From the NCBI GenBank assembly GCA_020630975.1, contig JAHDID010000035.1, positions 1 through 64,000 of the forward strand: a stretch of DNA of 64,000 nt, written 5' to 3'. The position numbers and the translations under genes are program-made. Positions 1 to 64,000 of this stretch are shown in pieces. The notes beneath the pieces are model-generated. The model was not told the DNA's origin. It did not search any database and saw only the letters and a program-made list of their open reading frames with translations. The first letter of the stretch is position 1. Each line of letters begins with the position of its first letter. This stretch comes from Verrucomicrobiota bacterium. Lineage in GTDB: Bacteria; Verrucomicrobiota; Verrucomicrobiia; Verrucomicrobiales; DEV007.

Positions 1-24
1 CTGAATTTTCCCATGACTAAGCTG

Positions 25-1806
25 CTATTGTTTCGCTTCAAAAGCCTCATTCAGCCACCCTACTAGCCTATTATTAGCTGGGCCGTAGAGGCCGTGGGGA
101 TGGTGGTCACAGGCGGCTTTGACGATGGCTTTGATGGGGCCACCTAGAGCGGTGTAGCGCTTTTCCAGAATGCCGGTGTTTTCACTGTAGGGGACGACTC
201 TGTCTGAGCCACCGGCGACGATCCAGATGGGGACCTCGGCTTGGGCGAGGGGTTTTAGGTTGTCGAGAGGGCCTTGCCAGAGGTTTTCGTCAGATAGGTC
301 GTAGGCAGTGAGGGCGGTTTGAAAGAGTTTGGCTGACTTGTTCTTTGGCCAGGAGCGGATGTCGGCTACGGCGGCATCTAGGTAGACGCCGGTCACTTTC
401 TCTGGATTGGCTATGGCCCAGTTGAGCGCAGGTAGCCCGCCACGGCTGAAGCCTTCCATCACGGGTTTTTCGGCCAAGTCGTATCTGTCGCGGACTTCGC
501 TATAGAATCGATCGAACCGCTGCATGGCTTCTGGCGCGCCGAAGAGATTCGCCACATCGGTCCAGCAGACATGCCAGCCATCGGCGAGCAGTGCCTCGTC
601 TAGACCAGGAAAGGCTCCCCAGAAGCGACAGCGCCAGATCCAGGGCTTCCCTGCGCGAGCCTGCTCAGGGCGAGCGACGCGACACTTGATACCCTCGATC
701 TGAAAGTCGTCGGTGGCGTAGGACTGCAGTGCGCGCCACTCGATGCTGCCGGGTAGCCGGGTGACCTTGCGGATTTTATCGGTCTCGGAGTCGCCGATGT
801 AGAGGTCGGCCGTGATCGGGTCGGTGCCGATGCCGTGGAGCCGTGCCATGCGGCAGGCCGCAGGATCGCCCTGGTCTGGGCCGTCGCCACGCTGGCCATC
901 GCCGACTATCGAGTGGAGCATGTGAGGCTCTGTACTCAGGTCGACCGCGCGCACGGTGTGCGACTCGGTGTCGGCTAGGTAGACCCGCTGGCCATCGGGT
1001 GAGAGGGCGACTCCTTTGGGCCCAGAGAGCTTGGACTCGAGAGCGGGGGTAGGTGCCGAGTGGTAGCCTCTTTTGCCGGTGCCAGCTATGTGCTGGAGAT
1101 TGCCCGCTGGCATGCTGATGCGATAGAGGGCATTGCCCTCGCGCAGGGCGAGCCAGAGATCGCCATCTGGTGCGAGATCGAGAGCCCTAGGGCCCTTTAG
1201 CGGGGTGTCTGGGCTGGCGACACTACCTGCAGGGGTAGGGTGTGCTTTGCCATTGCCACACCAGGTGGAGATGATGCCGGTGCTGAGTTCGACTCTGCGG
1301 ATGCGGTGGTTTTTGATATCGCAGATGTAGAGGTACTCTCCCGTGCTATCGAATGAGATGGAGTGCGGACGATGTAGCTGCGCCGCAGTGGCAGGACCGC
1401 CATCGCCAGAAACCCCGGGCTCTCCCGTGCCTGCCACAGTCGCGATCGTCTGGCTGCGAGCATCTAGCTTGCGGACGATGTGATTCTGCATCTCCACCCA
1501 GTAGAGATCGCCATCGGGATGAAAGCGGATCTCGTACGGCTCATTGAGATCGGCGGCTAGAGGTGCTCCGCCATCGCCTGAATAGCCTTTCTTTCCGGTG
1601 CCGACGATGGTCGAGACCTTGCCTGAGCGGCGATGGATGCGCTTGATCTGGTGGTGACTGGTATCGCAGAAATAGACATCGCCATCCAGCCCTACGATGA
1701 CTCCGAAAGGATTGTCGACGCCTTCGGGGCCGGCGATGGTGGTTATCTCGGCAGCTGGGGAGGAGAGCCAGCAGAGCAAAAGGGTGGCGGATAACAGCTT
1801 GGTCAT
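25..1806 (-). CDS. NHL-repeat / alpha-beta hydrolase fusion protein, secreted
   Basis: 593-residue protein. I chose the ATG at 1806 because it opens directly into a signal peptide (MTKLLSATLLLCWLSSPAA); the reading frame stays open further upstream but would run into the divergent neighbour. Residues about 22-350 contain repeated NHL-type beta-propeller blades (recurring GDGG, PxGV, VYFCDT/LYICD-like strands). Residues about 375-590 look like an alpha/beta hydrolase with nucleophile GFSRGGL, a probable acid in GGSDRVVPY and a probable His in HHPHGL. It would act outside the cytoplasm; the propeller may be a binding platform for the esterase or peptidase-like domain. No substrate can be named. 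It is divergent from the metallophosphoesterase gene, with only 48 bases between the starts. Confidence 0.75.
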   Translation of the reverse strand: MTKLLSATLLLCWLSSPAAEITTIAGPEGVDNPFGVIVGLDGDVYFCDTSHHQIKRIHRRSGKVSTIVGTGKKGYSGDGGAPLAADLNEPYEIRFHPDGDLYWVEMQNHIVRKLDARSQTIATVAGTGEPGVSGDGGPATAAQLHRPHSISFDSTGEYLYICDIKNHRIRRVELSTGIISTWCGNGKAHPTPAGSVASPDTPLKGPRALDLAPDGDLWLALREGNALYRISMPAGNLQHIAGTGKRGYHSAPTPALESKLSGPKGVALSPDGQRVYLADTESHTVRAVDLSTEPHMLHSIVGDGQRGDGPDQGDPAACRMARLHGIGTDPITADLYIGDSETDKIRKVTRLPGSIEWRALQSYATDDFQIEGIKCRVARPEQARAGKPWIWRCRFWGAFPGLDEALLADGWHVCWTDVANLFGAPEAMQRFDRFYSEVRDRYDLAEKPVMEGFSRGGLPALNWAIANPEKVTGVYLDAAVADIRSWPKNKSAKLFQTALTAYDLSDENLWQGPLDNLKPLAQAEVPIWIVAGGSDRVVPYSENTGILEKRYTALGGPIKAIVKAACDHHPHGLYGPANNRLVGWLNEAFEAKQ

Positions 1807-1854
1807 GAAGCCAGCAGTAGACAAAGTGCCAACTTTCTGCAAGGAAAAGGAGAC

Positions 1855-2481
1855 ATGCGTATCGTCTGTATCAGCGACACACATGGTATGGAGCACAGGC
1901 TGGCTCACGACATACCAGATGGTGATATCCTGCTCCACGCCGGGGATATCACTCGTAATGGCTTGCCCAGAGATCTAGAGGCGCTGGATCGATTCTTTGA
2001 GTCGCTGCCCCACAAGCACAAGATTTTCACCCCGGGGAACCACGATTGGTGCTTTGAAAAGAATCCTGAGCGAGCTGCGGCTATGGTGCCGCACGCCACG
2101 TGCCTGATCGATCAATCGGTGAAAGTGGCTGGGATCCGCATCTGGGGCAGCCCGTGGCAGCCGGAGTATCACGACTGGGCCTTCAATCTGCCTCGTGGCC
2201 AAGCGCTGGCCGAGAAGTGGGCGCTGATTCCGGAGCACACCGATATCGTCATCACTCATGGACCTGTCAGAGGGATCAGAGATCTCTGCTCGCATGGTGG
2301 TCACGAGGGCTGTGATGATCTGCGCGATCGCCTGCAGGAGGTGAAACCTAGGCTGCATGTCTGTGGACATATCCACGAGGCTTATGGGGTGGAAAAGGTC
2401 GGAGAGACCACTTACATCAATGCTTCGATCTGCGATCAGGGCTACAAGCCGAGCCGTGCGCCATTGGTTTTCGACTGGTGA
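1855..2481 (+). CDS. calcineurin-like metallophosphoesterase
   Basis: 208-residue cytoplasmic phosphoesterase. All the metal-binding blocks of the family are visible in order: DTHG near residue 8, GDIT near 31, GNHD near 61, a THGP block near 136 and GHIH near 174. It resembles the small single-domain UPF0046/MPPED-like group. The start is well supported by AGGAG a few bases before the ATG. The substrate is unknown; a phosphodiester or phosphomonoester is expected from the family. It reads toward rpsU, but rpsU has its own promoter. Confidence 0.85.
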   Translation: MRIVCISDTHGMEHRLAHDIPDGDILLHAGDITRNGLPRDLEALDRFFESLPHKHKIFTPGNHDWCFEKNPERAAAMVPHATCLIDQSVKVAGIRIWGSPWQPEYHDWAFNLPRGQALAEKWALIPEHTDIVITHGPVRGIRDLCSHGGHEGCDDLRDRLQEVKPRLHVCGHIHEAYGVEKVGETTYINASICDQGYKPSRAPLVFDW

Positions 2482-2505
2482 CGTGAGCGGATGCTCATCT
2501 GGTGC

Positions 2506-2534
2506 TTGACAGCGTGGCCTATGGTCCGTAAATT
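2506..2534 (+). promoter_or_regulatory. sigma70-type promoter of rpsU
   Basis: A perfect TTGACA at 2506-2511 is followed after 17 bases by TAAATT at 2529-2534 (4 of 6 matches to the -10 consensus). It lies about 70 bases upstream of rpsU in a region with no other gene. Confidence 0.6.
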
Positions 2535-2604
2535 CCGCGCTCTTTGTTTTGTAGAAACAAAGTGGAAATAGGAGACAACACCAAATTAGGAAAGAACTAA
2601 GCAT

Positions 2605-2865
2605 ATGATGCCGGAAGTCGATGTAAAAAAAGGAGAGTCCGTAGACAGGGCCCTCAAGCGCCTCAAGGGCAAAATGGAGAGCGAAGGAATCATGGAGGAG
2701 GTACGTCGTCTCCGTGCATTCGAGACTCCTACCCAAAAAGCTAAGCGTAAGGCTCGCTCAAACGCTAAGCGCAATAAGAATAGGCCTCGCTTCACACTGG
2801 CCGATCCTAAGCCACCCAGAGATGAAGAGGGTGCAGCACCAGCAGCAGCTCCTGCATCTGAGTAA
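2605..2865 (+). CDS. rpsU: 30S ribosomal protein bS21
   Basis: 86-residue basic protein. Residues 1-60 match bS21 (VDVKKGESVDRALKRLKGK, then an Arg/Lys-rich helix ending KRNKNRPRF). The C-terminal 25 residues form an acidic/Ala-Pro tail (EEGAAPAAAPASE) that is longer than in enterobacterial S21. Member of the small ribosomal subunit near the mRNA exit platform. AGGAAAG lies upstream of the ATG. It is a single-gene unit bounded by a promoter at 2506 and a terminator at 2904. Confidence 0.92.
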   Translation: MMPEVDVKKGESVDRALKRLKGKMESEGIMEEVRRLRAFETPTQKAKRKARSNAKRNKNRPRFTLADPKPPRDEEGAAPAAAPASE

Positions 2866-2903
2866 TTTTCCACTCACCTGATCTCCTACTTTCCAAAACT
2901 CTG

Positions 2904-2933
2904 AAAAAAGCGATGGTCACCATCGCTTTTTTT
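2904..2933 (+). terminator. rho-independent terminator after rpsU
   Basis: Perfect stem GCGATGG / CCATCGC with a TCA loop, preceded by six A and followed by seven T. It lies 38 bases after the rpsU stop. The A and T tracts make it usable from either strand. Confidence 0.85.
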
Positions 2934-2997
2934 GTGCCCAGCCACCAGGAAATGGGGTGGGATGCTTATTTTTCAAACTCAGCTATCTTCATTCGCT

Positions 2998-4095
2998 ATG
3001 TACTACATCGTATCCCGAGAGCAACACGAGGCCCTAGTCGTCGCTGCCTACGAGCACCGCGGCTACCACACAGACGAAGCCCAGGCAGCGGCACGCATGT
3101 GCTCGGAGGCGAGCTGGCATGGCATCCGCACGCACAATGCGCTGAAGGCCCTGCATCTCGATGAGCTATTCGGCAGTGCTGTCGGCGGCTGCGCACCAGG
3201 TGCCCAGATCGAAAAGATCGACTCGCCGTTCGCCGCCACGGAGTCATGGAATGCCAATCTCAAGCTCGGTCAGGCAGTCGCCTGCGAGGCGATGGAGACC
3301 TGTATCCAGCTGGCCGACAAATACGGCACAGGCACTGTAGCTGTGGACAACGCCTTTCACTACCTGTGGGGTGGTGGCTACGTGATGGATGCCGCCAGGC
3401 GCGGCTACATCGCCTACACGAATTGTACCTCCACGCTGGCTGAGGTGGTGCCCTTTGGTGGAAAATTTCCGACGCTAGGCACGAATCCGCATAGCTGGGG
3501 TTTTCCCACCACTGATGCTATCGGCTACCCAGTGGTGATCGATTGGGCGACCTCTGAGGTGGCCATGGGCAAGGTGCAGCAGTACAAGCGTGAGGGCAAA
3601 AAGCTGGAGGCACCATTTGGCGTGGATGCCGATGGCCAACCGACTGACGATCCCGAGGCGATCCAGGCATTGCTGCCCTTCGGCCGGCACAAAGGCTATG
3701 GCCTAGGTCTGCTAAATGAGCTGTATGGTGGCGCTATCGGCGGCTCACTACCGACGCTACGCGGCCGTCCCGACGCTGCTGATGGGACTGGTGAAAAGAC
3801 CACCTCGGTCTTTTACTTTCAGGTGACTCACCCCGAGGCGATCTCTGGTGGGGCTTTCTCCAATGGCCGCTCTCAGTCGGATAATATCTCAGCCATCGTG
3901 CAGGACGTGCTCGGCCATGGCAATCAGACTTGTATGCTGCCAGGGACGATCGAGGCAAACAATGCTGCCGAGAGTGAGAAGGCTGGCGGTCTGCTTTTCA
4001 CCGAAGTCGAGATCAAAGGCTTCATCGCACTAGCCGAAGAGTGTGGCGTCGATGCTGCGGCTTGGGATATGGGCCAACTGCCGACTTATGGTTAG
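2998..4095 (+). CDS. Ldh2/MdhB-family NAD(P)-dependent malate/lactate-type dehydrogenase
   Basis: 365-residue cytoplasmic oxidoreductase of the Ldh2 (malate/L-lactate/ureidoglycolate dehydrogenase) fold, not the classical Rossmann LDH. Family blocks seen: an N-terminal helix with WHGIRTHNALK (the SHG-like catalytic-site region), GTNPHSWGFP, VIDWATSEVAMGK, DADGQPTDDP and PFGRHKGYGL. Start choice is uncertain: the ATG at 2998 gives the normal family N-terminus, while an ATG at 2962 with a G-rich upstream stretch would add 12 residues. The exact 2-oxo/2-hydroxy acid substrate cannot be told. It is followed by repeat array A and a terminator. Confidence 0.85.
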   Translation: MYYIVSREQHEALVVAAYEHRGYHTDEAQAAARMCSEASWHGIRTHNALKALHLDELFGSAVGGCAPGAQIEKIDSPFAATESWNANLKLGQAVACEAMETCIQLADKYGTGTVAVDNAFHYLWGGGYVMDAARRGYIAYTNCTSTLAEVVPFGGKFPTLGTNPHSWGFPTTDAIGYPVVIDWATSEVAMGKVQQYKREGKKLEAPFGVDADGQPTDDPEAIQALLPFGRHKGYGLGLLNELYGGAIGGSLPTLRGRPDAADGTGEKTTSVFYFQVTHPEAISGGAFSNGRSQSDNISAIVQDVLGHGNQTCMLPGTIEANNAAESEKAGGLLFTEVEIKGFIALAEECGVDAAAWDMGQLPTYG

Positions 4096-4108
4096 CAAAT
4101 GCCTCAAA

Positions 4109-4143
4109 TTCAATAGGGTACAATTTTCACTCAATAGGGTACA
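4109..4143 (+). repeat. 21-bp-step repeat array A (two units)
   Basis: Two copies of the 14-base core TTCAATAGGGTACA (second copy starts CTC), at 4109-4122 and 4130-4143, 21 bases start to start, with the 7-base spacer ATTTTCA. Intergenic, 13 bases after the Ldh2-family gene. Same family as the arrays at 14785, 37435 and 57672. Confidence 0.85.
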
Positions 4144-4157
4144 GTCTTTGAAAAACT

Positions 4158-4197
4158 AAAAAGCTGACGGTGGCGCGGATGCCACCGTCAGCTTTTT
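4158..4197. terminator. bidirectional rho-independent terminator
   Basis: Perfect 12-bp stem GCTGACGGTGGC / GCCACCGTCAGC with loop GCGGAT, flanked by AAAAA and TTTTT. It lies between the convergent Ldh2-family gene (+) and pseudopilin gene (-) and can serve both. Confidence 0.9.
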
Positions 4198-4236
4198 ACC
4201 ATGAAAGAAAGATGTGACTCGAGTGGAGTCGGTATC

Positions 4237-4647
4237 CTATGGATCGGATACGAATACTAATTTGTAGTTTCTACCGGCTTGCTCGATTCTTAAGTACTTT
4301 TCGGCCTCGAGAGCGGCTTGGACAGAGATGGGTACTTTGAAAGTGGCTTCAATGTGTTTGCCTTGTACACCCACAGAAAGATTGTCGATGCTAGCTTGTA
4401 TTCCACCTCCAGGTGCGGCGGCTGGAACGACATGTATAGCACCAGCTTCGGTAGCCGCAGCGGATACTTGGGCTATCTGTTGAGCATTGCGCTTAGCTGC
4501 TGCGACTTTGGCTTTTTCTCTGATACCGGTCACCGAAGCGATGCCAATGGCAGATATGATGCCGATGACTGCTACTGTGACGAGAATCTCGACCAAGCTA
4601 AAACCTCTGTGGCGAGAGAGTTTGGAATGACCTTTTTTGATAATCAT
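4237..4647 (-). CDS. type II secretion / type IV pilin-like pseudopilin
   Basis: 136 residues with a class III prepilin signal: a basic leader (MIIKKGHSKLSRHR), cleavage after G, then the N-methylated hydrophobic helix beginning FSLVEILVTVAVIG with the conserved Glu at +5. The rest is a short globular domain rich in Ala and Gly. It would be processed by PilD-type peptidase at the inner membrane and assembled into a pseudopilus. No other pilus or secretion gene is adjacent, so it is an orphan minor pilin. The upstream region (4648-4724) is strongly AT-rich, as expected for a promoter. Confidence 0.8.
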   Translation of the reverse strand: MIIKKGHSKLSRHRGFSLVEILVTVAVIGIISAIGIASVTGIREKAKVAAAKRNAQQIAQVSAAATEAGAIHVVPAAAPGGGIQASIDNLSVGVQGKHIEATFKVPISVQAALEAEKYLRIEQAGRNYKLVFVSDP

Positions 4648-4724
4648 TTGCTGTTGTGTTAACGGATTCTTCTATTTTAAGCAAATTTATTATAATATCA
4701 ATAATTTTTATAACTTAAGTGAAT

Positions 4725-5402
4725 TTAGAACCAGATCCGTTGTCGTCTCGATTGAGAGTCGGGCAGAGCTGTGGCGGTGTGTTGGGCGATGCGGTCGGCG
4801 CTCCAGGCTACAGCACAGGCATCTAGCAGGTCGTCGGGAGGTATCTTGCCTAGGGTGCCGCCTAGAGTTTTGGGCAGGCAGATGCCCTGTTTCTCCAGCA
4901 AGCTGACTCGGGCCGACTGGCCATCCCAGGTTTTCTTGGCGTAGTCGAGTGGGGTGCCATCGTTCATCGCTAGAAAGCTGAGCTCTGGGAGAATCTCGTA
5001 GATCCTGTCATCCTGTAGGGAAATCTCCTCTGCCTGACGGATATGGCCCATCAGGGCGAAGCTCTGAGCGGAGATGCCGCGCCCCGACCGGTCTTTAGCT
5101 GTAGCATTGGCTGCTCGGTAGCTGTGCCAGCTCGGGTCTAGACAGAAGGCTGGTGGCGGATCGAAGACACTGCTGCGCCGTGGTCCGAGGAGGGATCTGG
5201 CTAGTACATCGGCCTCTCGCGGTGGCTGCTCGACTAGCCCGATGGGGACATCTATCCCGATGATAGCGGGCTCCTCGAGCTGGGTCAGCTCGGCCAGGCG
5301 ATCGTAGATCGCGATCTGATCTAGGGCGCCATTGAGCAGGGATACGGCTACCCATCTGCCTCGCCAGCCATCGACGCCGATCACTTTTCTGCTATCTGCC
5401 AT
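4725..5402 (-). CDS. DUF429 domain protein
   Basis: 225-residue protein matching DUF429, whose fold is RNase H-like: it opens with IGVDGWRGRWV, has a second acidic strand IIGIDVPIGL, then RRSSVFDPPP, YEILPELSF and a C-terminal DDLLDACAVAWSA. The repeated acidic strands fit a metal-dependent nuclease-like active site, but the family function is not established. It stands alone, divergent from the large glycosidase-like gene. Confidence 0.75.
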   Translation of the reverse strand: MADSRKVIGVDGWRGRWVAVSLLNGALDQIAIYDRLAELTQLEEPAIIGIDVPIGLVEQPPREADVLARSLLGPRRSSVFDPPPAFCLDPSWHSYRAANATAKDRSGRGISAQSFALMGHIRQAEEISLQDDRIYEILPELSFLAMNDGTPLDYAKKTWDGQSARVSLLEKQGICLPKTLGGTLGKIPPDDLLDACAVAWSADRIAQHTATALPDSQSRRQRIWF

Positions 5403-5519
5403 GGCTGAATAGTACGTCTGAGTGCATCTAGAAGCCGAATCGGATTTGAAAGCGGCGACTTCTTTTGTAACATCGCGGTGATCAATAGGTGACGAGTGAG
5501 AGGAGATGGGAAAAAATCG

Positions 5520-8500
5520 ATGAATAGAGGGCTGGCCAGCCTATTGGCCGCTGCAGTGATCTGTCTGGGGATCTGCAGGGGGCAGGATACCGATGGGCGA
5601 TATGTGCCTTCGGCTGGCCGCACTCTGGTCTTCGTGGGCGGTTCTGCAGAGTCGATCGGAGGCACTCGTGAGCACCGAGACGGCTATGTGAACAATGTGG
5701 ATGTGCCAGCCGGTGTCTCAGAGATCATCGAGCTGCAGAGTGATCGAGCTGACCTCGAGCCACTCAGAGACAAGCTGGACTCTCTGCTACTGGATCGGTG
5801 CATCTTCCACCTGCGGTTGGATCTGAGTGATTCATTGGTCAGTGCTTTGGTGGATGATCAGCAGCCTCCGGTCTTGGTCGAGTTAGCACAGTGCCTGGCT
5901 GACTACCCAGAGCGGGCATTTTATCTGGAGATCCCGTTTCGGATGGTGTGGCGACCGGAGGACTATCAGATAGCGTTTCGTAGGATTTTCACTTTTCTGC
6001 GGAGGAACAAACTGGCGAATATCTCGACGATTTACTCCTCGGCAGAGCCAGCAGAGTTGGGGCACTACGATCTCTATCACCCCGGATCGATTTACTACAG
6101 CTGGATCGGGTCTCTGTACCATCAGCCGGTAGATGTGGAAGCGGCTCTGGACTTTGCGCAGCGTGCCGAGAAGCCAGTCATGCTGACCCAAGTGGCAGCC
6201 GACGAGCTGACTACTGAGTGGCTAGAGGAGTTCTTCCGCTGGATGGGTGAGAATGGGCAGCAGGTCAGGGCATTTTCCTATCGCTACGAGGGTGAGTCGG
6301 TCTTTTCTGAAAAGCCAGATCTGGAGACAGTGTGGCAGGCGGCGATACGTGAGCCCAGTATGCTGAGCTCGCGGGCCAAGCCCTATGAGCATATCGGCTT
6401 CCCCAAGGAGCTGAGGCCTCCGGCAGCTCCGGTAGCCGTGCAAATGCATCCCTATCGCGATAGCTCGAAGGACCTAACCGAGCGGGTGGAGGACCTGCTA
6501 GCTCGGATGACAGTGGAGGAAAAGATCGCTCAGCTGATCTGCCTGCCATCGCCACCATGGCTACTCTCTCGCGAAGTCCTAGAGGCGAGGTATCCCCACG
6601 GGATCGGGGTGATCGACTCCGGCCACCTCAGTGTCGAAGCGGATGCCAAACAATACCTCGCCCTGCAGGACTATCTGACCCAGCACACGAGGCTGGGAGT
6701 GCCAGCTATCCGCCAGTGCGAGGCGGCACATGGGTTGCTGAAAGATGGTGCGGTATCTTTTCCCACGCCGCTGGCACTATCCTGCTCTTGGGATGTGGAG
6801 CTGGTCGAGCAGATCTACGCGCATATCGCTGCCGAGGCGCGCGCACGAGGTATCCAGCAGGTCGTGGCGCCGAGCATGGACTTGAGCCGAGAGCTACGCT
6901 GGGGGCAGCTGGATCACACACTGGGAGAGGATGTGTATCTGGCCAGTCAACTAGCGACTGCGATGATCCGCGGCCTGCAGGGCGGTGGCGAGAGCGAGGG
7001 CTTTGCCCGAGATCGTGTGGCTGCAGTAGCGCGGCATCTGGGTGGTAGGAGTGATCCCGAGGGCGGTATCTATGGTGATCCTTATCAGCGTGAGCGAAGC
7101 GATTATTTCCATACCGAGATCTCAGGGTACCGGCAAATTTTTGACAAGACACAACCGGCAGCCCTCATCGTAGGGAGCAATGATCTGCTGGGCATGGCAG
7201 CAATGACGAGTGATTGGCTACTGCGAGATGTGCTGCGCAAACAGCTGGCCTATGGAGGGCTGATCTATTCTCAGCGCGGGTCCCTAGAGTCTTTGGGTGC
7301 GGAGATGGTGACGACCGCGATTGCCGCAGGGGTGCAGATCGAGTTCAGCCGGTCGAAGCAGCCTGCCTTTGCGGACCTCAAGGAGCAGCTCGATACGGGG
7401 CAGCTGTCTCAATCATCGCTGGATACCGCTGTGCGAGCTATGCTCGAGCACAAGTTTCGCCTGCGTCTTTTCGATAGCACATTACCGAGTGTACCACTGG
7501 CTCGTGTGCTAGCTAATAACGAGGGGCTGGCACATCAGGCTGCGCGGCAGTCGCTGGTATTATTGGAGAATCGCGAGGCCTTTCTCCCTCTGCAGTCTGA
7601 TCAATTTAAAAAGATAGCCGTGATCGGCCCCAATTCAGATACTTGTCGATTGGGCTCATTTTCCGGCACACCGGTGAAGACGAGTTCACTGCTAGAGGCT
7701 GTCACACAGATCGCCGATTCATCGGTAGAGATATTGCATGCTCCGGGCAGCATCTTTGCGCTGAATGATACGAACCAGAGCTACAAAAACCTCTATCTCG
7801 TGAAGAATGCGAATCTCGCTCCGATCTCGCTGAATGAACCACTCATCGCAGAGGCGGTGTCTCTAGCTGAAAGAGCAGATGTGGTGATCCTGGCCCTAGG
7901 CGAGAGCGAATTCAGCTCGCGCAACAGTCGAGGCCCAGCGCAGCCAGATCAGCCGATACGTCTCGATCTGAGCGAGTCGCAGAAAAAGCTAGCAGAAGCG
8001 ATACTGGCTACAGGCAAGCCAGTGGTGCTTTATTTAGCTCACGGTCGCCCCATCACTCTAGGGCACATGCGGAAGCGATTTCGCGCGATCCTGACAGGGC
8101 ACTTCAATGGGCAAGCCACTGGGCGGGCTGCTGCGGAGGCGATCTTTGGTAAGTACAACCCATCTGGCAAATTAACCGTGAGCTGGCCTACCTGGACAGA
8201 TCTGCTGCCGGTGTACTACAACAAACCGGTGAGCTTGAGCTTTGAGGCTGAGGAGGGCATCGGTAAAAATCAGAGCGTGGCCTACCCATTCGGACATGGG
8301 CTCAGCTACACGCAGTATCGCTATGGTCAGCCCAGTGTGAGTAGCGATACGCTGGCTCGGGAGGGGGACTTCGTGCGGGTGGCTTTCGAGCTAGAGAATG
8401 TGGGCGAACGTGAGGGCACGGAGATCGCACAGCTGTATGTGACGCCGCTAGATGATCAGGGTAGGCGATTAACCACTGAGCTAAAGGCCTTTAGCCGAGT

Positions 8501-10193
8501 GACGCTGCAGCCGGGGGCGTCTCTACCCGTGAGTCTAAAGCTGCGCTCGGAGGATCTGCTGAGCTATGGGGCTGGCGATATACCAAAGGTGCCGATCGGC
8601 TCTTTTCACCTGCAAGTCGGGCCCTCTTCGGCAGAGCTGAGTGAGCCCCTGCTTCTGAAGACGACGAAGGCTGCGGCTAAGGAGAAAGTACGGCTGCCAT
8701 TCCCAGAAGTAAGCTCTGCATCGAGTAAGGGCGATGCCGGACTAGGGGTGCCTGCCATGGAGCTGTCTCTGCTGCCGGTAGACACACTGGAGTCGGCAGA
8801 AAGTCTGATGACGGAAATCGCATCGCTGCGTAGGCCGACTCTGACCAAGCTGTCGCTACAGATCGATACCAGTGCCGAAAAGCTGCGTCAGACGATCGAT
8901 GGGTTTGGCGGGGGGCTAGTCGATAGCGGGATGCTGGCCAGCGAGGATGCTCTCCATGCTGCGATCAAGGGCCTGAATACCAACATCATCCGAGTCCGAG
9001 GTGAAGTGAGTGCCACTGGCGATGCCGAGCACAATCGCACAGTCCTCACTCGGGCCATGGCGATCAAACCCGATCTCGAGGTGTTGCTCTCCTTTTGGCA
9101 ACCTCGATCTGCAGAACACAGTGCTAATAACTACTGGCTGGAACCGGTGTCGGATGAGTCGCCATCGTACCAGCTGAAGCCCGAGCGAGAAGATGCATGG
9201 GCCGACGAGATCTTAGCACGGACCGAGGCCTATCTGGACTGGGGTGTGAATGTGAAGGTGCTCAGTCTCGAGTGCGGCATCAATACTGCGAAGTCCAGTC
9301 CGCAAAGCTGCTCGTGGGAGAGTGAGCGATTGGCCGTATTCATCGAGGAAAAACTACGCCCTAGACTGTTGGAGGCCGGGCTGGAGGCTATCCGGATAGC
9401 GGCACCTGATCTCACACACATCGGGCCCAATGCGGATCAGATCGATCGTTTTATCCCGACACTGACGAGCCCTGGTGTGGATATCGCGACTTATCAAATG
9501 TACGATAGCTACGCTAGTGTCGCGCCGGACTACATGGTCAATACGCTGCGCTACAAGACCATAGGGCTCGATGCGATGCGAGCTAGGCACTTCCCCGAGA
9601 AGCGGCTATGGATGACGGATACATCTGGCGCACACTGGTACACGGCCGATAGACACACCCATGGCTGGTCTCCAGATCTCGATGCCCACGGCAAAGCGAT
9701 AAAAGCGGCTAGATACCTACACATCTGTCTGACCGATGCCCAAGCCAACGCTTTTCTCTGGAAGGGACTGGTCGCTAGTGAGGCTCCCCCAAGTGTCGAG
9801 GAGTCGCTACTGAGAGATGGCTATCTGGATAAAGGCCTAGTGCTAGTCGCTGCAGAGGCCGGTGATGGGGAGGTGCAGGAGCTGGTGGAGCGGACCAAAA
9901 AGTTCTACACCTTTCGCCAGTATTCAGGCTTTGTGAAGCCGGGCTACCGCCGCATCCATATCAATTACCCAGAGTCTTTGCCAGTGGCGGCTTTTCTCAG
10001 TCCGGAGTCTGATACCGTGGTGGCGATCGTCATCAATGATCACCCTGAGGCGAGAGATATCGAGATGACAGCTCCAGGTGCTATGCGGCTTATCGGCTCA
10101 TTCCAGACGGATCGAAAGCGGAACTGTAGCCCCGTAGATGCCACGGCTGCGATGCCGCCTGAATCGGTGCGGACGTTTATTTTTACCAAGTAA
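5520..10193 (+). CDS. secreted three-domain glycosidase-like protein (GH26-like + GH3 + GH30-like), catalytic residues altered
   Basis: 1557 residues. The ATG at 5520 is chosen for its signal peptide (MNRGLASLLAAAVICLGICR); a purine-rich AGGAG lies about 15 bases upstream. Domains in order: residues about 30-270 GH26-like barrel (YLEIPFRMVWRPEDY, YHPGSIYYSWIG, KPVMLTQ); about 315-675 GH3 barrel (MTVEEKIAQL, LRWGQLDHTLGED, MTSDWLLRDVL); about 690-920 GH3 C-terminal alpha/beta domain; about 925-1035 Fn3-like GH3 domain; about 1095-1557 GH30-like barrel (TIDGFGGG, LWMTDTSGAH) with a beta-sandwich tail. At the expected catalytic positions I read Arg141 and Gln224 (GH26-like), Gln585 instead of the SDW nucleophile Asp (GH3), and CGI at the NEP site plus Asp1367 for the nucleophile Glu (GH30-like). 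It is therefore probably a binding or scaffold protein, or has changed chemistry. Confidence 0.75.
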   Translation: MNRGLASLLAAAVICLGICRGQDTDGRYVPSAGRTLVFVGGSAESIGGTREHRDGYVNNVDVPAGVSEIIELQSDRADLEPLRDKLDSLLLDRCIFHLRLDLSDSLVSALVDDQQPPVLVELAQCLADYPERAFYLEIPFRMVWRPEDYQIAFRRIFTFLRRNKLANISTIYSSAEPAELGHYDLYHPGSIYYSWIGSLYHQPVDVEAALDFAQRAEKPVMLTQVAADELTTEWLEEFFRWMGENGQQVRAFSYRYEGESVFSEKPDLETVWQAAIREPSMLSSRAKPYEHIGFPKELRPPAAPVAVQMHPYRDSSKDLTERVEDLLARMTVEEKIAQLICLPSPPWLLSREVLEARYPHGIGVIDSGHLSVEADAKQYLALQDYLTQHTRLGVPAIRQCEAAHGLLKDGAVSFPTPLALSCSWDVELVEQIYAHIAAEARARGIQQVVAPSMDLSRELRWGQLDHTLGEDVYLASQLATAMIRGLQGGGESEGFARDRVAAVARHLGGRSDPEGGIYGDPYQRERSDYFHTEISGYRQIFDKTQPAALIVGSNDLLGMAAMTSDWLLRDVLRKQLAYGGLIYSQRGSLESLGAEMVTTAIAAGVQIEFSRSKQPAFADLKEQLDTGQLSQSSLDTAVRAMLEHKFRLRLFDSTLPSVPLARVLANNEGLAHQAARQSLVLLENREAFLPLQSDQFKKIAVIGPNSDTCRLGSFSGTPVKTSSLLEAVTQIADSSVEILHAPGSIFALNDTNQSYKNLYLVKNANLAPISLNEPLIAEAVSLAERADVVILALGESEFSSRNSRGPAQPDQPIRLDLSESQKKLAEAILATGKPVVLYLAHGRPITLGHMRKRFRAILTGHFNGQATGRAAAEAIFGKYNPSGKLTVSWPTWTDLLPVYYNKPVSLSFEAEEGIGKNQSVAYPFGHGLSYTQYRYGQPSVSSDTLAREGDFVRVAFELENVGEREGTEIAQLYVTPLDDQGRRLTTELKAFSRVTLQPGASLPVSLKLRSEDLLSYGAGDIPKVPIGSFHLQVGPSSAELSEPLLLKTTKAAAKEKVRLPFPEVSSASSKGDAGLGVPAMELSLLPVDTLESAESLMTEIASLRRPTLTKLSLQIDTSAEKLRQTIDGFGGGLVDSGMLASEDALHAAIKGLNTNIIRVRGEVSATGDAEHNRTVLTRAMAIKPDLEVLLSFWQPRSAEHSANNYWLEPVSDESPSYQLKPEREDAWADEILARTEAYLDWGVNVKVLSLECGINTAKSSPQSCSWESERLAVFIEEKLRPRLLEAGLEAIRIAAPDLTHIGPNADQIDRFIPTLTSPGVDIATYQMYDSYASVAPDYMVNTLRYKTIGLDAMRARHFPEKRLWMTDTSGAHWYTADRHTHGWSPDLDAHGKAIKAARYLHICLTDAQANAFLWKGLVASEAPPSVEESLLRDGYLDKGLVLVAAEAGDGEVQELVERTKKFYTFRQYSGFVKPGYRRIHINYPESLPVAAFLSPESDTVVAIVINDHPEARDIEMTAPGAMRLIGSFQTDRKRNCSPVDATAAMPPESVRTFIFTK

Positions 10194-10291
10194 TCGGCTC
10201 TCTTGGCTTGATTTAAGCTGGCATACCCACGAAGAGCGTAGGATATGAAGACATCCCTTCTGTCTAATACTCTCACGCACACACATTCAGT

Positions 10292-12946
10292 ATGGAATCC
10301 GCTACCCCTGATGAACTGCCGACAAGCTTTGCGACGATACGTGAAGCGATCGATGCTTTGGGACCAAAGACAGCCTTTGATCGGCTGATAGCAGAGAATG
10401 ATAAGACCATCCTCTCATCGAACCTGAGCAATGGTCGCATCATCACCCGCGCGCGTAGCGCGATCTACCATGGGCTCATGCTGCACTGGGCCGAGCGCCG
10501 GCATCGTGAGCTAGGCTACGACCGGCCTTTCGCCGTGGTGGCTTTGGGAGGGACCGGGCGAGATGAGATCACGCCCTGCTCGGATACCGATTACGCGTTT
10601 TTGTTTGATGACTCGATCGAGGACAACAGCTTTCTCCGAGAGCTGCAGCGGGAGACGATCCACACCCGAGAGTTTCGAGAGGAGTATGGATTTGACGGGG
10701 AGATTTTGCCATTCAACTTCGATGACATCGCGGATCTGGATGATAAGCAGCTGAATTCATTTGGCGATATGAAGCCGATCTACGATCCCTCGGGTCTGGC
10801 TCCGAGATTTCGCAATCGGATCCAGGAGTCTTATGATCCGTTCGAGCATTTTCTATTCGTGAGCCGGGCCTGGCGCGATAGCTGGGGCGAGCTGGGCTCG
10901 AAAGCCGAGCAGGTAGATAGCTACAATATCAAGAGCGATGGACTGCGAGTCTTTTTAGCGGCGATCTGGACTCTGGCTGGGGAGACCTTTTGCCACAGCC
11001 ACGAGATCTACGAGCAGCTGGAGGATGCTCGAGTGCTTGATGCCTATCACTTTCTGCTCAGGCTCCGTGCTTTTGTGCATCTGAATAAGGGCACCCACAC
11101 AGCACCGCGGGCGGATGGTTCTCACCTCGAGGATGAGCTGAGTTTCGAGGATTTTTTGAGCCTCGAAAAGCTGGCCGGCGAGGAGTCCAGTGAGAAAGCG
11201 CGCTTCGAGTTTGCTAATGATGTGCGCGCACGTCTGATGACGCACCGGAAGCGGATCGATCAGTTCACCTGGGGAGTCATCGGTGGTCAGTTGCAACGGG
11301 GGCGTGCCATACGTCCAGGCAGCGGTATCGTCCTAGGGACAGGCGGTCTGCGGGATACGGCAGAGGATCGGGTGACAGCCTGGGATAGGAGCCGCGCAGC
11401 ACTGATGCTGCTGGTCGCGTCGCAGCGATATGGCACGCCTATCGATCCCTACAGTATGCGCACATCCTTCCGCCAAGCGGGCGACTGGCTGGTGCAGGTG
11501 CCTGAGCTGTCGACTCTATTCTATGAGCCTAGTGGCAGTCTCGCCGATTCATTGAAATTCCTTTCTCAGATCCCTGGAGCGATGGCTCGACTTTTCCCGG
11601 GGTATGATCACTTTGAGTGCTCGATCGATGAGCGGGTGCTGACTGAGCAGAAGTGCCTGCGTGGAGCGATGGTGCGTGAAAAGCTGCGTGCTCTCGAGTC
11701 TATGATCGAGGAGGGGCAAGCGATCGTGAATGCTGCCATCAACCCCAATGCACTGGAGAATCCTGGCGCAGAGACATCCACTTCAGTCGAGGCTGCACTT
11801 CTCGACGATAGCCAGTTGGCAGCGATTCGCCTGGCTCTCACCACCAAGCGACTGCCTTTGACGCCCGACGATCTTCAGGACCGGACGGACACCTCGCTGC
11901 CACTGTACGATCGATACTCTAGCGGATTTTCGGGATTGCCCCTAGGTGAGTACTATCGTGATTCTTTCAGAGATTGTGGATTTGATGGTGAGACGCTCAG
12001 TATGGTTGAGTTTTTGGTGCACCAGAGGGCGGCATTTAAAGTCTGCTCAGCGAGTGATCTGACTAGTGAAGAGCAAGTCGCAAAACTGCTGCAGTGCTGT
12101 GAGGGCGATGAGGGGCTATTGCGAACTCTATACGTGTTCACTATCTGCGATCGTTCGGGATGGAAATCCGAGGCTTCTTCACCCGCGCGCTGGTTTAATA
12201 TCCATCAGCTATACGACAAGGTCCGTATGGCTTTGAGACCTCAGTACGATCCGACAGAGCCTTTGTCCCGATCGGGATTCGATGCGGAGCAGATGGAGCT
12301 TTTCCATGACTTTGGCACGGACTTTCTACAGGGACGCTACCGCCTGCAGGTGATGAAATTCGCGAGCTATCTTTTCCGTCTCAAAGAGGATGAGGAGTTT
12401 GCACTACCGCCTCGTGTCTTGCCGCTCCGTATCGGCACCTCCGAGATCATTGGTATCGCCTGCCACGACTACCCAGGCATCGCAGCGACGATCAGTGGAG
12501 CTCTTAGCGAGAGTGGAATCCAGCTGAGCCAGGCGCGTCTGTTTTCGGCGAATAACCATGGTTTAGCCCTCAATCTCTACCATGTCTTGCCCGGTCAGGA
12601 TATCTCCGAGGTAGCTCCCGTCATCACTGAGGCGATCCAGAAGCGCGATTTCATCTCGCCCGAGCACGAAGACAGTGTGCCCAAGGTGGCCGACAAAGTA
12701 TCGATCGAGCCAATCTCCGAGCAGCTCTACCGGATACGGGCGGCGACTCAGGTCGGGCAGGTCAGCCAGTTGCTGTACTTTCTCACCTATCAAGCCTACC
12801 GAAGCCTAGGAGCAAACCTGCGAACCCTAGGGGCGAATACCACCAACCAGCAGGCACACGTGACAGTGACGATCGTACTGCCCACAGGTATCACCGCCGA
12901 GCATGCTGAGGAAGTGGTGAGTGGCTGGGGAGTGGGAGCTGGCTAG
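10292..12946 (+). CDS. glnD: GlnD-like nucleotidyltransferase with ACT domains and degenerate HD region
   Basis: 884 residues. The order matches PII uridylyltransferase: nucleotidyltransferase motif GGTGRDEITPCSDTDY (residues 86-101), the GlnD-type GTGGLRD block near 350, a helical middle, and two C-terminal ACT domains (IIGIACHDYPGIAATISGAL and LYRIRAATQVGQVSQLL). The metal-binding HD segment normally reading VDEH is IDER (Arg448), and I find no following HD doublet, so the uridylyl-removing activity is probably lost. In known GlnD the NT domain modifies PII in response to nitrogen status and the ACT domains sense glutamine. No PII or ammonium-transporter gene is in the window. No clear ribosome binding site precedes the ATG. 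Confidence 0.75.
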   Translation: MESATPDELPTSFATIREAIDALGPKTAFDRLIAENDKTILSSNLSNGRIITRARSAIYHGLMLHWAERRHRELGYDRPFAVVALGGTGRDEITPCSDTDYAFLFDDSIEDNSFLRELQRETIHTREFREEYGFDGEILPFNFDDIADLDDKQLNSFGDMKPIYDPSGLAPRFRNRIQESYDPFEHFLFVSRAWRDSWGELGSKAEQVDSYNIKSDGLRVFLAAIWTLAGETFCHSHEIYEQLEDARVLDAYHFLLRLRAFVHLNKGTHTAPRADGSHLEDELSFEDFLSLEKLAGEESSEKARFEFANDVRARLMTHRKRIDQFTWGVIGGQLQRGRAIRPGSGIVLGTGGLRDTAEDRVTAWDRSRAALMLLVASQRYGTPIDPYSMRTSFRQAGDWLVQVPELSTLFYEPSGSLADSLKFLSQIPGAMARLFPGYDHFECSIDERVLTEQKCLRGAMVREKLRALESMIEEGQAIVNAAINPNALENPGAETSTSVEAALLDDSQLAAIRLALTTKRLPLTPDDLQDRTDTSLPLYDRYSSGFSGLPLGEYYRDSFRDCGFDGETLSMVEFLVHQRAAFKVCSASDLTSEEQVAKLLQCCEGDEGLLRTLYVFTICDRSGWKSEASSPARWFNIHQLYDKVRMALRPQYDPTEPLSRSGFDAEQMELFHDFGTDFLQGRYRLQVMKFASYLFRLKEDEEFALPPRVLPLRIGTSEIIGIACHDYPGIAATISGALSESGIQLSQARLFSANNHGLALNLYHVLPGQDISEVAPVITEAIQKRDFISPEHEDSVPKVADKVSIEPISEQLYRIRAATQVGQVSQLLYFLTYQAYRSLGANLRTLGANTTNQQAHVTVTIVLPTGITAEHAEEVVSGWGVGAG

Positions 12947-12950
12947 GCTA

Positions 12951-13955
12951 CTACTCGCTGACTACCGTCTTTGGGAGATCGAGATTTTGGTGAGGCACTT
13001 CTTCTAGGAGTGCTGCTACCAGATTGGCATTGGTCTGGCCATCGATACGGGCACTATACTCCAGCACGATACGGTGCTGCAGCACTGGTGTGGCTATGGC
13101 ATCGACATCGTCGAAGCTGGCATTGATGCGGCCATTCATAAGAGCGCGTGCTTTCGCCGCAGAGGCGAGGCTGAGTGCCGCACGAGGGCTGGCGCCAAAT
13201 TTCACCTGATCGGCTATCTTTGACTGGCCGGGGTGAGTAGCATCTACCAGGCGCGCGATGTAGTTGGCCACGACATCGGGTAGATAGATCTCGCGCACGG
13301 CGTCGGTGAGCTGCTTCAGGCCGGCTGCGTCGAGCACCACATCGGCGCTGGGCTCCACGCCTAATTCCCTTTGATTGACGATGCGCTCTAGGGTCGATAC
13401 ATCGTTTCGGGTGACTTCTAGCTTAAACAAAAAGCGATCCAGCTGAGCTTCAGGTAGAGGGTAGGTGCCCTCCAGCTCGATTGGGTTTTGAGTCGCCAGA
13501 ACGAAAAACGGGTTGGGTAAGATGTGGCTATCGCCCAGCACGGTCACACGGCGCTCCTGCATAGCCTCGAGTAGAGCCGACTGGGTTTTGGGAGAGGCTC
13601 GGTTGATCTCATCGGCTAGGACGAGGTTGGCAAAAAGCGGGCCCTCCTGAAAGACGAAGCTGCGGCCACTCTCGGTCTCCTGCAGCACAGGGTTTCCAGT
13701 GATGTCCCCTGGGAGCAGGTCTGGGGTGAACTGGACACGCTTAGTCTCCAGCTGCAGTGTTTTTGCCAATCCTTTTACGAGCTCAGTCTTTCCCAATCCC
13801 GGTAGACCCTCTAGGAGGATGTGACCGCGAGCCAGCAGTCCGGTAACTACGAGATCGATCAGCTCTTCCTGGCCAAAAAGGATTTGGTTGAGAGAATCGG
13901 TGAGACGGGACACACTGTCCGCTAAAGAGGATACATCGCGGTCTTCGAGCGCCAT
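12951..13955 (-). CDS. MoxR-family AAA+ ATPase
   Basis: 334 residues from the ATG at 13955 (a GTG at 13970 would add five). Walker A is GLPGLGKTE, Walker B LVLADEINRA, sensor 1 FVLATQNP, and the arginine-bearing block GTYPLPEAQLDRF is typical of MoxR. It is a cytoplasmic chaperone-like ATPase that usually works with vWA-domain proteins encoded nearby (Bat-type). Here no vWA gene is adjacent; the nearest is the giant gene at 27.3-32.5 kb, so a partnership is only a guess. It converges on the glnD-like gene with four bases between stops. Confidence 0.88.
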   Translation of the reverse strand: MALEDRDVSSLADSVSRLTDSLNQILFGQEELIDLVVTGLLARGHILLEGLPGLGKTELVKGLAKTLQLETKRVQFTPDLLPGDITGNPVLQETESGRSFVFQEGPLFANLVLADEINRASPKTQSALLEAMQERRVTVLGDSHILPNPFFVLATQNPIELEGTYPLPEAQLDRFLFKLEVTRNDVSTLERIVNQRELGVEPSADVVLDAAGLKQLTDAVREIYLPDVVANYIARLVDATHPGQSKIADQVKFGASPRAALSLASAAKARALMNGRINASFDDVDAIATPVLQHRIVLEYSARIDGQTNANLVAALLEEVPHQNLDLPKTVVSE

Positions 13956-14101
13956 ATCGCTATACAACACGTCTCAGCAACGGTTGCAAAGCGAAAACCG
14001 CGAAATCATTGCAGAAATAGGGTTGATTTTTTTTAAAAATCATCAACTATTCCTGCTCGCCGATTCAGCCCTGTTTCGGCCATCCTAAATAGATTGTTAT
14101 C

Positions 14102-14353
14102 ATGGTAAAGATCAGACTCAGACGCGAAGGCTCAAAGGACCGTCCCTACTACAAAATCGTAGTGTGTGACCAGCGTGCTCGTCGCGAGGGCCCCTACATC
14201 GAGCAGATCGGCACTTACAATCCAATGACTAAGTCAGACGACAATGCTGTCATCGACTTGGAGAAAGCCGATAAGTGGATTGGTAACGGTGCTCAGCCAT
14301 CGGACACGGTGCGCAGCATCATCAAGAAAGCTCGCCAAGCTGCTTCAGCTTAA
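14102..14353 (+). CDS. rpsP: 30S ribosomal protein bS16
   Basis: 83 residues, normal length. It has the bS16 opening [36 protein letters not shown], and the C-terminal region [14 protein letters not shown]. It lies upstream of the KH-domain gene, a conserved neighbour pair in many bacteria (rpsP-khpA). No Shine-Dalgarno sequence is visible before the ATG. Confidence 0.95.
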
Positions 14354-14405
14354 GCACGGGCTTTTTTGAGTTGCAAAATCAGTCCAGTCCTGCTTGTCTA
14401 CAAGC

Positions 14406-14660
14406 ATGGAAGCAGCAGTGGCAGTACAGGAGTACCTCGAGTACGTGGTAGCGCAGCTAATCAAGCATCCCGAGGATGCTGGTGTGCTACACGGGAAAAA
14501 AGGTAGTCGTCACGTCTACCGCATTCGCCTCAATCCCGAGGACACAGGTCGTGTCATCGGGCGTAGTGGTAAGACCATAGGGGCAATCCGCAGTCTAGCG
14601 ATCGCAGCTGCACAGAAAAACGATCTCAAAATCGAGGTCGAGCTCGAAGAGCGCGAGTGA
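14406..14660 (+). CDS. khpA: KH-domain RNA-binding protein KhpA
   Basis: 84 residues from the ATG at 14406 (a TTG at 14394 is in frame). A single KH domain: GKKGSRHVYRIRLNPEDTG followed by the RNA-binding loop VIGRSGKTIGAIRSL. It belongs to the KhpA/YlqC family, which binds RNA, often with KhpB. Its place 52 bases after rpsP supports the assignment. Confidence 0.9.
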   Translation: MEAAVAVQEYLEYVVAQLIKHPEDAGVLHGKKGSRHVYRIRLNPEDTGRVIGRSGKTIGAIRSLAIAAAQKNDLKIEVELEERE

Positions 14661-14784
14661 TCAGTGTAGGGCTGCTACGCTTCCCTACGCCAATTTTTTC
14701 CTATCAGGGCCTAGGTATCGGCGCCTTTTAGATCAGCCGTACTCCGCCCCAATCACTGCTCGCGAGCGGTGCCGAAAGTGGGGA

Positions 14785-14819
14785 TTCAATAGGGTACAGT
14801 TTTCACTGAATAGGGTACA
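14785..14819 (+). repeat. 21-bp-step repeat array B (two units)
   Basis: Core TTCAATAGGGTACA at 14785-14798 and a variant beginning CTG at 14806-14819, 21 bases apart, spacer GTTTTCA. The spacer differs from that of array A at one base only. Confidence 0.85.
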
Positions 14820-14896
14820 ATTCGTTAAGGTTCGATTCCTCTTGGTGGAGAGGGTTTTATCTGAGGAGAAACTGTCGCTTTTTATTTTTCTTAAGT

Positions 14897-14924
14897 TTGA
14901 CAATCTCTGAGTGTTTTCTATAAA
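14897..14924 (+). promoter_or_regulatory. sigma70-type promoter
   Basis: TTGACA at 14897-14902, 16-base spacer, TATAAA at 14919-14924. It points toward the membrane-anchored hypothetical gene starting at 15054, which would have a leader of about 120 bases. Confidence 0.6.
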
Positions 14925-15053
14925 TATCGCTAACCCTCGGATGAAGTTCCGTAGTTTCCCGTCCCTCATAAGAACCTTAACCCTGCGTCCATCTGTCTTC
15001 TGTGCATTCTTTATCAGAATGCACCGCGCGCATGTGGACACTCGATTCACGGA

Positions 15054-16211
15054 ATGCGGACACAGCAAAAGATCTTTCGATGGCTCCTCTCTTTGAGGGA
15101 GCTGATTATCCCTACCTTAGGAGTGGCGATTTTGGCCTCTATCTTGGTGTCATTTAAAAGTCGCTCGAGTGAGATCTCGGCCGAGGTGGTGGTCGCCGAA
15201 GTCCAGAGCTCTGTGTATGAAGGTGGAGGTTTGCGGCAGGTGCCGGCGCCTCCCAGTGTTGCTGATATTCTAGTGGCAGAGAGTGCTGATGCAGGGGAGG
15301 AGCGTTCTTTGGATTTGCTCACTCAGGCGGCATTGGAGTCTAGTATCGCTTTGGTTAGCTCGGTGGCGACTAGTGCCAGTCCTGATGAAGGGGAGGATGG
15401 GTCGGACGCTACGTCTGAATCTCAAGGCCAGGCGGACTGGATCGATGAGAGCGAGATGATTTCACGACTGGCTATGGTAGAGGCTGATTTAGTCCGAGAT
15501 GAAATGGCTAAGCAAGATGAAGCAAGAAGGTTGGCAAAAGATGCTTTGGTAAAGAGCAACCCAAAGAAGCGGGTTAGGGTGATAGAAGAGGCGCCTGTAG
15601 AAGTGGTTCAAGGGCCGGATTCGGGATCTTCGATCGCCTCACGAGTTAATCGGATTTCCCCGCGGAGATTGGCTCGGGTCTATTACCCTGCTGAAGCTAT
15701 GGTATCAGAAGAGAAGGGCGGGCAGGGTCCAGTAGCCCGAGTCTATCCTGTCGAGATTGACGCAGAGCCGACTGTGGAAGATTGGGCAGGGGGAGAGGAT
15801 CTGGTGAGCTGGGAGGTGCTGGTACATAGTATGCGAGAGAGTGTGGCCACTGGTAGGAGCACTTCTGCACTAGACTTTCTCGCGGTGATCCATCGCAAAT
15901 CGCTCTCTGCTCAGGCGGATATTTCGGATATGAAAGCGGGGGATTTTCACACTTTTGTGCAGCAGTTGGGAGGTTTGGCTAGCCTCCAGGATGACTCTTT
16001 GGCAGTTGAGCTCGCTAGCTCTATCCCTAGTGCGAATCCTGAAAAGTCGAGCGAGCTGCGTATGCTGATGGCTAGGACCGCACTCAACGCTGACCGAGTG
16101 GCTGAGGCCGTGGCTTACCTAGGGGATATCGATGTACGATCTGGTGTCAGCTCGGATTTGGCTAGATTCGCCAAGACTGCAGTGGATGGTTATTTCAGCC
16201 AAGTGCAATAA
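15054..16211 (+). CDS. membrane-anchored hypothetical protein
   Basis: 385 residues, family not recognised. A basic start (MRTQQKIFRWLLSLREL) is followed by one membrane helix at about residues 17-34 (LIIPTLGVAILASILVSF). There is then a long acidic, Ser/Ala-rich, probably extended region to about 240, and a helical C-terminal domain (about 245-385) rich in Ala and Leu with TPR-like spacing. Likely anchored in the inner membrane with the bulk in the periplasm. It has its own promoter. No neighbour suggests a role. Confidence 0.65.
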   Translation: MRTQQKIFRWLLSLRELIIPTLGVAILASILVSFKSRSSEISAEVVVAEVQSSVYEGGGLRQVPAPPSVADILVAESADAGEERSLDLLTQAALESSIALVSSVATSASPDEGEDGSDATSESQGQADWIDESEMISRLAMVEADLVRDEMAKQDEARRLAKDALVKSNPKKRVRVIEEAPVEVVQGPDSGSSIASRVNRISPRRLARVYYPAEAMVSEEKGGQGPVARVYPVEIDAEPTVEDWAGGEDLVSWEVLVHSMRESVATGRSTSALDFLAVIHRKSLSAQADISDMKAGDFHTFVQQLGGLASLQDDSLAVELASSIPSANPEKSSELRMLMARTALNADRVAEAVAYLGDIDVRSGVSSDLARFAKTAVDGYFSQVQ

Positions 16212-16236
16212 GTATTCCTAAAGGTAAAAGAGCTTT

Positions 16237-16515
16237 TTACTCGATGACTTTGGGCATCTTGATCTGCTCATGGGCAGAGGCGGGGGCATTCTCCAGTACC
16301 TGCTCCTGAGTGAGTCTTCGCTCCGGTTGCTCAATGTCTGCGCGAACCACGTCGAATACAGGAGCGGCATGCGCTGTGGGCTCGATACCCTCGATATCGA
16401 TGCTGTCGAGCTGCTCGATATACTTCAGGATCTGTCCTAGCTGAGAGCCGTACTCGGCTATTTCATCAGCTGAGAGATCTAGACGAGCTAGGTGGGCGAC
16501 TTTTTCAATATCCAT
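16237..16515 (-). CDS. gatC: glutamyl-tRNA(Gln) amidotransferase subunit C
   Basis: 92 residues, typical GatC: KVAHLARLDLSADEIAEY at the start, LDSIDIEGIEPTAHAAP in the middle and a C-terminal NAPASAHEQIKMPKVIE. It stabilises the GatAB amidotransferase that converts Glu-tRNA(Gln) to Gln-tRNA(Gln). gatA and gatB are not adjacent here. It follows the AhbB-like gene on the same strand, with 43 bases between them. Confidence 0.92.
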   Translation of the reverse strand: MDIEKVAHLARLDLSADEIAEYGSQLGQILKYIEQLDSIDIEGIEPTAHAAPVFDVVRADIEQPERRLTQEQVLENAPASAHEQIKMPKVIE

Positions 16516-16558
16516 AGCGTGGCAAATTTGGTCTGGATAGATAGCTCAAATCATTCAA

Positions 16559-17710
16559 TTAGCCAATGACTTGACCTGCATCAGCCCATTTTTCGTGAAA
16601 CTCTCGATAAATCGTAGGGGAGATCTCGGAAGGTTTGATCTCGCTGCGGCCACCCCAAAAGACATTGGTGTAATCGACAGGGATCCCGCAAGTCTCCAAG
16701 TGCGCATCGATAGCAGCTTTGTGCTCGAGCACGCGATCTTTCTCTGTGCCATGCACCACTCCCATGATGTTGACATTGCCGAAACGATCGCCACCCTCTC
16801 GCCAGTACGCGTGGGTCATGATGTCGTGCCTACCGATCTCGCTGCCTGCCTGTTCCTGCATGCCTTCTGGAACTTTCCAGTGGAACAGTGCGTTGAACCG
16901 GGTGACGCGCTTCTTACCAGTTTGGGAAGGTTTGACGTGCTCAAGGAAGGTCGAGAAACGGCCGATGACCTTCTTTTTATCCAATGTCTCTGCCACCTGG
17001 AAAAATGTCTCAAGATCGACGCCGGCTTCCTCTGCGCGCCCTATCCAAGGATTTTCGCAGACCTCCGCTACTGAAAGTTCGCCTTTCATTGCTAGCAGGA
17101 CTTTCCACTCGAGGTCGTCTAATTCGACTGTACGAGTCGTCGTCATCACTGCGGGTGAATCAGCCTTGGCTCCGATCTCCATCGATTTGCGGCGTACATG
17201 GCCGACACCTAGGGCGAAAATGCCGTTTGCGGGCATCAAGACATATTCATGCGCTCCTGTGAGGCGTTTGAGCACGTCTGCATGATCTTCGAGGCGTTCG
17301 CCCTGTGGGACTTTGAGAGTGGTCCAGAGTTTGTAGTTAGAGCCTGAAATCTCGCGATCGGTCGTGCGAGTCACGACATGGCCTGAGAAGGGGTCTTCGC
17401 GAAACATCCATTCGAAAGTGGCATCGAGTTTGTGAGGATCGACATGCCAAGCGCACAGGGCTCCATGAGCCAGCTTGGTCGCCAGCAGGGTCTGCCTGAC
17501 TCGGCGGATCACTCCGGCCTCGAGCATGGCTTGGATGCGCTCCAGCACGGTAGGCAGCTCTACGCCAGATTTCTCCGAAATATGCTGGAACGGGTAACGC
17601 TGGAAGCCTTGGACCAAGTCTTCGGAGATGGATAAGATCTTGGAGTTGATCTCATCGTCATGCTCGACGGGAACGCCTGGGAAAGAATCTGAAACGGTAG
17701 AGCTAGTCAT
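16559..17710 (-). CDS. tandem Lrp/AsnC-like protein, siroheme decarboxylase (AhbA/AhbB)-like
   Basis: 383 residues made of two consecutive modules, each a winged-helix HTH plus an AsnC-like ferredoxin-fold domain. Module 1 covers about residues 20-185 (QHISEKSGVELPTVLERIQAM, GVIRRVRQTLLA) and module 2 about 195-360 (SVAEVCENPWIG, KKVIGRFSTFLEHV, TRFNALFHWKVPE, THAYWREGG). The second module has the RF...NALFHWKVP and VVHG layout of AhbB/NirDLGH proteins, which decarboxylate siroheme on the way to heme or heme d1. Those enzymes are usually separate A and B chains; here both modules are in one chain. A transcriptional regulator is the alternative reading. No heme genes are adjacent. Confidence 0.6.
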   Translation of the reverse strand: MTSSTVSDSFPGVPVEHDDEINSKILSISEDLVQGFQRYPFQHISEKSGVELPTVLERIQAMLEAGVIRRVRQTLLATKLAHGALCAWHVDPHKLDATFEWMFREDPFSGHVVTRTTDREISGSNYKLWTTLKVPQGERLEDHADVLKRLTGAHEYVLMPANGIFALGVGHVRRKSMEIGAKADSPAVMTTTRTVELDDLEWKVLLAMKGELSVAEVCENPWIGRAEEAGVDLETFFQVAETLDKKKVIGRFSTFLEHVKPSQTGKKRVTRFNALFHWKVPEGMQEQAGSEIGRHDIMTHAYWREGGDRFGNVNIMGVVHGTEKDRVLEHKAAIDAHLETCGIPVDYTNVFWGGRSEIKPSEISPTIYREFHEKWADAGQVIG

Positions 17711-17773
17711 CGTAGAAAGCTACGATTGTGGCCCCAGATTGACAGGAAAGAAAGTGAAAGAGACCAAAGATAA

Positions 17774-17855
17774 TACCAGCGGCGGGAATCGAACCCGCAC
17801 TCCCGAAGGAACCGGATTTTGAATCCGGCGTGTCTACCAATTCCACCACACTGGC
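17774..17855 (-). tRNA. tRNA-Leu(CAA)
   Basis: On the minus strand the acceptor GCCAGTG pairs with CGCTGGT. The D-arm contains GTGGAATTGGTAGACAC, the anticodon stem CCGGA/TCCGG carries loop TTCAAAA (anticodon CAA), a long class II variable arm follows (TCC TTCG GGA), and the T-arm is GCGGG-TTCGATT-CCCGC. CCA is not encoded. Confidence 0.95.
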
Positions 17856-17867
17856 GGCTAATCAAAG

Positions 17868-17895
17868 CGCGAGCTGACGATAAAGTCAGCTCGCG
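17868..17895 (-). terminator. stem-loop downstream of htpG
   Basis: Perfect 11-bp stem CGCGAGCTGAC / GTCAGCTCGCG with a six-base loop. It lies between the htpG stop and tRNA-Leu, both on the minus strand. The following T-tract is weak, so it may be a terminator or a 3'-end stabiliser. Confidence 0.55.
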
Positions 17896-17977
17896 ATTAA
17901 TTCAACTCCAGAGAACAGGAAAAAGTCGAGGGTTGTGTGGTCAATAGTATTTCGAAGCCTGTCGTAGGCAATCAACT

Positions 17978-19828
17978 CTACTTCCGTAGAGCAGCCTCCA
18001 TTAGCTCATAGTTGCGGGTGACTAGATCTTTTCTGTCGTCTAGGAGGCCTGCGGTGAGCATGGCTCCGTCGAATAGCTGGTCGGTCACGAGTTTGGCCAA
18101 TTCTGGGTTTTCGCCTTGTACGTCGTGGAGTTGTTTGATCAGCGCGTGGCGCGGATTGATCTCCAGTTCGACTTCTAGAGGTGGAGCCTCTTCATCTGGG
18201 TTCATCGCTTTCATCATCTGGCGCATCTGAGCGCTCATGCCATGCTCTGGAGTGAGCACTGCTACTGGGCTGTCGATTAGGCGCTTGCCGACGGCTACTT
18301 TCGTTACCTTGTTGTCTAGGTAGTCGGAGATGAAAGTTGTCAGGGTCTCTACGGCACTTTCCTCTAGTGCTTCGCCCTCTGCTTCTACCGAGTCATCTAG
18401 CTCTACATCGGATCGATCGATGGATACGAGATCGTTGTCTTTGTATTTTTTCAGGTTCTGGACCAAGTAATCATCGACCTGATCAAAGAAGTAAATCACT
18501 TCAAGACCACGGGCTTTGAAGGCCTCCAGGTAGGGGCCTGCCTCTGCCGTTTTGCGATCGGGGATGATGAGGTAGTAGATTTTGTCTTGGCCTTCTTTGG
18601 CGCGCACTAGATAATCCTCAAACCCACACACCTCTCCAGGCTCGGTCATAGAGGTCTCGAAGCGTAGCAGCTTTGCCAAGCTTTCCTGATGATCGTAGTC
18701 TGTGACCGTGCCTTCTTTTAGAAAGCGGGAAAAGTTTTCATACCATTTGGCGTACTTCTCAGGATCGTCTTTTGACTCGGAATCCAAGTTTTTGAGGAAG
18801 CGTTTGATCACGACCCGATTCAGCTTTTTCACCAACGCGCTATCCTGCATGGATTCGCGGCTGATGTTGAGCGGTAGATCGGCTGAGTCGATGACGCCTC
18901 GTAGAAAGCGAGCCCACTCGGGTAGCATGCCTTCGGGTTTGTCGTCGATCAGCACGTTTTTGCAGTAGAGAGAGACCCCTGCCTCCATCTGGCCAAAACC
19001 AAACTGCTCGGTATTTTGAGTCGGGGCGAAGAGCAATGAATTCAGCTCGATCGGCGAATCGGCTGAGAAATGCATGCGGTAGCTTGGCTCGTCGAATGCT
19101 TTAGAGGTGAATTTGTAGAATTCATTATACTCCTCGTCGGTCACCTCGCTCTTTTGCTTGCGCCAGATCGCTTCGACAGTGTTCACTCTCTCTCCGTTTA
19201 GCAGTAGAGGGAAAGCAACGAAGGCCGAATAAGTTTTGAGAATGGTCTCGATGCGATCTTTTTGCGCAAATTCTTCGTATTCTTCGCGGAGTTTGACCAC
19301 GATTTTGCAGCCGCGGCTCTGGCCGTCTTCCTCTTCGATCTCGTAGCCGGTTTTTCCGTCGGATGTCCACTTGAGGTGCTCTCCATCGGTCTTCCAGCTG
19401 TGGGTGTAGACAGTCACTTCATCGGCCACCATGAAGGCTGAGTAAAACCCGACGCCAAACTGACCGATCATAGCGGTCTCTTTCTTGGCGTCTTCTGCCA
19501 TGGCTTTGACGAATTGCTTGGAGCCAGAGTGAGCTATCGTGCCAATATTCTCGTGCAGTTCATCTCGGGTCATTCCCAGACCGTGGTCTGCGATGGTGAA
19601 TGTTTTGTTCTCCTCGTCGACATCGATGTGGATCTCGAGTTCCTTTTCGGCGTCGAAGACCTCTTTCTCGGTCAGTTGCAGATGGCGAAGTTTTTCGAGG
19701 GCATCTGAAGCATTGGAGACTAGCTCCCGCACGAAAATTTCTTTGTCGGTGTATAAGCTGTTGGTCACGATATCCAGCACTTGGCTGACGTCGGCTTGGA
19801 ACTCACGCTTCTCGTTGTTTTCAGACAT
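17978..19828 (-). CDS. htpG: molecular chaperone HtpG (Hsp90)
   Basis: 616 residues from the ATG at 19828; the frame is open further upstream, but the Hsp90 homology starts at MSENNEKREFQADVSQVL. N-terminal GHKL ATPase domain: LVSNASDALEKLR, DHGLGMTRDEL, GTIAHSGSK, GQFGVGFYSAFMVAD. The middle domain has the ISRESMQ block, and a C-terminal dimerisation domain follows. Cytosolic ATP-dependent chaperone. The normal bacterial length is about 620-630. It stands alone and is divergent from the FAH-family gene. Confidence 0.96.
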   Translation of the reverse strand: MSENNEKREFQADVSQVLDIVTNSLYTDKEIFVRELVSNASDALEKLRHLQLTEKEVFDAEKELEIHIDVDEENKTFTIADHGLGMTRDELHENIGTIAHSGSKQFVKAMAEDAKKETAMIGQFGVGFYSAFMVADEVTVYTHSWKTDGEHLKWTSDGKTGYEIEEEDGQSRGCKIVVKLREEYEEFAQKDRIETILKTYSAFVAFPLLLNGERVNTVEAIWRKQKSEVTDEEYNEFYKFTSKAFDEPSYRMHFSADSPIELNSLLFAPTQNTEQFGFGQMEAGVSLYCKNVLIDDKPEGMLPEWARFLRGVIDSADLPLNISRESMQDSALVKKLNRVVIKRFLKNLDSESKDDPEKYAKWYENFSRFLKEGTVTDYDHQESLAKLLRFETSMTEPGEVCGFEDYLVRAKEGQDKIYYLIIPDRKTAEAGPYLEAFKARGLEVIYFFDQVDDYLVQNLKKYKDNDLVSIDRSDVELDDSVEAEGEALEESAVETLTTFISDYLDNKVTKVAVGKRLIDSPVAVLTPEHGMSAQMRQMMKAMNPDEEAPPLEVELEINPRHALIKQLHDVQGENPELAKLVTDQLFDGAMLTAGLLDDRKDLVTRNYELMEAALRK

Positions 19829-19955
19829 GGGAATTCTAGTAGCCAAGTGGGAGCAGGATGCAAGTAGGAATCTCGGGTTCCTGTAAACTCTGTGCTTCCT
19901 TTGTAAATCCGGCTTGTCTCCTAAACTTGTTTGGTTAGGGTGCGTGCTAGTTACT

Positions 19956-20816
19956 ATGAAGCTTTTAAGACACGGAAATATTGGGGAAGAGAAGCCTGGA
20001 CTCGAGTTGGCGGATGGCAGTCGCGTAGATGTCTCGGGTTTCGGCATGGATTGGGACAGTGCTTTTTTCTCTGATCCGGAGAATCTCACGAGACTGGAGC
20101 AGTGGATCAGCGAAAAGTCTGGTGCTCTGCCTGTGCTCGATAGCTCGGTTCGATTGGGGCCGTGTGTGGCGACTCCAGGGAAGTTGATTTGTATTGGTCT
20201 GAACTACTCCGACCACGCAGAGGAGGCGGGCATGGATATCCCGGCAGAGCCGATTGTCTTTTTTAAGGCGACGAGTGCGATTTGTGGGCCATTCGATCCA
20301 GTGATGATCCCTAAGAATAGCGAGAAGACCGATTGGGAGGTCGAGCTAGCCTTTGTGATCGGCAAGCGAGCTAACTACGTGAGTGAAGAGGATGCCCTCG
20401 ACCATGTAGCAGGTTATCTGTTGCACAATGACTACAGCGAGAGAGCCTTTCAGCTGGAGCGTGGCGGACAGTGGGTAAAGGGTAAGAGCTGCGATACATT
20501 TGCTCCGCTAGGCCCCTATGTGGCGACTCCTGATGAGCTGGGTGACATCAATGATCTGGACATGTGGCTGACGGTGAATGGTGAGACCAAACAGAATGGT
20601 AGCTCTAGTAAGATGATTTTCGATATCCCTAAGCTAGTGAGCCATTTGAGCGAGTTCATGAGCTTGATGCCTGGTGATGTGATCTCCACAGGTACCCCTC
20701 CCGGAGTCGGCATGGGATTCCAGCCCCCACAGTATCTACAGCCTGGCGATGTCGTGGAGCTGGGTATAGCGGGCTTGGGTCAGTCGAGACAGGAGGTCAT
20801 AGCTGATGAGCGCTAA
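19956..20816 (+). CDS. fumarylacetoacetate hydrolase-family protein
   Basis: 286 residues from the ATG at 19956. The FAH C-terminal-type fold is clear: CIGLNYSDHAEE, PIVFFKATSAICGP, the metal/active-site run DWEVELAFVIGKRA, GYLLHNDYSER, KSCDTFAPLGPYV, GDVISTGTPPGVGMG. Family members act on 2-oxo acids or acylpyruvates (2-hydroxyhepta-2,4-diene-1,7-dioate isomerase, acylpyruvase, oxaloacetate decarboxylase). It overlaps the next gene by 11 bases, so the two are co-transcribed. Confidence 0.88.
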   Translation: MKLLRHGNIGEEKPGLELADGSRVDVSGFGMDWDSAFFSDPENLTRLEQWISEKSGALPVLDSSVRLGPCVATPGKLICIGLNYSDHAEEAGMDIPAEPIVFFKATSAICGPFDPVMIPKNSEKTDWEVELAFVIGKRANYVSEEDALDHVAGYLLHNDYSERAFQLERGGQWVKGKSCDTFAPLGPYVATPDELGDINDLDMWLTVNGETKQNGSSSKMIFDIPKLVSHLSEFMSLMPGDVISTGTPPGVGMGFQPPQYLQPGDVVELGIAGLGQSRQEVIADER

Positions 20817-21336
20817 AGCTTACCGATCTGGCATACTGGGAGTTTTTTTACTGGGTCTCCTATCTAGTTGTTCGCAGGATGATTCAGAGGCCATCGAGGC
20901 GCTGAACCAGAGAATAGACCAGCTCGAGGTGTCTTCCGAGGAAGTTTTGATTCGTGCTAATAGCATGTATGAACTCGAGCTAGTCGTCGCTGCGATGGAG
21001 GCTCGGCAGGAGGATCGCCTACGCCAGATCATCAAGAGAGAGACTCGGGCAAAAGCGCGGGTCATCCAGATCGAAGCTGAGATCGCTGAGCTTGAGCAAA
21101 AATCTCAGGATTTGCAGGGCGCCGCAGAGGCTTTTGAAAAACAGGCAGAACCGAAGCTTTCAGCAGCGAGAAAGGTCTACACTGAGCTTTTGAAAAGTGC
21201 TGAACAAGGAGAAGAAATGCAGGCGATCGTGGCTGCAGTCGAACAGCTCGTGGCTGAGAATAATGAGTTGAACGAGAAGTTGAAGGCGGCAACTACCGCT
21301 GCCAAATCGGTCGAGAAGAAAGCTGAAGAGGAGTAG
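20806..21336 (+). CDS. coiled-coil lipoprotein, hypothetical
   Basis: 176 residues. Lipoprotein signal MSAKAYRSGILGVFLLGLLSSC with lipidation Cys at about 22. The rest is almost entirely charged heptad-like helix (about 30-176: EIAELEQKSQDLQGA, VAENNELNEKLKAA). It would be a lipid-anchored periplasmic coiled coil, similar in look to Lpp or YbgF-like spacers, but no family is recognised. It starts inside the 3' end of the FAH-family gene. Confidence 0.65.
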   Translation: MSAKAYRSGILGVFLLGLLSSCSQDDSEAIEALNQRIDQLEVSSEEVLIRANSMYELELVVAAMEARQEDRLRQIIKRETRAKARVIQIEAEIAELEQKSQDLQGAAEAFEKQAEPKLSAARKVYTELLKSAEQGEEMQAIVAAVEQLVAENNELNEKLKAATTAAKSVEKKAEEE

Positions 21337-21357
21337 ATAGGAGGGGCGAGCTACTAC

Positions 21358-21927
21358 TTACTGTTTGCCCGTTACGGCGATGGCATTGGGTGCCGAACTG
21401 GTGCCGTCGTAGCTGAAGCTCATCTGCAGGTTCCAATGCTTTGAGATCTCTTCCAGGAGTTCTCTTCTGGAGATATTTGCCGAGTTCATCGAGAAGCTGC
21501 TCACCGATACTAGTTCCGGGAGGCTGGTGGTCTCATAGTGGACGTCATTCAGGGGGGCTTGATCGAAGATGATTTCAGGAGTGAGGTTCAAATATTTCAC
21601 TTCGAATCTCTGGTCGAGCCACTCGTTGAGAGGATTGTAGTCGGTTGCTAGAAATTGCTTTTCGGGATGCTCTATCGACTCGATTTGATAGATAGATGGT
21701 TGTTCACTGGAGTTTTCTGCTCCAGAGGCTAGTGCGTCAGCCGTACCAGTAGTGGGCGCGGAGGATGATTCCTCTGCTTGTTCAGATTTGGGCAGGGGCT
21801 TCAGGTAGACGACATCTCTCGATTGAGAGACGTAAAATCGCCATGCGAACAAAATAACTGCTAGGAGGAGTGCAGAGATTATCCATTTTAGCCAATAACG
21901 GTTCGAAGAATTTTTGATGTCATCCAT
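21358..21927 (-). CDS. inner-membrane-anchored hypothetical with secretin/STN-like C-terminus
   Basis: 189 residues from the ATG at 21927. One membrane helix at about residues 13-30 (WIISALLLAVILFAWRFY), a low-complexity Ser/Glu linker, and a C-terminal domain (about 95-189) with FDQAPLNDV and ISRRELLEEISKHWNLQMSF. The latter has the beta-alpha layout of short secretin/TonB N-terminal (STN) domains. The domain call is tentative. Divergent from rarA. Confidence 0.5.
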   Translation of the reverse strand: MDDIKNSSNRYWLKWIISALLLAVILFAWRFYVSQSRDVVYLKPLPKSEQAEESSSAPTTGTADALASGAENSSEQPSIYQIESIEHPEKQFLATDYNPLNEWLDQRFEVKYLNLTPEIIFDQAPLNDVHYETTSLPELVSVSSFSMNSANISRRELLEEISKHWNLQMSFSYDGTSSAPNAIAVTGKQ

Positions 21928-22050
21928 GCTCAAATAAGAGAAAGATTGGCAGAAAGTAATTCCCTCCTTACTCTCTGCGGTAGTGGGTGAGATGCTGAGG
22001 CAGTGGTATGAGGTCACAGGATTTAGGAAGATTAGAAAGATTTTCAGAAA

Positions 22051-23442
22051 ATGGATGCAGATGACTTGTTTTCAGTGACTCATGACGAGGATGAGATGGC
22101 CACAAAGCCTGCTCCAAAGAAACCGAAACCGGGGTTAAACCGAGCGGTGCCCCTCGCTGCGCGTATGCGGCCGACGACCCTAGATGAGTATGTGGGGCAG
22201 CGTCATATCTTGGGAGAGGGGAAGCTGCTGCGCCGAGCGGTCGAAGCGGATCGCTTCACGTCCCTGATTTTTTATGGTCCCCCAGGAGTGGGAAAGACGA
22301 GCCTGGCTGAACTGATCGCACAGAGGACGGACTCTAGATTTATCAATTTGTCCGGTGTCGAGAGCAACGTCAAAGAAATCCGAAATGCGACGGAGGCAGC
22401 CCGCCAGTTTCTGCGTACGCGGGGAGAGATCACGACTTTGTTTGTCGATGAGATTCACCGTTTCAATAAATCTCAGCAGGATGTGCTTCTGCCCCATATC
22501 GAGAGGGGGACGGTGAGATTCATCGGAGCGACCACTCACAATCCGTTTTTTTATATCAATAGCCCTTTGGTGTCGCGTAGCCAGGTGTTTCAGCTAGAGC
22601 CACTGGACAATACGGATCTCAGGCAACTGATAGAGGCAGCCATCAGCGATCCTGAGCGTGGCTTTGGGAAGAAGGAGCTGAAAGTCGAAGATGCAGCCAT
22701 AGAGCATTTGGTGACGATGTGTGATGGTGATGCTCGCAAGCTACTGACCTCATTCGAGCTAGCTGTCCTGACGACTGAGGCAGATGACGAGACTGGAGAG
22801 ATCGCTATCACACTGGAGGTCGCCGAAGACTCCATTCAGAAAAAAACTATCGTTTATGATGCTGATGGAGATGCGCATTACGATACGATTAGTGCCTTCA
22901 TCAAGTCGATGCGAGGCTGCGATCCAGATGCCACTTTGTATTGGCTGGCGAAAATGCTTCATGCAGGAGAGGATCCGAGATTCATCGCTCGGCGCATCGT
23001 CATCGCTGCTAGCGAAGATGTGGGCCTAGCAGACTCGAATGCCCTGCGGGTTGCTGTAGCGGCACATCAGGCTGTTGAATTTATCGGTATGCCAGAGGGG
23101 CGCATCACACTGGCTCATGCTGCTGTTTACTTAGCGACCGCGCCCAAAAGCAACCGGGCCTACGCGGGTATCAATGCCGCCTTATCGGATGTGGCCCAAG
23201 GACGAACACTGGCGGTGCCACCCCACTTGCGTACGAGATCTCGCAAGAAACTGGGGACTGAGGGCGGAGCGATCGAGCCTGGAGACACGCAGTATTTGTA
23301 TGGGCATGATTACGAGGAAGGGTTTGTTCCGCAGGCCTATTTACCTGAGGGTAGGGTTTACTACTCGCCCAGCGAGAATGGCCTGGAGGGAAGAATCAAA
23401 GAGCGCCTCGATTATTGGCGCAAGCAGTTCGATGAGGGGTAA
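22051..23442 (+). CDS. rarA: replication-associated recombination protein RarA (MgsA)
   Basis: 463 residues. AAA+ clamp-loader-like ATPase: RMRPTTLDEYVGQRHILG, Walker A YGPPGVGKTSLA, Walker B LFVDEIHRFNKSQQD, sensor 1 RFIGATTHNP, and the RarA-specific C-terminal part (SAFIKSMRGCDPDATLYWLAKML, AEDVGLADSNAL-like, YLYGHDYEEGFVPQAYLPEG). It acts at stalled replication forks. Normal length for the family. An alternative ATG lies 45 bases into the gene. Confidence 0.95.
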   Translation: MDADDLFSVTHDEDEMATKPAPKKPKPGLNRAVPLAARMRPTTLDEYVGQRHILGEGKLLRRAVEADRFTSLIFYGPPGVGKTSLAELIAQRTDSRFINLSGVESNVKEIRNATEAARQFLRTRGEITTLFVDEIHRFNKSQQDVLLPHIERGTVRFIGATTHNPFFYINSPLVSRSQVFQLEPLDNTDLRQLIEAAISDPERGFGKKELKVEDAAIEHLVTMCDGDARKLLTSFELAVLTTEADDETGEIAITLEVAEDSIQKKTIVYDADGDAHYDTISAFIKSMRGCDPDATLYWLAKMLHAGEDPRFIARRIVIAASEDVGLADSNALRVAVAAHQAVEFIGMPEGRITLAHAAVYLATAPKSNRAYAGINAALSDVAQGRTLAVPPHLRTRSRKKLGTEGGAIEPGDTQYLYGHDYEEGFVPQAYLPEGRVYYSPSENGLEGRIKERLDYWRKQFDEG

Positions 23443-23601
23443 GTTGTTTATAATGAGTGAATTAGAATTGGGGTTAACTTTAAAGCTGAGTTATGCTAAA
23501 TATCGATTAATCCATAATAACTTGGTTCATCCTTCCAGTTCTTATTAATTGAAATAATCAAAAATCATATTATTATCATAGGCCGGAATCGGTAGTAGGT
23601 G

Positions 23602-25470
23602 ATGAGAGTAAACGCATTTTTTGAGGCTGACACAGTATTTTCCAATCTTGAGTCTGATCAGGCTAAACCTACGGAGAGACCTCCCGGAGCATACGCGCTA
23701 ATAGCATCTGATGATTTCGATTTGATCGATGTGGCTAGGAATGCGCTGCAGCCCTGTCTAGATTTGGAGGTATTTGACGAAAGATTCGATTCATTGCCTG
23801 AGGAGACGGAAGGATTGGGCGTGGTTATTGTCGACGAGCGTTCTTACCAGCGAGGTGGCTTGCGATTACTGGAAGATTTTCGAGAGCATGTGCCCAATGT
23901 TCCGGTGCTGTTTGTCACTGGTTTTGGAGATTTAGAGACAGCTCGGCGAGCGATTGTAGCAGGGGCATCTGAATATTTGCCAAAGCCATTAGAGCCTCAG
24001 AACTTACAACAGATCGTGGCTAGCCTGATTCCCGGGATTCGGTTTGGTAGTGGAGGGCAAGGTTTAAGCACGAAATTTGCCCGGCCAGTCGTGAGAAAAG
24101 AGACGGAAGAGGAAAATTATCTCCGAGCACACATAAGAGGCCAGCAGGAGTTTCTCGCCCGGGTGATACGATATAGTTCTAAAGCTATCGTAGTTGAGGC
24201 AGGATTGGACTCAGCTGTAGGAGTCGGCACGATTCTGAAAGGGACAGAGGTGACGCTAGGATTTCGATCTGTGTCTATAGCAGATGCTGTGGTTGCTAAG
24301 GTGACCAATCTTGCTGATAGGCGATGGATCGAAGTCGGGCTGGGAGGTGACTGGGAGATCGGCAATAAACCGAGCAGCGATTCGTCTGGCTTGGATCAGG
24401 CTCAACCCTTCGTTTTGCCCACAGATATCCGTAGTTCTGTCATCGCGTTCGAAGATTTACTGGACGATTTGCATGATGATCTCGCTCCATTCGAAGACCT
24501 GATGCTGGAGATCGGTCCAGATGAGCGTCCGGATATGGAGGCAAAGATATTGAGCTATGCGGAGAGCCGGTTCTTCCCGAATTTGACCGAGGCATTGACC
24601 AAGTTTGAGCAAATTGCGGAATCAATCGATTCGATAGAAGGCCGACGTGCTTTGCGCCGGATTGCTCAGCAGCGCCTGTTTCCTATGATTCTGTGCTCAC
24701 CGTTTGTCTCTAGGATCGTGGCCCAGCCTATAGGGGTGCCGGGAGATTTTGGTATTTTGGGACAATTGCTGGGGGATCCTTACCGAGGGCACTCATTGTA
24801 TGGTCGTTTGTTGAATGCTTGGCTCATTTCATCCAAGCCATCTGAGGCATATCGGCAGCGTATTTCGATGCTGGAGGGCGAGATCGATCAGGTGGTTAAG
24901 TCGGCTAATTCCAAGGGCGAAAGCGCTAATATACTTAGCATGGCCAGCGGGGTTGGTTTTGAGGTGCAGCGTTTTGTTAACAAAGCAAGTCGCGACAGTC
25001 GCGCGAGCATTGATCTGGTCGATTTTAATCAGAGAACTCTCATCGAAGCTAAGCGCCAGTTCATCGAGTGCCAGAAGCAGAATCGAGAGTTGGATGTGGA
25101 TGTGAATCTTCGTCAGGATTCTGTTTTTAATCTAGCCAAGCACCTGAGGAGAGCTGCAGAGGGTGATCAGCGAGAGGAGTATGATCTGGTGTATTGCGTC
25201 GGGTTGTTTGACTATTTGTCGGAGAGAATGTGCTCTCAGGTGATTAGCTATCTGTATAAGCGTCTCAAGCCCGGTGGTAAGATAATCGTAAGTAATTATA
25301 CGCCAGAGAATGAGATGCGCCATTTTATGGGGGTAGTGCTGGATTGGGAGTTGTTGCACCGGACCCCAGATCAATTTTCTAATATGCTAGCTACGACATT
25401 GGCTAGCGGTAGATTTGAAATACGCAAAGACGAAACGCATACGGAACTATATGCCGTAGCAGAAAAATAA
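23602..25470 (+). CDS. receiver-SAM methyltransferase fusion, PhcB-like
   Basis: 622 residues from the ATG at 23602 (a GTG directly before it is in frame). Residues about 30-142 form a response-regulator receiver with acceptor-type Asp78 (VIVDERS), VTGFGD and LPKPLEP. The middle region (about 155-380) is unassigned, part beta-strand (PilZ-like?), part helical. Residues about 385-622 form a class I SAM methyltransferase: DPYRGHSLYGRLLNAWL, motif I ILSMASGVGFEVQRF, DLVDFNQRTL, and the diagnostic YDLVYCVGLFDYLSERM...LKPGGKIIVSNY. The GLFDYL block and its lead-in match the PhcB family, which makes 3-hydroxy fatty acid methyl ester signals in Ralstonia. The next gene, 21 bases on, is a PhcR-like receiver-kinase. 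The function is inferred from these motifs. Confidence 0.7.
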   Translation: MRVNAFFEADTVFSNLESDQAKPTERPPGAYALIASDDFDLIDVARNALQPCLDLEVFDERFDSLPEETEGLGVVIVDERSYQRGGLRLLEDFREHVPNVPVLFVTGFGDLETARRAIVAGASEYLPKPLEPQNLQQIVASLIPGIRFGSGGQGLSTKFARPVVRKETEEENYLRAHIRGQQEFLARVIRYSSKAIVVEAGLDSAVGVGTILKGTEVTLGFRSVSIADAVVAKVTNLADRRWIEVGLGGDWEIGNKPSSDSSGLDQAQPFVLPTDIRSSVIAFEDLLDDLHDDLAPFEDLMLEIGPDERPDMEAKILSYAESRFFPNLTEALTKFEQIAESIDSIEGRRALRRIAQQRLFPMILCSPFVSRIVAQPIGVPGDFGILGQLLGDPYRGHSLYGRLLNAWLISSKPSEAYRQRISMLEGEIDQVVKSANSKGESANILSMASGVGFEVQRFVNKASRDSRASIDLVDFNQRTLIEAKRQFIECQKQNRELDVDVNLRQDSVFNLAKHLRRAAEGDQREEYDLVYCVGLFDYLSERMCSQVISYLYKRLKPGGKIIVSNYTPENEMRHFMGVVLDWELLHRTPDQFSNMLATTLASGRFEIRKDETHTELYAVAEK

Positions 25471-25491
25471 CTCCCTCACTCCGCCGCCTAT

Positions 25492-26700
25492 ATGAACCTC
25501 GACAACAATATCGGCATCCTGTATGTCGATGACGAGTCAAAAGCCCTAAAATATTTTAAGGACAGCTTCGAAGACCTAGGACCTATCTTCACCGCAGAGA
25601 GTGGTGAAGAGGGATTGGTTGTCTTTAGAGAAAATCGAGCAAAGATCGGCATCGTGCTGAGTGATAAAATGATGCCCGGTATGTCGGGTTTGGAGTTTTT
25701 GGCGAAAATCAGGCGCATCGACGATCTACCTCTGCGCATGCTGGTGACAGCCAATAACGATCTGGTCGAGGCGGTGGAGGCTCTCAATGAGGGGCTTCTT
25801 TACTCCTATATGAATAAGCCCTGGTCTTCCGAGGATCTGGAGACCAAGCTAAAGCGGGCGATGGATCGATACTGGATAAGTCGAGAGAGAAAACGTCTGT
25901 TGAAAGATCGGGCTGCGACTTTTCAGGAAATGATGATGGCTGAGCGCGCATCTAGTTTTGAAGCACTTTCGTTGGGGCTCAACCATCACATGCGAAACTC
26001 TTTGACGGTGATTCAGTCGTTTTTCGATATGATCCCCCTTCAGCTCGAGCAAGAGGTGGGAGGAGCTCCACGGGATCGATTCTTTTGGGAGGATTACTAC
26101 AATAATGTGGAAGATCGGCTGTCGAGCCTGATATCGATCCTCACCAATTTGACGGAAGGCACCAATGCGGCTCGCGTGTCCAGTGATGACGCCGGTCTGG
26201 AGCCGATTCAATTGCGCGAGGTGATCGAGTCAGTGGTCGAAAAGCACGCTATCGAGGATGCGACTATCAGCTTCAAAGGCCAACCGGAGGTGACTATGGA
26301 GGGCGAGGGTGAGCGCATTGTTCATCTGATTGAGACGGTGGTGCTGGAGGCTAGCAAGAATATCAAGAATGGCGGTAGTATCACCTTAGAGGTGGAACCC
26401 TGTACCGTAGGTGTCGCTGAGGCGGAAGGCGTGGAGATACGATGCATCGACAATGGTGATTTATTGCCAGAGCCAGTGCGGCGCCATCTGTTTGACCCAT
26501 TCCATATCCGTTCGGATCGACCTTCAGAGTTGTCTACGGATTTGCTCAGTGCCTACATCACAGTGTACACCCATGGAGGGACGATTCGGGCGGACCGGAC
26601 TGAGGAGAATTGTAATCTGATCGAGATCACTCTTCCTTTAGAGGCTGGTAGTAAAGCTGGGCTAGGTGATGCTCAGCGGATCATAGGTGGTTTGAAATAA
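25492..26700 (+). CDS. receiver-histidine kinase hybrid, PhcR-like
   Basis: 402 residues. Residues 1-125 are a canonical receiver: GILYVDDESKA, Asp58 in VLSDKMMPGMSG, LVTANN, MNKPWSSEDL. A linker helix and an H-box follow (ALSLGLNHHMRNSLT, His165 or His166), then a GHKL domain with LEASKNIKNG as N-box and CIDNGDLLPEPVRRHLFDPF as G1/F. The GLGL G2 box is not recognisable (STDLLSAYITVYTHGG instead), so kinase activity may be reduced. An N-terminal receiver followed by a kinase is the PhcR/atypical-hybrid layout. Soluble, no membrane segment. Probably co-transcribed with the methyltransferase gene. Confidence 0.75.
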   Translation: MNLDNNIGILYVDDESKALKYFKDSFEDLGPIFTAESGEEGLVVFRENRAKIGIVLSDKMMPGMSGLEFLAKIRRIDDLPLRMLVTANNDLVEAVEALNEGLLYSYMNKPWSSEDLETKLKRAMDRYWISRERKRLLKDRAATFQEMMMAERASSFEALSLGLNHHMRNSLTVIQSFFDMIPLQLEQEVGGAPRDRFFWEDYYNNVEDRLSSLISILTNLTEGTNAARVSSDDAGLEPIQLREVIESVVEKHAIEDATISFKGQPEVTMEGEGERIVHLIETVVLEASKNIKNGGSITLEVEPCTVGVAEAEGVEIRCIDNGDLLPEPVRRHLFDPFHIRSDRPSELSTDLLSAYITVYTHGGTIRADRTEENCNLIEITLPLEAGSKAGLGDAQRIIGGLK

Positions 26701-26706
26701 GCCTAC

Positions 26707-27285
26707 TTACTGTTTCAGCGGGCCTTCTTCTAAGGCCAGAGAAACGATTTTCTCTGCTTGGGAAACGAGATTGGGTATTCTCTCTTTTGCCTCTTTGAGT
26801 TGGGCGAATTTCAGCTCCTGGCTGATCGACATGAACGATTTCACCTGCTCGAGAAGACCGATTGAAAAAACTGGGGCGCCGGCTTGCTGTTGAGGCATGG
26901 CGATACGAGATAGGTATTCCTCGGCGGTCTCGTAGCGGATAGGGTCTCCATATTGGGATGTGAGGAAATCCTTAACGATTTCAGAAGCCTCAAGGCCTGC
27001 TTTGTTCGGTGCCATAGTAGCGGCTTCAGATTGTAGCTCTTGTAGGCGTAGTCTGGCGACGACTTCTGGCGGAGGGCCGGTTGGCTTGGGGTTTTTCTTG
27101 CGATATGAGAGCACACAATAGATCACAACTGCGGTGATTAGCAGTAGGATCGAAAGAGTGATGAAAATGACAGGCGGCCAATAAAACGGTGGGGGATCGT
27201 CTACGATATCCCTGATCTCTGACGCACCTGTAGCGCCACCAGTCTGCCCCATAGCTGGGGAGACTAGAAACTGCAGGAAAAGCAT
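26707..27285 (-). CDS. membrane-anchored DUF4381-like protein
   Basis: 192 residues from the ATG at 27285, chosen because a perfect AGGAGG lies four bases upstream. An in-frame GTG at 27345, three bases after the stop of the giant vWA gene, would add 20 residues and give translational coupling. Short signal (MLFLQFLVSPAMGQ), then PPPFYWPPVIFITLSILLLI, a membrane helix at about 35-57, a cytoplasmic basic patch, and a helical domain (VVARLRLQELQ, IVKDFLTSQYGDPIRYETAEEYLSRI). The layout resembles DUF4381 proteins of Bat/vWA operons. Last gene of the four-gene envelope locus. Confidence 0.6.
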   Translation of the reverse strand: MLFLQFLVSPAMGQTGGATGASEIRDIVDDPPPFYWPPVIFITLSILLLITAVVIYCVLSYRKKNPKPTGPPPEVVARLRLQELQSEAATMAPNKAGLEASEIVKDFLTSQYGDPIRYETAEEYLSRIAMPQQQAGAPVFSIGLLEQVKSFMSISQELKFAQLKEAKERIPNLVSQAEKIVSLALEEGPLKQ

Positions 27286-27287
27286 AA

Positions 27288-27309
27288 TGCCTCCTGATAA
27301 AAGGAGGCA
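27288..27309 (-). promoter_or_regulatory. hairpin sequestering a Shine-Dalgarno sequence
   Basis: In minus-strand RNA, UGCCUCCU pairs perfectly with AGGAGGCA over a six-base loop (UUUAUC). The 3' arm contains the whole AGGAGG that lies four bases before the ATG at 27285. The ribosome site of the DUF4381-like gene is thus inside an 8-bp stem that upstream translation would open. Confidence 0.55.
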
Positions 27310-27348
27310 TCTGCAATTAGAGGTCTGAGTCAGAGTTCCACTCACGTC

Positions 27349-30300
27349 TTATTCGTCGATCGATATTTCTTTCTCGGCTAAATAATCTTTCAGGGCATTG
27401 TCTTTTAGGACTTTGCCTCCGGCGATGACGAGTGAGTACTCACCGCCGGTGCCCCGAGCTATGCGGCTAAGTGGGACAGATGCGCCAGGCACCATCAGAG
27501 CGATGGTGTTGATGCAGATATCCTCGGCCTTTTCCTTGCTCTTAGCGATCATTTCGACTGCTACTTGCTCTTGTCTGGCTGTCTCGCCATCTGTGAGGAA
27601 GTAGATTGTCTTAGGCGCAGGCTCGATGTCCATCGCCATGGTGAGTGGTAGATGCCATGTGGTGCCATACGATTTACCGACAGCTTCGATATCTTCGATG
27701 GTGGCAGCGATGTTCTCTTCGGTGACTTCTCTCCAAGAGCCGGTTGGCAGTTGTTCATTGCCTTCCTGATACTCGAATCCACCGAATCCACTCTTCCAAT
27801 GGTGAGTCGTTCCGTCGGTAGCATCTTCGATCACCACGTCTTCACCGCGAGCCCCGCCTTGGGTCATGCGCTGGTGGGCAAACCAAGTTGGTCCGGAGAA
27901 GAAGATCACCTGATAGAGCGATCCTTCAGCTAGACTGTTGATAGCGGAGATCAGCTCATCTTTGCTCAGGCGCAGTTGAGCCGGGGTCAAAGAGCGAGAT
28001 ACGTCCATGATGAATGCTACCCGTTGGTCGCTACCTTCTTGGTTCAGCTTCTCAGCTGTCCCGAAGATACCGCGAGTGGGCTGCTGCTCTTTGCGTGGCT
28101 CTGGTGCTGGTGCTGGAGGAGCGGGCTCTTCGATCACAGGAGGTTCCTCTGCGACTACCTGATTGTCATCGGTGGGCGCCACGGCGGCTACGCCCACGAC
28201 TGCTCCAGCCGCTGCTATGGCGCCGGTGGCGATTGAGTTAGTGGATGAATCATCATCTGTATCGGTGGCGCTCTCTGTGGAGTCCGTGGTGATCAGTGAC
28301 TGAGCTTGCTCGATCCACTCTTGGCTCTTGATCTGGCCTGGTAGGTTGAGGTCTCTTTCGAAGGCCCAGCGATTGTAGGTATTCCAGTTCGCCACCTGCT
28401 TGTAGCGATAGATACCACGTTGGTTCAAACCGCTTTCGATCTCATCGTCGATACCATTGATAGCGGTGAGATCGTCTCGATCTACCTGATCGTGGGTGTA
28501 GACGATTCCGTAGCTTTCGTGCAAGTCCGCGTCCTCTCCATCGAACTGGTTGAGAGGCACCAGATAGTCCATGGTGCTGGGCTTGATTGGCTCGGGCTCA
28601 TGGGCGGTCAGATCCGCCTCTGCAGCAGCAGGTGCTACCTCGTCGGTTGCGATTGTGTCCGTGGTTTCGACAGCAGCTTGTTCATTGATGGTGTAGTCCC
28701 AGCCGCGCTTTGTCTCAGCGTTCACATCGATAGGCTGAGTGTGGTCGCCCTCGATGGCTGGCGAGCCGCTTTGGTCTGTGGTTTCCACGGTAGCCACCTC
28801 TTCGGCGGTGTCTTCCTCATCGTCTTGGCCCGCGATCGCCGCGCCTGCGACTGCTGCGGTGGATGCTACCGCGCCTGCGGTGCCCCATTTTGCCCAGTCG
28901 ATGTCGCCCCAGCCGAACTTGGTCTTCACTTCTTCGCGCTGCTCTTCGGGTAGTTCTTCGAGCTGTTTGAAGCTGTAGATGCCTTGGCGATTCAGTTCTG
29001 CGGCGTCTTCTGCGGAGACGCCTTCTGCCTGTGTCAGATCATCAGCATCATCGGGTGCCTGTGCCTCGTGGGTGTAAGTCCAGGTCTGGTCAGTTTGTTC
29101 GTCTGCCTCAGTCCTTGAGGGTGATTCTTCACCTTCCCATTTGCCCCAGTCGACGTCTCCCCAATTGACGCGAGTTTCGACATTTTCCTCATCGGCGACA
29201 GGAGTGACTTGGCTTTCCTCTTCGTGCTCATCATCTCCGCCTAGGAGGGCCGAGCCACCTGCTACGGCGGCAGTGCCGAGTGCCCCTAGTGTGCCCCATT
29301 TACCCCAGTCGATGTCACCCCAGCCGAATCTGGAGCGGACTTCTTCGCGCTTCTCTTCTGGTAGTTCTTCGAGCTGTCTGAATGTGTAGACACCTTGGCG
29401 ATTGAGCTCTGCGGCATCATCTTCTGAGATGCCCTCCATCTGGGTTAGATCATCTGCATCCTCTGGGCGTTCGCGGAAGCGCCAACCCCATGTGGAGTCA
29501 GTTTCGGTATCGCCGCGACTAGCTAGCTCGGATTCCACCACCTCGACACTGGTATCGTCGATGGTTTCCACTTCCTCCTGCTCATCATCATGATCGTCGT
29601 CGTCCTCGCCGAGTAGGGCAGAGCCACCTACAGCGGCGGCGGTGCCGATGGCACTGAGAGTGCCCCACTTGCCCCAATCGATGTCGCCCCAGCCGAAGCG
29701 AGATTTCACTTCTTCGCGGCGCTCTTCAGGCAGCTCCTCAAGCTGTTGGAAGGTGTAGATGCCTTCCGCTCTGAGCCGCTCTGCATCTTCATCTGAAATA
29801 CCTTCAAGCGAAGTGAAATCGTCGGCTTGGACACCAGGATTGCCGGTGTAGGTGTAGCCCCATGTCCAGTCAGGTCTTACGGTGGTCTCGGTTTCGTCTT
29901 GAGTCACCACTTCGGGTAGCGTCACTGTAGTGGCAGCTTCTTCTGTTTGTTCCTCAGTAGTAGCTACGGTGACTTCCTCTTGCTCGACGTAGTTGGCATT
30001 CTCTTCCTCCTCATCTTCATCGCGATTCAGTAGAGCTGCACCACCTGCTACGGCAGCTGTGCCGAGTGCCCCTAGAGTGCCCCATTTGCCCCAATCGATA
30101 TCTCCCCAGCCGAATCGAGAGCGAACTTCTTCTCTTTTCTCTTCTGGTAGTTCTTCGAGCTGTTTGAAGGTGTAGACGCCTTGGCGGTTGAGCTCTGCTG
30201 CGTCGTCTTCTGAGATGCCCTCCATCTGGGTGAGATCATCTGCATCCTCTGGACGCTCGCGGAATCGCCAACCCCATGTCGTATCGGACTCGGTGTCTTC

Positions 30301-32466
30301 TCGGTCGGCTAAATCGCTGCCTTTTTGGAACTCGAAGTGCTGGGTATCGGTGTCTTCCACGGATTCCTCGTGCTCGACGACGACCGTTTCCTCTTCGATT
30401 TCCTCAGCTTCGTCATCATCGTCACCCAGCAGGGCGGCGCTGCTAGCTGCTGCGGCTGCAGTGAGTGCTCCTAGAGTGCCCCATTTGCCCCAACTGAAGT
30501 CAGGCCAGCGGAATTTGCGGCCAAAGCGCTCGCGCTGGTCTTCGTCCATCTCGTCGAGCTGAGAAAACTTGTAGATACCTGCGCGATTGAGCTCGGCTGC
30601 CCGCTCTTCGTCGACATCTTCGAGTTGAGTCAGGTCGTCTGCATCGTGCGGGACGACTGAGTAGTAGTTGGCCAGCTGGAGATCGACTTCTTCCTCTTCT
30701 TCAGCGACGGGTTCTTCAGTGGAGGTGTACTCTTCAGTGATGACCTCTTGCTCGGTGGTGGTCACCTCATATTCCTCCTCCTCATCATCACGGCGCAGAG
30801 CATTGGCGCCAGCGATAGCGGCGGTACCTACGGTTCCGGCTATTGCCCACTTGCCCCAGTCGAGATCTGGCCAGCGGAACTTGCGGCCAAAGCGAGAGCG
30901 TTGCTCTTCATCTAGCTCGTCGAGCTGGGAGAATTTGTAGATACCTGCCTGGTTTAGCTCGTAGGCGCGATGCTCATCGATGCCCTCGAGCTGGGTGAGA
31001 TCGTCGGCATCGTGAGGAACGACTGAGTAATAGGTGGTCAGCTCTAGGTCCTCATCTGGGCCGAGCTCTTCGATTTCTTCTTCGTCAGCAGCTGCGAATG
31101 TCACAGTCTGTTGTTCGACTTCTTCGATCTCCTCGACTGTTTCTTCTTCGGTGTGATCGGTGATGACGACATTCTCTTCGATCTCTTGGCTGTTGGAGGC
31201 TTCCTCTTCGTCTTCATCATCGACTAAGAGAGAGGCGACACCGGCTGCAGAAGCTGCGCCCACGGCACCGATAGTGCCCCATTTCCCCCAATCGATGTCT
31301 GGCCAATTGAAGCGATCGCCAAAGCTGCGGCGCTGCTCTTCGTCGAGCTCTTCCAGTTGAGAAAACTTGTACACACCAGCGCGATTCAGCTCAGCTGCTT
31401 TTTCATCGTCGATGCCTTCGAGTAGGGTGAGGTCGTCGGCATCTTCGGTCTGCTCTTCGTGGGTGGCTATGAGGGAGGGCGGTGCCTGTCGGGTTTCCTC
31501 TTCTAGGACAGGTTGCTCTTCGACGATTTCCTCCTCGTAGGTTTCCTCCTGAGTGACGACTTGCTCTTCTACGACTTCCTCATCGTCGTCTTTGCCGACA
31601 TTTAGCAATGTGGCCCCAGCGATAGCGGCTCCTGCAGTGGCGATCGTGGTGCCGATAGGGGACTGCTCCTCTTCCTCGGTCTCTTCTTCGACATCGTAGC
31701 TCTGTTCTACGACGTTGGTTTCCACAGTCTCGGAGATGGTCTCCGGATTAGGGATCTGTGGTGGTAGTGTGACTGTGCTGGTCTCGTCTTTAGCGAGATC
31801 GACATGGGCCTCGGTCTCGTCGATGTCGTCCCACTTCCAGTCTGGCCAGTCAAAATTATCACGCCCTCTGGAGAGTAGAGCTGCACCGCCGACTCCTGCA
31901 GCAGCTGCGGTAGCACCCCATGCGCCCCAGTTGATGTCTGGCCAGCCAAATTTGAAGCCAAACTTACGACGGCCCTCTTCATCGAGGTCGGCTAGCTGCG
32001 AGTAGCGGTAGATGCCTGCTCGGTTGAGTTCTGTTGCGCGCTCGTGATCGATGCCTTCGAGTAGAGTGAGATCGTCTGGATCGTCTGGGGCCTCTGCGTA
32101 GTAGGTTTTCAGGCCTAGGTCATTAGCCGCAGATCTTTCTACTGCCGGGGCTGAGGTGGCGACCTTTGAGGTCTCTGGCACGGCTTTTTCGGTGATCTTT
32201 TCGGTGCGTGTGGACGCGGCTGCTGGTGGCGTAATCGCAGCGGTTCTGTCGTCGAGTTTGATATCGCCTTTGCGTAGCTCCTTTTGCTCCTCCTCGAGCT
32301 CTTTGATGAGAGATGCTCGCTTGTAGAAGCAGATATACGCGACATGGATGCCTAGTAAGAGACCGATTACTGCTAAAATAGCAGCGTGGATAGGGTACTT
32401 CTGGATCAGCAGTAGCGGGTCAGCGAGGTTACGGATCAGGGCGAATAGACTTTCTGAAAGTTCCAT
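27349..32466 (-). CDS. giant membrane protein: nine HhH repeats plus C-terminal vWA domain
   Basis: 1705 residues. N-terminal membrane helix at about 27-47 (HAAILAVIGLLLGIHVAYICF), then a charged linker. From residue 131 there are nine copies of a helix-hairpin-helix unit of the COG3743 type: (D/P)DDLT.LEGI...AAELNRAGIY.FSQLEEL, each followed (except the ninth) by an FGW.DIDWGKWG element, an Ala/Gly-rich hydrophobic stretch of about 18 residues and a very acidic linker. Repeats 1-4 form one subfamily (KF.WPD), 5-8 another (RFGWGD); repeat 9 (about 1327-1395) lacks the tail and ends like a canonical COG3743 unit. Residues about 1483-1700 are a vWA domain with MIDAS DVSRS and FLTDGE. Probably an inner-membrane adhesion or assembly platform. 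Function unknown. Confidence 0.75.
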   Translation of the reverse strand: MELSESLFALIRNLADPLLLIQKYPIHAAILAVIGLLLGIHVAYICFYKRASLIKELEEEQKELRKGDIKLDDRTAAITPPAAASTRTEKITEKAVPETSKVATSAPAVERSAANDLGLKTYYAEAPDDPDDLTLLEGIDHERATELNRAGIYRYSQLADLDEEGRRKFGFKFGWPDINWGAWGATAAAAGVGGAALLSRGRDNFDWPDWKWDDIDETEAHVDLAKDETSTVTLPPQIPNPETISETVETNVVEQSYDVEEETEEEEQSPIGTTIATAGAAIAGATLLNVGKDDDEEVVEEQVVTQEETYEEEIVEEQPVLEEETRQAPPSLIATHEEQTEDADDLTLLEGIDDEKAAELNRAGVYKFSQLEELDEEQRRSFGDRFNWPDIDWGKWGTIGAVGAASAAGVASLLVDDEDEEEASNSQEIEENVVITDHTEEETVEEIEEVEQQTVTFAAADEEEIEELGPDEDLELTTYYSVVPHDADDLTQLEGIDEHRAYELNQAGIYKFSQLDELDEEQRSRFGRKFRWPDLDWGKWAIAGTVGTAAIAGANALRRDDEEEEYEVTTTEQEVITEEYTSTEEPVAEEEEEVDLQLANYYSVVPHDADDLTQLEDVDEERAAELNRAGIYKFSQLDEMDEDQRERFGRKFRWPDFSWGKWGTLGALTAAAAASSAALLGDDDDEAEEIEEETVVVEHEESVEDTDTQHFEFQKGSDLADREDTESDTTWGWRFRERPEDADDLTQMEGISEDDAAELNRQGVYTFKQLEELPEEKREEVRSRFGWGDIDWGKWGTLGALGTAAVAGGAALLNRDEDEEEENANYVEQEEVTVATTEEQTEEAATTVTLPEVVTQDETETTVRPDWTWGYTYTGNPGVQADDFTSLEGISDEDAERLRAEGIYTFQQLEELPEERREEVKSRFGWGDIDWGKWGTLSAIGTAAAVGGSALLGEDDDDHDDEQEEVETIDDTSVEVVESELASRGDTETDSTWGWRFRERPEDADDLTQMEGISEDDAAELNRQGVYTFRQLEELPEEKREEVRSRFGWGDIDWGKWGTLGALGTAAVAGGSALLGGDDEHEEESQVTPVADEENVETRVNWGDVDWGKWEGEESPSRTEADEQTDQTWTYTHEAQAPDDADDLTQAEGVSAEDAAELNRQGIYSFKQLEELPEEQREEVKTKFGWGDIDWAKWGTAGAVASTAAVAGAAIAGQDDEEDTAEEVATVETTDQSGSPAIEGDHTQPIDVNAETKRGWDYTINEQAAVETTDTIATDEVAPAAAEADLTAHEPEPIKPSTMDYLVPLNQFDGEDADLHESYGIVYTHDQVDRDDLTAINGIDDEIESGLNQRGIYRYKQVANWNTYNRWAFERDLNLPGQIKSQEWIEQAQSLITTDSTESATDTDDDSSTNSIATGAIAAAGAVVGVAAVAPTDDNQVVAEEPPVIEEPAPPAPAPEPRKEQQPTRGIFGTAEKLNQEGSDQRVAFIMDVSRSLTPAQLRLSKDELISAINSLAEGSLYQVIFFSGPTWFAHQRMTQGGARGEDVVIEDATDGTTHHWKSGFGGFEYQEGNEQLPTGSWREVTEENIAATIEDIEAVGKSYGTTWHLPLTMAMDIEPAPKTIYFLTDGETARQEQVAVEMIAKSKEKAEDICINTIALMVPGASVPLSRIARGTGGEYSLVIAGGKVLKDNALKDYLAEKEISIDE

Positions 32467-32532
32467 CGATGTGATTGGTTAGTTGAGGCTTTCGGTAGTG
32501 TCGGTTTGTGGTCGTGATTTCGGGTGCTCAGT

Positions 32533-32745
32533 TTAGACGGCTCTATTCTTTGCACGGATGCGGGCATTCTCTGCCTCTATTTCAGCGTAGCGGCGCTTGC
32601 AGTTGCGCCACATGAGCCAGCCGATGAAGTAGCCGATCAGGCCCATGATGGCCAGGATGGCAAAGGCTGCGATCCACTCGTGAGCATATCCATCATACAT
32701 GTTGCCCTTGTCGGAGTGGTCTAAAAAGCTAGAGAAGATGTCCAT
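32533..32745 (-). CDS. small single-span membrane protein
   Basis: 70 residues: a soluble start (MDIFSSFLDHSDKGNMYDGYAHEW), one membrane helix at about 25-46 (AAFAILAIMGLIGYFIGWLMW), and a basic/coiled-coil tail (RNCKRRYAEIEAENARIRAKN). Family not recognised. It sits between the BON/OmpA gene and the giant vWA gene on the same strand (54 and 66 bases of spacing), which supports it as a real member of that operon. Confidence 0.7.
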   Translation of the reverse strand: MDIFSSFLDHSDKGNMYDGYAHEWIAAFAILAIMGLIGYFIGWLMWRNCKRRYAEIEAENARIRAKNRAV

Positions 32746-32799
32746 GGTCTTGTTTTGCTAAAGTTTGTGTCGTGTTGCGTTATTTACTTCTCTGACAGG

Positions 32800-35700
32800 T
32801 TAGTCGGCCACGATCCTGACATCGGTTCTACGGAATTTGTCGTATTGGTTGGAGTCTCCAGTGATAGCGCCTCGACCGATGACTGATACGATGCGGTCTT
32901 CATCGATACCATTCTCTACGAGGTAGCTGCGGATTCGCTTAGCGCGCGCGTCACTCAGCGTATCATTAAGGGCTGCGGTACCGCGCTCGTCGGCAAACCC
33001 ATCGATCACGATTTTGCCAGTTGCGGCTTTTGCCTTGGCTAGCAGCATCTTGACGTTGGCTGCTTCCGAAGGCTGGATGTGAGATTCCCCAGTGCCGAAG
33101 TAGATCGAGTAGAGGTCGCCCTCATTCGGTTTGATCGGCTCGGGCGCGACTGGTGGAGCTGGTGGCGGCACTGGCGCAGGCTCTGCAGGCTTCACGATGC
33201 GTAGCTGGTCAATCACCTTCACGCCCTTAGAGCTGAATGGTGTGGTGAGTGCCAGGGTGTCGGCCTTAGCTTGCTCAGATGGGACCACACCTTTTAGGGT
33301 GATCTCCTGCTTCTGGAGCGAGAATTCGCGCTCTGCGACGCTGCCTTTGTAGAATTCGCCGACGAATGTGGGTAGCGCTTCTAGGTAGGCGTCGGATTTC
33401 ACGCTACTGTTGATCTTGAGTTTGTCCTCTAGCTTGTCGATGCCCTTGATAGCTAGGATCGACCCTACGATGGCATCGTGAGTGGCTTTGTCGGGTACAT
33501 TGCCTGTGAGAGCGAGTTTATCAGCCTTTCCAGAAAGAGCCACAGCGGGAGGCAGTGTGGGATCTGGCTTAGGTATCTTCAGATCGAAGTCGAGTTTGCC
33601 TGGTGGGTTGATACCAGAAAAGGCCACACTGACGTTTTGCATGGTATCTATATCTTTCACGAGTCCTGAGATGGAGGATGCGCGCTCATTGATACTGACT
33701 TTGGTCTTCTTGATCAGACCTAGATTGTCGGCAGTGAATTTGGGCAATGCCTTTAGCCAAGCTGCATCGGTGACTTCATCGCTCACCTCGATACGGTCTA
33801 CGACTTCCACATCATTGCGCAGGCGTCGTTTCGCGGCGTCGACTAGAGAGATTTTGATGGCCTCTGTTGGGACTTTACCGGTCAGAACGGTCTTGGTCGG
33901 TGATTGCTCTGTCCAGCTGAATGATGGCTTCGCTTTTGGTGCAGGCTTCACCTCGATCTGATCGACGATACTGTAGCCCTGCCATCCGCCAAAGTTTTTG
34001 AGGATCGACTGTTTGGTCGCATTGTCTTTTACCAGACCTGCTACGGTTATCTTTTTGCCCTTCACGATCACTTGCCCGTCATCTGTGGCTGCGAGTAGAG
34101 CTGGCACACCGAGAGAAACTGGCTCTGGGGAGGGGAGCTCTTTGTGTTTGGCACTCACTTCCACTTGGTTGTCGAGCTTTAGTCCTTGGACTTTGCCGAT
34201 GGCGTCGGTCAGGAGTTTGACGGCCTCTGGAGAGGCTAGCTTGCCGGCGGCAGATAGCGCGTTGGCTTTCTTGGTGAGGGTGAAGGTAGGTGCCTGATCG
34301 CGCTCGATCGTCATTGGCTTAGGCGCTGGGAGTAGGCCGATTTGATCGACGATGGCGACGTTTGGCCACTGATCCGCAGGGTAACGACCTAGAATGCCAT
34401 CTTTGGTCGCCTGATCTTTCACCATGCCTTTGAGGACTAGCTTGTCTGAGCCGACTTCTAGACGGCCGGTATCGGTCGCTCCGAATAGGTCTGACACACC
34501 TGAGAGTGCGGCTGCTACTTTAGCCGGCTTTTTCACGCGTGGACCCACTTTGAGTTGGTTGACGACATCTAGACCATCCACTGCAGCGAGCTTCGCGATC
34601 TGATTTTTGGTAGCTGGAGTATCGACTAGACCGGTGAGGATCAGCTGCTTCTGCGCATTCTTCGAGAGTGAAAACTTTGGCTCGATGGTGCGAGGTGGAG
34701 GCAGCACCTTCACTTGGTCGACGATCTCGGTGCCAGGCCATTTATCGGCGGCGAAAAATCCCATCAACTTGGTTTTGGCGGGCTGGTCTTTTACCTCTCC
34801 ATTTACCACGACTCGCTTGGGCGAGATGTCGAGTTGGCCGTTTTGCGAGGCGCTCATTAGCGCTGGGATAGCGGCCACAGCAGGTGCGAGGTGAGTCGGT
34901 GCGAGGTGCGTCTCGCTGACTTCGATGTTATTGACCACGGTCAGACCAGGCGCTTCAGCCGACTTGGCGATCTGGTTTTTCGTAGCTGGAGTATCGACGA
35001 TACCGGACAGAGTCAGGGTGTCGCCTTTTCTCAAGAGAGACAGGGAGGATGGCTGGTCACGCTTGGGCTTCTCTGGCTCCGGGTCGGGCTCGGGATCTGG
35101 CACCGGATCTGGAGTAGGCGCGACTGGCTTGGGTTTGACTGTGAGCTGGTCGACGATCTTTGCCCCCTGCCAGACATCTGGGGTGAATAGACTGAGCAGT
35201 CTTTTCTTTGTCCCTGAGTCGTCTACCAGACCTGATATGGTGACCTGTTTGGCAGTAGCTACCAGTCGGGCATCTGATGCGGCATTCATCAAAGCAGGGA
35301 TAGAGTCGACTGCAGCACCGACGACACTGAGCGCGCGGGTGTCTTCGGAGATCTTCAGCTGATTGTCGACCGTCACGCCAGACACTTTCTCAGCATTGGC
35401 GTTGAGGATGTCTTTGGTTTGCTCTGAGTTGACGATGCCATCTAGGAGGAGCTTGTCTCCGCTGCGCTGGATGGTGAGATTCCACGGATCCTTGGGACCA
35501 TCGGGGAGTAGAGGTCTACCACTGGGATCGGTGACAGCGAAGTGAATGCGGCCATTGTCTCCGGAAAGCTCATCGATGCGGTCGCGGATCTCTCCGACTT
35601 GATCAGCAGATGCGACACCAGTGACCACAGCTGTGAAGTGGTCGTATTTTACAGAAATTCCGGGATATTCCTGTTGGATCTGTTCGGCGACTCTCTGATT

Positions 35701-35802
35701 GAGCGCGGTCTCCACCCCTTCTTGGTGGCAGGATCTACCGATGAATGCAGCGATGATCGCTGCTAAGAACGCTAGTAGCAGTGTGGAAATACAACCTTTC
35801 AT
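32800..35802 (-). CDS. BON-like repeat protein with C-terminal OmpA domain
   Basis: 1000 residues from the ATG at 35802 (opening MKGCISTLLLAFLAAIIAAFIG, a signal or membrane anchor). Six units of about 125 residues follow, each with two BON-like halves marked by L.L.G.V.....TK..I and by VVNQ/IVDQ strands; successive units are joined by Pro-rich linkers such as PTPDPVPDPEPDPEPEKP. Residues about 895-1000 are an OmpA peptidoglycan-binding domain (YFGTGESHIQP, DGFADERGTAALN, LSDARAKRIRSYL, RIVSVIGRGA). BON domains are associated with membrane or pore binding, and the OmpA domain would anchor the protein to the cell wall. First gene of the minus-strand locus ending at 26707. Confidence 0.78.
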   Translation of the reverse strand: MKGCISTLLLAFLAAIIAAFIGRSCHQEGVETALNQRVAEQIQQEYPGISVKYDHFTAVVTGVASADQVGEIRDRIDELSGDNGRIHFAVTDPSGRPLLPDGPKDPWNLTIQRSGDKLLLDGIVNSEQTKDILNANAEKVSGVTVDNQLKISEDTRALSVVGAAVDSIPALMNAASDARLVATAKQVTISGLVDDSGTKKRLLSLFTPDVWQGAKIVDQLTVKPKPVAPTPDPVPDPEPDPEPEKPKRDQPSSLSLLRKGDTLTLSGIVDTPATKNQIAKSAEAPGLTVVNNIEVSETHLAPTHLAPAVAAIPALMSASQNGQLDISPKRVVVNGEVKDQPAKTKLMGFFAADKWPGTEIVDQVKVLPPPRTIEPKFSLSKNAQKQLILTGLVDTPATKNQIAKLAAVDGLDVVNQLKVGPRVKKPAKVAAALSGVSDLFGATDTGRLEVGSDKLVLKGMVKDQATKDGILGRYPADQWPNVAIVDQIGLLPAPKPMTIERDQAPTFTLTKKANALSAAGKLASPEAVKLLTDAIGKVQGLKLDNQVEVSAKHKELPSPEPVSLGVPALLAATDDGQVIVKGKKITVAGLVKDNATKQSILKNFGGWQGYSIVDQIEVKPAPKAKPSFSWTEQSPTKTVLTGKVPTEAIKISLVDAAKRRLRNDVEVVDRIEVSDEVTDAAWLKALPKFTADNLGLIKKTKVSINERASSISGLVKDIDTMQNVSVAFSGINPPGKLDFDLKIPKPDPTLPPAVALSGKADKLALTGNVPDKATHDAIVGSILAIKGIDKLEDKLKINSSVKSDAYLEALPTFVGEFYKGSVAEREFSLQKQEITLKGVVPSEQAKADTLALTTPFSSKGVKVIDQLRIVKPAEPAPVPPPAPPVAPEPIKPNEGDLYSIYFGTGESHIQPSEAANVKMLLAKAKAATGKIVIDGFADERGTAALNDTLSDARAKRIRSYLVENGIDEDRIVSVIGRGAITGDSNQYDKFRRTDVRIVAD

Positions 35803-35943
35803 GTTTCTGTGTCGTCTAGAGGACCTGTGTGGAGGGACAAGGACAGCAAATATTATGCCGATAAGAACCACCACCTCTGTTTAAAGGTCACAAGAGGGGT
35901 CTATTTTCAAGGGATTTCGAATCTTTGCTGAGAAAATTTGCAA

Positions 35944-37380
35944 TTATTTCGAGTTGTTCTTGTTTCCAGAGACGCGGGATTTCACTTTGAAGTGAAATGG
36001 CAAGCCCTCCATCGGGTGCTCTTTGCGGATCTGATTTTCTAGGAATCGCTCGTAGGTGCGGGTGAGTAGCTCTGTGTAATTCACGAATAGCATGTACTCT
36101 GGCACTGGGATCGGTCCAGGATCGTCCTCTCTGCGCTGGGTGGCGTAGAATAGCTTCAAGCGCTTGCCCTTGCGGACAGGAGGAGGATTTCGCTCGATGG
36201 CGAAGGAGAGCAGACGGTTGAGCTGGCCTGTAGGCACTGGTGCCGCTGCGGCGTGGATGACATCCTCGATAGCGGTGAAGATTTTGCCCAGATACTGGCG
36301 CTCTTTGGCTGAGATGGCGACTTTGGGCGCGTAGGGGAGGAAGAATAGGTCATCGCCCAGCTCCTCGCGGAATTGTTCGATCCGATCTTTGAAATCGGCG
36401 CCGGGGTGGTAGAGATCGAATTTATTGAGCAGCACGATGCAGGGCTTCTGCGCCTCGAGCACGAGCTTGGCGATGCGGCGGTCCTGGCTGACGACTCCAG
36501 AGGAGGCATCGATGACCAGTAGGCAGAGATCTGCTCGGCGGATCGAGCGCTCGGAGCGCATCACGGAGAATTGCTCCACCGAGGTGTCGCGGCGGCCTCG
36601 TTTGCGGATACCGGCGGTATCGATCAGGGTGAAGCGGCGGCCGCTACGCTCGTAGGGCACATCGACGGCGTCGCGAGTGGTGCCGGCTACATCCGATACG
36701 ATGGAACGCTCGTCCTCTAGGATACCATTGATCAGCGAGCTTTTGCCGACATTGGGGCGACCTACGATCGCGATCTTGATCTCTTTTTTGCGCTTTTTCT
36801 TTTCGCCAGAGCTGCGCTGCGCACCCTGATTTTTCAATCCTGAGGTGATGCTTTCGAGGAGCTGAGGAAAGTTGCGGCCATGCTCGGCTGAGGTATTGAC
36901 CTGGTTGGGGAAACCTAGGGTGGAAAACTCGGCCGCTGCAGGCTCGGTCTTGTCGGTATCGACTTTGTTGGCTACCAGGATCACAGGGGTGGACGAGCGG
37001 CGCAGTACGTTGGCCAGCTCAGTATCGATCGGGTGGATCCCAGTGCGGGCATCGACGGCGAATAAGATGAGGTCTGCCGCCTCGATGGCGATATCGGCCT
37101 CCATGCGCACCTGGCTGGCAAAGCCGTCATCAAGCGTCGCTCCGATACCACCGGTGTCGGTGAGCTCCACCGGGATACCATCGAGCTCGATCTGGCTGGC
37201 GATGCGGTCGCGGGTCACTCCTGGCTTGTCGTGTACGATGGCGATCCGGCGCTGGGCCAGGCGGTTGAATATCGCAGACTTCCCCACATTTGGACGACCG
37301 ACGATGGCGACTCGCCAGATGTCGCGCTCCGATGCGATCTGTTGCTCCTCTTGCTGCTGCTCACTGCTGCTATCTGCCAT
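35944..37380 (-). CDS. der: ribosome biogenesis GTPase Der (EngA)
   Basis: 478 residues with the two tandem GTPase domains of Der: first GRPNVGKSAIFN, DTGGIG and NKVD (about 22-190); second GRPNVGKSSLING, DTAGIRKRGR and NKFD (about 205-380). A C-terminal KH-like domain follows (FVNYTELLTRTYERFLENQIR). It is required for 50S subunit assembly. An extra Ser/Gln/Glu-rich 20-residue start precedes domain 1. Repeat array C lies 55 bases upstream of its start. Confidence 0.96.
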   Translation of the reverse strand: MADSSSEQQQEEQQIASERDIWRVAIVGRPNVGKSAIFNRLAQRRIAIVHDKPGVTRDRIASQIELDGIPVELTDTGGIGATLDDGFASQVRMEADIAIEAADLILFAVDARTGIHPIDTELANVLRRSSTPVILVANKVDTDKTEPAAAEFSTLGFPNQVNTSAEHGRNFPQLLESITSGLKNQGAQRSSGEKKKRKKEIKIAIVGRPNVGKSSLINGILEDERSIVSDVAGTTRDAVDVPYERSGRRFTLIDTAGIRKRGRRDTSVEQFSVMRSERSIRRADLCLLVIDASSGVVSQDRRIAKLVLEAQKPCIVLLNKFDLYHPGADFKDRIEQFREELGDDLFFLPYAPKVAISAKERQYLGKIFTAIEDVIHAAAAPVPTGQLNRLLSFAIERNPPPVRKGKRLKLFYATQRREDDPGPIPVPEYMLFVNYTELLTRTYERFLENQIRKEHPMEGLPFHFKVKSRVSGNKNNSK

Positions 37381-37434
37381 GATTTCTCCTGTCCTCTGGC
37401 CCTAATGATCGCTGGGGCCTAGTGAGAAAGATTT

Positions 37435-37490
37435 TTCAATAGGGTACAGTCCAGATTCAATAGGGTACAATTTCCATTCAATAGGGTACA
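37435..37490 (+). repeat. 21-bp-step repeat array C (three units)
   Basis: Three perfect copies of TTCAATAGGGTACA at 37435-37448, 37456-37469 and 37477-37490, each 21 bases apart; spacers GTCCAGA and ATTTCCA. It lies in the divergent region between der (-) and the toxin-antitoxin pair (+). About 37 consecutive bases, covering the first two units, are identical to array D. Confidence 0.9.
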
Positions 37491-37574
37491 GAGCCCCTTT
37501 CCTCAACTGATAGGATGGCTAAGAGAGGAGAAATTAGTTGAAAAGAAGGTGAGGTCAGACAAGTTGTCAAACCT

Positions 37575-37874
37575 ATGAGTGGGATGGCCAGCGACGAGCC
37601 GATGAAGCGGGTCTACAACTCGCGGGATTTGAGTCGTCAGACTGCACAGGTGCTAAATGCTGTGGAGGCATTCGGGAAGGTCACCATCCGGAGTCGTACA
37701 GGGAAGACCTACGAGATACGTATGATGGGAGTGGAGCAAAAACAGTGTCCCAGCGAGAAGGAGCTGGAGGAGAGGTTTCAGGATTTAGGGGATCGGCTAG
37801 CAGCGCTGGGCTATAGTCCGCCGAGTGAGCAGGCTTTTCAGCAGCTAGACGACATCATCGCAGGTGAGGTATGA
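37575..37874 (+). CDS. Phd/YefM-like antitoxin
   Basis: 99 residues. The N-terminal part (RVYNSRDLSRQTAQVLNAVEAFGKVTIRSR) has the YefM/Phd pattern of a short DNA-binding domain. The C-terminal half is a charged helix that would wrap the toxin (EKELEERFQDLGDRLAAL). It precedes the PIN-domain gene and overlaps it by four bases (ATGA), the usual order for type II antitoxin-toxin operons. The complex would be expected to bind its own promoter. Confidence 0.75.
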   Translation: MSGMASDEPMKRVYNSRDLSRQTAQVLNAVEAFGKVTIRSRTGKTYEIRMMGVEQKQCPSEKELEERFQDLGDRLAALGYSPPSEQAFQQLDDIIAGEV

Positions 37875-38341
37875 GTGCTGAGGCGGTCTTTGCCGACACG
37901 AATTTTCTGATAGCGGTCTATTTTCAGCGTGGCGGGGGGAGTGCTCGAGCTTGGCTGGTGGAGCACTGTAGCCGAGTCGGACCGCTCTTGGTGTCGCGGC
38001 TAGTGGTGCAGGAGACTGTGAATGCGATTGAGCGTTTAGTCTTCGAATCTAGAAATGGGGCAGCCATGAGAGTGACGCCGGAGATAGCAACGGTGGTGCA
38101 GAGCAGCCTGCAGGAAGATCTCTCTGCGGGCGCTATCCTACAGGAGATGCCGGTGGAGGCCGGTGAGCTGCAGTTTCGCTATCGGGAGCTGGTGCTCAGG
38201 CATACGGCCAAGCATGGCTTTCGCAGCTATGATATGCTGCATGTCGCCTCGGCCAAAGTGCTGGAATGTGAGAGTCTGTGGCCCTACGATCAAAAGGCAG
38301 CACAACTGGCCGTGCTGGAGGGATTATTAGTGCTCGATTGA
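37871..38341 (+). CDS. PIN-domain (VapC-like) ribonuclease toxin
   Basis: 156 residues. PIN active-site acids are visible: Asp9 in FADTNFLIA, a Glu in VVQETVNAIERL near 50, and a C-terminal Asp in SYDMLHVASAKVL near 120. VapC toxins are Mg-dependent RNases cutting tRNA or rRNA. It overlaps the antitoxin gene by four bases. An insertion at about 60-95 makes it slightly longer than typical VapC (130-140). Confidence 0.8.
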   Translation: MSAEAVFADTNFLIAVYFQRGGGSARAWLVEHCSRVGPLLVSRLVVQETVNAIERLVFESRNGAAMRVTPEIATVVQSSLQEDLSAGAILQEMPVEAGELQFRYRELVLRHTAKHGFRSYDMLHVASAKVLECESLWPYDQKAAQLAVLEGLLVLD

Positions 38342-38358
38342 GTGAAAGGGGCGGGAAA

Positions 38359-38856
38359 TCAGTCTTCAGCGATGTAGGCCCAGTTTTCGTTTAACGTAAT
38401 TTCCGACCAGAGATTGAAGCCGTGTCCCTCAGGATGTCTGACGAAGCCATTGATTTCCCAGCTATCTTTGTTTGTAGCCAGATAGGGTACGCCACTTTTT
38501 CGTTGGCCTATCTGATGGATCGTAAAGGGGCCGATTCTCATGGGAGTGATCGAGGGAGTCGAGTGGTCTGATAGACGAGCCACTGCGTTTTCGAATTCTG
38601 CCTCATAGACAGAAAAGGCCAATTTTAAAGGTAAGCTGTATAGAGATGAGGTGGCGAAAATGGTTAGTGAGCACAAGTGAACTGTGGCGGTACGCCAATG
38701 AAACTTCTTTCTGATACAGGCTAGAATCGAGACACTGAAGATCCAGATTAAAATAATCAGCAAGGTCGCTAAAAGGACTGCGACTCGTTCTCGCACAATC
38801 AGGGAAAGAAACACTGATAGGGCTAGCGCGCCTAGGATGATAGCAACGGCTTTCAT
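38359..38856 (-). CDS. hypothetical membrane protein
   Basis: 165 residues, family not recognised. Three probable membrane helices at about 3-20, 27-48 and 58-78, then an extracytoplasmic domain of about 85 residues with several aromatic residues (PFTIHQIGQRKSG, WEINGFVRHPEGHGF). It lies 13 bases downstream of the lipoprotein gene on the same strand, so the two are probably co-transcribed. Confidence 0.6.
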   Translation of the reverse strand: MKAVAIILGALALSVFLSLIVRERVAVLLATLLIILIWIFSVSILACIRKKFHWRTATVHLCSLTIFATSSLYSLPLKLAFSVYEAEFENAVARLSDHSTPSITPMRIGPFTIHQIGQRKSGVPYLATNKDSWEINGFVRHPEGHGFNLWSEITLNENWAYIAED

Positions 38857-38869
38857 GCTGAACTGTTAT

Positions 38870-39319
38870 CTAGCGCAGAGCTAGTTGTGCCTCGGTCGTC
38901 AGGACCAGAGTATCGAGCAGATCGGCGAGTACTTCGAGATCGCGCTTTTCAGGCTCACCTGTGCCAAAGCCTTTGGCGACTAGGGTGTGGCGCACGCCGG
39001 TCTTTTTATCGGGCTTCACATGGTGGATCGAACTACCGAATTTCGTCATCGCTCTCACGATTTGTTTCTGCTCATCTGCATCGAGCTTACGGATCCAGCC
39101 GTGCTCACGGCCGACAGAGGAGAGCTGCCAGTGGTCCGATACTTGGATGGTGTCATTGAGCGCGCTCTCGCCACCGATCGAGTGGAGAGATAGTAGGATG
39201 CCGCCACTGATGGGCAGATCTGTCAGTGGCGCAGACTGTGGCTCGTTTTCGGATGAGCAACTGACTAGTAGGCAGGCGGTAGCTGCCAGGCAAAAACCGG
39301 TAAGGCGAAGATGGTGCAT
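38870..39319 (-). CDS. hypothetical lipoprotein
   Basis: 149 residues. Clear lipoprotein signal MHHLRLTGFCLAATACLLVSC (lipidated Cys about 21). The mature part has no recognised domain; a helix-rich C-terminus ends in DLEVLADLLDTLVLTTEAQ. It probably forms a unit with the membrane protein gene that follows. Confidence 0.6.
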   Translation of the reverse strand: MHHLRLTGFCLAATACLLVSCSSENEPQSAPLTDLPISGGILLSLHSIGGESALNDTIQVSDHWQLSSVGREHGWIRKLDADEQKQIVRAMTKFGSSIHHVKPDKKTGVRHTLVAKGFGTGEPEKRDLEVLADLLDTLVLTTEAQLALR

Positions 39320-39402
39320 TTTCAGCAGTGTCTGTGTTTGTGTGTGGATGCAGGGCTAGGCGGTTGTTCAGGCCACCTAGCCCATAGCTGAAAGATACAC
39401 TA

Positions 39403-39438
39403 AAAAATTGTTAATTTCTATAAATATTAACAATTTTT
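39403..39438. terminator. AT-rich perfect inverted repeat
   Basis: AAAAATTGTTAAT (39403-39415) and ATTAACAATTTTT (39426-39438) form a 13-bp perfect stem with a 10-base loop. It lies 18 bases downstream of the stop of the Gfo/Idh-like gene and upstream of the lipoprotein gene (both minus strand). Terminator or operator; the lack of GC in the stem leaves this open. Confidence 0.4.
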
Positions 39439-39455
39439 GTATTTAAAGTGGAAGT

Positions 39456-41111
39456 TTAGCTTCCGACCGCTGGACCAGGCCTCAGCTCTGGTGTGAGCGG
39501 GTGGTGGCGGTTCACCATCGGGAAGTAGATCTTCTTTCCAGTGATGCCTGCCTGAAAGATGGCGTGGCTCATCTCGAGTGCTTCGGTGGCGGACTGTGCT
39601 GAGCAAGTCGGGGCGCGATCCTCAGCGATAGCGCTGAGCCAGTCGTCTATGGTCATGCGCAGTGCAGCCTCGCTACCCTGCAGATCGAGGATCTGTGGAT
39701 GGTAGGGCTGGCGATTGCCAGGCCAAGTAGCCCAGCGCTGCTCGAGATCGGCCTCGCGGCGGCCAGGGTTTTGCAGTAGTGATAACACTGGGCGATCCGC
39801 TGCATAGAGGCGCATCACGCTAGAAGATCCGACAAACTCGATACCCCAGCCACCCGACACATGGGCTAGTTTGGGATCGCTGATGAAGCTGACCATGATG
39901 CCCTTTTCTGTGCAGATCTGCGCATTGATGGTATCGCCGACTAGTGGCCCGAGCAGATCTGCAGGATCTTCTGCGATGTCGTCGCGAGTGCTGCGACTGC
40001 CATTGGTCATGATCGATGAGGTGCACCACACTGGACGCCCTGCGAACATACGCACTAGATCGAAAAGAGGTGTGCCATGCACGAGTAGATCGGCTCCACC
40101 ACTAGCCTGCTGCATCTCGCCAAAGACGCGGATCTCGACGAGTTCGCCAATGGTGGCCTCTTGGTTTTTGTGGAAAAGCTGCACATTCGGATCGAGGCGC
40201 ATCGGCATGTTTACCGCTACCTTCAGCCCGCGACGGCTAGCCAGAGCGACTAGCTCGTCTGCCTGCGATAGAGACTGGGTGAAAGGCGCTGAACTGATCA
40301 CATGAGAGCCTGCGAGCAGAGCGCTTTTCACGGTCTCGTAGCGGTCTTTGGTGCCCTGGTGGGGCACGACGACTAGGTCTGGCTCGATGTCGCTGAGCAT
40401 ACCGCGATAGTCGTCGTAATTGGTCTCTAGCTGGTACTGTTGGTTCAGCTGGGCCTGCTGCTGTGGATCGGGATCGTAGCCACCCTCTACTTTGAGATTA
40501 GGCGTGCCCGCTATCACACGGCTCCAGTCTGGGCCGGCGATGCGCGGCATGCCATCGCCGATCATGGTCAGTGTGAGCTCACGATACACGCCCTGAGCGC
40601 GGTCATTGATACCGTAGCCGTGCTGTGGCTGTGGCGTAGGCTCGAGGGCCTCTTTGAAAGCATTTCTGGCCGACTCTTTGAGCTCGGGTGCAGGTAGGAT
40701 CGCCTGTGGCTCGTGGTGGCTCACTGTGTTAGGCGCAGGAGCTGCTACGGGTGCGGGTGTAGGCGTGGCCACTGGTGTGGGCTGGCTCTGCACGGTGGGC
40801 ACGGTTTGAGGTTGTGGCTGAGTGGTATCCAGTTCGAATACACTGCTCAGTTCCGCTGGAGCAGTCGGAATCGGTGTCTCGCAGGTCACGACCTGAGGTG
40901 CCGCAAGTGTGGGCACGGCTGCAGGAGCAGGCTCTGCCACCGCTTCTGCCGTAGGTTGCGGATTTTCGATAAAAGTCGTTACCATCACCTGGGGCTCTGC
41001 CTTGGGGGTGACTGGCTTAGACTTTTTCTTGGGCGTAGGTAGCATACCAGAGGCGGCCATACCCGCGCTACCAAACACCAAGTTTGCGTGTTTCAAGTTT
41101 TCGTCTGCCAT
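39456..41111 (-). CDS. Gfo/Idh/MocA-like protein with long Pro-rich N-terminus and altered active site
   Basis: 551 residues. Residues 1-175 are low-complexity and Pro/Ala/Gln-rich (for example PTPVATPTPAPVAAPAPN), which is not seen in normal family members. From about 178 it follows Gfo/Idh/MocA: a Rossmann part (YDDYRGMLSDIEPDLVVV, SALLAGSHVI) and the alpha/beta C-terminal domain (GELVEIRVFGEM, LVHGTPLFDLVRMFAG). The nucleotide loop reads GDGMPR (185-190) rather than GxGxxG, and the catalytic EKP motif is replaced by SAP (274-276), so ordinary NAD-dependent sugar oxidoreductase activity is doubtful. There is no signal peptide. It may be a structural or regulatory derivative. Confidence 0.7.
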   Translation of the reverse strand: MADENLKHANLVFGSAGMAASGMLPTPKKKSKPVTPKAEPQVMVTTFIENPQPTAEAVAEPAPAAVPTLAAPQVVTCETPIPTAPAELSSVFELDTTQPQPQTVPTVQSQPTPVATPTPAPVAAPAPNTVSHHEPQAILPAPELKESARNAFKEALEPTPQPQHGYGINDRAQGVYRELTLTMIGDGMPRIAGPDWSRVIAGTPNLKVEGGYDPDPQQQAQLNQQYQLETNYDDYRGMLSDIEPDLVVVPHQGTKDRYETVKSALLAGSHVISSAPFTQSLSQADELVALASRRGLKVAVNMPMRLDPNVQLFHKNQEATIGELVEIRVFGEMQQASGGADLLVHGTPLFDLVRMFAGRPVWCTSSIMTNGSRSTRDDIAEDPADLLGPLVGDTINAQICTEKGIMVSFISDPKLAHVSGGWGIEFVGSSSVMRLYAADRPVLSLLQNPGRREADLEQRWATWPGNRQPYHPQILDLQGSEAALRMTIDDWLSAIAEDRAPTCSAQSATEALEMSHAIFQAGITGKKIYFPMVNRHHPLTPELRPGPAVGS

Positions 41112-41210
41112 ATTATAAGTGTGTCTAAACGATTAGGATAGATTAATCAATGGCGGACATTAACTTTTTTGAGAATTTTCTCATCTGCAAGAAATGGGCT
41201 AATCTATGAG

Positions 41211-41978
41211 ATGCTAAATCGAAATCGCTGCGTCCCTGTCCTTTCTCTATTAGTCGCTTTATTCTTTGGGCTGACCGCCTGGTCTCTGCACAGCCAATCT
41301 CAAGAGCCGTCCGCCGATGCAGAGGAGAGGCTGCCGGCGCACTACACGCGCAAAAAGCCCTCTCGCGATGGCATAGGCAAGGTCTATATGGGGCGCGAGA
41401 TCTCGCATTTTGTCAGCGCACACGCTATCCGCTGGCTCGAGCGCCCTGAGCGCGAAGATGAGGAGAGCCCATCGGTGGTGATGGAGCAGATGGGGCTGAA
41501 AGGCGATGAAGTGATCGCTGATATCGGTGCAGGCTCCGGCTACTTCACCTTTCTCCTAGCTCCCTATGTACCCGAGGGCAAAGTCGTGGCAGTCGACATC
41601 CAGCAGGAGATGCTCGATTTTATCTTGGCCAAGCGCAAGCTGGAGAAAGCGCCCAATGTCGCAACTCAGCTCGGCACGATCGAGGACACCAAGCTACCAG
41701 CCTCCTCAGTCGATGTGGTGCTGATGGTCGATGCTTATCACGAGTTTTCTCATCCGCGTGAGATGATGGAGTCCATCGTCCATGGTTTGAAGCCAGGTGG
41801 CCGAGTGATCCTACTCGAGTACCGTGGCGAAGACCCGAAGGTAGCCATCAAGCCGCTGCACAAGATGACTGTGAAGCAGGTGAAGGCCGAGATGACGGCC
41901 GTTGGGCTGGACTTTGTCGAGGTGAAGGACTTCCTGCCGATCCAGCATTTCCTGGTGTTCCAGAAGCCGGAAGAATAG
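41211..41978 (+). CDS. exported class I SAM-dependent methyltransferase
   Basis: 255 residues from the ATG at 41211. The N-terminus (MLNRNRCVPVLSLLVALFFGLTAWS) looks like a signal peptide or membrane anchor. Methyltransferase motifs: VIADIGAGSGYFTFLLAP (motif I, about 103-120), VVAVDIQQEML (II), VVLMVDAYHEF (post II), LKPGGRVILLEYRG (III). The UbiE/Methyltransf_11 type is intact. SAM is cytosolic, so either the segment is an anchor with the enzyme inside, or the family uses the fold differently. The substrate is unknown. Confidence 0.72.
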   Translation: MLNRNRCVPVLSLLVALFFGLTAWSLHSQSQEPSADAEERLPAHYTRKKPSRDGIGKVYMGREISHFVSAHAIRWLERPEREDEESPSVVMEQMGLKGDEVIADIGAGSGYFTFLLAPYVPEGKVVAVDIQQEMLDFILAKRKLEKAPNVATQLGTIEDTKLPASSVDVVLMVDAYHEFSHPREMMESIVHGLKPGGRVILLEYRGEDPKVAIKPLHKMTVKQVKAEMTAVGLDFVEVKDFLPIQHFLVFQKPEE

Positions 41979-42041
41979 GAAGAATGGGAAGAATGGGAAG
42001 AATGGGAATCTACATTCTTCCTATCATTCTCATTCTTCCCA
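41969..42041. repeat. GGAAGAATG short tandem repeat with inverted copies
   Basis: Four successive 9-base copies of GGAAGAAT(G/A) at 41969-42004, followed by inverted CATTCTTCC-like copies at about 42013-42041. The two sets can fold into a long hairpin between convergent genes. The stop codon of the methyltransferase lies in the first copy. Confidence 0.7.
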
Positions 42042-42048
42042 TCAGCTG

Positions 42049-42900
42049 CTAGCAGCTGGGAAGGAATGCCTCCAGTCTTTGGGCATACTCCACCCAGACT
42101 CGCTGGGCCTCGCCGGTGTCGTCCACGTCTTTGCCTGCGTGGATCGCTGCCATGATGTGTGGCTCGATGGAGAACCAGCCGTCGTAGCCGCGAGACTTCA
42201 GGTCGGCGAAGATACGCTGCTGCACGGGGTCTTCCTCGGGGTAGCAGGTGGCGTATTGGCCATCGTCGCCAGGCTTGGCGCACTTGATGTGCACGTGGGT
42301 GATGTGCTCGCGGCAGGCCTCGTAGTAGCGCCAGGTCGACTCACAGTCGTGGTCGTGCAGAGAGTTATTTCCTGTATCGAAGGTCAACTGTAGGGCGGAG
42401 GAGTCGACTGCCTCGGCCAACTCCAGATAGCCCTCGTGAGTCTCACCATAGCCCGAGCAGTTTTCGTGGCCTAGGATCACGCCCTCGCCTTCGGCGATGG
42501 TGGCTAGCTCCTTGATGCGGCGGATGGTCTCGGCTTTCCACGCTTCCTTTTCCAGCGGGTTATCGGGATCGTTCGGATAGGACATGATACGTAGGAAGGA
42601 CACGCCTGCCTCCTGCATACGTGGAGCTACGCGTCGGAGCTCATCCACATCCACTTGAAAGTCATTGGTGATCGGGCGCGCCCAGTTGCCGATCTGGCCA
42701 CCGAAACCGACGATCTGGATGCCCTCTTCGCCCAGACGATCGCGGGTCGCCTTCCACTCATCGTCGGATAGGTCTACGACATTGGTGCCACTGATCAGGC
42801 GTAGTTCCACGGCACTCCAGCCGACTTCTTTGAGGGTTGCGATCTGTCCCTCGAGGGATTTATCAGCTTCGTCTGCGAATCCGGTATACTTGATAGTCAT
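42049..42900 (-). CDS. sugar phosphate isomerase/epimerase-like TIM-barrel protein
   Basis: 283 residues from the ATG at 42900. AP endonuclease 2/xylose isomerase-like TIM barrel: GFADEADKSLEGQIATLKEVGWSAVELR, LGHENCSGYGET, LTFDTGNNSLH, HVHIKCAKPG, GWFSIEPHI. The metal-ligand type residues (Glu in HEN, Asp in FDTGN, His in HVHIK, Glu in IEPH) are in place. No signal peptide, so cytoplasmic. The likely role is isomerisation of a sugar or inositol derivative. Convergent with the exported methyltransferase. Confidence 0.82.
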   Translation of the reverse strand: MTIKYTGFADEADKSLEGQIATLKEVGWSAVELRLISGTNVVDLSDDEWKATRDRLGEEGIQIVGFGGQIGNWARPITNDFQVDVDELRRVAPRMQEAGVSFLRIMSYPNDPDNPLEKEAWKAETIRRIKELATIAEGEGVILGHENCSGYGETHEGYLELAEAVDSSALQLTFDTGNNSLHDHDCESTWRYYEACREHITHVHIKCAKPGDDGQYATCYPEEDPVQQRIFADLKSRGYDGWFSIEPHIMAAIHAGKDVDDTGEAQRVWVEYAQRLEAFLPSC

Positions 42901-42973
42901 GGTGCAATAGGTAGAGGGAGGAGGTGTGCTGTGCAAAAGGCATTTTCCCGCTGTTTCCCCCTCGATTCTAGAT

Positions 42974-43363
42974 ATGAAAGAGCTCCTCATTCAGTTTCTC
43001 GACGTTCTTCCAAAGCTTTTGGCAGCATTAGTGATTTCACTGGTGGGGCTATTGCCTTCAGCCTTACTTTTTATCGCCACATGGTGGCTGAGGCGTCGAA
43101 CAAAGGTTTTAAGTCCCAACCTTGTGGTAAGCAGCTGGGCGTTGGCTATTGCTCTGTGGAGTGTGGCTGGCGGCTTTCTGGTTGTGATGATTCCCAATGT
43201 GCTAAGCGCTATGGAGGTGGACATGGACTATCGAGTCTGGATGCGCTGGGCTTTCGGCACGATTTTGGTGTTGTTGTTCATTTTTGCGCCAGCAGTCCTT
43301 CTTTTCATAGGGTTTGGCATCGCCTCCATCATCGATCGGTTGAGTTCCTCTCGTTCCCCTTGA
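42974..43363 (+). CDS. small hypothetical membrane protein
   Basis: 129 residues from the ATG at 42974. Three probable membrane helices at about 10-35 (LLAALVISLVGLLPSALLFIATWWL), 50-72 and 90-118. Family not recognised. Divergent from the isomerase-like gene. Confidence 0.55.
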   Translation: MKELLIQFLDVLPKLLAALVISLVGLLPSALLFIATWWLRRRTKVLSPNLVVSSWALAIALWSVAGGFLVVMIPNVLSAMEVDMDYRVWMRWAFGTILVLLFIFAPAVLLFIGFGIASIIDRLSSSRSP

Positions 43364-43443
43364 GCGCCGTTAGCTCTTTATGGGATTTGATAATTTATTT
43401 TATAAATAATTGATAATATTATAAAATTAAGATTTATTAACAA

Positions 43444-44565
43444 ATGTCCATTTTCCCAAAACGTATCATGTCGCCTTCCGCATTGGCGGGAGTGGCTTGT
43501 ATGGTGGGTGCCGGTCTACTGGCTGCTAGCTGGGGTAAAAAAGGAGAGGCTGAAGCGGTAAAGTCTAGCGACCCTCCTAATCAAACTCCACAGCGTATTT
43601 CGGCGGATGAGCTGCGTAGGCTCACTCTAGCTCCAGAGGCCTATCAGCCTCGAGTGAAAGTCCAGGGTAAGGTGATTGCAGATCGCGAGTCGCAACTGTC
43701 TGCTAAAGTCTCTGGTCTCATCGAACTGGCAAAACGCGAGAGCAGTCGAGGGGCGTTTGTAAAAAGCGGCGAAGTGCTGTTTCAGCTGGATGATTCTCCT
43801 TACAGTACCACGCTCGCCGAACGCGAGAGTGAGTTGGCGGATGCGGAGTACAAGTTGGCAGAAGCGCAGCAAAAGTCTCGCGAGTGGAAGCGGATGTCCC
43901 ATCAGTCGAGCCAATCTCAGCCCCACCTGATAGCTGCAGTGGCCAGAGTGAAGGCCGCCAAAGCTCAACTGGCACAGGCAAAGCTAGACTTTGAAGCAAC
44001 CCAAGTGAGAGCGCCATTCGATGCGGTAGTGATAGAAAAGCTGGCAGAACAGGGTGAGTATGTCGCTGCTGGAGAGCCTCTGATCCATTTAGTCGCTATT
44101 GATCAGGTGAAGGTGAGAATGCCTGTGGATAGGAATACGGCGACGCAGATCGCACTAGCTGCTGGGGAAAGTTTTGAGCTGACCAGTCCTAATCATGCTC
44201 ATGTCTGGGTAGCTAAGTTTGAATACATCGAGCCAATCATCGATGAAACTTGTTACCAGCTGTGTCTGGTAGCGTCGGTCAGCGAGCCGAATTTAGATGA
44301 TGTGCAGCGAGCGCTGGCTCTGGGCTCTATGGTGGAGTCGAGTCTGCCCCTGCATCGTATCGATAAAGCGTACCGAATACCAAGTGCTATGCTGGCTGCG
44401 GATCAGTCGGTGCTCAGTCTGAATACGGCAGGTGATCTCGAGAGACTGATCGTGAAGCCCATCTCTCAAGATCAGGCCAAGCGAGAGGTGTGGGTAGAGT
44501 TGCCACAGGCTTTGGATAATCTGACTTTAGTCTCAGCAGGCGCACAGCCGGTCAAAACAAAATAG
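43444..44565 (+). CDS. RND efflux periplasmic adaptor (membrane fusion protein)
   Basis: 373 residues. N-terminal anchor at about 10-28, then the HlyD/AcrA layout: lipoyl half VSGLIELAKRESSRGAFVKSGEVLFQLDDSPY, a helical hairpin at about 110-175 (ERESELADAEYKLAEAQQK, AAKAQLAQAKLDFEATQ), the second lipoyl half VRAPFDAVVIEKLAEQGEYVAAGEPL, and beta-barrel regions. It would join the pump to an outer-membrane channel. The RND gene starts four bases after its stop. The upstream 80 bases are very AT-rich and probably contain the promoter. Confidence 0.88.
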   Translation: MSIFPKRIMSPSALAGVACMVGAGLLAASWGKKGEAEAVKSSDPPNQTPQRISADELRRLTLAPEAYQPRVKVQGKVIADRESQLSAKVSGLIELAKRESSRGAFVKSGEVLFQLDDSPYSTTLAERESELADAEYKLAEAQQKSREWKRMSHQSSQSQPHLIAAVARVKAAKAQLAQAKLDFEATQVRAPFDAVVIEKLAEQGEYVAAGEPLIHLVAIDQVKVRMPVDRNTATQIALAAGESFELTSPNHAHVWVAKFEYIEPIIDETCYQLCLVASVSEPNLDDVQRALALGSMVESSLPLHRIDKAYRIPSAMLAADQSVLSLNTAGDLERLIVKPISQDQAKREVWVELPQALDNLTLVSAGAQPVKTK

Positions 44566-44569
44566 TGTG

Positions 44570-47563
44570 ATGGCTGCTCTCGGAATGTTAGCTAAGAGCC
44601 GTGTCGCGGCTAATCTGATCTTTGTCGGGGTGGTGGTGCTCGGTTTTGGGATGGTCAGTCACCTGCGGGAGGAGGTGTTTCCTTCGCTGCCGCCGAATGC
44701 GATCACAGTGGACACTCGTGCGCGTGGGATATCAGCACAGGAAGTGGAGAGTATCATCACCGTGAAGATCGAGCAGGCGCTGGAACCAATCGCTGGTATC
44801 GACTCTGTGGAGGCTGTGTCGACTAGTGAGGCTAGCAGGATACGGGTGACAGCTAGTCGTGGCACTCAGATCGAGCAGCTGCACCGCGAGCTACAGAGCG
44901 CTATCAATGCGATACCGCAGTGGCCGAAGGAGGCCGATCCACCAGTGGTCCAAGTAGAGAGCGATCGCGGGCGTGCGATTTTCGTGGAAGTGCAGAAGAC
45001 GGAACTGATCACGACTGAACAATGGCACCAGATAGCTAGAGATCTGCGTCAGCAGTTGGTTGTGCATGATGATATCAGTCGCGTCGATATGCATGGTATA
45101 CCGACTCGCGATTGGCTGGTCGAGATCGATGAGTATGCCCTTGAGCAGCATCAACTGACTATGCCAGTGATCGAGCAGGCGATAAGGCAGGCGCTGCTCA
45201 GATCGTCTGGAGGGACGCTGAGGTTGGGAGACTCTATGCTGCAGCTACGCTCGAGTTTTGACCAGCTCGATGTGGGTTTGATCGAGTCGGTTGCTTTGCC
45301 GGGCGATACTTATGTGGGGACGCCGCGCCGTATTGGAGATATCGCCAAAGTCCGTCTAGCCTATGGTGCTACAGCGCCGAGTTTGTTGCGGTTTAATGGT
45401 AAAGACTCGATCACCATAGAGGTGATGACTCAGGGTGAAGAGCGAATCTCAGACGTGGTCGCAGCGACGCGTGCTGTGGTAGCGGCTAGTGATCTGAGTG
45501 GGGCTGCCATCACCCTATGGCACGATGAATCCACGTTGATCACGAGTCGGCTGAGTGCGCTTTTTAAGAGTGGTTTACTCGGCTTCGCCATCGTCTTGAT
45601 GATGTTAGCTTTACTGCTGAGTCGTAGAGTCGCCTGGACGACGGCTTTGGGTATTCCATTTAGTTTGGGTGGAGCCTTTTTGTGTATGCCATTTTTGGGG
45701 ATTTCTTTGAATTCCTTGTCGACCTTTGGATTCATCATCGTCATGGGGATACTAGTAGATGATGCTGTGGTAGTCGGAGAGAGTATACAGAGATTTGGTA
45801 GGAAGAGCGGTGTCCGGCGGGTGGAGAAGCCTGTCTTGTTTGGTGTGTTGACCACTATTGTAGCCTTTCTGCCATTAGCTTTTATCGACGGTCGCCAAGG
45901 GACTATTTTTGCTCACATAGCATGGGTGGTCATCTTATGTTTGGTCTTTTCGTTGATCCATGCGAAATGGATTCTGCCGTTGCAGCTGGAGGATGTGGAC
46001 TCAGCCTCACAGCGGTGGTGGGATCGTTTGCAAATGAAGCTGAGTGGAGGTGTGGATAAGTGTCTTTTGTCAACCTATCGCGCGATCCTAGGGCCCAGTT
46101 TGCGGTACCCGTTTTTGACGGTATCAATAGCTGTTAGTTTGCTGATTTTGACGGTGGGTATACTGCGTGGTGGAGTAGTACGCTCGGTTTTCTTTCCAAA
46201 GATAGAATTTGATCAAATCGTTGCCCATATCGAGACCCGTCCTGGGCTAGGATTTGCTGAGCTGGTAGACACAGTGAGCCTGGCGGAGGCCGCGCTGCCT
46301 GCGAGTGGGCATACGCGCAGTGAAGTAAAGCCCAATGCAAACAGGATCGAAGTAATCGTAGATAAGGTGAACACAAAGATCCGCAGTAGTGAGGATCTGG
46401 TGGCCGAGTGGCGCTCAGAGCTAGAGGCGCTACCCTATATATCGGCTGTGCGTTTTTCTACCAATGGCCGCGAGCCTAGAGGAGAGGGAATACGGCTAGA
46501 GATAGCAGGTAGCGAAGATCCCGAGATGCTGCGAGCTGCATCACAGATGGTCTGCGCTGAGTGGGCTAGTTACCCAGAGTTATCAGGCATCGATAGTGGT
46601 TTCGTCAATGGCAGGACCGAGTGGCAGTACCAACTCACCGAGCGGGCCCAGTCGGGCGGGATATCTGCACGTATGCTATCAGCTCAGGTGCGCTCGGCTG
46701 TGTATGGCGGAGAGGCGATACGAATGCAGGATGCCATAGGTGAGACACGAGTGCTAGTGCGGTATCCCGATGCCCAGCATATGACTACCGATATGCTGGA
46801 GCACAAGCTGCGTATCCGCTCAGCCGATGGGCGGACAAGTTATGCGTTTGCCGATGTGGCCAAGGTAGACAAAGCGGTCGTGCCGGATCGACTCGAACGG
46901 CAAGATGGCGTATCGATCTACCCTATTTCTGCGGCGGTGGATCAGGGCCAGTCTTCAGCCGAAGAGGTGGTCGCGCGTATGGAGAATGAATTGCTCCCGC
47001 AGCTGCGTAGTGCTTTTCCTGAGTTAAGCTTTTCCTTCGGTGGTGAGAATACGGAACGCCGCAAGTCGATGGCTAGCCTGGTGCACGCTTTGGTCATTTC
47101 GTTGTTGCTGATTTATCTGCTGATAGCCATAGGACTTAATTCTTACAGTTATCCACTGTTGATTTTGGTTATGGTTCCGTTTGGTCTGACCGGAGCTGTG
47201 GTCGGTCACTTACTGCTCGGCGTGCCATTCAGTTTATTATCGTTTTTTGGGATTTTGGCTCTGGGAGGTGTGGTGGTAAATGATGCAATTTTGCTCATCC
47301 ATACGGTGCAGAGTCTAGTGCAGGAAGAAGGTAAATCATGGCGTCAAGCTATTCGTGAAGCATGCGAAACTCGACTGTGCCCTGTGGTATTGACTTCGAT
47401 CACCACAGCAGCTGCGCTGGTGCCGATACTTTTTGATCAGAGCATCCAGGGGCAATATCTCGTGCCTATGGCTATCTCGCTGGCTTTCGGTGTATTAGCT
47501 GCGACCGTGATTACCCTAGTGGTGATACCTGCGGTGCTGGCTATGAAACCTAGAACTGGTTGA
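44570..47563 (+). CDS. RND-family efflux pump permease
   Basis: 997 residues from the ATG at 44570. AcrB/HAE-like permease: TM1 (VAANLIFVGVVVLGFG), large periplasmic loop 1, TM2-6 with the proton-relay pair Asp-Asp in GILVDDAVVVGESI, a second periplasmic loop from about 530, and TM8-12 with GGVVVNDAILLIHT. At the TM10 site where AcrB has KN this protein has ND, as in several non-AcrB RND branches. The substrate is unknown (drug, lipid or other). It is paired with the adaptor upstream; no outer-membrane factor is adjacent, though one is encoded at 56-57.7 kb. Confidence 0.9.
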   Translation: MAALGMLAKSRVAANLIFVGVVVLGFGMVSHLREEVFPSLPPNAITVDTRARGISAQEVESIITVKIEQALEPIAGIDSVEAVSTSEASRIRVTASRGTQIEQLHRELQSAINAIPQWPKEADPPVVQVESDRGRAIFVEVQKTELITTEQWHQIARDLRQQLVVHDDISRVDMHGIPTRDWLVEIDEYALEQHQLTMPVIEQAIRQALLRSSGGTLRLGDSMLQLRSSFDQLDVGLIESVALPGDTYVGTPRRIGDIAKVRLAYGATAPSLLRFNGKDSITIEVMTQGEERISDVVAATRAVVAASDLSGAAITLWHDESTLITSRLSALFKSGLLGFAIVLMMLALLLSRRVAWTTALGIPFSLGGAFLCMPFLGISLNSLSTFGFIIVMGILVDDAVVVGESIQRFGRKSGVRRVEKPVLFGVLTTIVAFLPLAFIDGRQGTIFAHIAWVVILCLVFSLIHAKWILPLQLEDVDSASQRWWDRLQMKLSGGVDKCLLSTYRAILGPSLRYPFLTVSIAVSLLILTVGILRGGVVRSVFFPKIEFDQIVAHIETRPGLGFAELVDTVSLAEAALPASGHTRSEVKPNANRIEVIVDKVNTKIRSSEDLVAEWRSELEALPYISAVRFSTNGREPRGEGIRLEIAGSEDPEMLRAASQMVCAEWASYPELSGIDSGFVNGRTEWQYQLTERAQSGGISARMLSAQVRSAVYGGEAIRMQDAIGETRVLVRYPDAQHMTTDMLEHKLRIRSADGRTSYAFADVAKVDKAVVPDRLERQDGVSIYPISAAVDQGQSSAEEVVARMENELLPQLRSAFPELSFSFGGENTERRKSMASLVHALVISLLLIYLLIAIGLNSYSYPLLILVMVPFGLTGAVVGHLLLGVPFSLLSFFGILALGGVVVNDAILLIHTVQSLVQEEGKSWRQAIREACETRLCPVVLTSITTAAALVPILFDQSIQGQYLVPMAISLAFGVLAATVITLVVIPAVLAMKPRTG

Positions 47564-47577
47564 TATAAGACTATAAA

Positions 47578-48063
47578 TTAAGGCCGACTGGGGAGCGGTC
47601 GCGGGAGTTTGCTCTGTCGGTCGTAGGCTACTATACTGCCGCTTACCGCTACATTTAGACTGTAGCCGCCTGGTAGCGACACTACCGAGTGACACTCCGC
47701 TAGGATTTCTGGTGACAGTCCGGAGCTTTCACAGCCCAGCAGGTAGACTGCTCGAGGCGGGTGGGTGAATTCGTTAATTGGAGTGGCGTTTTCAGTCATC
47801 TCCAGTGCTACCAGCTTGGTCGCGTGAGGTAAGTTTTCGCGAAAGTCGGCGAAAGTGGCGTAGTGGTAGAGAGGTATTTTTGTCCAGGCATGGGTCACAT
47901 CGCTACTTTGTTTTTTGTAGCGCCTACCGATGGTGTAGATAAATGAGGCTCCGAGGATGAAAGCGCTGCGCCAGAGTGAACCGATATTGTGCTCGGTCTC
48001 CGCGTGTATCACTCCGATACCGTAGTATCCCTCCGCTTCGTATTGTTGTTTGAGTCTGGCCAT
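47578..48063 (-). CDS. SpoU/TrmH-family RNA 2'-O-methyltransferase
   Basis: 161 residues, a minimal SPOUT enzyme. Motif 1 GVIHAETEHNIGSLWRSAFILGA (the N and R residues of the site), motif 2 YLLGCESSGLSPEIL, motif 3 SLPGGYSLNVAVSGSIVAYD. It uses SAM to methylate a ribose 2'-OH in tRNA or rRNA. TrmL-like by size, but motif 1 differs enough that the target is uncertain. Downstream of the UPF0158-nucleotidyltransferase gene on the same strand. Confidence 0.82.
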   Translation of the reverse strand: MARLKQQYEAEGYYGIGVIHAETEHNIGSLWRSAFILGASFIYTIGRRYKKQSSDVTHAWTKIPLYHYATFADFRENLPHATKLVALEMTENATPINEFTHPPRAVYLLGCESSGLSPEILAECHSVVSLPGGYSLNVAVSGSIVAYDRQSKLPRPLPSRP

Positions 48064-48085
48064 GAGTAGGGTCCGAAGCTCACCA

Positions 48086-49051
48086 CTAGAGTTTGTCTAG
48101 GATTAGTTCTTTCACATCCTGTGGTGGGTCGACACGCTCGATGAGATCTGGCCATAGAGTGATAGGAGGGGCTTTGAGCAGAGTATCGTCTAGAGTGACG
48201 ATATGTAGGTCGTCGCAGATGTAGGTGCTGGCACCGCAGCTTCTGCCGTTGCATGCAACACGTGGATGGCAATCTTTGTAGGAACACATCCGGCCTAGGT
48301 ATTTCTGCTGGGTATCGCATACGAATACATCGGCACCACAGGAGTCGCCGGTGGCCATGGTCTTGCCTAGCAGACTGCGTTTGTACTTGGCTAGGGTCTC
48401 GATGGGGGCCGAGTCATTGATTGTTACCAACAGGTCGACATCCTTGGGGATGCGCTTGTCCGTGGTCAAAGAGCCGAGTAAGGCGATGGATTCGACGCCG
48501 GACAGTTTTTGAGTTTTTTCGACAAACTCTAGGACTGCAGCACACAAGTCAGTCCGCTTGTCAGGTGTGATGTGGCGTTGGTAGAGATTGGTGTCCCACT
48601 GTGGCTCGATATCGTGATGAGATAGCCAGGCTTCCATATTTTCCCGCTCTCGGCTATCTTCATACCAGCGCCACAGGTCGCGCAGCTCGACATCGCTATG
48701 GACAACATCCTTGAAGCGCCGAAATACGCCGCGACCGCCCTGAAGTGCTTTTGTCAGTCGGGATTTGAAAGAGGGGTCTTCGACTTCATCAATAAAGTCT
48801 TCCATGGTTTTGTAACCGTCGACTTTTGGCCATTCCCACTTGTCTGGGAAATGTAGCCTATCAGGATGAGGTGTGGTCATCTTCTCAAACTCTTCTTCGG
48901 TCATCTCATCCTCGCTGGCATACTCTACGGCACCGGTTTTTAGATTGAGGTAGGTGTGTATGGCTACCCCGTAGAGGGCTTGTTCATACTCCTGATCGCG
49001 AGTATCCCAGGCATTTTCGACATCTGATAGTGTTAGGCGTAACTTTTTCAT
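48086..49051 (-). CDS. UPF0158 domain fused to a MNT-like nucleotidyltransferase
   Basis: 321 residues. Residues about 1-160 match UPF0158: YLNLKTGAVEYASED, DGYKTMEDFIDEVED, LTKALQGGRGVFRRFKDVV, WYEDSRERENMEAWL. Residues about 185-300 match the minimal nucleotidyltransferase fold: the GS-x-DxD motif is ALLGSLTTDKRIPKDVDLLV. The tail (about 235-290) carries several cysteines (CGADVFVCD, MCSYKDC, CNGRSCG), possibly a metal site. UPF0158 has no known reaction. The combination suggests nucleotidylylation of a protein or RNA partner, but this is inference. Confidence 0.7.
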   Translation of the reverse strand: MKKLRLTLSDVENAWDTRDQEYEQALYGVAIHTYLNLKTGAVEYASEDEMTEEEFEKMTTPHPDRLHFPDKWEWPKVDGYKTMEDFIDEVEDPSFKSRLTKALQGGRGVFRRFKDVVHSDVELRDLWRWYEDSRERENMEAWLSHHDIEPQWDTNLYQRHITPDKRTDLCAAVLEFVEKTQKLSGVESIALLGSLTTDKRIPKDVDLLVTINDSAPIETLAKYKRSLLGKTMATGDSCGADVFVCDTQQKYLGRMCSYKDCHPRVACNGRSCGASTYICDDLHIVTLDDTLLKAPPITLWPDLIERVDPPQDVKELILDKL

Positions 49052-49135
49052 GCTGTCAGTCAGCTTGGTTAATGAGTTCTTTGGGAAACCAGAATTCGGT
49101 TTGGTAAGTTCTAGGGGTAAACCATAAATCAGAGT

Positions 49136-51118
49136 TCATTCAGCCAGTTCAGCTAGTTCTTCTTTAAACCCACTGCTCAATATAGGGAATCGGCACCAAG
49201 TCTTGGGGTCGAGATTCTCGTCGTCTAGATGAAAGCTGGGGGCGTAGCGCTCGCGTTTCCACTGGTTGCGAGTCCAGAGCTGGAAAAAGCGGATTACCCA
49301 GGCTTTGAGTTGCTCGGGCTGATAGGTCTCGGACCAGTCTTCGCAGATGCGGTGGTAGACATCGACCGGTAGCTTCTTATCGCGGATGGCGAGCTTTTCG
49401 ATGGCGTCGAGTAGAGGGTAGGGCATCAGGTCGCCTTCGTCGGTTTGGTTTTGATCGCTGGGGCGCAGTTCGGCGGTAGGGTCCTGATCGTTGATGTATT
49501 TTAGGGCTGGGATCGGCTCGATACCCTCGGCACCTTCGGTTTCTAGCCAGCGTAGCCAGTGGCGGAGAAAGGCTTTGTCGATGCCGCAGATAGGGCTCAG
49601 CCCACCGCTGGTATCGCCGTCCATGGTGGCATAGCCGACGGCTGCCTCAGAGCGGTTGCTGGTGGCTAGGAGTAGGGCATTCTCGATATTGGCGATCATC
49701 CAGATGCCTGGTGCACGCACGCGAGCTTGGATATTCTGCAAGGTGATGTCGTCGGTCTCCCAGGTCAGATCCCGGCCGATGCCGCCCTCGATGGTTTGGC
49801 GGTAGCCCTCTACGAGTGAGTCGATATCCCACTGCTGGTAGTTGGCGCCCACCGCCTTGGCGATCTGCTCGGCTGCATTGCGGGTTACTTCGCCACTGTT
49901 GCGTGTGGCCTGATAGACACAAGTCAGCAGGCTAGAGACATAGCTCTTCGGCTTTTTGGGAAAGGTGATATGCGGCAGTTTTTCGCGCAGACCTTTGTCG
50001 CCGAGATCGGTGAGAGCGCGATCGGCCATGATTTTGACCAGGCAGGCGATCGCTCCCGAGTCGGCACCACCGCTGAGTGATAGCACAAATCCCCGCGACC
50101 AGGATTTGCGCATGTAGTCAAACAGGCCCAGTGCCTCGGCGTGGGCAAATTCTTCCTCTTTGCTGAGCACGCGATCTCGCTGGGTAGCGATGCAGGGTGT
50201 GAACTCGGGTTGGCAGAGGATGCCGGGTGTGAGCTGGTCGGTAGCCTCGAGATCGTCGCCGATCGATGGGTGATGACTGGCTCGGCGAGCTTGGTGCACG
50301 CGGCCGAGGGCGATATCGATGGGACCGCAGGTGATGGTGTGATCTCGAAAAGAGAAGCGATTGCCGGTAGCGACGAGTTCTCCTGCCGAGGCGATAGCTG
50401 TGCCGCCATCGAAGATCACACGTCCACTCTCATTGCCTAGAAGATTCGCGTAGACGTAGCCGCAGGTGTAGGCGCGGGAGCCCTCTATCACAAAGCGCTC
50501 GCGGACCTGTTGTTTGCCAAAGGCAAAATGGCTGGCGCTGGGATTGAGGATCAGATCGACGCCGCGCTGAGCGAGGCGCACACCAGGGCGGTCGGCTACC
50601 CAGGCGTCCTCACAGATCTCGAAGCCGATGCGCACACCGTCCACCTCGAATATGAGATCGCCGATCGGCACCAGATCCTCGGACTCGGGGCAGGATAGCC
50701 AGTCGGTAGCACCCACGGGCCAGGGCTTGAACCAGCGGGGCTCGTAGTGCAGCCCATCGCCAGCGAGGTTCTGTTTGCACACACATCCTGCTAGCTCGCC
50801 ATCGACTAGTACGGCTACGGCATTGTAGACCACATTGTGGCACCATACGGGTAGGCCCACGGCTGCGACTAGGCCCTCTGTGTGCGGCGCTATCTCACCT
50901 AGTGCCTGCCAGGCTCGTTCACCCACTTCGGGGGCGAGAAACATATCCTCGCAGCCATAGCCTGTGATGGATAGCTCCGGTAGACACACCACCTGAGCAC
51001 CAGCCTCGCGGGCCGATGCGATGGCGGCGACGATGCGCCGGGTATTGCCCTGCCAGTCCAGAGGAGTCTGGTTGACTGAGGCGGCTGCTACGTTGATGCG
51101 ATTGTGGCGACTGTTCAT
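49136..51118 (-). CDS. nadE: glutamine-dependent NAD(+) synthetase
   Basis: 660 residues, the long glutamine-hydrolysing form. The N-terminal nitrilase-fold glutaminase domain (about 1-280) has Glu in LPELSITGYGCEDMF, Lys in KQNLAGDG and the catalytic Cys in FEICEDAW. The C-terminal synthetase (about 320-650) has the PPi-loop LSLSGGADSGAIACL and the site blocks ATSNRSEAAVGY and DGDTSGGLSPI. It makes NAD+ from nicotinate adenine dinucleotide, ATP and glutamine. Length is typical for this class. Confidence 0.95.
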   Translation of the reverse strand: MNSRHNRINVAAASVNQTPLDWQGNTRRIVAAIASAREAGAQVVCLPELSITGYGCEDMFLAPEVGERAWQALGEIAPHTEGLVAAVGLPVWCHNVVYNAVAVLVDGELAGCVCKQNLAGDGLHYEPRWFKPWPVGATDWLSCPESEDLVPIGDLIFEVDGVRIGFEICEDAWVADRPGVRLAQRGVDLILNPSASHFAFGKQQVRERFVIEGSRAYTCGYVYANLLGNESGRVIFDGGTAIASAGELVATGNRFSFRDHTITCGPIDIALGRVHQARRASHHPSIGDDLEATDQLTPGILCQPEFTPCIATQRDRVLSKEEEFAHAEALGLFDYMRKSWSRGFVLSLSGGADSGAIACLVKIMADRALTDLGDKGLREKLPHITFPKKPKSYVSSLLTCVYQATRNSGEVTRNAAEQIAKAVGANYQQWDIDSLVEGYRQTIEGGIGRDLTWETDDITLQNIQARVRAPGIWMIANIENALLLATSNRSEAAVGYATMDGDTSGGLSPICGIDKAFLRHWLRWLETEGAEGIEPIPALKYINDQDPTAELRPSDQNQTDEGDLMPYPLLDAIEKLAIRDKKLPVDVYHRICEDWSETYQPEQLKAWVIRFFQLWTRNQWKRERYAPSFHLDDENLDPKTWCRFPILSSGFKEELAELAE

Positions 51119-51385
51119 CTACAGAAAAAAGAGCTTTCAGGAGGATCTCTACGCAGGGTCGGCTTGTAGCGGATCGGCTTGCCTCGGGATCGCGAGGCGC
51201 CGGGCTCAGCTTGTCGGTCAGCTGCAAGCAGACCCTACATAGGGGCATGTGGCTAAGTTTGACACCATTCGGTCGAAACTCAATTGTCGACAATCTTGCT
51301 CCCGTGTCATGGCGCCATCAGGATCATCGTGGTAACTTATTGCATGTCCCCGGCACCGACTTCGTTTTCGATCCATAATCCGGTT

Positions 51386-51826
51386 ATGGATGCATTCTTT
51401 TATTCGATTTTTGGAGGAATCGTCCATCTGGCAGGCTGGGGGCTACTTGCCATTTTGGGAGTTCTGCTAGCGTTCTGTTTTTAGCTATCTCTGAAAAGGG
51501 TGCTGCTTTGGGTGTGTTGGGGAGTTTTTTCCGTGTTTGTGGCTGGGCTATTGGGGCATTTGTTTTGGTCCGCATTTGTTTGGAATCATGTTTACTATTC
51601 ACCCGATTACGTCGTCGATTTTTGGATGCTGCGACCCGCTTCAGAGAAACTGCTGCACGTGCATGGCTGGCCTACAGGGCATCTGATCGACTCTCATTCA
51701 GCGGAAGATATTTTTCGTAGTTGGCTGCTGCTGGCTTCCGCCTGCTGGGTGGCTGCGGCAGCTCTTTTCTGTTGGCCTTTGTATGGGGGATTTCTCGCTA
51801 GTCGGACTTCCGCGATAAAGGCTTAG
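51386..51826 (+). pseudogene. small membrane protein split by an in-frame TAG
   Basis: From the ATG at 51386 the frame encodes 32 residues ending in a hydrophobic helix (GGIVHLAGWGLLAILGVLL), meets TAG at 51482-51484, and continues open in the same frame to 51826 with two more hydrophobic helices (VFSVFVAGLLGHLFW and LLLASACWVAAAALFCW). Read through, it is a plausible three-span membrane protein of about 146 residues. Alternatively a GTG at 51500 starts a separate 108-residue protein. Family not recognised. Confidence 0.5.
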
Positions 51827-51864
51827 AAAATCGGCGAATCCTGCTCCATCGTCACGGCCATATT

Positions 51865-52908
51865 ATGATCATGACTCGACTTTACCTCACTGTGTTGGCA
51901 GCACTGTTTGTCAGCCCTCTTTTTGCCAATCCTGTCACCTTTCTGCCGCAGACCGAGCCGATCGGCAAGAAGATCGTCTTCATCGCTAGCGATCACGAGT
52001 ATCGTGCGGAGGAGACCTGCCCAGCTCTGGCCCGTATCTTGGCCAAGCATCACGGCTTCGAGACGGTGGTTTGTTTTGGCGTGGATGAAAATGGTCGCGT
52101 GAAAGCTGGCGCTTCGAATGTCCCAGGGTTGGAGGAACTCAACAACGCAGATGGCTGTGTGATCTTCACTCGCTTCCTGGATCTGCCGGACGATCAGATG
52201 AAGCACTTTGATGCTTACCTGAACCGTGGTGGCCCTATCGTGGGGCTACGCACATCGACCCACGGATTCAGGATCGCTGATACCAGCAAGACCTATGCGA
52301 AGTATGACTTCCGCTACGAGGGCGAGGAGTATCAGAATGGCTTTGGTCATCAGGTGTTGGGTCAGACTTGGGTGGGGCACTATGGCAAAAATCACCAGCA
52401 AAGCACTCGGATCACCATCATCCCAGAGGCGAAGGGCCACGTGATCTTGACTGGGGTAAAGGATATCCACGTGCAGTGTGGCGGATACAATGCTGAGCCT
52501 GCCGACGACTGGGGCATCCTGACCATGGCCCAGCCTCTGATGACCATGGACTTCGATGGCGAACCAGACACGACTAAGCCGCCCAAAGCATCCGAGTGGA
52601 CTCGCGAGTATGAGGGCAAAGATGGTAAGAAAGGTCGTGTCTTCACCTCTCTATACGGCGCCTCTGAGGATATCGTGAATCCCGGCTACCGTCGCATGAT
52701 CATCAATGGCATCTACTGGTCTGTCGGACTGGAGGACAAGATCACTGCTGACTCGAATATCGACTTCGTCGGTAAGTACCAGCCCAATACTTTTCGTAAT
52801 GGAGGCCATGCTCAGGGTGTCGTGCCAGCCGTGTACAACGGATTTAAGAGCCCGATTCCTGCGAATAACGATGTAGCGCCTCGCAAGCCGAAGGCGAAAA
52901 AGAAGTAG
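51865..52908 (+). CDS. secreted ThuA-like domain protein
   Basis: 347 residues with a signal peptide (MTRLYLTVLAALFVSPLFA, from a second ATG six bases in). The rest is a ThuA-like, class I glutamine amidotransferase-like fold: KKIVFIASDHEYRAEETCPALA, ADGCVIFTRFLDLP, GGPIVGLRTSTHGF, GQTWVGHYGKNHQ, and a C-terminal GYRRMIINGIYWS. ThuA-like proteins are abundant in Planctomycetes/Verrucomicrobia and linked to carbohydrate use, without a proven reaction. Its last 38 coding bases are repeated 384 bases downstream. Confidence 0.82.
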   Translation: MIMTRLYLTVLAALFVSPLFANPVTFLPQTEPIGKKIVFIASDHEYRAEETCPALARILAKHHGFETVVCFGVDENGRVKAGASNVPGLEELNNADGCVIFTRFLDLPDDQMKHFDAYLNRGGPIVGLRTSTHGFRIADTSKTYAKYDFRYEGEEYQNGFGHQVLGQTWVGHYGKNHQQSTRITIIPEAKGHVILTGVKDIHVQCGGYNAEPADDWGILTMAQPLMTMDFDGEPDTTKPPKASEWTREYEGKDGKKGRVFTSLYGASEDIVNPGYRRMIINGIYWSVGLEDKITADSNIDFVGKYQPNTFRNGGHAQGVVPAVYNGFKSPIPANNDVAPRKPKAKKK

Positions 52909-52913
52909 TGAGC
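52871..52913 (+). repeat. 43-bp direct repeat, copy 1 (ThuA 3' end)
   Basis: From ATGTAGCGCCTCGCAAGCCG to the base triplet after the stop region. 42 of 43 bases match copy 2 at 53255-53297; the only difference is A versus G at base 21 of the repeat. Confidence 0.9.
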
Positions 52914-53049
52914 CGAACGCTCCCGAAATAATCCGTGTCATCCGTGGTGCGCTAGGCGAAGTCTGGCATCTCTGAGGGTGTGAAAGTCCCTCAAAATCCT
53001 AAATGAGTATCGGGATAGCACTTTATCAGCCATGATGCTTTGCTGTTTA

Positions 53050-53166
53050 TTCACAGATTTTTAGGGATTGAACACAGATTGCACAGATTTTGCTCGACCA
53101 GTTCGCTTGGGCAGAGCATTCGGAAAAATCTGTGTCATCTGTGCTTCATCTGCGTAAATCTGTGAA
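53050..53166. mobile_element. MITE-like inverted-repeat element
   Basis: Begins TTCACAGATTT and ends AAATCTGTGAA (perfect 11-base terminal inverted repeats). Inside, CACAGATT words occur on the left arm and AATCTGTG/CATCTGTG words on the right. No coding capacity. The layout fits a short palindromic mobile repeat; no target-site duplication was identified. Confidence 0.5.
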
Positions 53167-53254
53167 AGGTATGATTAGTTTTTAGAATTTGAGGGTAAGA
53201 ATGTTTAAGGGCAAAATTTCGGCCCATAGATTTAGCCGGAAGAGCACATTTTTT

Positions 53255-53297
53255 ATGTAGCGCCTCGCAAGCCGGAGGCGAAAAAGAAGTAGTGAGC
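53255..53297 (+). repeat. 43-bp direct repeat, copy 2 (orphan ThuA 3' end)
   Basis: A second copy of the last codons, stop and next bases of the ThuA-like gene, with no open reading frame leading into it. Confidence 0.9.
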
Positions 53298-53398
53298 AGG
53301 TAGCGGAATTCCCCAGAATTCTGAATACGGAGTCAATACTGGGCAGATTGAGATCTGCCTCTACTCACATTAGCCAGCGTATATCTGCGGCTCACCTG

Positions 53399-54847
53399 TT
53401 ATGGGCCGGTTTTGTAATCTTCAAAAGTGAATCCCCCTGGGAATTCGTACTGCCAGACGATGTCACCCTTGCGGCGGTCTCGGTAAGGAAAGCCTCGGTC
53501 GTCTTTTCGGTTCTGGCCAATCGAGTAAATGACAGGACCTGCCGAACGCGTACCGGCGGGGATGAACTTCAGGTCGGCTCCGGAGAATGGATCTTCCGTG
53601 ACATCAGTTGGCATTTTTAGTTCGGCGAGGGAGTTGGGGTAGCTTTCGCGGCTGTTCTTGTATTGCTCCATAGCGATAGCGACCTTGGCGAGGCGGATGT
53701 GTGCGGCGGCTTCGGTGAATTTGTCGGGTAGATTACCGCCAATCGCGTCTCCCATAAAGTTCCAGCAAATGAAAGGGATGCCAGTGTCGAGGCGAGTGGT
53801 GGAAGGTGCTAGGATCCCTCGAACATTCTCCTGACTACGTATCCAAGCGAGCTTATACCAGCCATTCGGGATGATGATGACTAGCAAGTTAGAGGTGTAG
53901 TCGGAGAGCGCATCTCGCCAATTGTGAGGACTAGGCAATACGGATCTCAAATCGAGTAGTGAATCCTGAATGTCACTATTAGCTTCGATTCTCCCGCTAA
54001 GGGTAAATAATTTATAGCGGTTTTCCCAAGCGAATGCTCGTTCTGAGTAAAATGTGGAAACAGGTACGTCTGCTGTATGAGGCAGGCGATCAAGAAGGTC
54101 AGTGATCAGGTTCAGTTGTTCAGGAGTCCATACGCGGAGGGAAATTCCTTCCCAAACAAGATTGTTAATCTGTCCGAAAAAGGTTGCTGCTATCAAGCTG
54201 TTAATTAGATAATCGTCTGCTATCAAGATATTACAGAGTTTGATCATAGTAGCTATATCTGAAATAGCTTCTTGCCCAGAATGATTCTGTATCTTTGCAG
54301 CGGCTCTAAAATACAGAGCGTAATTTGTTCTGCGGACAAGTGTGAGATAATCAAATGTCTGAATGTAGTCAATGTTGCCGCCTAAGCAGTCTGCTTTTGC
54401 TATAAGAGGTGTTATTTTGTGAAGGTAAGCCGTCTTCTGCGAGGAAATTTTCAGGTAGGATTCTGCCTCAGAGGCTTTGTCGGAAATCCCATCAAAGTAG
54501 AACAGTTCTTTGAAAGGTGTTTTTCGGCAAGCTTGGTAGCCATACCTCACGGTTCGGCCAGTACTGGAAAAGAGATCCCTTGGGTCGTAGGTATCTACAA
54601 CAGTAAGTTTGTTGCTTTCGAGTAAGTGAGTCAGCCAAGTGTCCTTTTTCTGCGTTGGCCGGACTAGCCATTCACCTGCTTTTTCGCAGCGGTTCTGGTA
54701 AAGATGGATGGCGTAGGTGCCTCTGAGATTTTCGAAAGTGTAAAATCCTGTAATGAGGATGATCGCGTAGATGATCCACCGCCATAGCCAATGGACTGTT
54801 TCTTTAAAGCTGTTATGTAGCGAGCTCATCTCTGGATCAGTTTGCAT
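53399..54847 (-). CDS. membrane-anchored paralogue B, hypothetical
   Basis: 482 residues (an ATG at 54829 is an alternative start). One N-terminal membrane helix (WLWRWIIYAIILITGFYTFENLRG), then a large helical extracytoplasmic region. Near the C-terminus is the pattern AKVAIAMEQYKNSRESYPNSLAEL...DPFSGADLKFIP...VIYSIGQNRKDD, which resembles the C-terminal part of type II secretion pseudopilin-like proteins common in Verrucomicrobiota. It is clearly paralogous to the next gene upstream (shared FY.(F/I)EN.RG, RCE/A.AGEWLV.P, NGW.KL.WI.SQE). Starts 11 bases inside that gene. Confidence 0.65.
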   Translation of the reverse strand: MQTDPEMSSLHNSFKETVHWLWRWIIYAIILITGFYTFENLRGTYAIHLYQNRCEKAGEWLVRPTQKKDTWLTHLLESNKLTVVDTYDPRDLFSSTGRTVRYGYQACRKTPFKELFYFDGISDKASEAESYLKISSQKTAYLHKITPLIAKADCLGGNIDYIQTFDYLTLVRRTNYALYFRAAAKIQNHSGQEAISDIATMIKLCNILIADDYLINSLIAATFFGQINNLVWEGISLRVWTPEQLNLITDLLDRLPHTADVPVSTFYSERAFAWENRYKLFTLSGRIEANSDIQDSLLDLRSVLPSPHNWRDALSDYTSNLLVIIIPNGWYKLAWIRSQENVRGILAPSTTRLDTGIPFICWNFMGDAIGGNLPDKFTEAAAHIRLAKVAIAMEQYKNSRESYPNSLAELKMPTDVTEDPFSGADLKFIPAGTRSAGPVIYSIGQNRKDDRGFPYRDRRKGDIVWQYEFPGGFTFEDYKTGP

Positions 54848-56222
54848 TTGAACTGGTGTATCGCCAGGTGATATCGTCTTTTACTCCGAACTCAGAGATC
54901 TCTCCGCCGTCATCCGATTTGTTCGGACCTACGGAGTAGATGATAGGGCGTGAAGAGCTGTCTGCGGGTGGAATGTAGCGCAGAGCTGCGGAGGTGAATG
55001 GGTCCGTGAAAAACTTTTTGTCGATGTACTCTGGACTGAGTTGATCGAATGCAGCAGGGTAAGAACTGTGGTCAAGGTGGTAGAGCTCGAGTGCGAGAGC
55101 GATTCTGCAGAGTCGCAAAGCTGCAGTGGCGGGTGCGCAGGATGCAGCAACTGAAGATAGGTCATATGATTGATAGCGATGCCATATCCTGAAATACCAC
55201 CCGTGATCTAGGCGCTTTGAGTGACTCCAGTTAAGAGCGCGGAAGTCCTCCTGGCTTTTGATCCACCAAAGCTTATGCCAGCCATTCGGGGTGAATCGCA
55301 GGATATACTTTGCGAGGTCTACATAATCTTCTGACCAGCCGGGGATGGTGAGTTGATTATGCAAGTCGTATACAGGTTTCTTGGAGATTCGTCCTCGCAG
55401 GGTGAAAAAATCCTGTCGGTTAGTCCAGGTTAAATACCTTTCGGTTGCGTATATCCGCAAAGGTAATGTGGGTGCGGTTTCTATCTTCGAAAAGTCTTCA
55501 GATAGGGATTGTATCTGGGCTTGGTTCAAAACATTATTATCTAGCATCTCCCAGATAGAATCTGCAATGCAAATGTTGGCTCTCTGTGCAGCGAGGAATT
55601 CTAGCAGGGTGCCGTCGCGATATAAAAGCTGTCGTAATTTGATAGCGCTTTGGATATCTGTGATTGCATGTTGATTTTTGTTTGTCGCAATCTTCGCTGA
55701 AGCTGAGAAGTAGAGGTAGGGAGGACCGTCAATAATCGAGGGTGATTTATCTTCCAAGTCGTCTGACCATGTTAGTAGGAAATCTGCTTGATCTATAATC
55801 TCTTTGAATTCCTGTATCGGGCCTGAGTGGATTTTCAAATATTCGTGAGCAGCAGATTGGTTGGTCCAATTTCCAGAGCGTTGAATGCTTTGATCAAACG
55901 GATAACACTTAACGGCTTGAAATCCGTAGGGGTGTTGGGTTCCGTAAATATCCATATCAAAATGGTCTAGGTTGTTAGCATACAGACCGCGTTCGTTATG
56001 TCCTGCTGCCTGAAGCAGAGCCGCTAGATTGAAGCCGTCTCTCTTCGGATGCACTAACCACTCGCCTGCTTCTGCACAGCGTTTCTCATACTGACGTATC
56101 GCAAATTCGCCGCGGATATTCTCGATGGTGTAAAACCCTCCTACCACAACGACCGCCCAGATCGCCCATCGCCATCCCCAGGGTACTTTTTCTTTCCAGC
56201 GTTGTCGCAGGGTCTTCCTCAT
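54837..56222 (-). CDS. membrane-anchored paralogue A, hypothetical
   Basis: 461 residues. N-terminal anchor WGWRWAIWAVVVVGGFYTIENIRG, then RCAEAGEWLVHP, a long helical middle, NGWHKLWWIKSQEDFRALNW, and the C-terminal LALELYHLDHSSYPAAFDQL...DPFTSAALRYIPP...IIYSVGPNKSDDGG. Same architecture as paralogue B. Its start overlaps the outer-membrane factor gene's stop by four bases (ATGA), so it is translated from the efflux operon mRNA. Function unknown. Confidence 0.65.
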   Translation of the reverse strand: MRKTLRQRWKEKVPWGWRWAIWAVVVVGGFYTIENIRGEFAIRQYEKRCAEAGEWLVHPKRDGFNLAALLQAAGHNERGLYANNLDHFDMDIYGTQHPYGFQAVKCYPFDQSIQRSGNWTNQSAAHEYLKIHSGPIQEFKEIIDQADFLLTWSDDLEDKSPSIIDGPPYLYFSASAKIATNKNQHAITDIQSAIKLRQLLYRDGTLLEFLAAQRANICIADSIWEMLDNNVLNQAQIQSLSEDFSKIETAPTLPLRIYATERYLTWTNRQDFFTLRGRISKKPVYDLHNQLTIPGWSEDYVDLAKYILRFTPNGWHKLWWIKSQEDFRALNWSHSKRLDHGWYFRIWHRYQSYDLSSVAASCAPATAALRLCRIALALELYHLDHSSYPAAFDQLSPEYIDKKFFTDPFTSAALRYIPPADSSSRPIIYSVGPNKSDDGGEISEFGVKDDITWRYTSSNAN

Positions 56223-57676
56223 CTCTGCGCCTCCGCGTCTCTGCGTGCGGCTTTTAGCTCTACTTCGGGCGCAGCACTACGGTCGACGCAGCCTCCCCCC
56301 AGCGCGCGGACTACTGCTACATGATCTCGTAGGGCTGCCTCTTGTAGGATGACTTGGGTGCGGCGGGCTGCTAGGTGGCTGCGCTCGGCCTCGAGGACTT
56401 CTACCTGAGAGACCAGTCCGGCTCGGAAATTGGCGATGACATTGCTGCGTGCCTCGGCTAGGGCGGAGACCTCGCGCTGCACGCTAGCTAGCTGGCGCTG
56501 GCGGCTGGCCAGACTGGCGTAGGCAGCATCGATATCGCCGACCACGGTCGCTAGTGTCGATCGATAGTGAGCTGCGGCCTCATCCGTCTGGGCGCGGCGC
56601 AGGGGGATGGTGGCGAGACGCTGAGGATCGTAGATAGGCAGATCTAGCGATGGGCCTAGCTCGCGGCGCCAAACACCGAAATTGGCCAAAAAGAAGTGGG
56701 GCGAAGCGCCCATGAGATTACCGTTCACTTTGAAGCTGGGCAGCAGATCGAGGCGCGCCACCTCCTCGATCCGAAAGGCGGCTCGAACTCGATCTTCGGC
56801 AGCGAGTAGCGAAGGGTGAGCGGCGATCAGCTCGCAGAAATCTCGCTCGGGGACCGCTGGAACGTGGGTGAGGAGCCTTTTTGCGGCTGTGTCGCCTCGA
56901 CGATCGCGGTGTAGGCCGCCCATCAGAGTCGCTAGTTCCACCTCGGCCAGCTGCTGTAGGCGGTAGAGCTCCTCGCGAGCGCGGTCGAGTTTTTCATACT
57001 CGGCCTCCATTCGTAGCACTTCCGTCTCGGCGACCAGACCGGCGTCTAGACGGTCGCGGAGGATTTTTAGGATGTCGGCATTGGCATCGACAGCCTCGCC
57101 TAGGATACTGCGCTCCGCGCTGAGACGACTGATCCTTAGGCGCGATTCAACCACGCGGCTGGTGAGCATGAGGCGGGCGCCGGCTAGCTCCCAGTAGAGG
57201 GCGCGTCGGCTCAGTTGGGCAGATTCTCTGGCGCGCTGGAGTTTATCAAAGAGGTCTAGCTCCCACTGTAGCTGTGCGGAGCCAGTCCACGGCTTCAGCT
57301 CGTAGGGCCCAAAGTCGGGCTCGCGTGCCTCGCCGACTCGGTAGCCGTAGCCGAGATTGAGCCTAGGCCAGCTGGCTTTGCGGGCTTTTTCCACCTGAGC
57401 ATCGGCTCCGGCGAGCCGAGCTGCGATCTGCTGGAGGTCGGCAGACTCAGCTAGAGCAGTGGTCACGTCGCGATCGATCTGGCTATCGCCATAGGCTCGC
57501 CACCACTGTGGGGCGATGCGCTGCTGTGCCCATGCCGGAGTGTGGTGCGCAGCTACCGGCCCCCGTAGCGATGCTGCAGCAGGCTCCTCTCGAGGCGTGA
57601 GCGCCTGACAACCGACCAGGCCTGCCAAAGACAGGGCCAGTAGAGCGAGTGAGAGAGCTGTGGATACCGTTTTCAA
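56219..57676 (-). CDS. outer-membrane efflux lipoprotein (TolC/NodT-like)
   Basis: 485 residues from the TTG at 57676, chosen because it leads straight into a lipoprotein signal (MKTVSTALSLALLALSLAGLVGC, lipidated Cys about 23); another TTG at 57697 would add seven residues encoded by the repeat array. Two internally related halves of the OMF fold are visible: QLQWELDLFDKLQRARESAQ and ...DLPIYDPQRLATIPLRRAQTDEAAAHYRSTLATVVGDIDAAYASL, with long helices forming the periplasmic tunnel. It completes a tripartite exporter with the ABC and MFP genes upstream. No ribosome binding site is seen; the start codon lies inside repeat array D. Confidence 0.82.
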   Translation of the reverse strand: MKTVSTALSLALLALSLAGLVGCQALTPREEPAAASLRGPVAAHHTPAWAQQRIAPQWWRAYGDSQIDRDVTTALAESADLQQIAARLAGADAQVEKARKASWPRLNLGYGYRVGEAREPDFGPYELKPWTGSAQLQWELDLFDKLQRARESAQLSRRALYWELAGARLMLTSRVVESRLRISRLSAERSILGEAVDANADILKILRDRLDAGLVAETEVLRMEAEYEKLDRAREELYRLQQLAEVELATLMGGLHRDRRGDTAAKRLLTHVPAVPERDFCELIAAHPSLLAAEDRVRAAFRIEEVARLDLLPSFKVNGNLMGASPHFFLANFGVWRRELGPSLDLPIYDPQRLATIPLRRAQTDEAAAHYRSTLATVVGDIDAAYASLASRQRQLASVQREVSALAEARSNVIANFRAGLVSQVEVLEAERSHLAARRTQVILQEAALRDHVAVVRALGGGCVDRSAAPEVELKAARRDAEAQR

Positions 57677-57727
57677 TAGGGTACAGTCCAGATTCAATAG
57701 GGTACAAAAAAATCTGAATAGGGTACA
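57672..57727 (+). repeat. 21-bp-step repeat array D (three units)
   Basis: Cores at 57672-57685, 57693-57706 and 57714-57727 (the last begins CTG), 21 bases apart; spacers GTCCAGA and AAAAAAT. It lies between the lipoprotein gene and the outer-membrane factor gene and contains the latter's probable start codon. Confidence 0.9.
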
Positions 57728-57776
57728 ATCGTGTCATACCCCTGTGTCTCGTGCTCTGGGTCGACGCTAGCACTTT

Positions 57777-58391
57777 CTATTCTTTGATAAAGATAAAAGT
57801 ATCGCCATCCATCTCGATACGGCCGCCTTCGACCACGGGGGGCGCATCTTTGTAGGGCGAGGGATCGGTCACGCTGAAGGCACTGGCATTGACGAGTAGA
57901 TTTTTGTCATTGGAGCCTTCGGCGATGGTGCCCTTTACAGTGAGGTAGCTGAGCTCTGTGATACCGCGATAGCCCTGTAGGCCCGCCTTCAGAGGTCGGC
58001 CATCCTCGCCGAGGAGTTGGATGGTGGCGACGGAGGTTTTGATCACGTCTGGATCGTCGCAGCAGACATCCCATGGGGTAGGGCACTCGTCGCCGGGTAT
58101 GCGATTGCAGGGAGTGATCTTGGTGGGATCGCCGAGCACGACCATGGCGCGCCCATCGATGAAGGGCTGAGTGCGGCCCATCACCTCTCCGGCGAGTACG
58201 ATCTCTCGGCCGGGAGTGGGGTCTGAGAATACTTCGGAGATCTGGGCGGGATCTGCTGGTGCTTCCTCGGTATAGAAAGCTTCGAGTAGGTCTGCCGAGT
58301 TGGTGTCAGTTTGGGTAGTGGTTTCTTTATCGCTCTGGCATGCGCTTAGCAGCAGGGCGAGTGGTAGGATCAGGTAGTGGTGTCTTTTCAT
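57777..58391 (-). CDS. efflux-operon lipoprotein, hypothetical
   Basis: 204 residues. Lipoprotein signal MKRHHYLILPLALLLSAC (Cys about 18). The mature part is beta-rich with a Cys cluster (TPCNRIPGDECPTPWDVCCDD) that could bind metal or form disulfides, and strand repeats (IVLAGEVMGRTQPF, LTVKGTIAEGSN) suggesting an OB-like fold. Family not recognised. It lies nine bases after the stop of the second permease gene, so it belongs to the exporter operon. Confidence 0.65.
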   Translation of the reverse strand: MKRHHYLILPLALLLSACQSDKETTTQTDTNSADLLEAFYTEEAPADPAQISEVFSDPTPGREIVLAGEVMGRTQPFIDGRAMVVLGDPTKITPCNRIPGDECPTPWDVCCDDPDVIKTSVATIQLLGEDGRPLKAGLQGYRGITELSYLTVKGTIAEGSNDKNLLVNASAFSVTDPSPYKDAPPVVEGGRIEMDGDTFIFIKE

Positions 58392-58400
58392 AAGTCTAGA

Positions 58401-59549
58401 TTAGTTAGAGCGTAGAGCTTTGGGTAAAGGCGGGGCTAGGGTACGCCAGGCGGGTGGCAGGATGCCGATGGTGCCGAGTAGGATACCGATACTGAGACCG
58501 GTGATGATGACTAGTGGTGTCAGTGATAGGCGAAAGGTGCCGATAGAGAAAGGCACGGTGCGGCCATCGAGAAATACCAGTGCGACGATGAGCGCTAGCA
58601 GTGTGCCAGTAAGTGTGGCGAGCAGCGACTCCTGTACCAGCGAGATAAAGATAGCTCGCCGTGTGTAGCCGATCGACTGCAGTGTGGCCAGCTCTTTGAT
58701 GCGCGAGGCAAAGGCGGCGTAGAGAGTATTGAGACCACCAAAGATGGCACCGGCAGCTACGAGCATGGCAGTGAGCCAGGTCATGGTGCGGATCGGAGCG
58801 TAGAATCCGCTGAGCTTGGCGAAGTAGTGATCCTCGCGGATAGCGGCTAGCTCCAGATCGTTGCGCTGCAGGGTGAATATCTCGACATCCTCGGCCTCGG
58901 CAGTGTCTAGCCGTAGCACGACTGATGATAGGGTATCGCGCTGGGTGAGGGTGGCGAGGTCGTTTCTCTCGAACCAGACCTCCGACTCGAGCACGGTGCC
59001 CGGCGCGGTAAAGATGCCTGATATGGTAAACTCGGCGGACCCGAAGTTAAGCACTTTGCCTACTGCCAGGGCTTCCTCGTCGACGCCGAGTTTTCGGTAA
59101 ACCAGCGAGCCGACCATGACCTCTCCCGGACTGGGGAAGCGTCCTTCGAGGAGTCGTACCGTCTGGTGCACGAGTAGAGATTTCTCGGTGACGCCACGCA
59201 GCAGTCCCTGGGCTTTATCTTTACCCGGTATCTGTAGTGGCGCCTGATAGACGATCTCGCCCGATACTGCAGTCTGGCCGAGTGTCTGGTGCAGGCCTCG
59301 GATAGCCGTGGCGGCGATGGCTTCGGCCTCTAGGTGCACCTCGGATCTCTCGATTGATTCCTCGGAGCCTTTACCCATCAGGATGACATTCTGCGCAGAG
59401 CCAGAGGCCGACAGCACGCCGGACATCCCTTGGTTGAGAGCGGTCGCGGCCATCAGCAGAAACACCACCAAAGCCGATCCGCCCACGGTCTGGAGCAAGC
59501 GCCCCGGGTCGCGGAAGAGGTTTCTGACGGCGTAGGTAAAAGGTAGCAT
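58401..59549 (-). CDS. FtsX-like ABC transporter permease 2
   Basis: 382 residues from the ATG at 59549, whose N-terminus (MLPFTYAVRNLFRDPGRLLQTVGGSALVVFLL) is typical of MacB/LolC-type permeases; an in-frame ATG at 59618 would add 23 unlikely residues. TM1 at about 18-40, a large periplasmic domain (about 45-255), then three C-terminal helices (TWLTAMLVAAGAIFGGLNTLYAA, SLLATLTGTLLALIVALVF, LVIITGLSIGILLGTIGIL). It lacks a fused ATPase and uses the separate ATPase at 60762. Confidence 0.85.
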   Translation of the reverse strand: MLPFTYAVRNLFRDPGRLLQTVGGSALVVFLLMAATALNQGMSGVLSASGSAQNVILMGKGSEESIERSEVHLEAEAIAATAIRGLHQTLGQTAVSGEIVYQAPLQIPGKDKAQGLLRGVTEKSLLVHQTVRLLEGRFPSPGEVMVGSLVYRKLGVDEEALAVGKVLNFGSAEFTISGIFTAPGTVLESEVWFERNDLATLTQRDTLSSVVLRLDTAEAEDVEIFTLQRNDLELAAIREDHYFAKLSGFYAPIRTMTWLTAMLVAAGAIFGGLNTLYAAFASRIKELATLQSIGYTRRAIFISLVQESLLATLTGTLLALIVALVFLDGRTVPFSIGTFRLSLTPLVIITGLSIGILLGTIGILPPAWRTLAPPLPKALRSN

Positions 59550-59552
59550 GTT

Positions 59553-59617
59553 TGTTCTTTGTTCTTTGTTCTTTGTGATCGGTCCGATTAGTCGGATCGG
59601 TCGGATCTGACCGATCA
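59553..59617. repeat. heptanucleotide repeat and imperfect palindrome between permease genes
   Basis: Three copies of TGTTCTT in a row (59553-59573), directly before the start of permease 2 on the minus strand. They are followed by an imperfect palindrome bounded by GATCGGTC (59577) and GACCGATC (ending 59616). Low-complexity leader with no visible ribosome binding site. Confidence 0.65.
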
Positions 59618-59625
59618 TTTGTTAG

Positions 59626-60765
59626 TTAGGCATTTAGTGTCTGGATCAGTGGTTTGGAGGTGGCTTTCCAGGCGGGGTAGAGGGAGGCTAGCATGCCTAG
59701 GGCTAGGGCGATGCCGATCGCTCGTAGGAGCACCTCTACAGATGGCGCTAGTGCTAGGGTGAGGCCTTCGTTGCCTAGGGTGAATGAGCGGAAATGGAAA
59801 AAGGCGAAGGCGCTGGCGATGCCGAGGAGGCCACCGAGTAGGCCGAGTAATAGGCCCTCGATCACGACTAGCCAGCTGATCTGTAGCCTGGAAAAACCGA
59901 TGGTCTGTAGGATGGCGGTTTCTTTGACTCGGCTCCGCACGATCAGGAGTAGGGCATTGGCGACTAGGCCGAGCACGGCGGTGACTGCGCCGATTCCTAG
60001 CCAGCGGGTGAAGGCGATCAGCTCGATCATCTGCTTGGCCGTCTCGGCGAAGAAGGCTTTCTCCGGTCGGGTGTCGGTAGGCTGCTGATCGGAGCTAAAG
60101 GTCAGGTCGATCTGAGCGGCTACGGACTCCAGCTGATCGGCGGAGTCGACTTTCACATTGAATTGGGTGACCACTCCCAAGCCGACTCGCGATGCCTGCT
60201 GAAGGAAGGGCAGGTGGACGTAGGCGACATTGTTATCCTGAGCCGAGTCGCTCTCGATGATGGCGGCCACGTTTACATTCACTCCCACGGCTTCGAATTT
60301 ATCGCCAGCCGTCAGTCCGCGGCGCCGGGCAAAATGTTTGCCGACCATGGCCGCATCGGTGCGCTGCGAAAAGGCATCCCAACTACCCTCGACGATGCGG
60401 ATGTCGGGGTTGTAGTCGCGCAGGTCCTCCGGCGGCACCCCGCGAAAGGTGATGACATCTAGCGATGCCCCGCAATTGTTCACCGTGATCTGGATGGGGA
60501 TGACTTCGCGCACACCGGGTATAGAGGCGATGGTGGAGTGGTAGTGCTCGGGTAGTCGCGAGGTGGAGGGGCAGTAGCGATTTTCTCGGTAGACGACTAG
60601 CGTGGTATCGTCGGCCGTGGCCTGTGTCGCGACTGCTAGTGAGTGCTGCATGGTCTCCACCGCCGCGTAGAGAAACATACCTGCTGCGACTCCTAGTAGA
60701 GTCAGGAGTGTGCGCAGTTTGTTGCGGGATAGGCTTTTCAGCGATAGGGCGATGAATTGGCTCAT
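59626..60765 (-). CDS. FtsX-like ABC transporter permease 1
   Basis: 379 residues. TM1 at about 17-37 (LLTLLGVAAGMFLYAAVETM), a MacB-type periplasmic domain (about 40-245), and three C-terminal helices (WLGIGAVTAVLGLVANALLL, GLLLGLLGGLLGIASAFAFF, LLRAIGIALALGMLASLYPAW). Its start overlaps the ATPase gene's stop by four bases (ATGA). It pairs with permease 2, presumably as a heterodimer. Confidence 0.88.
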   Translation of the reverse strand: MSQFIALSLKSLSRNKLRTLLTLLGVAAGMFLYAAVETMQHSLAVATQATADDTTLVVYRENRYCPSTSRLPEHYHSTIASIPGVREVIPIQITVNNCGASLDVITFRGVPPEDLRDYNPDIRIVEGSWDAFSQRTDAAMVGKHFARRRGLTAGDKFEAVGVNVNVAAIIESDSAQDNNVAYVHLPFLQQASRVGLGVVTQFNVKVDSADQLESVAAQIDLTFSSDQQPTDTRPEKAFFAETAKQMIELIAFTRWLGIGAVTAVLGLVANALLLIVRSRVKETAILQTIGFSRLQISWLVVIEGLLLGLLGGLLGIASAFAFFHFRSFTLGNEGLTLALAPSVEVLLRAIGIALALGMLASLYPAWKATSKPLIQTLNA

Positions 60766-61448
60766 GATCCCGATATCAACTGGCCTTTCTCCAGATGCAA
60801 AGTCCGATGCGCTGCCGAGGCTGCCTTCGGATCGTGGGTGACCATGACGATGGTTTTGCCGTGGTCATTGGCCAGTGAATCGAGCAATCCGAGGATGGAA
60901 TCCGCCGACTCGCGGTCGAGGTCGCCAGTTGGCTCGTCGGCTACCAGTAGCCCAGGATCGTGGACGATGGCTCTGGCTATGGCTACGCGCTGCTCCTGGC
61001 CACCGGATAGCTCGGTGGGGCGGTGGGTGGCGCGATCAGCTAGGCCGACTAGGTCGAGGGCGGCTAGTATCCGCTGGCGGCGTTCGCGTTTGGATAGTTT
61101 CTGCAGGAGTAGGGGCAGCTCGACATTCTCGTAGGCGGTGAGGATGGGGATCAGGTGGTAGAGCTGAAAGATGTAGCCGACATGATCGGAGCGCCAGCGA
61201 GTGAGCTTAGCTCGGCTGAGTCCACCGAGGTCCCGTCCCTGTACCTGTAGTAGTCCTGAAGTGGGGCTATCGATACCGGCGATCAGATTGAGCAGGGTAG
61301 TCTTGCCAGAGCCAGATGGCCCCATGAGCGCTAGGAACTCGCCGGATGGTACGTCGAGCGATAAGTCCTGCAGCGGGGTGATCAGGGTCTTACCCTTGTG
61401 GTAGGACTTGGTCAGGCTTTGGATGTGGATATAGGCAGAATCACTCAT
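60762..61448 (-). CDS. ABC transporter ATPase, LolD/MacB type
   Basis: 228 residues. Walker A GPSGSGKTTLL, Q-loop region with YIFQLYHLIPILTAYENVELPL, signature LSGGQEQRVAIARA, Walker B LLVADEPTGDLD, H-loop VTHDPKA. It powers the two FtsX permeases. Overlaps both neighbours by four bases. Substrate unknown; such MacB-like machines export peptides, lipids or lipoproteins by mechanotransmission. Confidence 0.95.
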   Translation of the reverse strand: MSDSAYIHIQSLTKSYHKGKTLITPLQDLSLDVPSGEFLALMGPSGSGKTTLLNLIAGIDSPTSGLLQVQGRDLGGLSRAKLTRWRSDHVGYIFQLYHLIPILTAYENVELPLLLQKLSKRERRQRILAALDLVGLADRATHRPTELSGGQEQRVAIARAIVHDPGLLVADEPTGDLDRESADSILGLLDSLANDHGKTIVMVTHDPKAASAAHRTLHLEKGQLISGS

Positions 61449-62905
61449 GGCTTTTCATCGACGATTTTGACACGGGTGCCGGGTTTGAGATCGGTGTGGG
61501 GTGATAAGATGACTTGCTCGCCCGATAGCACGCCATCGATCGCTAGCTGGTAGCCATCGCGGATATCGGTGGCTAGAGAGAGTGTGCGGCGCTCGGCAGT
61601 GGACTGGCTGGAGACGACCCAGATTTGATCGGTGGCGAATATCGCCTCGCTAGGCACGTAGGTAGAGAGGCGGCCTGTGGCAATGCTGGACGGAGGTGCA
61701 GTGGAGTCGTCAGCCGTCGGGGCCGGTATCTTGGCTGGGGCGAAAAACTTACCTCGCACCAGCATCTCTGGGCGCAGGCGAGAGTCGGGCTTTTCGATGG
61801 CGACTTTGACTTGTAGCGTGTTTCTCTGCAGATCGGCCTCGCCACTGATGCGGGTCACAGTGCCTTTGAGATCGAGGTGGGGGAGGAGATCGCAGACCAT
61901 CTCCACGCTCTGGCCTACCGAGAGCCCTGCGGCCTCGGCGAGAGGCACATCGATGCGCGCCTGCAGTTGCTCGGGATCATAGAGCTCGACGATGACGGCT
62001 GACTTGGGGTGATCCATGTGGACCATGCGTTTTTTGCCCGGACCTGCATGGAGGTGTAGCACGCGACCGGCGATAGGTGATCTGATCGTATGGCGATCGA
62101 GAGCCAGCTGAGCACGATCGACGGTGACCTGTGCCTCGCGCAGAGCGGCTTCTTTGGCGAGGATTTCCTTTTTCACCTGATCGATCTCGGAGTCGATGCC
62201 AGGTAGATCGCTGGACGATTGGTCGATACGAGCCTGTTGCTGGGTGACTTGTAGACGGGTAGCTGCCAGCTCGACGGTAGGGATGCTACCAGAGGGAAGT
62301 GACTCTAGGCGCTGTAGGCGATCCTGTAGTTCGGCTAGTTTCGCCTGCTCGGCTGTCACCTCGCTACTCGAGCCATTGCGACGCGACTGGACGACTGGCA
62401 CTCTGGATTGCGCAGCGGCGATCTCGGCTTTTAGGCGGACGACTTTTGCCTGGGCACCTTGTAGGTCGAGCAGTGCCTCGTCGTTGATCAGCTTGGCTAG
62501 TAGTTGATCTTTTTCGACCAATTCACCCTCTAGCACAAACACCTCGTCGACGATACCTCCGACTAGCGCTGGGACGTCTATCACGAAAGGGTCTGGCTCG
62601 ATCCAGCCAGATGCCTGAAAGAGCATAGCTCCATTGGCTGTCTGCTGGGACTGAGGGTCTGTGGAGGGGGGGGGCATGGGTACCGCATCGGTATCGCTAC
62701 GCAGGGTGATGACGGGGAGCACTCGTACTGGCTGAGCAGGCAGCAGGCGCTGGCCAAACAGCAGTGCCAGCACGGCTAGAAAGCCAACCACCAAGGCAAA
62801 TGGCAGCAGCCAAGTGGGTAGCGAGCGCTGCCTGCTAGGTGCGGCATCGAAAGTAGTGGTTCTAGCTTTCGCTAGAGTGGATAGTTTTTGATCGATATCG
62901 GTCAT
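61445..62905 (-). CDS. HlyD/MacA-like periplasmic adaptor
   Basis: 486 residues. Anchor helix at about 32-50 (LLPFALVVGFLAVLALLFG); lipoyl half ALVGGIVDEVFVLEGELVEKDQLLAKL; a long helical hairpin at about 145-265 (QAKVVRLKAEIAAAQ, VELAATRLQVTQQQARIDQ, KEILAKEAALREAQVTVDRAQLALD); second lipoyl half IRSPIAGRVLHLHAGPGKK; then beta-barrel and membrane-proximal regions. First gene of the exporter operon that ends near 53.4 kb. It links the FtsX pair to the outer-membrane factor encoded downstream. Confidence 0.88.
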   Translation of the reverse strand: MTDIDQKLSTLAKARTTTFDAAPSRQRSLPTWLLPFALVVGFLAVLALLFGQRLLPAQPVRVLPVITLRSDTDAVPMPPPSTDPQSQQTANGAMLFQASGWIEPDPFVIDVPALVGGIVDEVFVLEGELVEKDQLLAKLINDEALLDLQGAQAKVVRLKAEIAAAQSRVPVVQSRRNGSSSEVTAEQAKLAELQDRLQRLESLPSGSIPTVELAATRLQVTQQQARIDQSSSDLPGIDSEIDQVKKEILAKEAALREAQVTVDRAQLALDRHTIRSPIAGRVLHLHAGPGKKRMVHMDHPKSAVIVELYDPEQLQARIDVPLAEAAGLSVGQSVEMVCDLLPHLDLKGTVTRISGEADLQRNTLQVKVAIEKPDSRLRPEMLVRGKFFAPAKIPAPTADDSTAPPSSIATGRLSTYVPSEAIFATDQIWVVSSQSTAERRTLSLATDIRDGYQLAIDGVLSGEQVILSPHTDLKPGTRVKIVDEKP

Positions 62906-62961
62906 TTGATTTCATTTTGAGGAAAAGTAGGAGCTAGCCAGGGAAGTCCTGGGGCAATGCG

Positions 62962-62990
62962 ATAGGTCGTATAGGGCCTATATGACCTAT
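62962..62990. promoter_or_regulatory. 29-bp near-perfect palindrome upstream of the exporter operon
   Basis: ATAGGTCGTATAGG and CCTATATGACCTAT are inverted repeats (13 of 14 match) around a central G. It lies 57 bases upstream of the adaptor start, has no T-tract, and looks more like an operator for a dimeric regulator than a terminator. Confidence 0.45.
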
Positions 62991-63009
62991 GGGGATTTTC
63001 CTCGTGAAA

Positions 63010-63393
63010 TCAGATGAGGTAGATGCTGAATAGCACCAACCGATCGACCGATGGTGGTGGATCGTGAAGTGAGCTCGGTGCGAGTGAGCGATCTTGCTCG
63101 ACCGTGTGCACCAGTGGTAGATGGGGCTCAGGTAGAGCTGCCTCGGTAGTGGCTGGCGGTGCCTCTGTAGCCCGAGTGGTGGAAAAGTCGTCTAGCTCTA
63201 GGCTGACGAAGTCGCTGTCGCAGGGGAGGTCGTCCCCTCCACAGCAGTGATCATCTGCGAGAGTGGTGCAGCTGCCACACTCTCCGATGAATAGTGAGCC
63301 ATCGCACAGGCAGTAGCCCAGCAGCACATTTTGACCCAGCAGCAGGATTGCTGCTAGCAGGGCTATGAATGATCTGACTGGGCTTTGGCGCAT
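63010..63393 (-). CDS. Cys-rich secreted or membrane hypothetical protein
   Basis: 127 residues. N-terminal hydrophobic helix (SFIALLAAILLLGQNVLLGY) serving as signal or anchor, then a cysteine cluster (CLCDGSLFIGECGSC, HCCGGDDLPCD) with acidic residues, suggestive of metal binding, and a Pro/Thr-rich tail ending in a short hydrophobic stretch. Family not recognised. Located between the YugP-like gene and the exporter operon on the same strand. Confidence 0.6.
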   Translation of the reverse strand: MRQSPVRSFIALLAAILLLGQNVLLGYCLCDGSLFIGECGSCTTLADDHCCGGDDLPCDSDFVSLELDDFSTTRATEAPPATTEAALPEPHLPLVHTVEQDRSLAPSSLHDPPPSVDRLVLFSIYLI

Positions 63394-63423
63394 GGTTGGC
63401 GGATGAGGCAGGGCTCACAGCTA

Positions 63424-64000
63424 CTATCGACGTGCTGCGAGGAGCCTCATTACATAATACAGTAGCTGGCCGATGGATGCAATAGCGGCGACCACATAGG
63501 TCATGGCAGCCCATTTAAGCGCATCTTTGGCCTGATCGTGCTGCTCGCCTTGGGTGATGCCAGCGCCCTCGAGCCAGACTAGTGCGCGCTTACTGGCGTC
63601 GAACTCCACTGGTAGGGTGATCACAGAGAAGAGCGTGGTGGTGGCGAACATGATGACACCGACGAGTAGGATCAGCGGGCTACCCTGCGTGGCCATGGCG
63701 AGACCTGCCATGAGCACCCAAGGCATGAACTTTGACGACAGATTGACCAGCGGCACTAGAGCTGAGCGCATCTTCAGAGCGCCGTAGGCTTTGGCATGCT
63801 GGATGGCGTGGCCGACCTCGTGAGCGGCTACGGCTGCTGCGGCTACGTTGCGCTGGTGGCAGACGACCTCGGAGAGGTTGACGGTCTTTTTCAGCGGATT
63901 GTAGTGGTCGGTGAGCTGACCGCCGACTGAGATGATCTCGACATCGGATATCCCTGCATCGTCGAGCATCTTTTGAGCGACCTCGGCACCGCTGAGATTG
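63424..64000 (-). CDS. YugP-like zinc metallopeptidase (5' end outside the window)
   Basis: At least 191 residues; the frame runs through the window edge (upstream residues NLSGAEVAQK fit the family), so the start is missing. The zinc site is in AAHEVGHAIQHA, with the preceding LSEVVCHQRNVAAAAVA. Several membrane helices follow (FMPWVLMAGLAMA, LILLVGVIMFATTTLFSVI, YVVAAIASIGQLLYYVM). It belongs to the DUF/neutral zinc metallopeptidase YugP family, an integral membrane protease of unknown target. Confidence 0.85.
   Translation of the reverse strand, partial: NLSGAEVAQKMLDDAGISDVEIISVGGQLTDHYNPLKKTVNLSEVVCHQRNVAAAAVAAHEVGHAIQHAKAYGALKMRSALVPLVNLSSKFMPWVLMAGLAMATQGSPLILLVGVIMFATTTLFSVITLPVEFDASKRALVWLEGAGITQGEQHDQAKDALKWAAMTYVVAAIASIGQLLYYVMRLLAARR

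Follow-up and report, generated by a model that had tools for sequence, protein, structure and literature searches.

The locus studied here lies in the genome of an uncultured Verrucomicrobiota bacterium (GCA_020630975.1), which was compared with samples of genomes from its genus, family and class. The window is the stretch of 64,000 nucleotides that was analysed, i.e. positions 1 to 64,000 of the forward strand of contig JAHDID010000035.1. On its minus strand, der (35944-37380) is followed by four genes coding for a BON/OmpA protein (gene 1), a small membrane protein (gene 2), a protein with HhH units and a vWA domain (gene 3), and a DUF4381-like protein (gene 4). All four genes of the initial annotation were found at their positions (Table 1). 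The gaps of 54, 66 and 3 bp between genes 1-2, 2-3 and 3-4 fit a single unit, as had been supposed. The four genes and the upstream der are syntenic in the relative genome G025, where the copy of gene 1 is broken at an assembly gap. Scans of the locus for promoters and terminators yielded results at chance level, and no relatives on plasmids were found. Elsewhere in the window, the plus strand contains a response regulator-methyltransferase fusion followed by a response regulator/HATPase protein (23599-26700); a HATPase protein also precedes a lone TM-vWA gene in locus L086. A 1565-residue protein (5496-10193, plus strand) looks, by eye only, like two fused glycosidase-type domains.

Table 1. 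Positions of the genes and features of the locus in the window.
Feature	Position	Strand	Support
Gene 1, ArfA-like BON/OmpA protein of 1000 aa with an N-terminal anchor, 1+12 BON-like halves and, at the C-terminus, an OmpA domain	32800..35802	-	
BON array of gene 1: one single half and six ArfA-type pairs (each six strands, three helices)	33196..35658	-	AF2 secondary structure; leave-one-out HMM
OmpA domain of gene 1; mDAP-binding Asp (GFADERG) and Arg retained	32809..33114	-	
Gene 2, 70 aa with a single span, which a basic helix follows; motif G-x3-GWxxW[RK]; N-out by prediction	32533..32745	-	
Gene 3, 1705 aa with a span at the N-terminus, nine HhH-like units and a vWA domain at the C-terminus; pI 4.06	27349..32466	-	
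Span of gene 3, whose protein is also matched by the small-TM profile	32326..32382	-	
Nine HhH-like units of gene 3; WG[KA]W and a Gly/Ala-rich stretch come after most of units 1-8	28315..32085	-	
vWA domain of gene 3; full MIDAS (DxSxS...T...D), beta-rich insertion after strand 2	27352..28074	-	
Gene 4, DUF4381-like, with a signal peptide and a single span; ATG 27285 is the probable start	26707..27345	-	
Hairpin GATGCCTCC...GGAGGCATT; the AGGAGG for the gene 4 start at 27285 is in its 3' arm	27286..27311	-	z-score -2.2

Gene 1 starts with the ATG at 35802, and its product matches the Pfam families BON_like (4e-27), BON (6e-21) and OmpA (2.6e-14). In a leave-one-out HMM analysis, 11 of 13 trial BON segments outscored all 200 shuffles. 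The AF2 model, which was computed from a 14-row alignment, comprises 13 beta-beta-alpha-beta units, namely a single one and six helix-joined pairs, followed by the OmpA domain. The twelve BON-like halves of the initial annotation are essentially right. As the model has a mean pLDDT of 76.5 and a pTM of 0.33, its units are reliable and their mutual arrangement is not. Each BON pair is modelled with about six strands and three helices, as described for the central domain of Rv0899 (PMC6151718). Rv0899 is also the best PDB match by sequence (2L26; E 3e-13), spanning the last BON pair and the OmpA domain, and the top fold match in Foldseek (E 5e-9). The ArfA equivalog model NF051434 of NCBIfam gave 198 bits for the whole protein over nine stretches; however, no single unit exceeded 48.9 bits at a cut-off of 81 bits, and we therefore refer to gene 1 as ArfA-like and not as ArfA. 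Gene 1 is an enlarged relative of ArfA/OmpATb (Rv0899), a kinship that the first inspection had missed. The locus had been presented as an undescribed envelope-spanning assembly. The literature searched contains no description of the set, but 'undescribed' has to be qualified, as gene 1 belongs to the already known BON-BON-OmpA (ArfA/OmpATb) type. Its OmpA domain contains both GFADERG and DARAKRI, with the Asp and Arg of peptidoglycan and DAP binding, which agrees with the earlier proposal that the protein binds the cell wall, and such binding is predicted.

The small membrane gene, likewise noted initially, has relatives in other copies of the module described below. A comparison of the small proteins with NCBIfam gave no match to any ArfB/ArfC-type model. 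For gene 3, a membrane protein with nine HhH units and a vWA domain had been proposed, and HMM scores, the MIDAS and a fold match of the AF2 model bear out the HhH units and the vWA domain. All nine HhH units scored 37-113 bits in a leave-one-out analysis, compared to at most 13.5 bits for shuffles. The GxG hairpin is missing in each of the nine, the corresponding positions reading GI[DS], GVS or DVD, and the net charge of the whole protein is -278. Because of this acidity (pI 4.06) and the missing hairpins, DNA binding by the array is unlikely, and a role as a spacer or in protein binding fits better. The vWA domain is too divergent for detection by Pfam, a close relative matches VWA weakly, and a PDB sequence search with the vWA profile returned nothing useful. 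The five MIDAS residues (D, S, S, T, D) are invariant in seven relatives. The AF2 model of the domain has pLDDT values mostly between 80 and 94 and matches vWA folds in a structure search; its beta-rich insertion after strand 2 is conserved in relatives. The locus is real and well-formed, and represents a variant ArfA/OmpATb-type module whose vWA/HhH partner is unusual.

It could be argued that such a variant still works as an ArfABC-like stress or transport operon, which would serve solute or ammonia export and acid adaptation, as proposed for Rv0899-0901, and whose expansions would tune its length to a thick periplasm. The first protein is of the same type, and annotations link ArfA and ArfC to acid tolerance (PMC3816664; PMC4885829). 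However, no pore domain is visible, the porin function of OmpATb itself is disputed (PMC3816664), and nothing in arfABC is known to correspond to the vWA and HhH parts. We regard this explanation as decidedly improbable.

Relatives of gene 1 were detected by profile in 31 of the 34 genomes of the genus, a count that includes the window genome, and the family has them in ten further genera. In the rest of the sampled class, the profile found only Pal-like OmpA matches, and no copy of the module turned up beyond one family; these statements on class and family rest on genome samples, in which the compared genomes are mostly fragmented drafts. Matches to NF051434 in other families of the class had no recognisable small or third genes after them in the loci read. 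Among the 44 gene-1 loci read, the small gene follows directly in 33 and a TM-bearing third gene comes behind it in 32. As loci L062-L076 had been found through the small gene, the first of these fractions is inflated, and the fairer estimate comes from the 24 loci picked by gene 1 alone, 13 of which have the small gene. Genes 1-3 are a module of the genomes of this family, and it is reshuffled. The third gene combines a conserved span with a spacer, which is a coiled coil or 1-24 HhH units, and with an end that is a vWA domain, an OmpA-like domain or nothing. Observed forms are coiled coil plus OmpA-like, one HhH unit plus OmpA-like, HhH units only, and vWA with 0, 2, 9 or 12 HhH units. The vWA form occurs in five genomes, and in six of the seven loci of the close vWA clade, a BON gene and a small gene precede the vWA gene; a contig scan with two short peptide patterns had missed vWA copies that were later found by profile. 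The vWA modules of G017, G019 and G031 lack an adjacent DUF4381 gene. The BON/OmpA, small TM and vWA genes recur together in other genomes, but DUF4381 is added only in the window and in G025. With this restriction, and with the module confined to one family in the class-wide sample, a four-gene set spread across PVC genomes, for which a search had been suggested, is not supported.

The window genome itself contains four modules, i.e. the one in the window, one on contig C40 and two in tandem on C53 (L122:5829-13591), whose third proteins are of the coiled-coil and coiled-coil/HhH type. Its contig C24 codes for an orphan HhH protein of 1185 residues with ten units, a near-exact internal duplication and no BON or small neighbour (L077:7831-11388). 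The longest array in the forms listed above, 24 HhH units, belongs to a spanning protein of 2805 residues in G057, which is encoded behind BON/OmpA and small TM genes (L158:9234-17651). In the genus, the coiled-coil/OmpA third gene is often followed by a gene for an extra small single-span protein of about 90-120 residues (L063:5539-5862 and equivalents), with a polynucleotide-phosphorylase-like gene upstream.

Gene 4 scored 24.0 bits against DUF4381 (PF14316), just under the gathering cut-off of 27.2. It may start at ATG 27285 (192 residues), which lies behind a perfect AGGAGG, rather than at GTG 27345. The hairpin that could mask this AGGAGG is a possible translational switch for gene 4; it is absent in G025. 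In 25 of 29 other loci, DUF4381 is encoded directly behind DUF58; the four exceptions had no DUF58 match in the short stretch that was read, which in two cases stops at a contig end. Neither the window genome nor G025 has a DUF4381 gene behind the corresponding DUF58 gene, and only in these two genomes is DUF4381 found behind the vWA gene. In the phylogenetic tree, their two DUF4381 copies are joined with a support of 100/99 and sit on a long branch. The pair groups with the DUF58-linked DUF4381 sequences of the genus, the joining fork being not firm (94/93) and drawn open. A single relocation of DUF4381 from the DUF58 locus to the vWA gene is the simplest reading. Gene 4 appears to have left its usual place behind DUF58 and to be a helper borrowed from a chaperone-type system. 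Alternatively, DUF4381 could have landed behind the vWA gene by chance and without a functional link, in which case only the three-gene module would matter. The linkage is indeed seen in two related genomes only and probably represents one event. However, the frame is open in both, with a spacing of 3 bp or an overlap, and both lack DUF4381 at its DUF58 site, which makes mere neighbourhood improbable.

A MoxR ATPase encoded 13 kb away had been noted initially, MoxR being the usual partner of vWA proteins. The gene (12951-13970) is genuine according to Pfam, but no MoxR gene was found on the syntenic contig of G025; its nearness is therefore not conserved and is ruled out as evidence for a partnership. 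In the window, this MoxR gene and a gene for HtpG (17978-20089) lie within 8 kb of each other, and neither was found on the G025 contig; in Leptospira, MoxR and HtpG are both encoded in the bat cluster (PMC3557215). The DUF58 genes of the window genome are on other contigs, and neither MoxR nor DUF58 is adjacent to the locus. G025 possesses a canonical Bat operon (moxR-DUF58-DUF4381-batA), in which DUF58 and DUF4381 are the companions of MoxR. The BatA N-terminal domain (PF07584) is present in this true Bat locus and, according to Pfam, absent from the 1705-residue protein.

In order to place the proteins relative to the membrane, the positive-inside rule was applied. The count of Lys and Arg is higher after the span than before it in 22 of 22 small proteins and in 26 of 30 third proteins, the remaining four of which break the pattern. 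Because this excess follows the span, the bulk of genes 2 and 3 is predicted to be cytoplasmic. The OmpA domains point in the same direction. The Asp that holds diaminopimelate in OmpA structures such as 3TD4 is kept in 16 of 17 gene-1 OmpA domains and lost in 13 of 13 OmpA-like domains of third genes; this loss agrees with a cytoplasmic location. For DUF4381, too, the bulk is predicted to be cytoplasmic. The HhH/vWA part of gene 3 is accordingly more likely to be cytoplasmic than periplasmic, as far as topology can be read from charge. The opposite orientation would make the locus a purely structural periplasmic assembly, in which gene 3 is N-in, its HhH/vWA part is periplasmic, and the complex passively spaces or tethers, in an adhesin-like way, the inner membrane, the wall and the outer membrane. 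An extracellular location is frequent for vWA domains, and third genes of relatives end in OmpA-like domains. Moreover, the more distant vWA relatives of other genera carry TonB-like anchors of the N-in type, with a basic N-terminus before the span, and look periplasmic. The charge pattern, the lost Asp and the recruitment to the locus of DUF4381, with its bulk predicted in the cytoplasm, argue against this arrangement, and we consider it rather unlikely, albeit the most serious alternative.

The domains, the MIDAS, the relation to ArfA, the recurrence of the module and the usual DUF58 site of DUF4381 were all computed directly. We tentatively propose, at a little short of an even chance, that a periplasmic BON array, held by peptidoglycan, is coupled via a bundle of helices to a vWA adaptor that is probably cytoplasmic and perhaps serves a MoxR/DUF58 ATPase. 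An anchor would fix gene 1 to the inner membrane, leaving its BON array and OmpA domain on the periplasmic side. There, the OmpA domain would grip the peptidoglycan, and this hold on the wall is well supported by homology; the six BON pairs would make up an extended arm, which may be in contact with lipids or partners. The products of genes 2 and 3, with their single and related spans, would have their N-termini outside and their bulk inside the cell, as suggested by charge. Conserved gene order and motifs suggest that these spans probably pack with the anchor of gene 1 to form a transmembrane bundle. On the cytoplasmic side, the acidic HhH array may be the spacer or protein-binding scaffold that presents the MIDAS vWA domain, and DUF4381, taken from the DUF58 locus, would probably dock a DUF58/MoxR-type ATPase on it. 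The remodelling of a membrane or envelope client could thereby be coupled to, or positioned by, the cell wall; ATPase recruitment and client are suggested by the DUF4381 link and by the roles of vWA domains elsewhere (PMC9976466). A more far-reaching version is a trans-envelope mechanochemical coupler, in which a cytoplasmic MoxR/DUF58 ATPase, via the MIDAS vWA adaptor and the transmembrane bundle, would act on, or be controlled by, the peptidoglycan-fixed ArfA-type BON arm, while interchangeable spacer and end domains set the client. This we deem unlikely and offer as speculation.

The function of ArfA/OmpATb-type operons, porin or not, is disputed. By multiplying and reshuffling the module, this family has generated natural variants, which separate a conserved core (BON array, small span and spanning third protein) from exchangeable parts; one of the variants joins the ArfA-type module to the MoxR/vWA world. 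It can thus be tested directly what the small membrane partner does and on which side of the membrane the third protein lies.

Among known systems, ArfA/OmpATb (Rv0899) of Mycobacterium tuberculosis has an N-terminal anchor, a BON pair of six strands and three helices, and a C-terminal OmpA domain in the same order as gene 1, and the arfA-arfB-arfC operon of this organism also holds genes for small membrane proteins. In contrast, gene 1 has six BON pairs instead of one, and the locus adds an HhH/vWA third gene and DUF4381. The BON+BON+OmpA class (cluster 7 in Table 1 of the census in the DolP paper, PMC7806268), mainly alpha-/beta-proteobacterial and actinobacterial according to that table, has the domain order of gene 1, whereas gene 1 has far more BON units. 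The HhH units of gene 3 are related by profile to those fused to RpsB, RplU, NuoE and PhaH (NCBIfam PRK12311 and others) but are arranged in tandem, are acidic and lack the GxG hairpin throughout. With the MoxR/vWA couples (NorQ/NorD, RavA/ViaA) and the Bat operons, the locus has in common the MIDAS vWA adaptor and the DUF4381-DUF58 link. A 'finger' is predicted in the vWA partners of MoxR proteins, which serve as adaptors (PMC9976466); such a finger would insert into the ATPase pore. In the vWA domain of gene 3, a beta-rich insertion is modelled after strand 2. Unlike those systems, the locus contains no adjacent MoxR or DUF58 gene and no BatA N-terminal domain, and its vWA domain is fused to an HhH array behind an ArfA-like gene.
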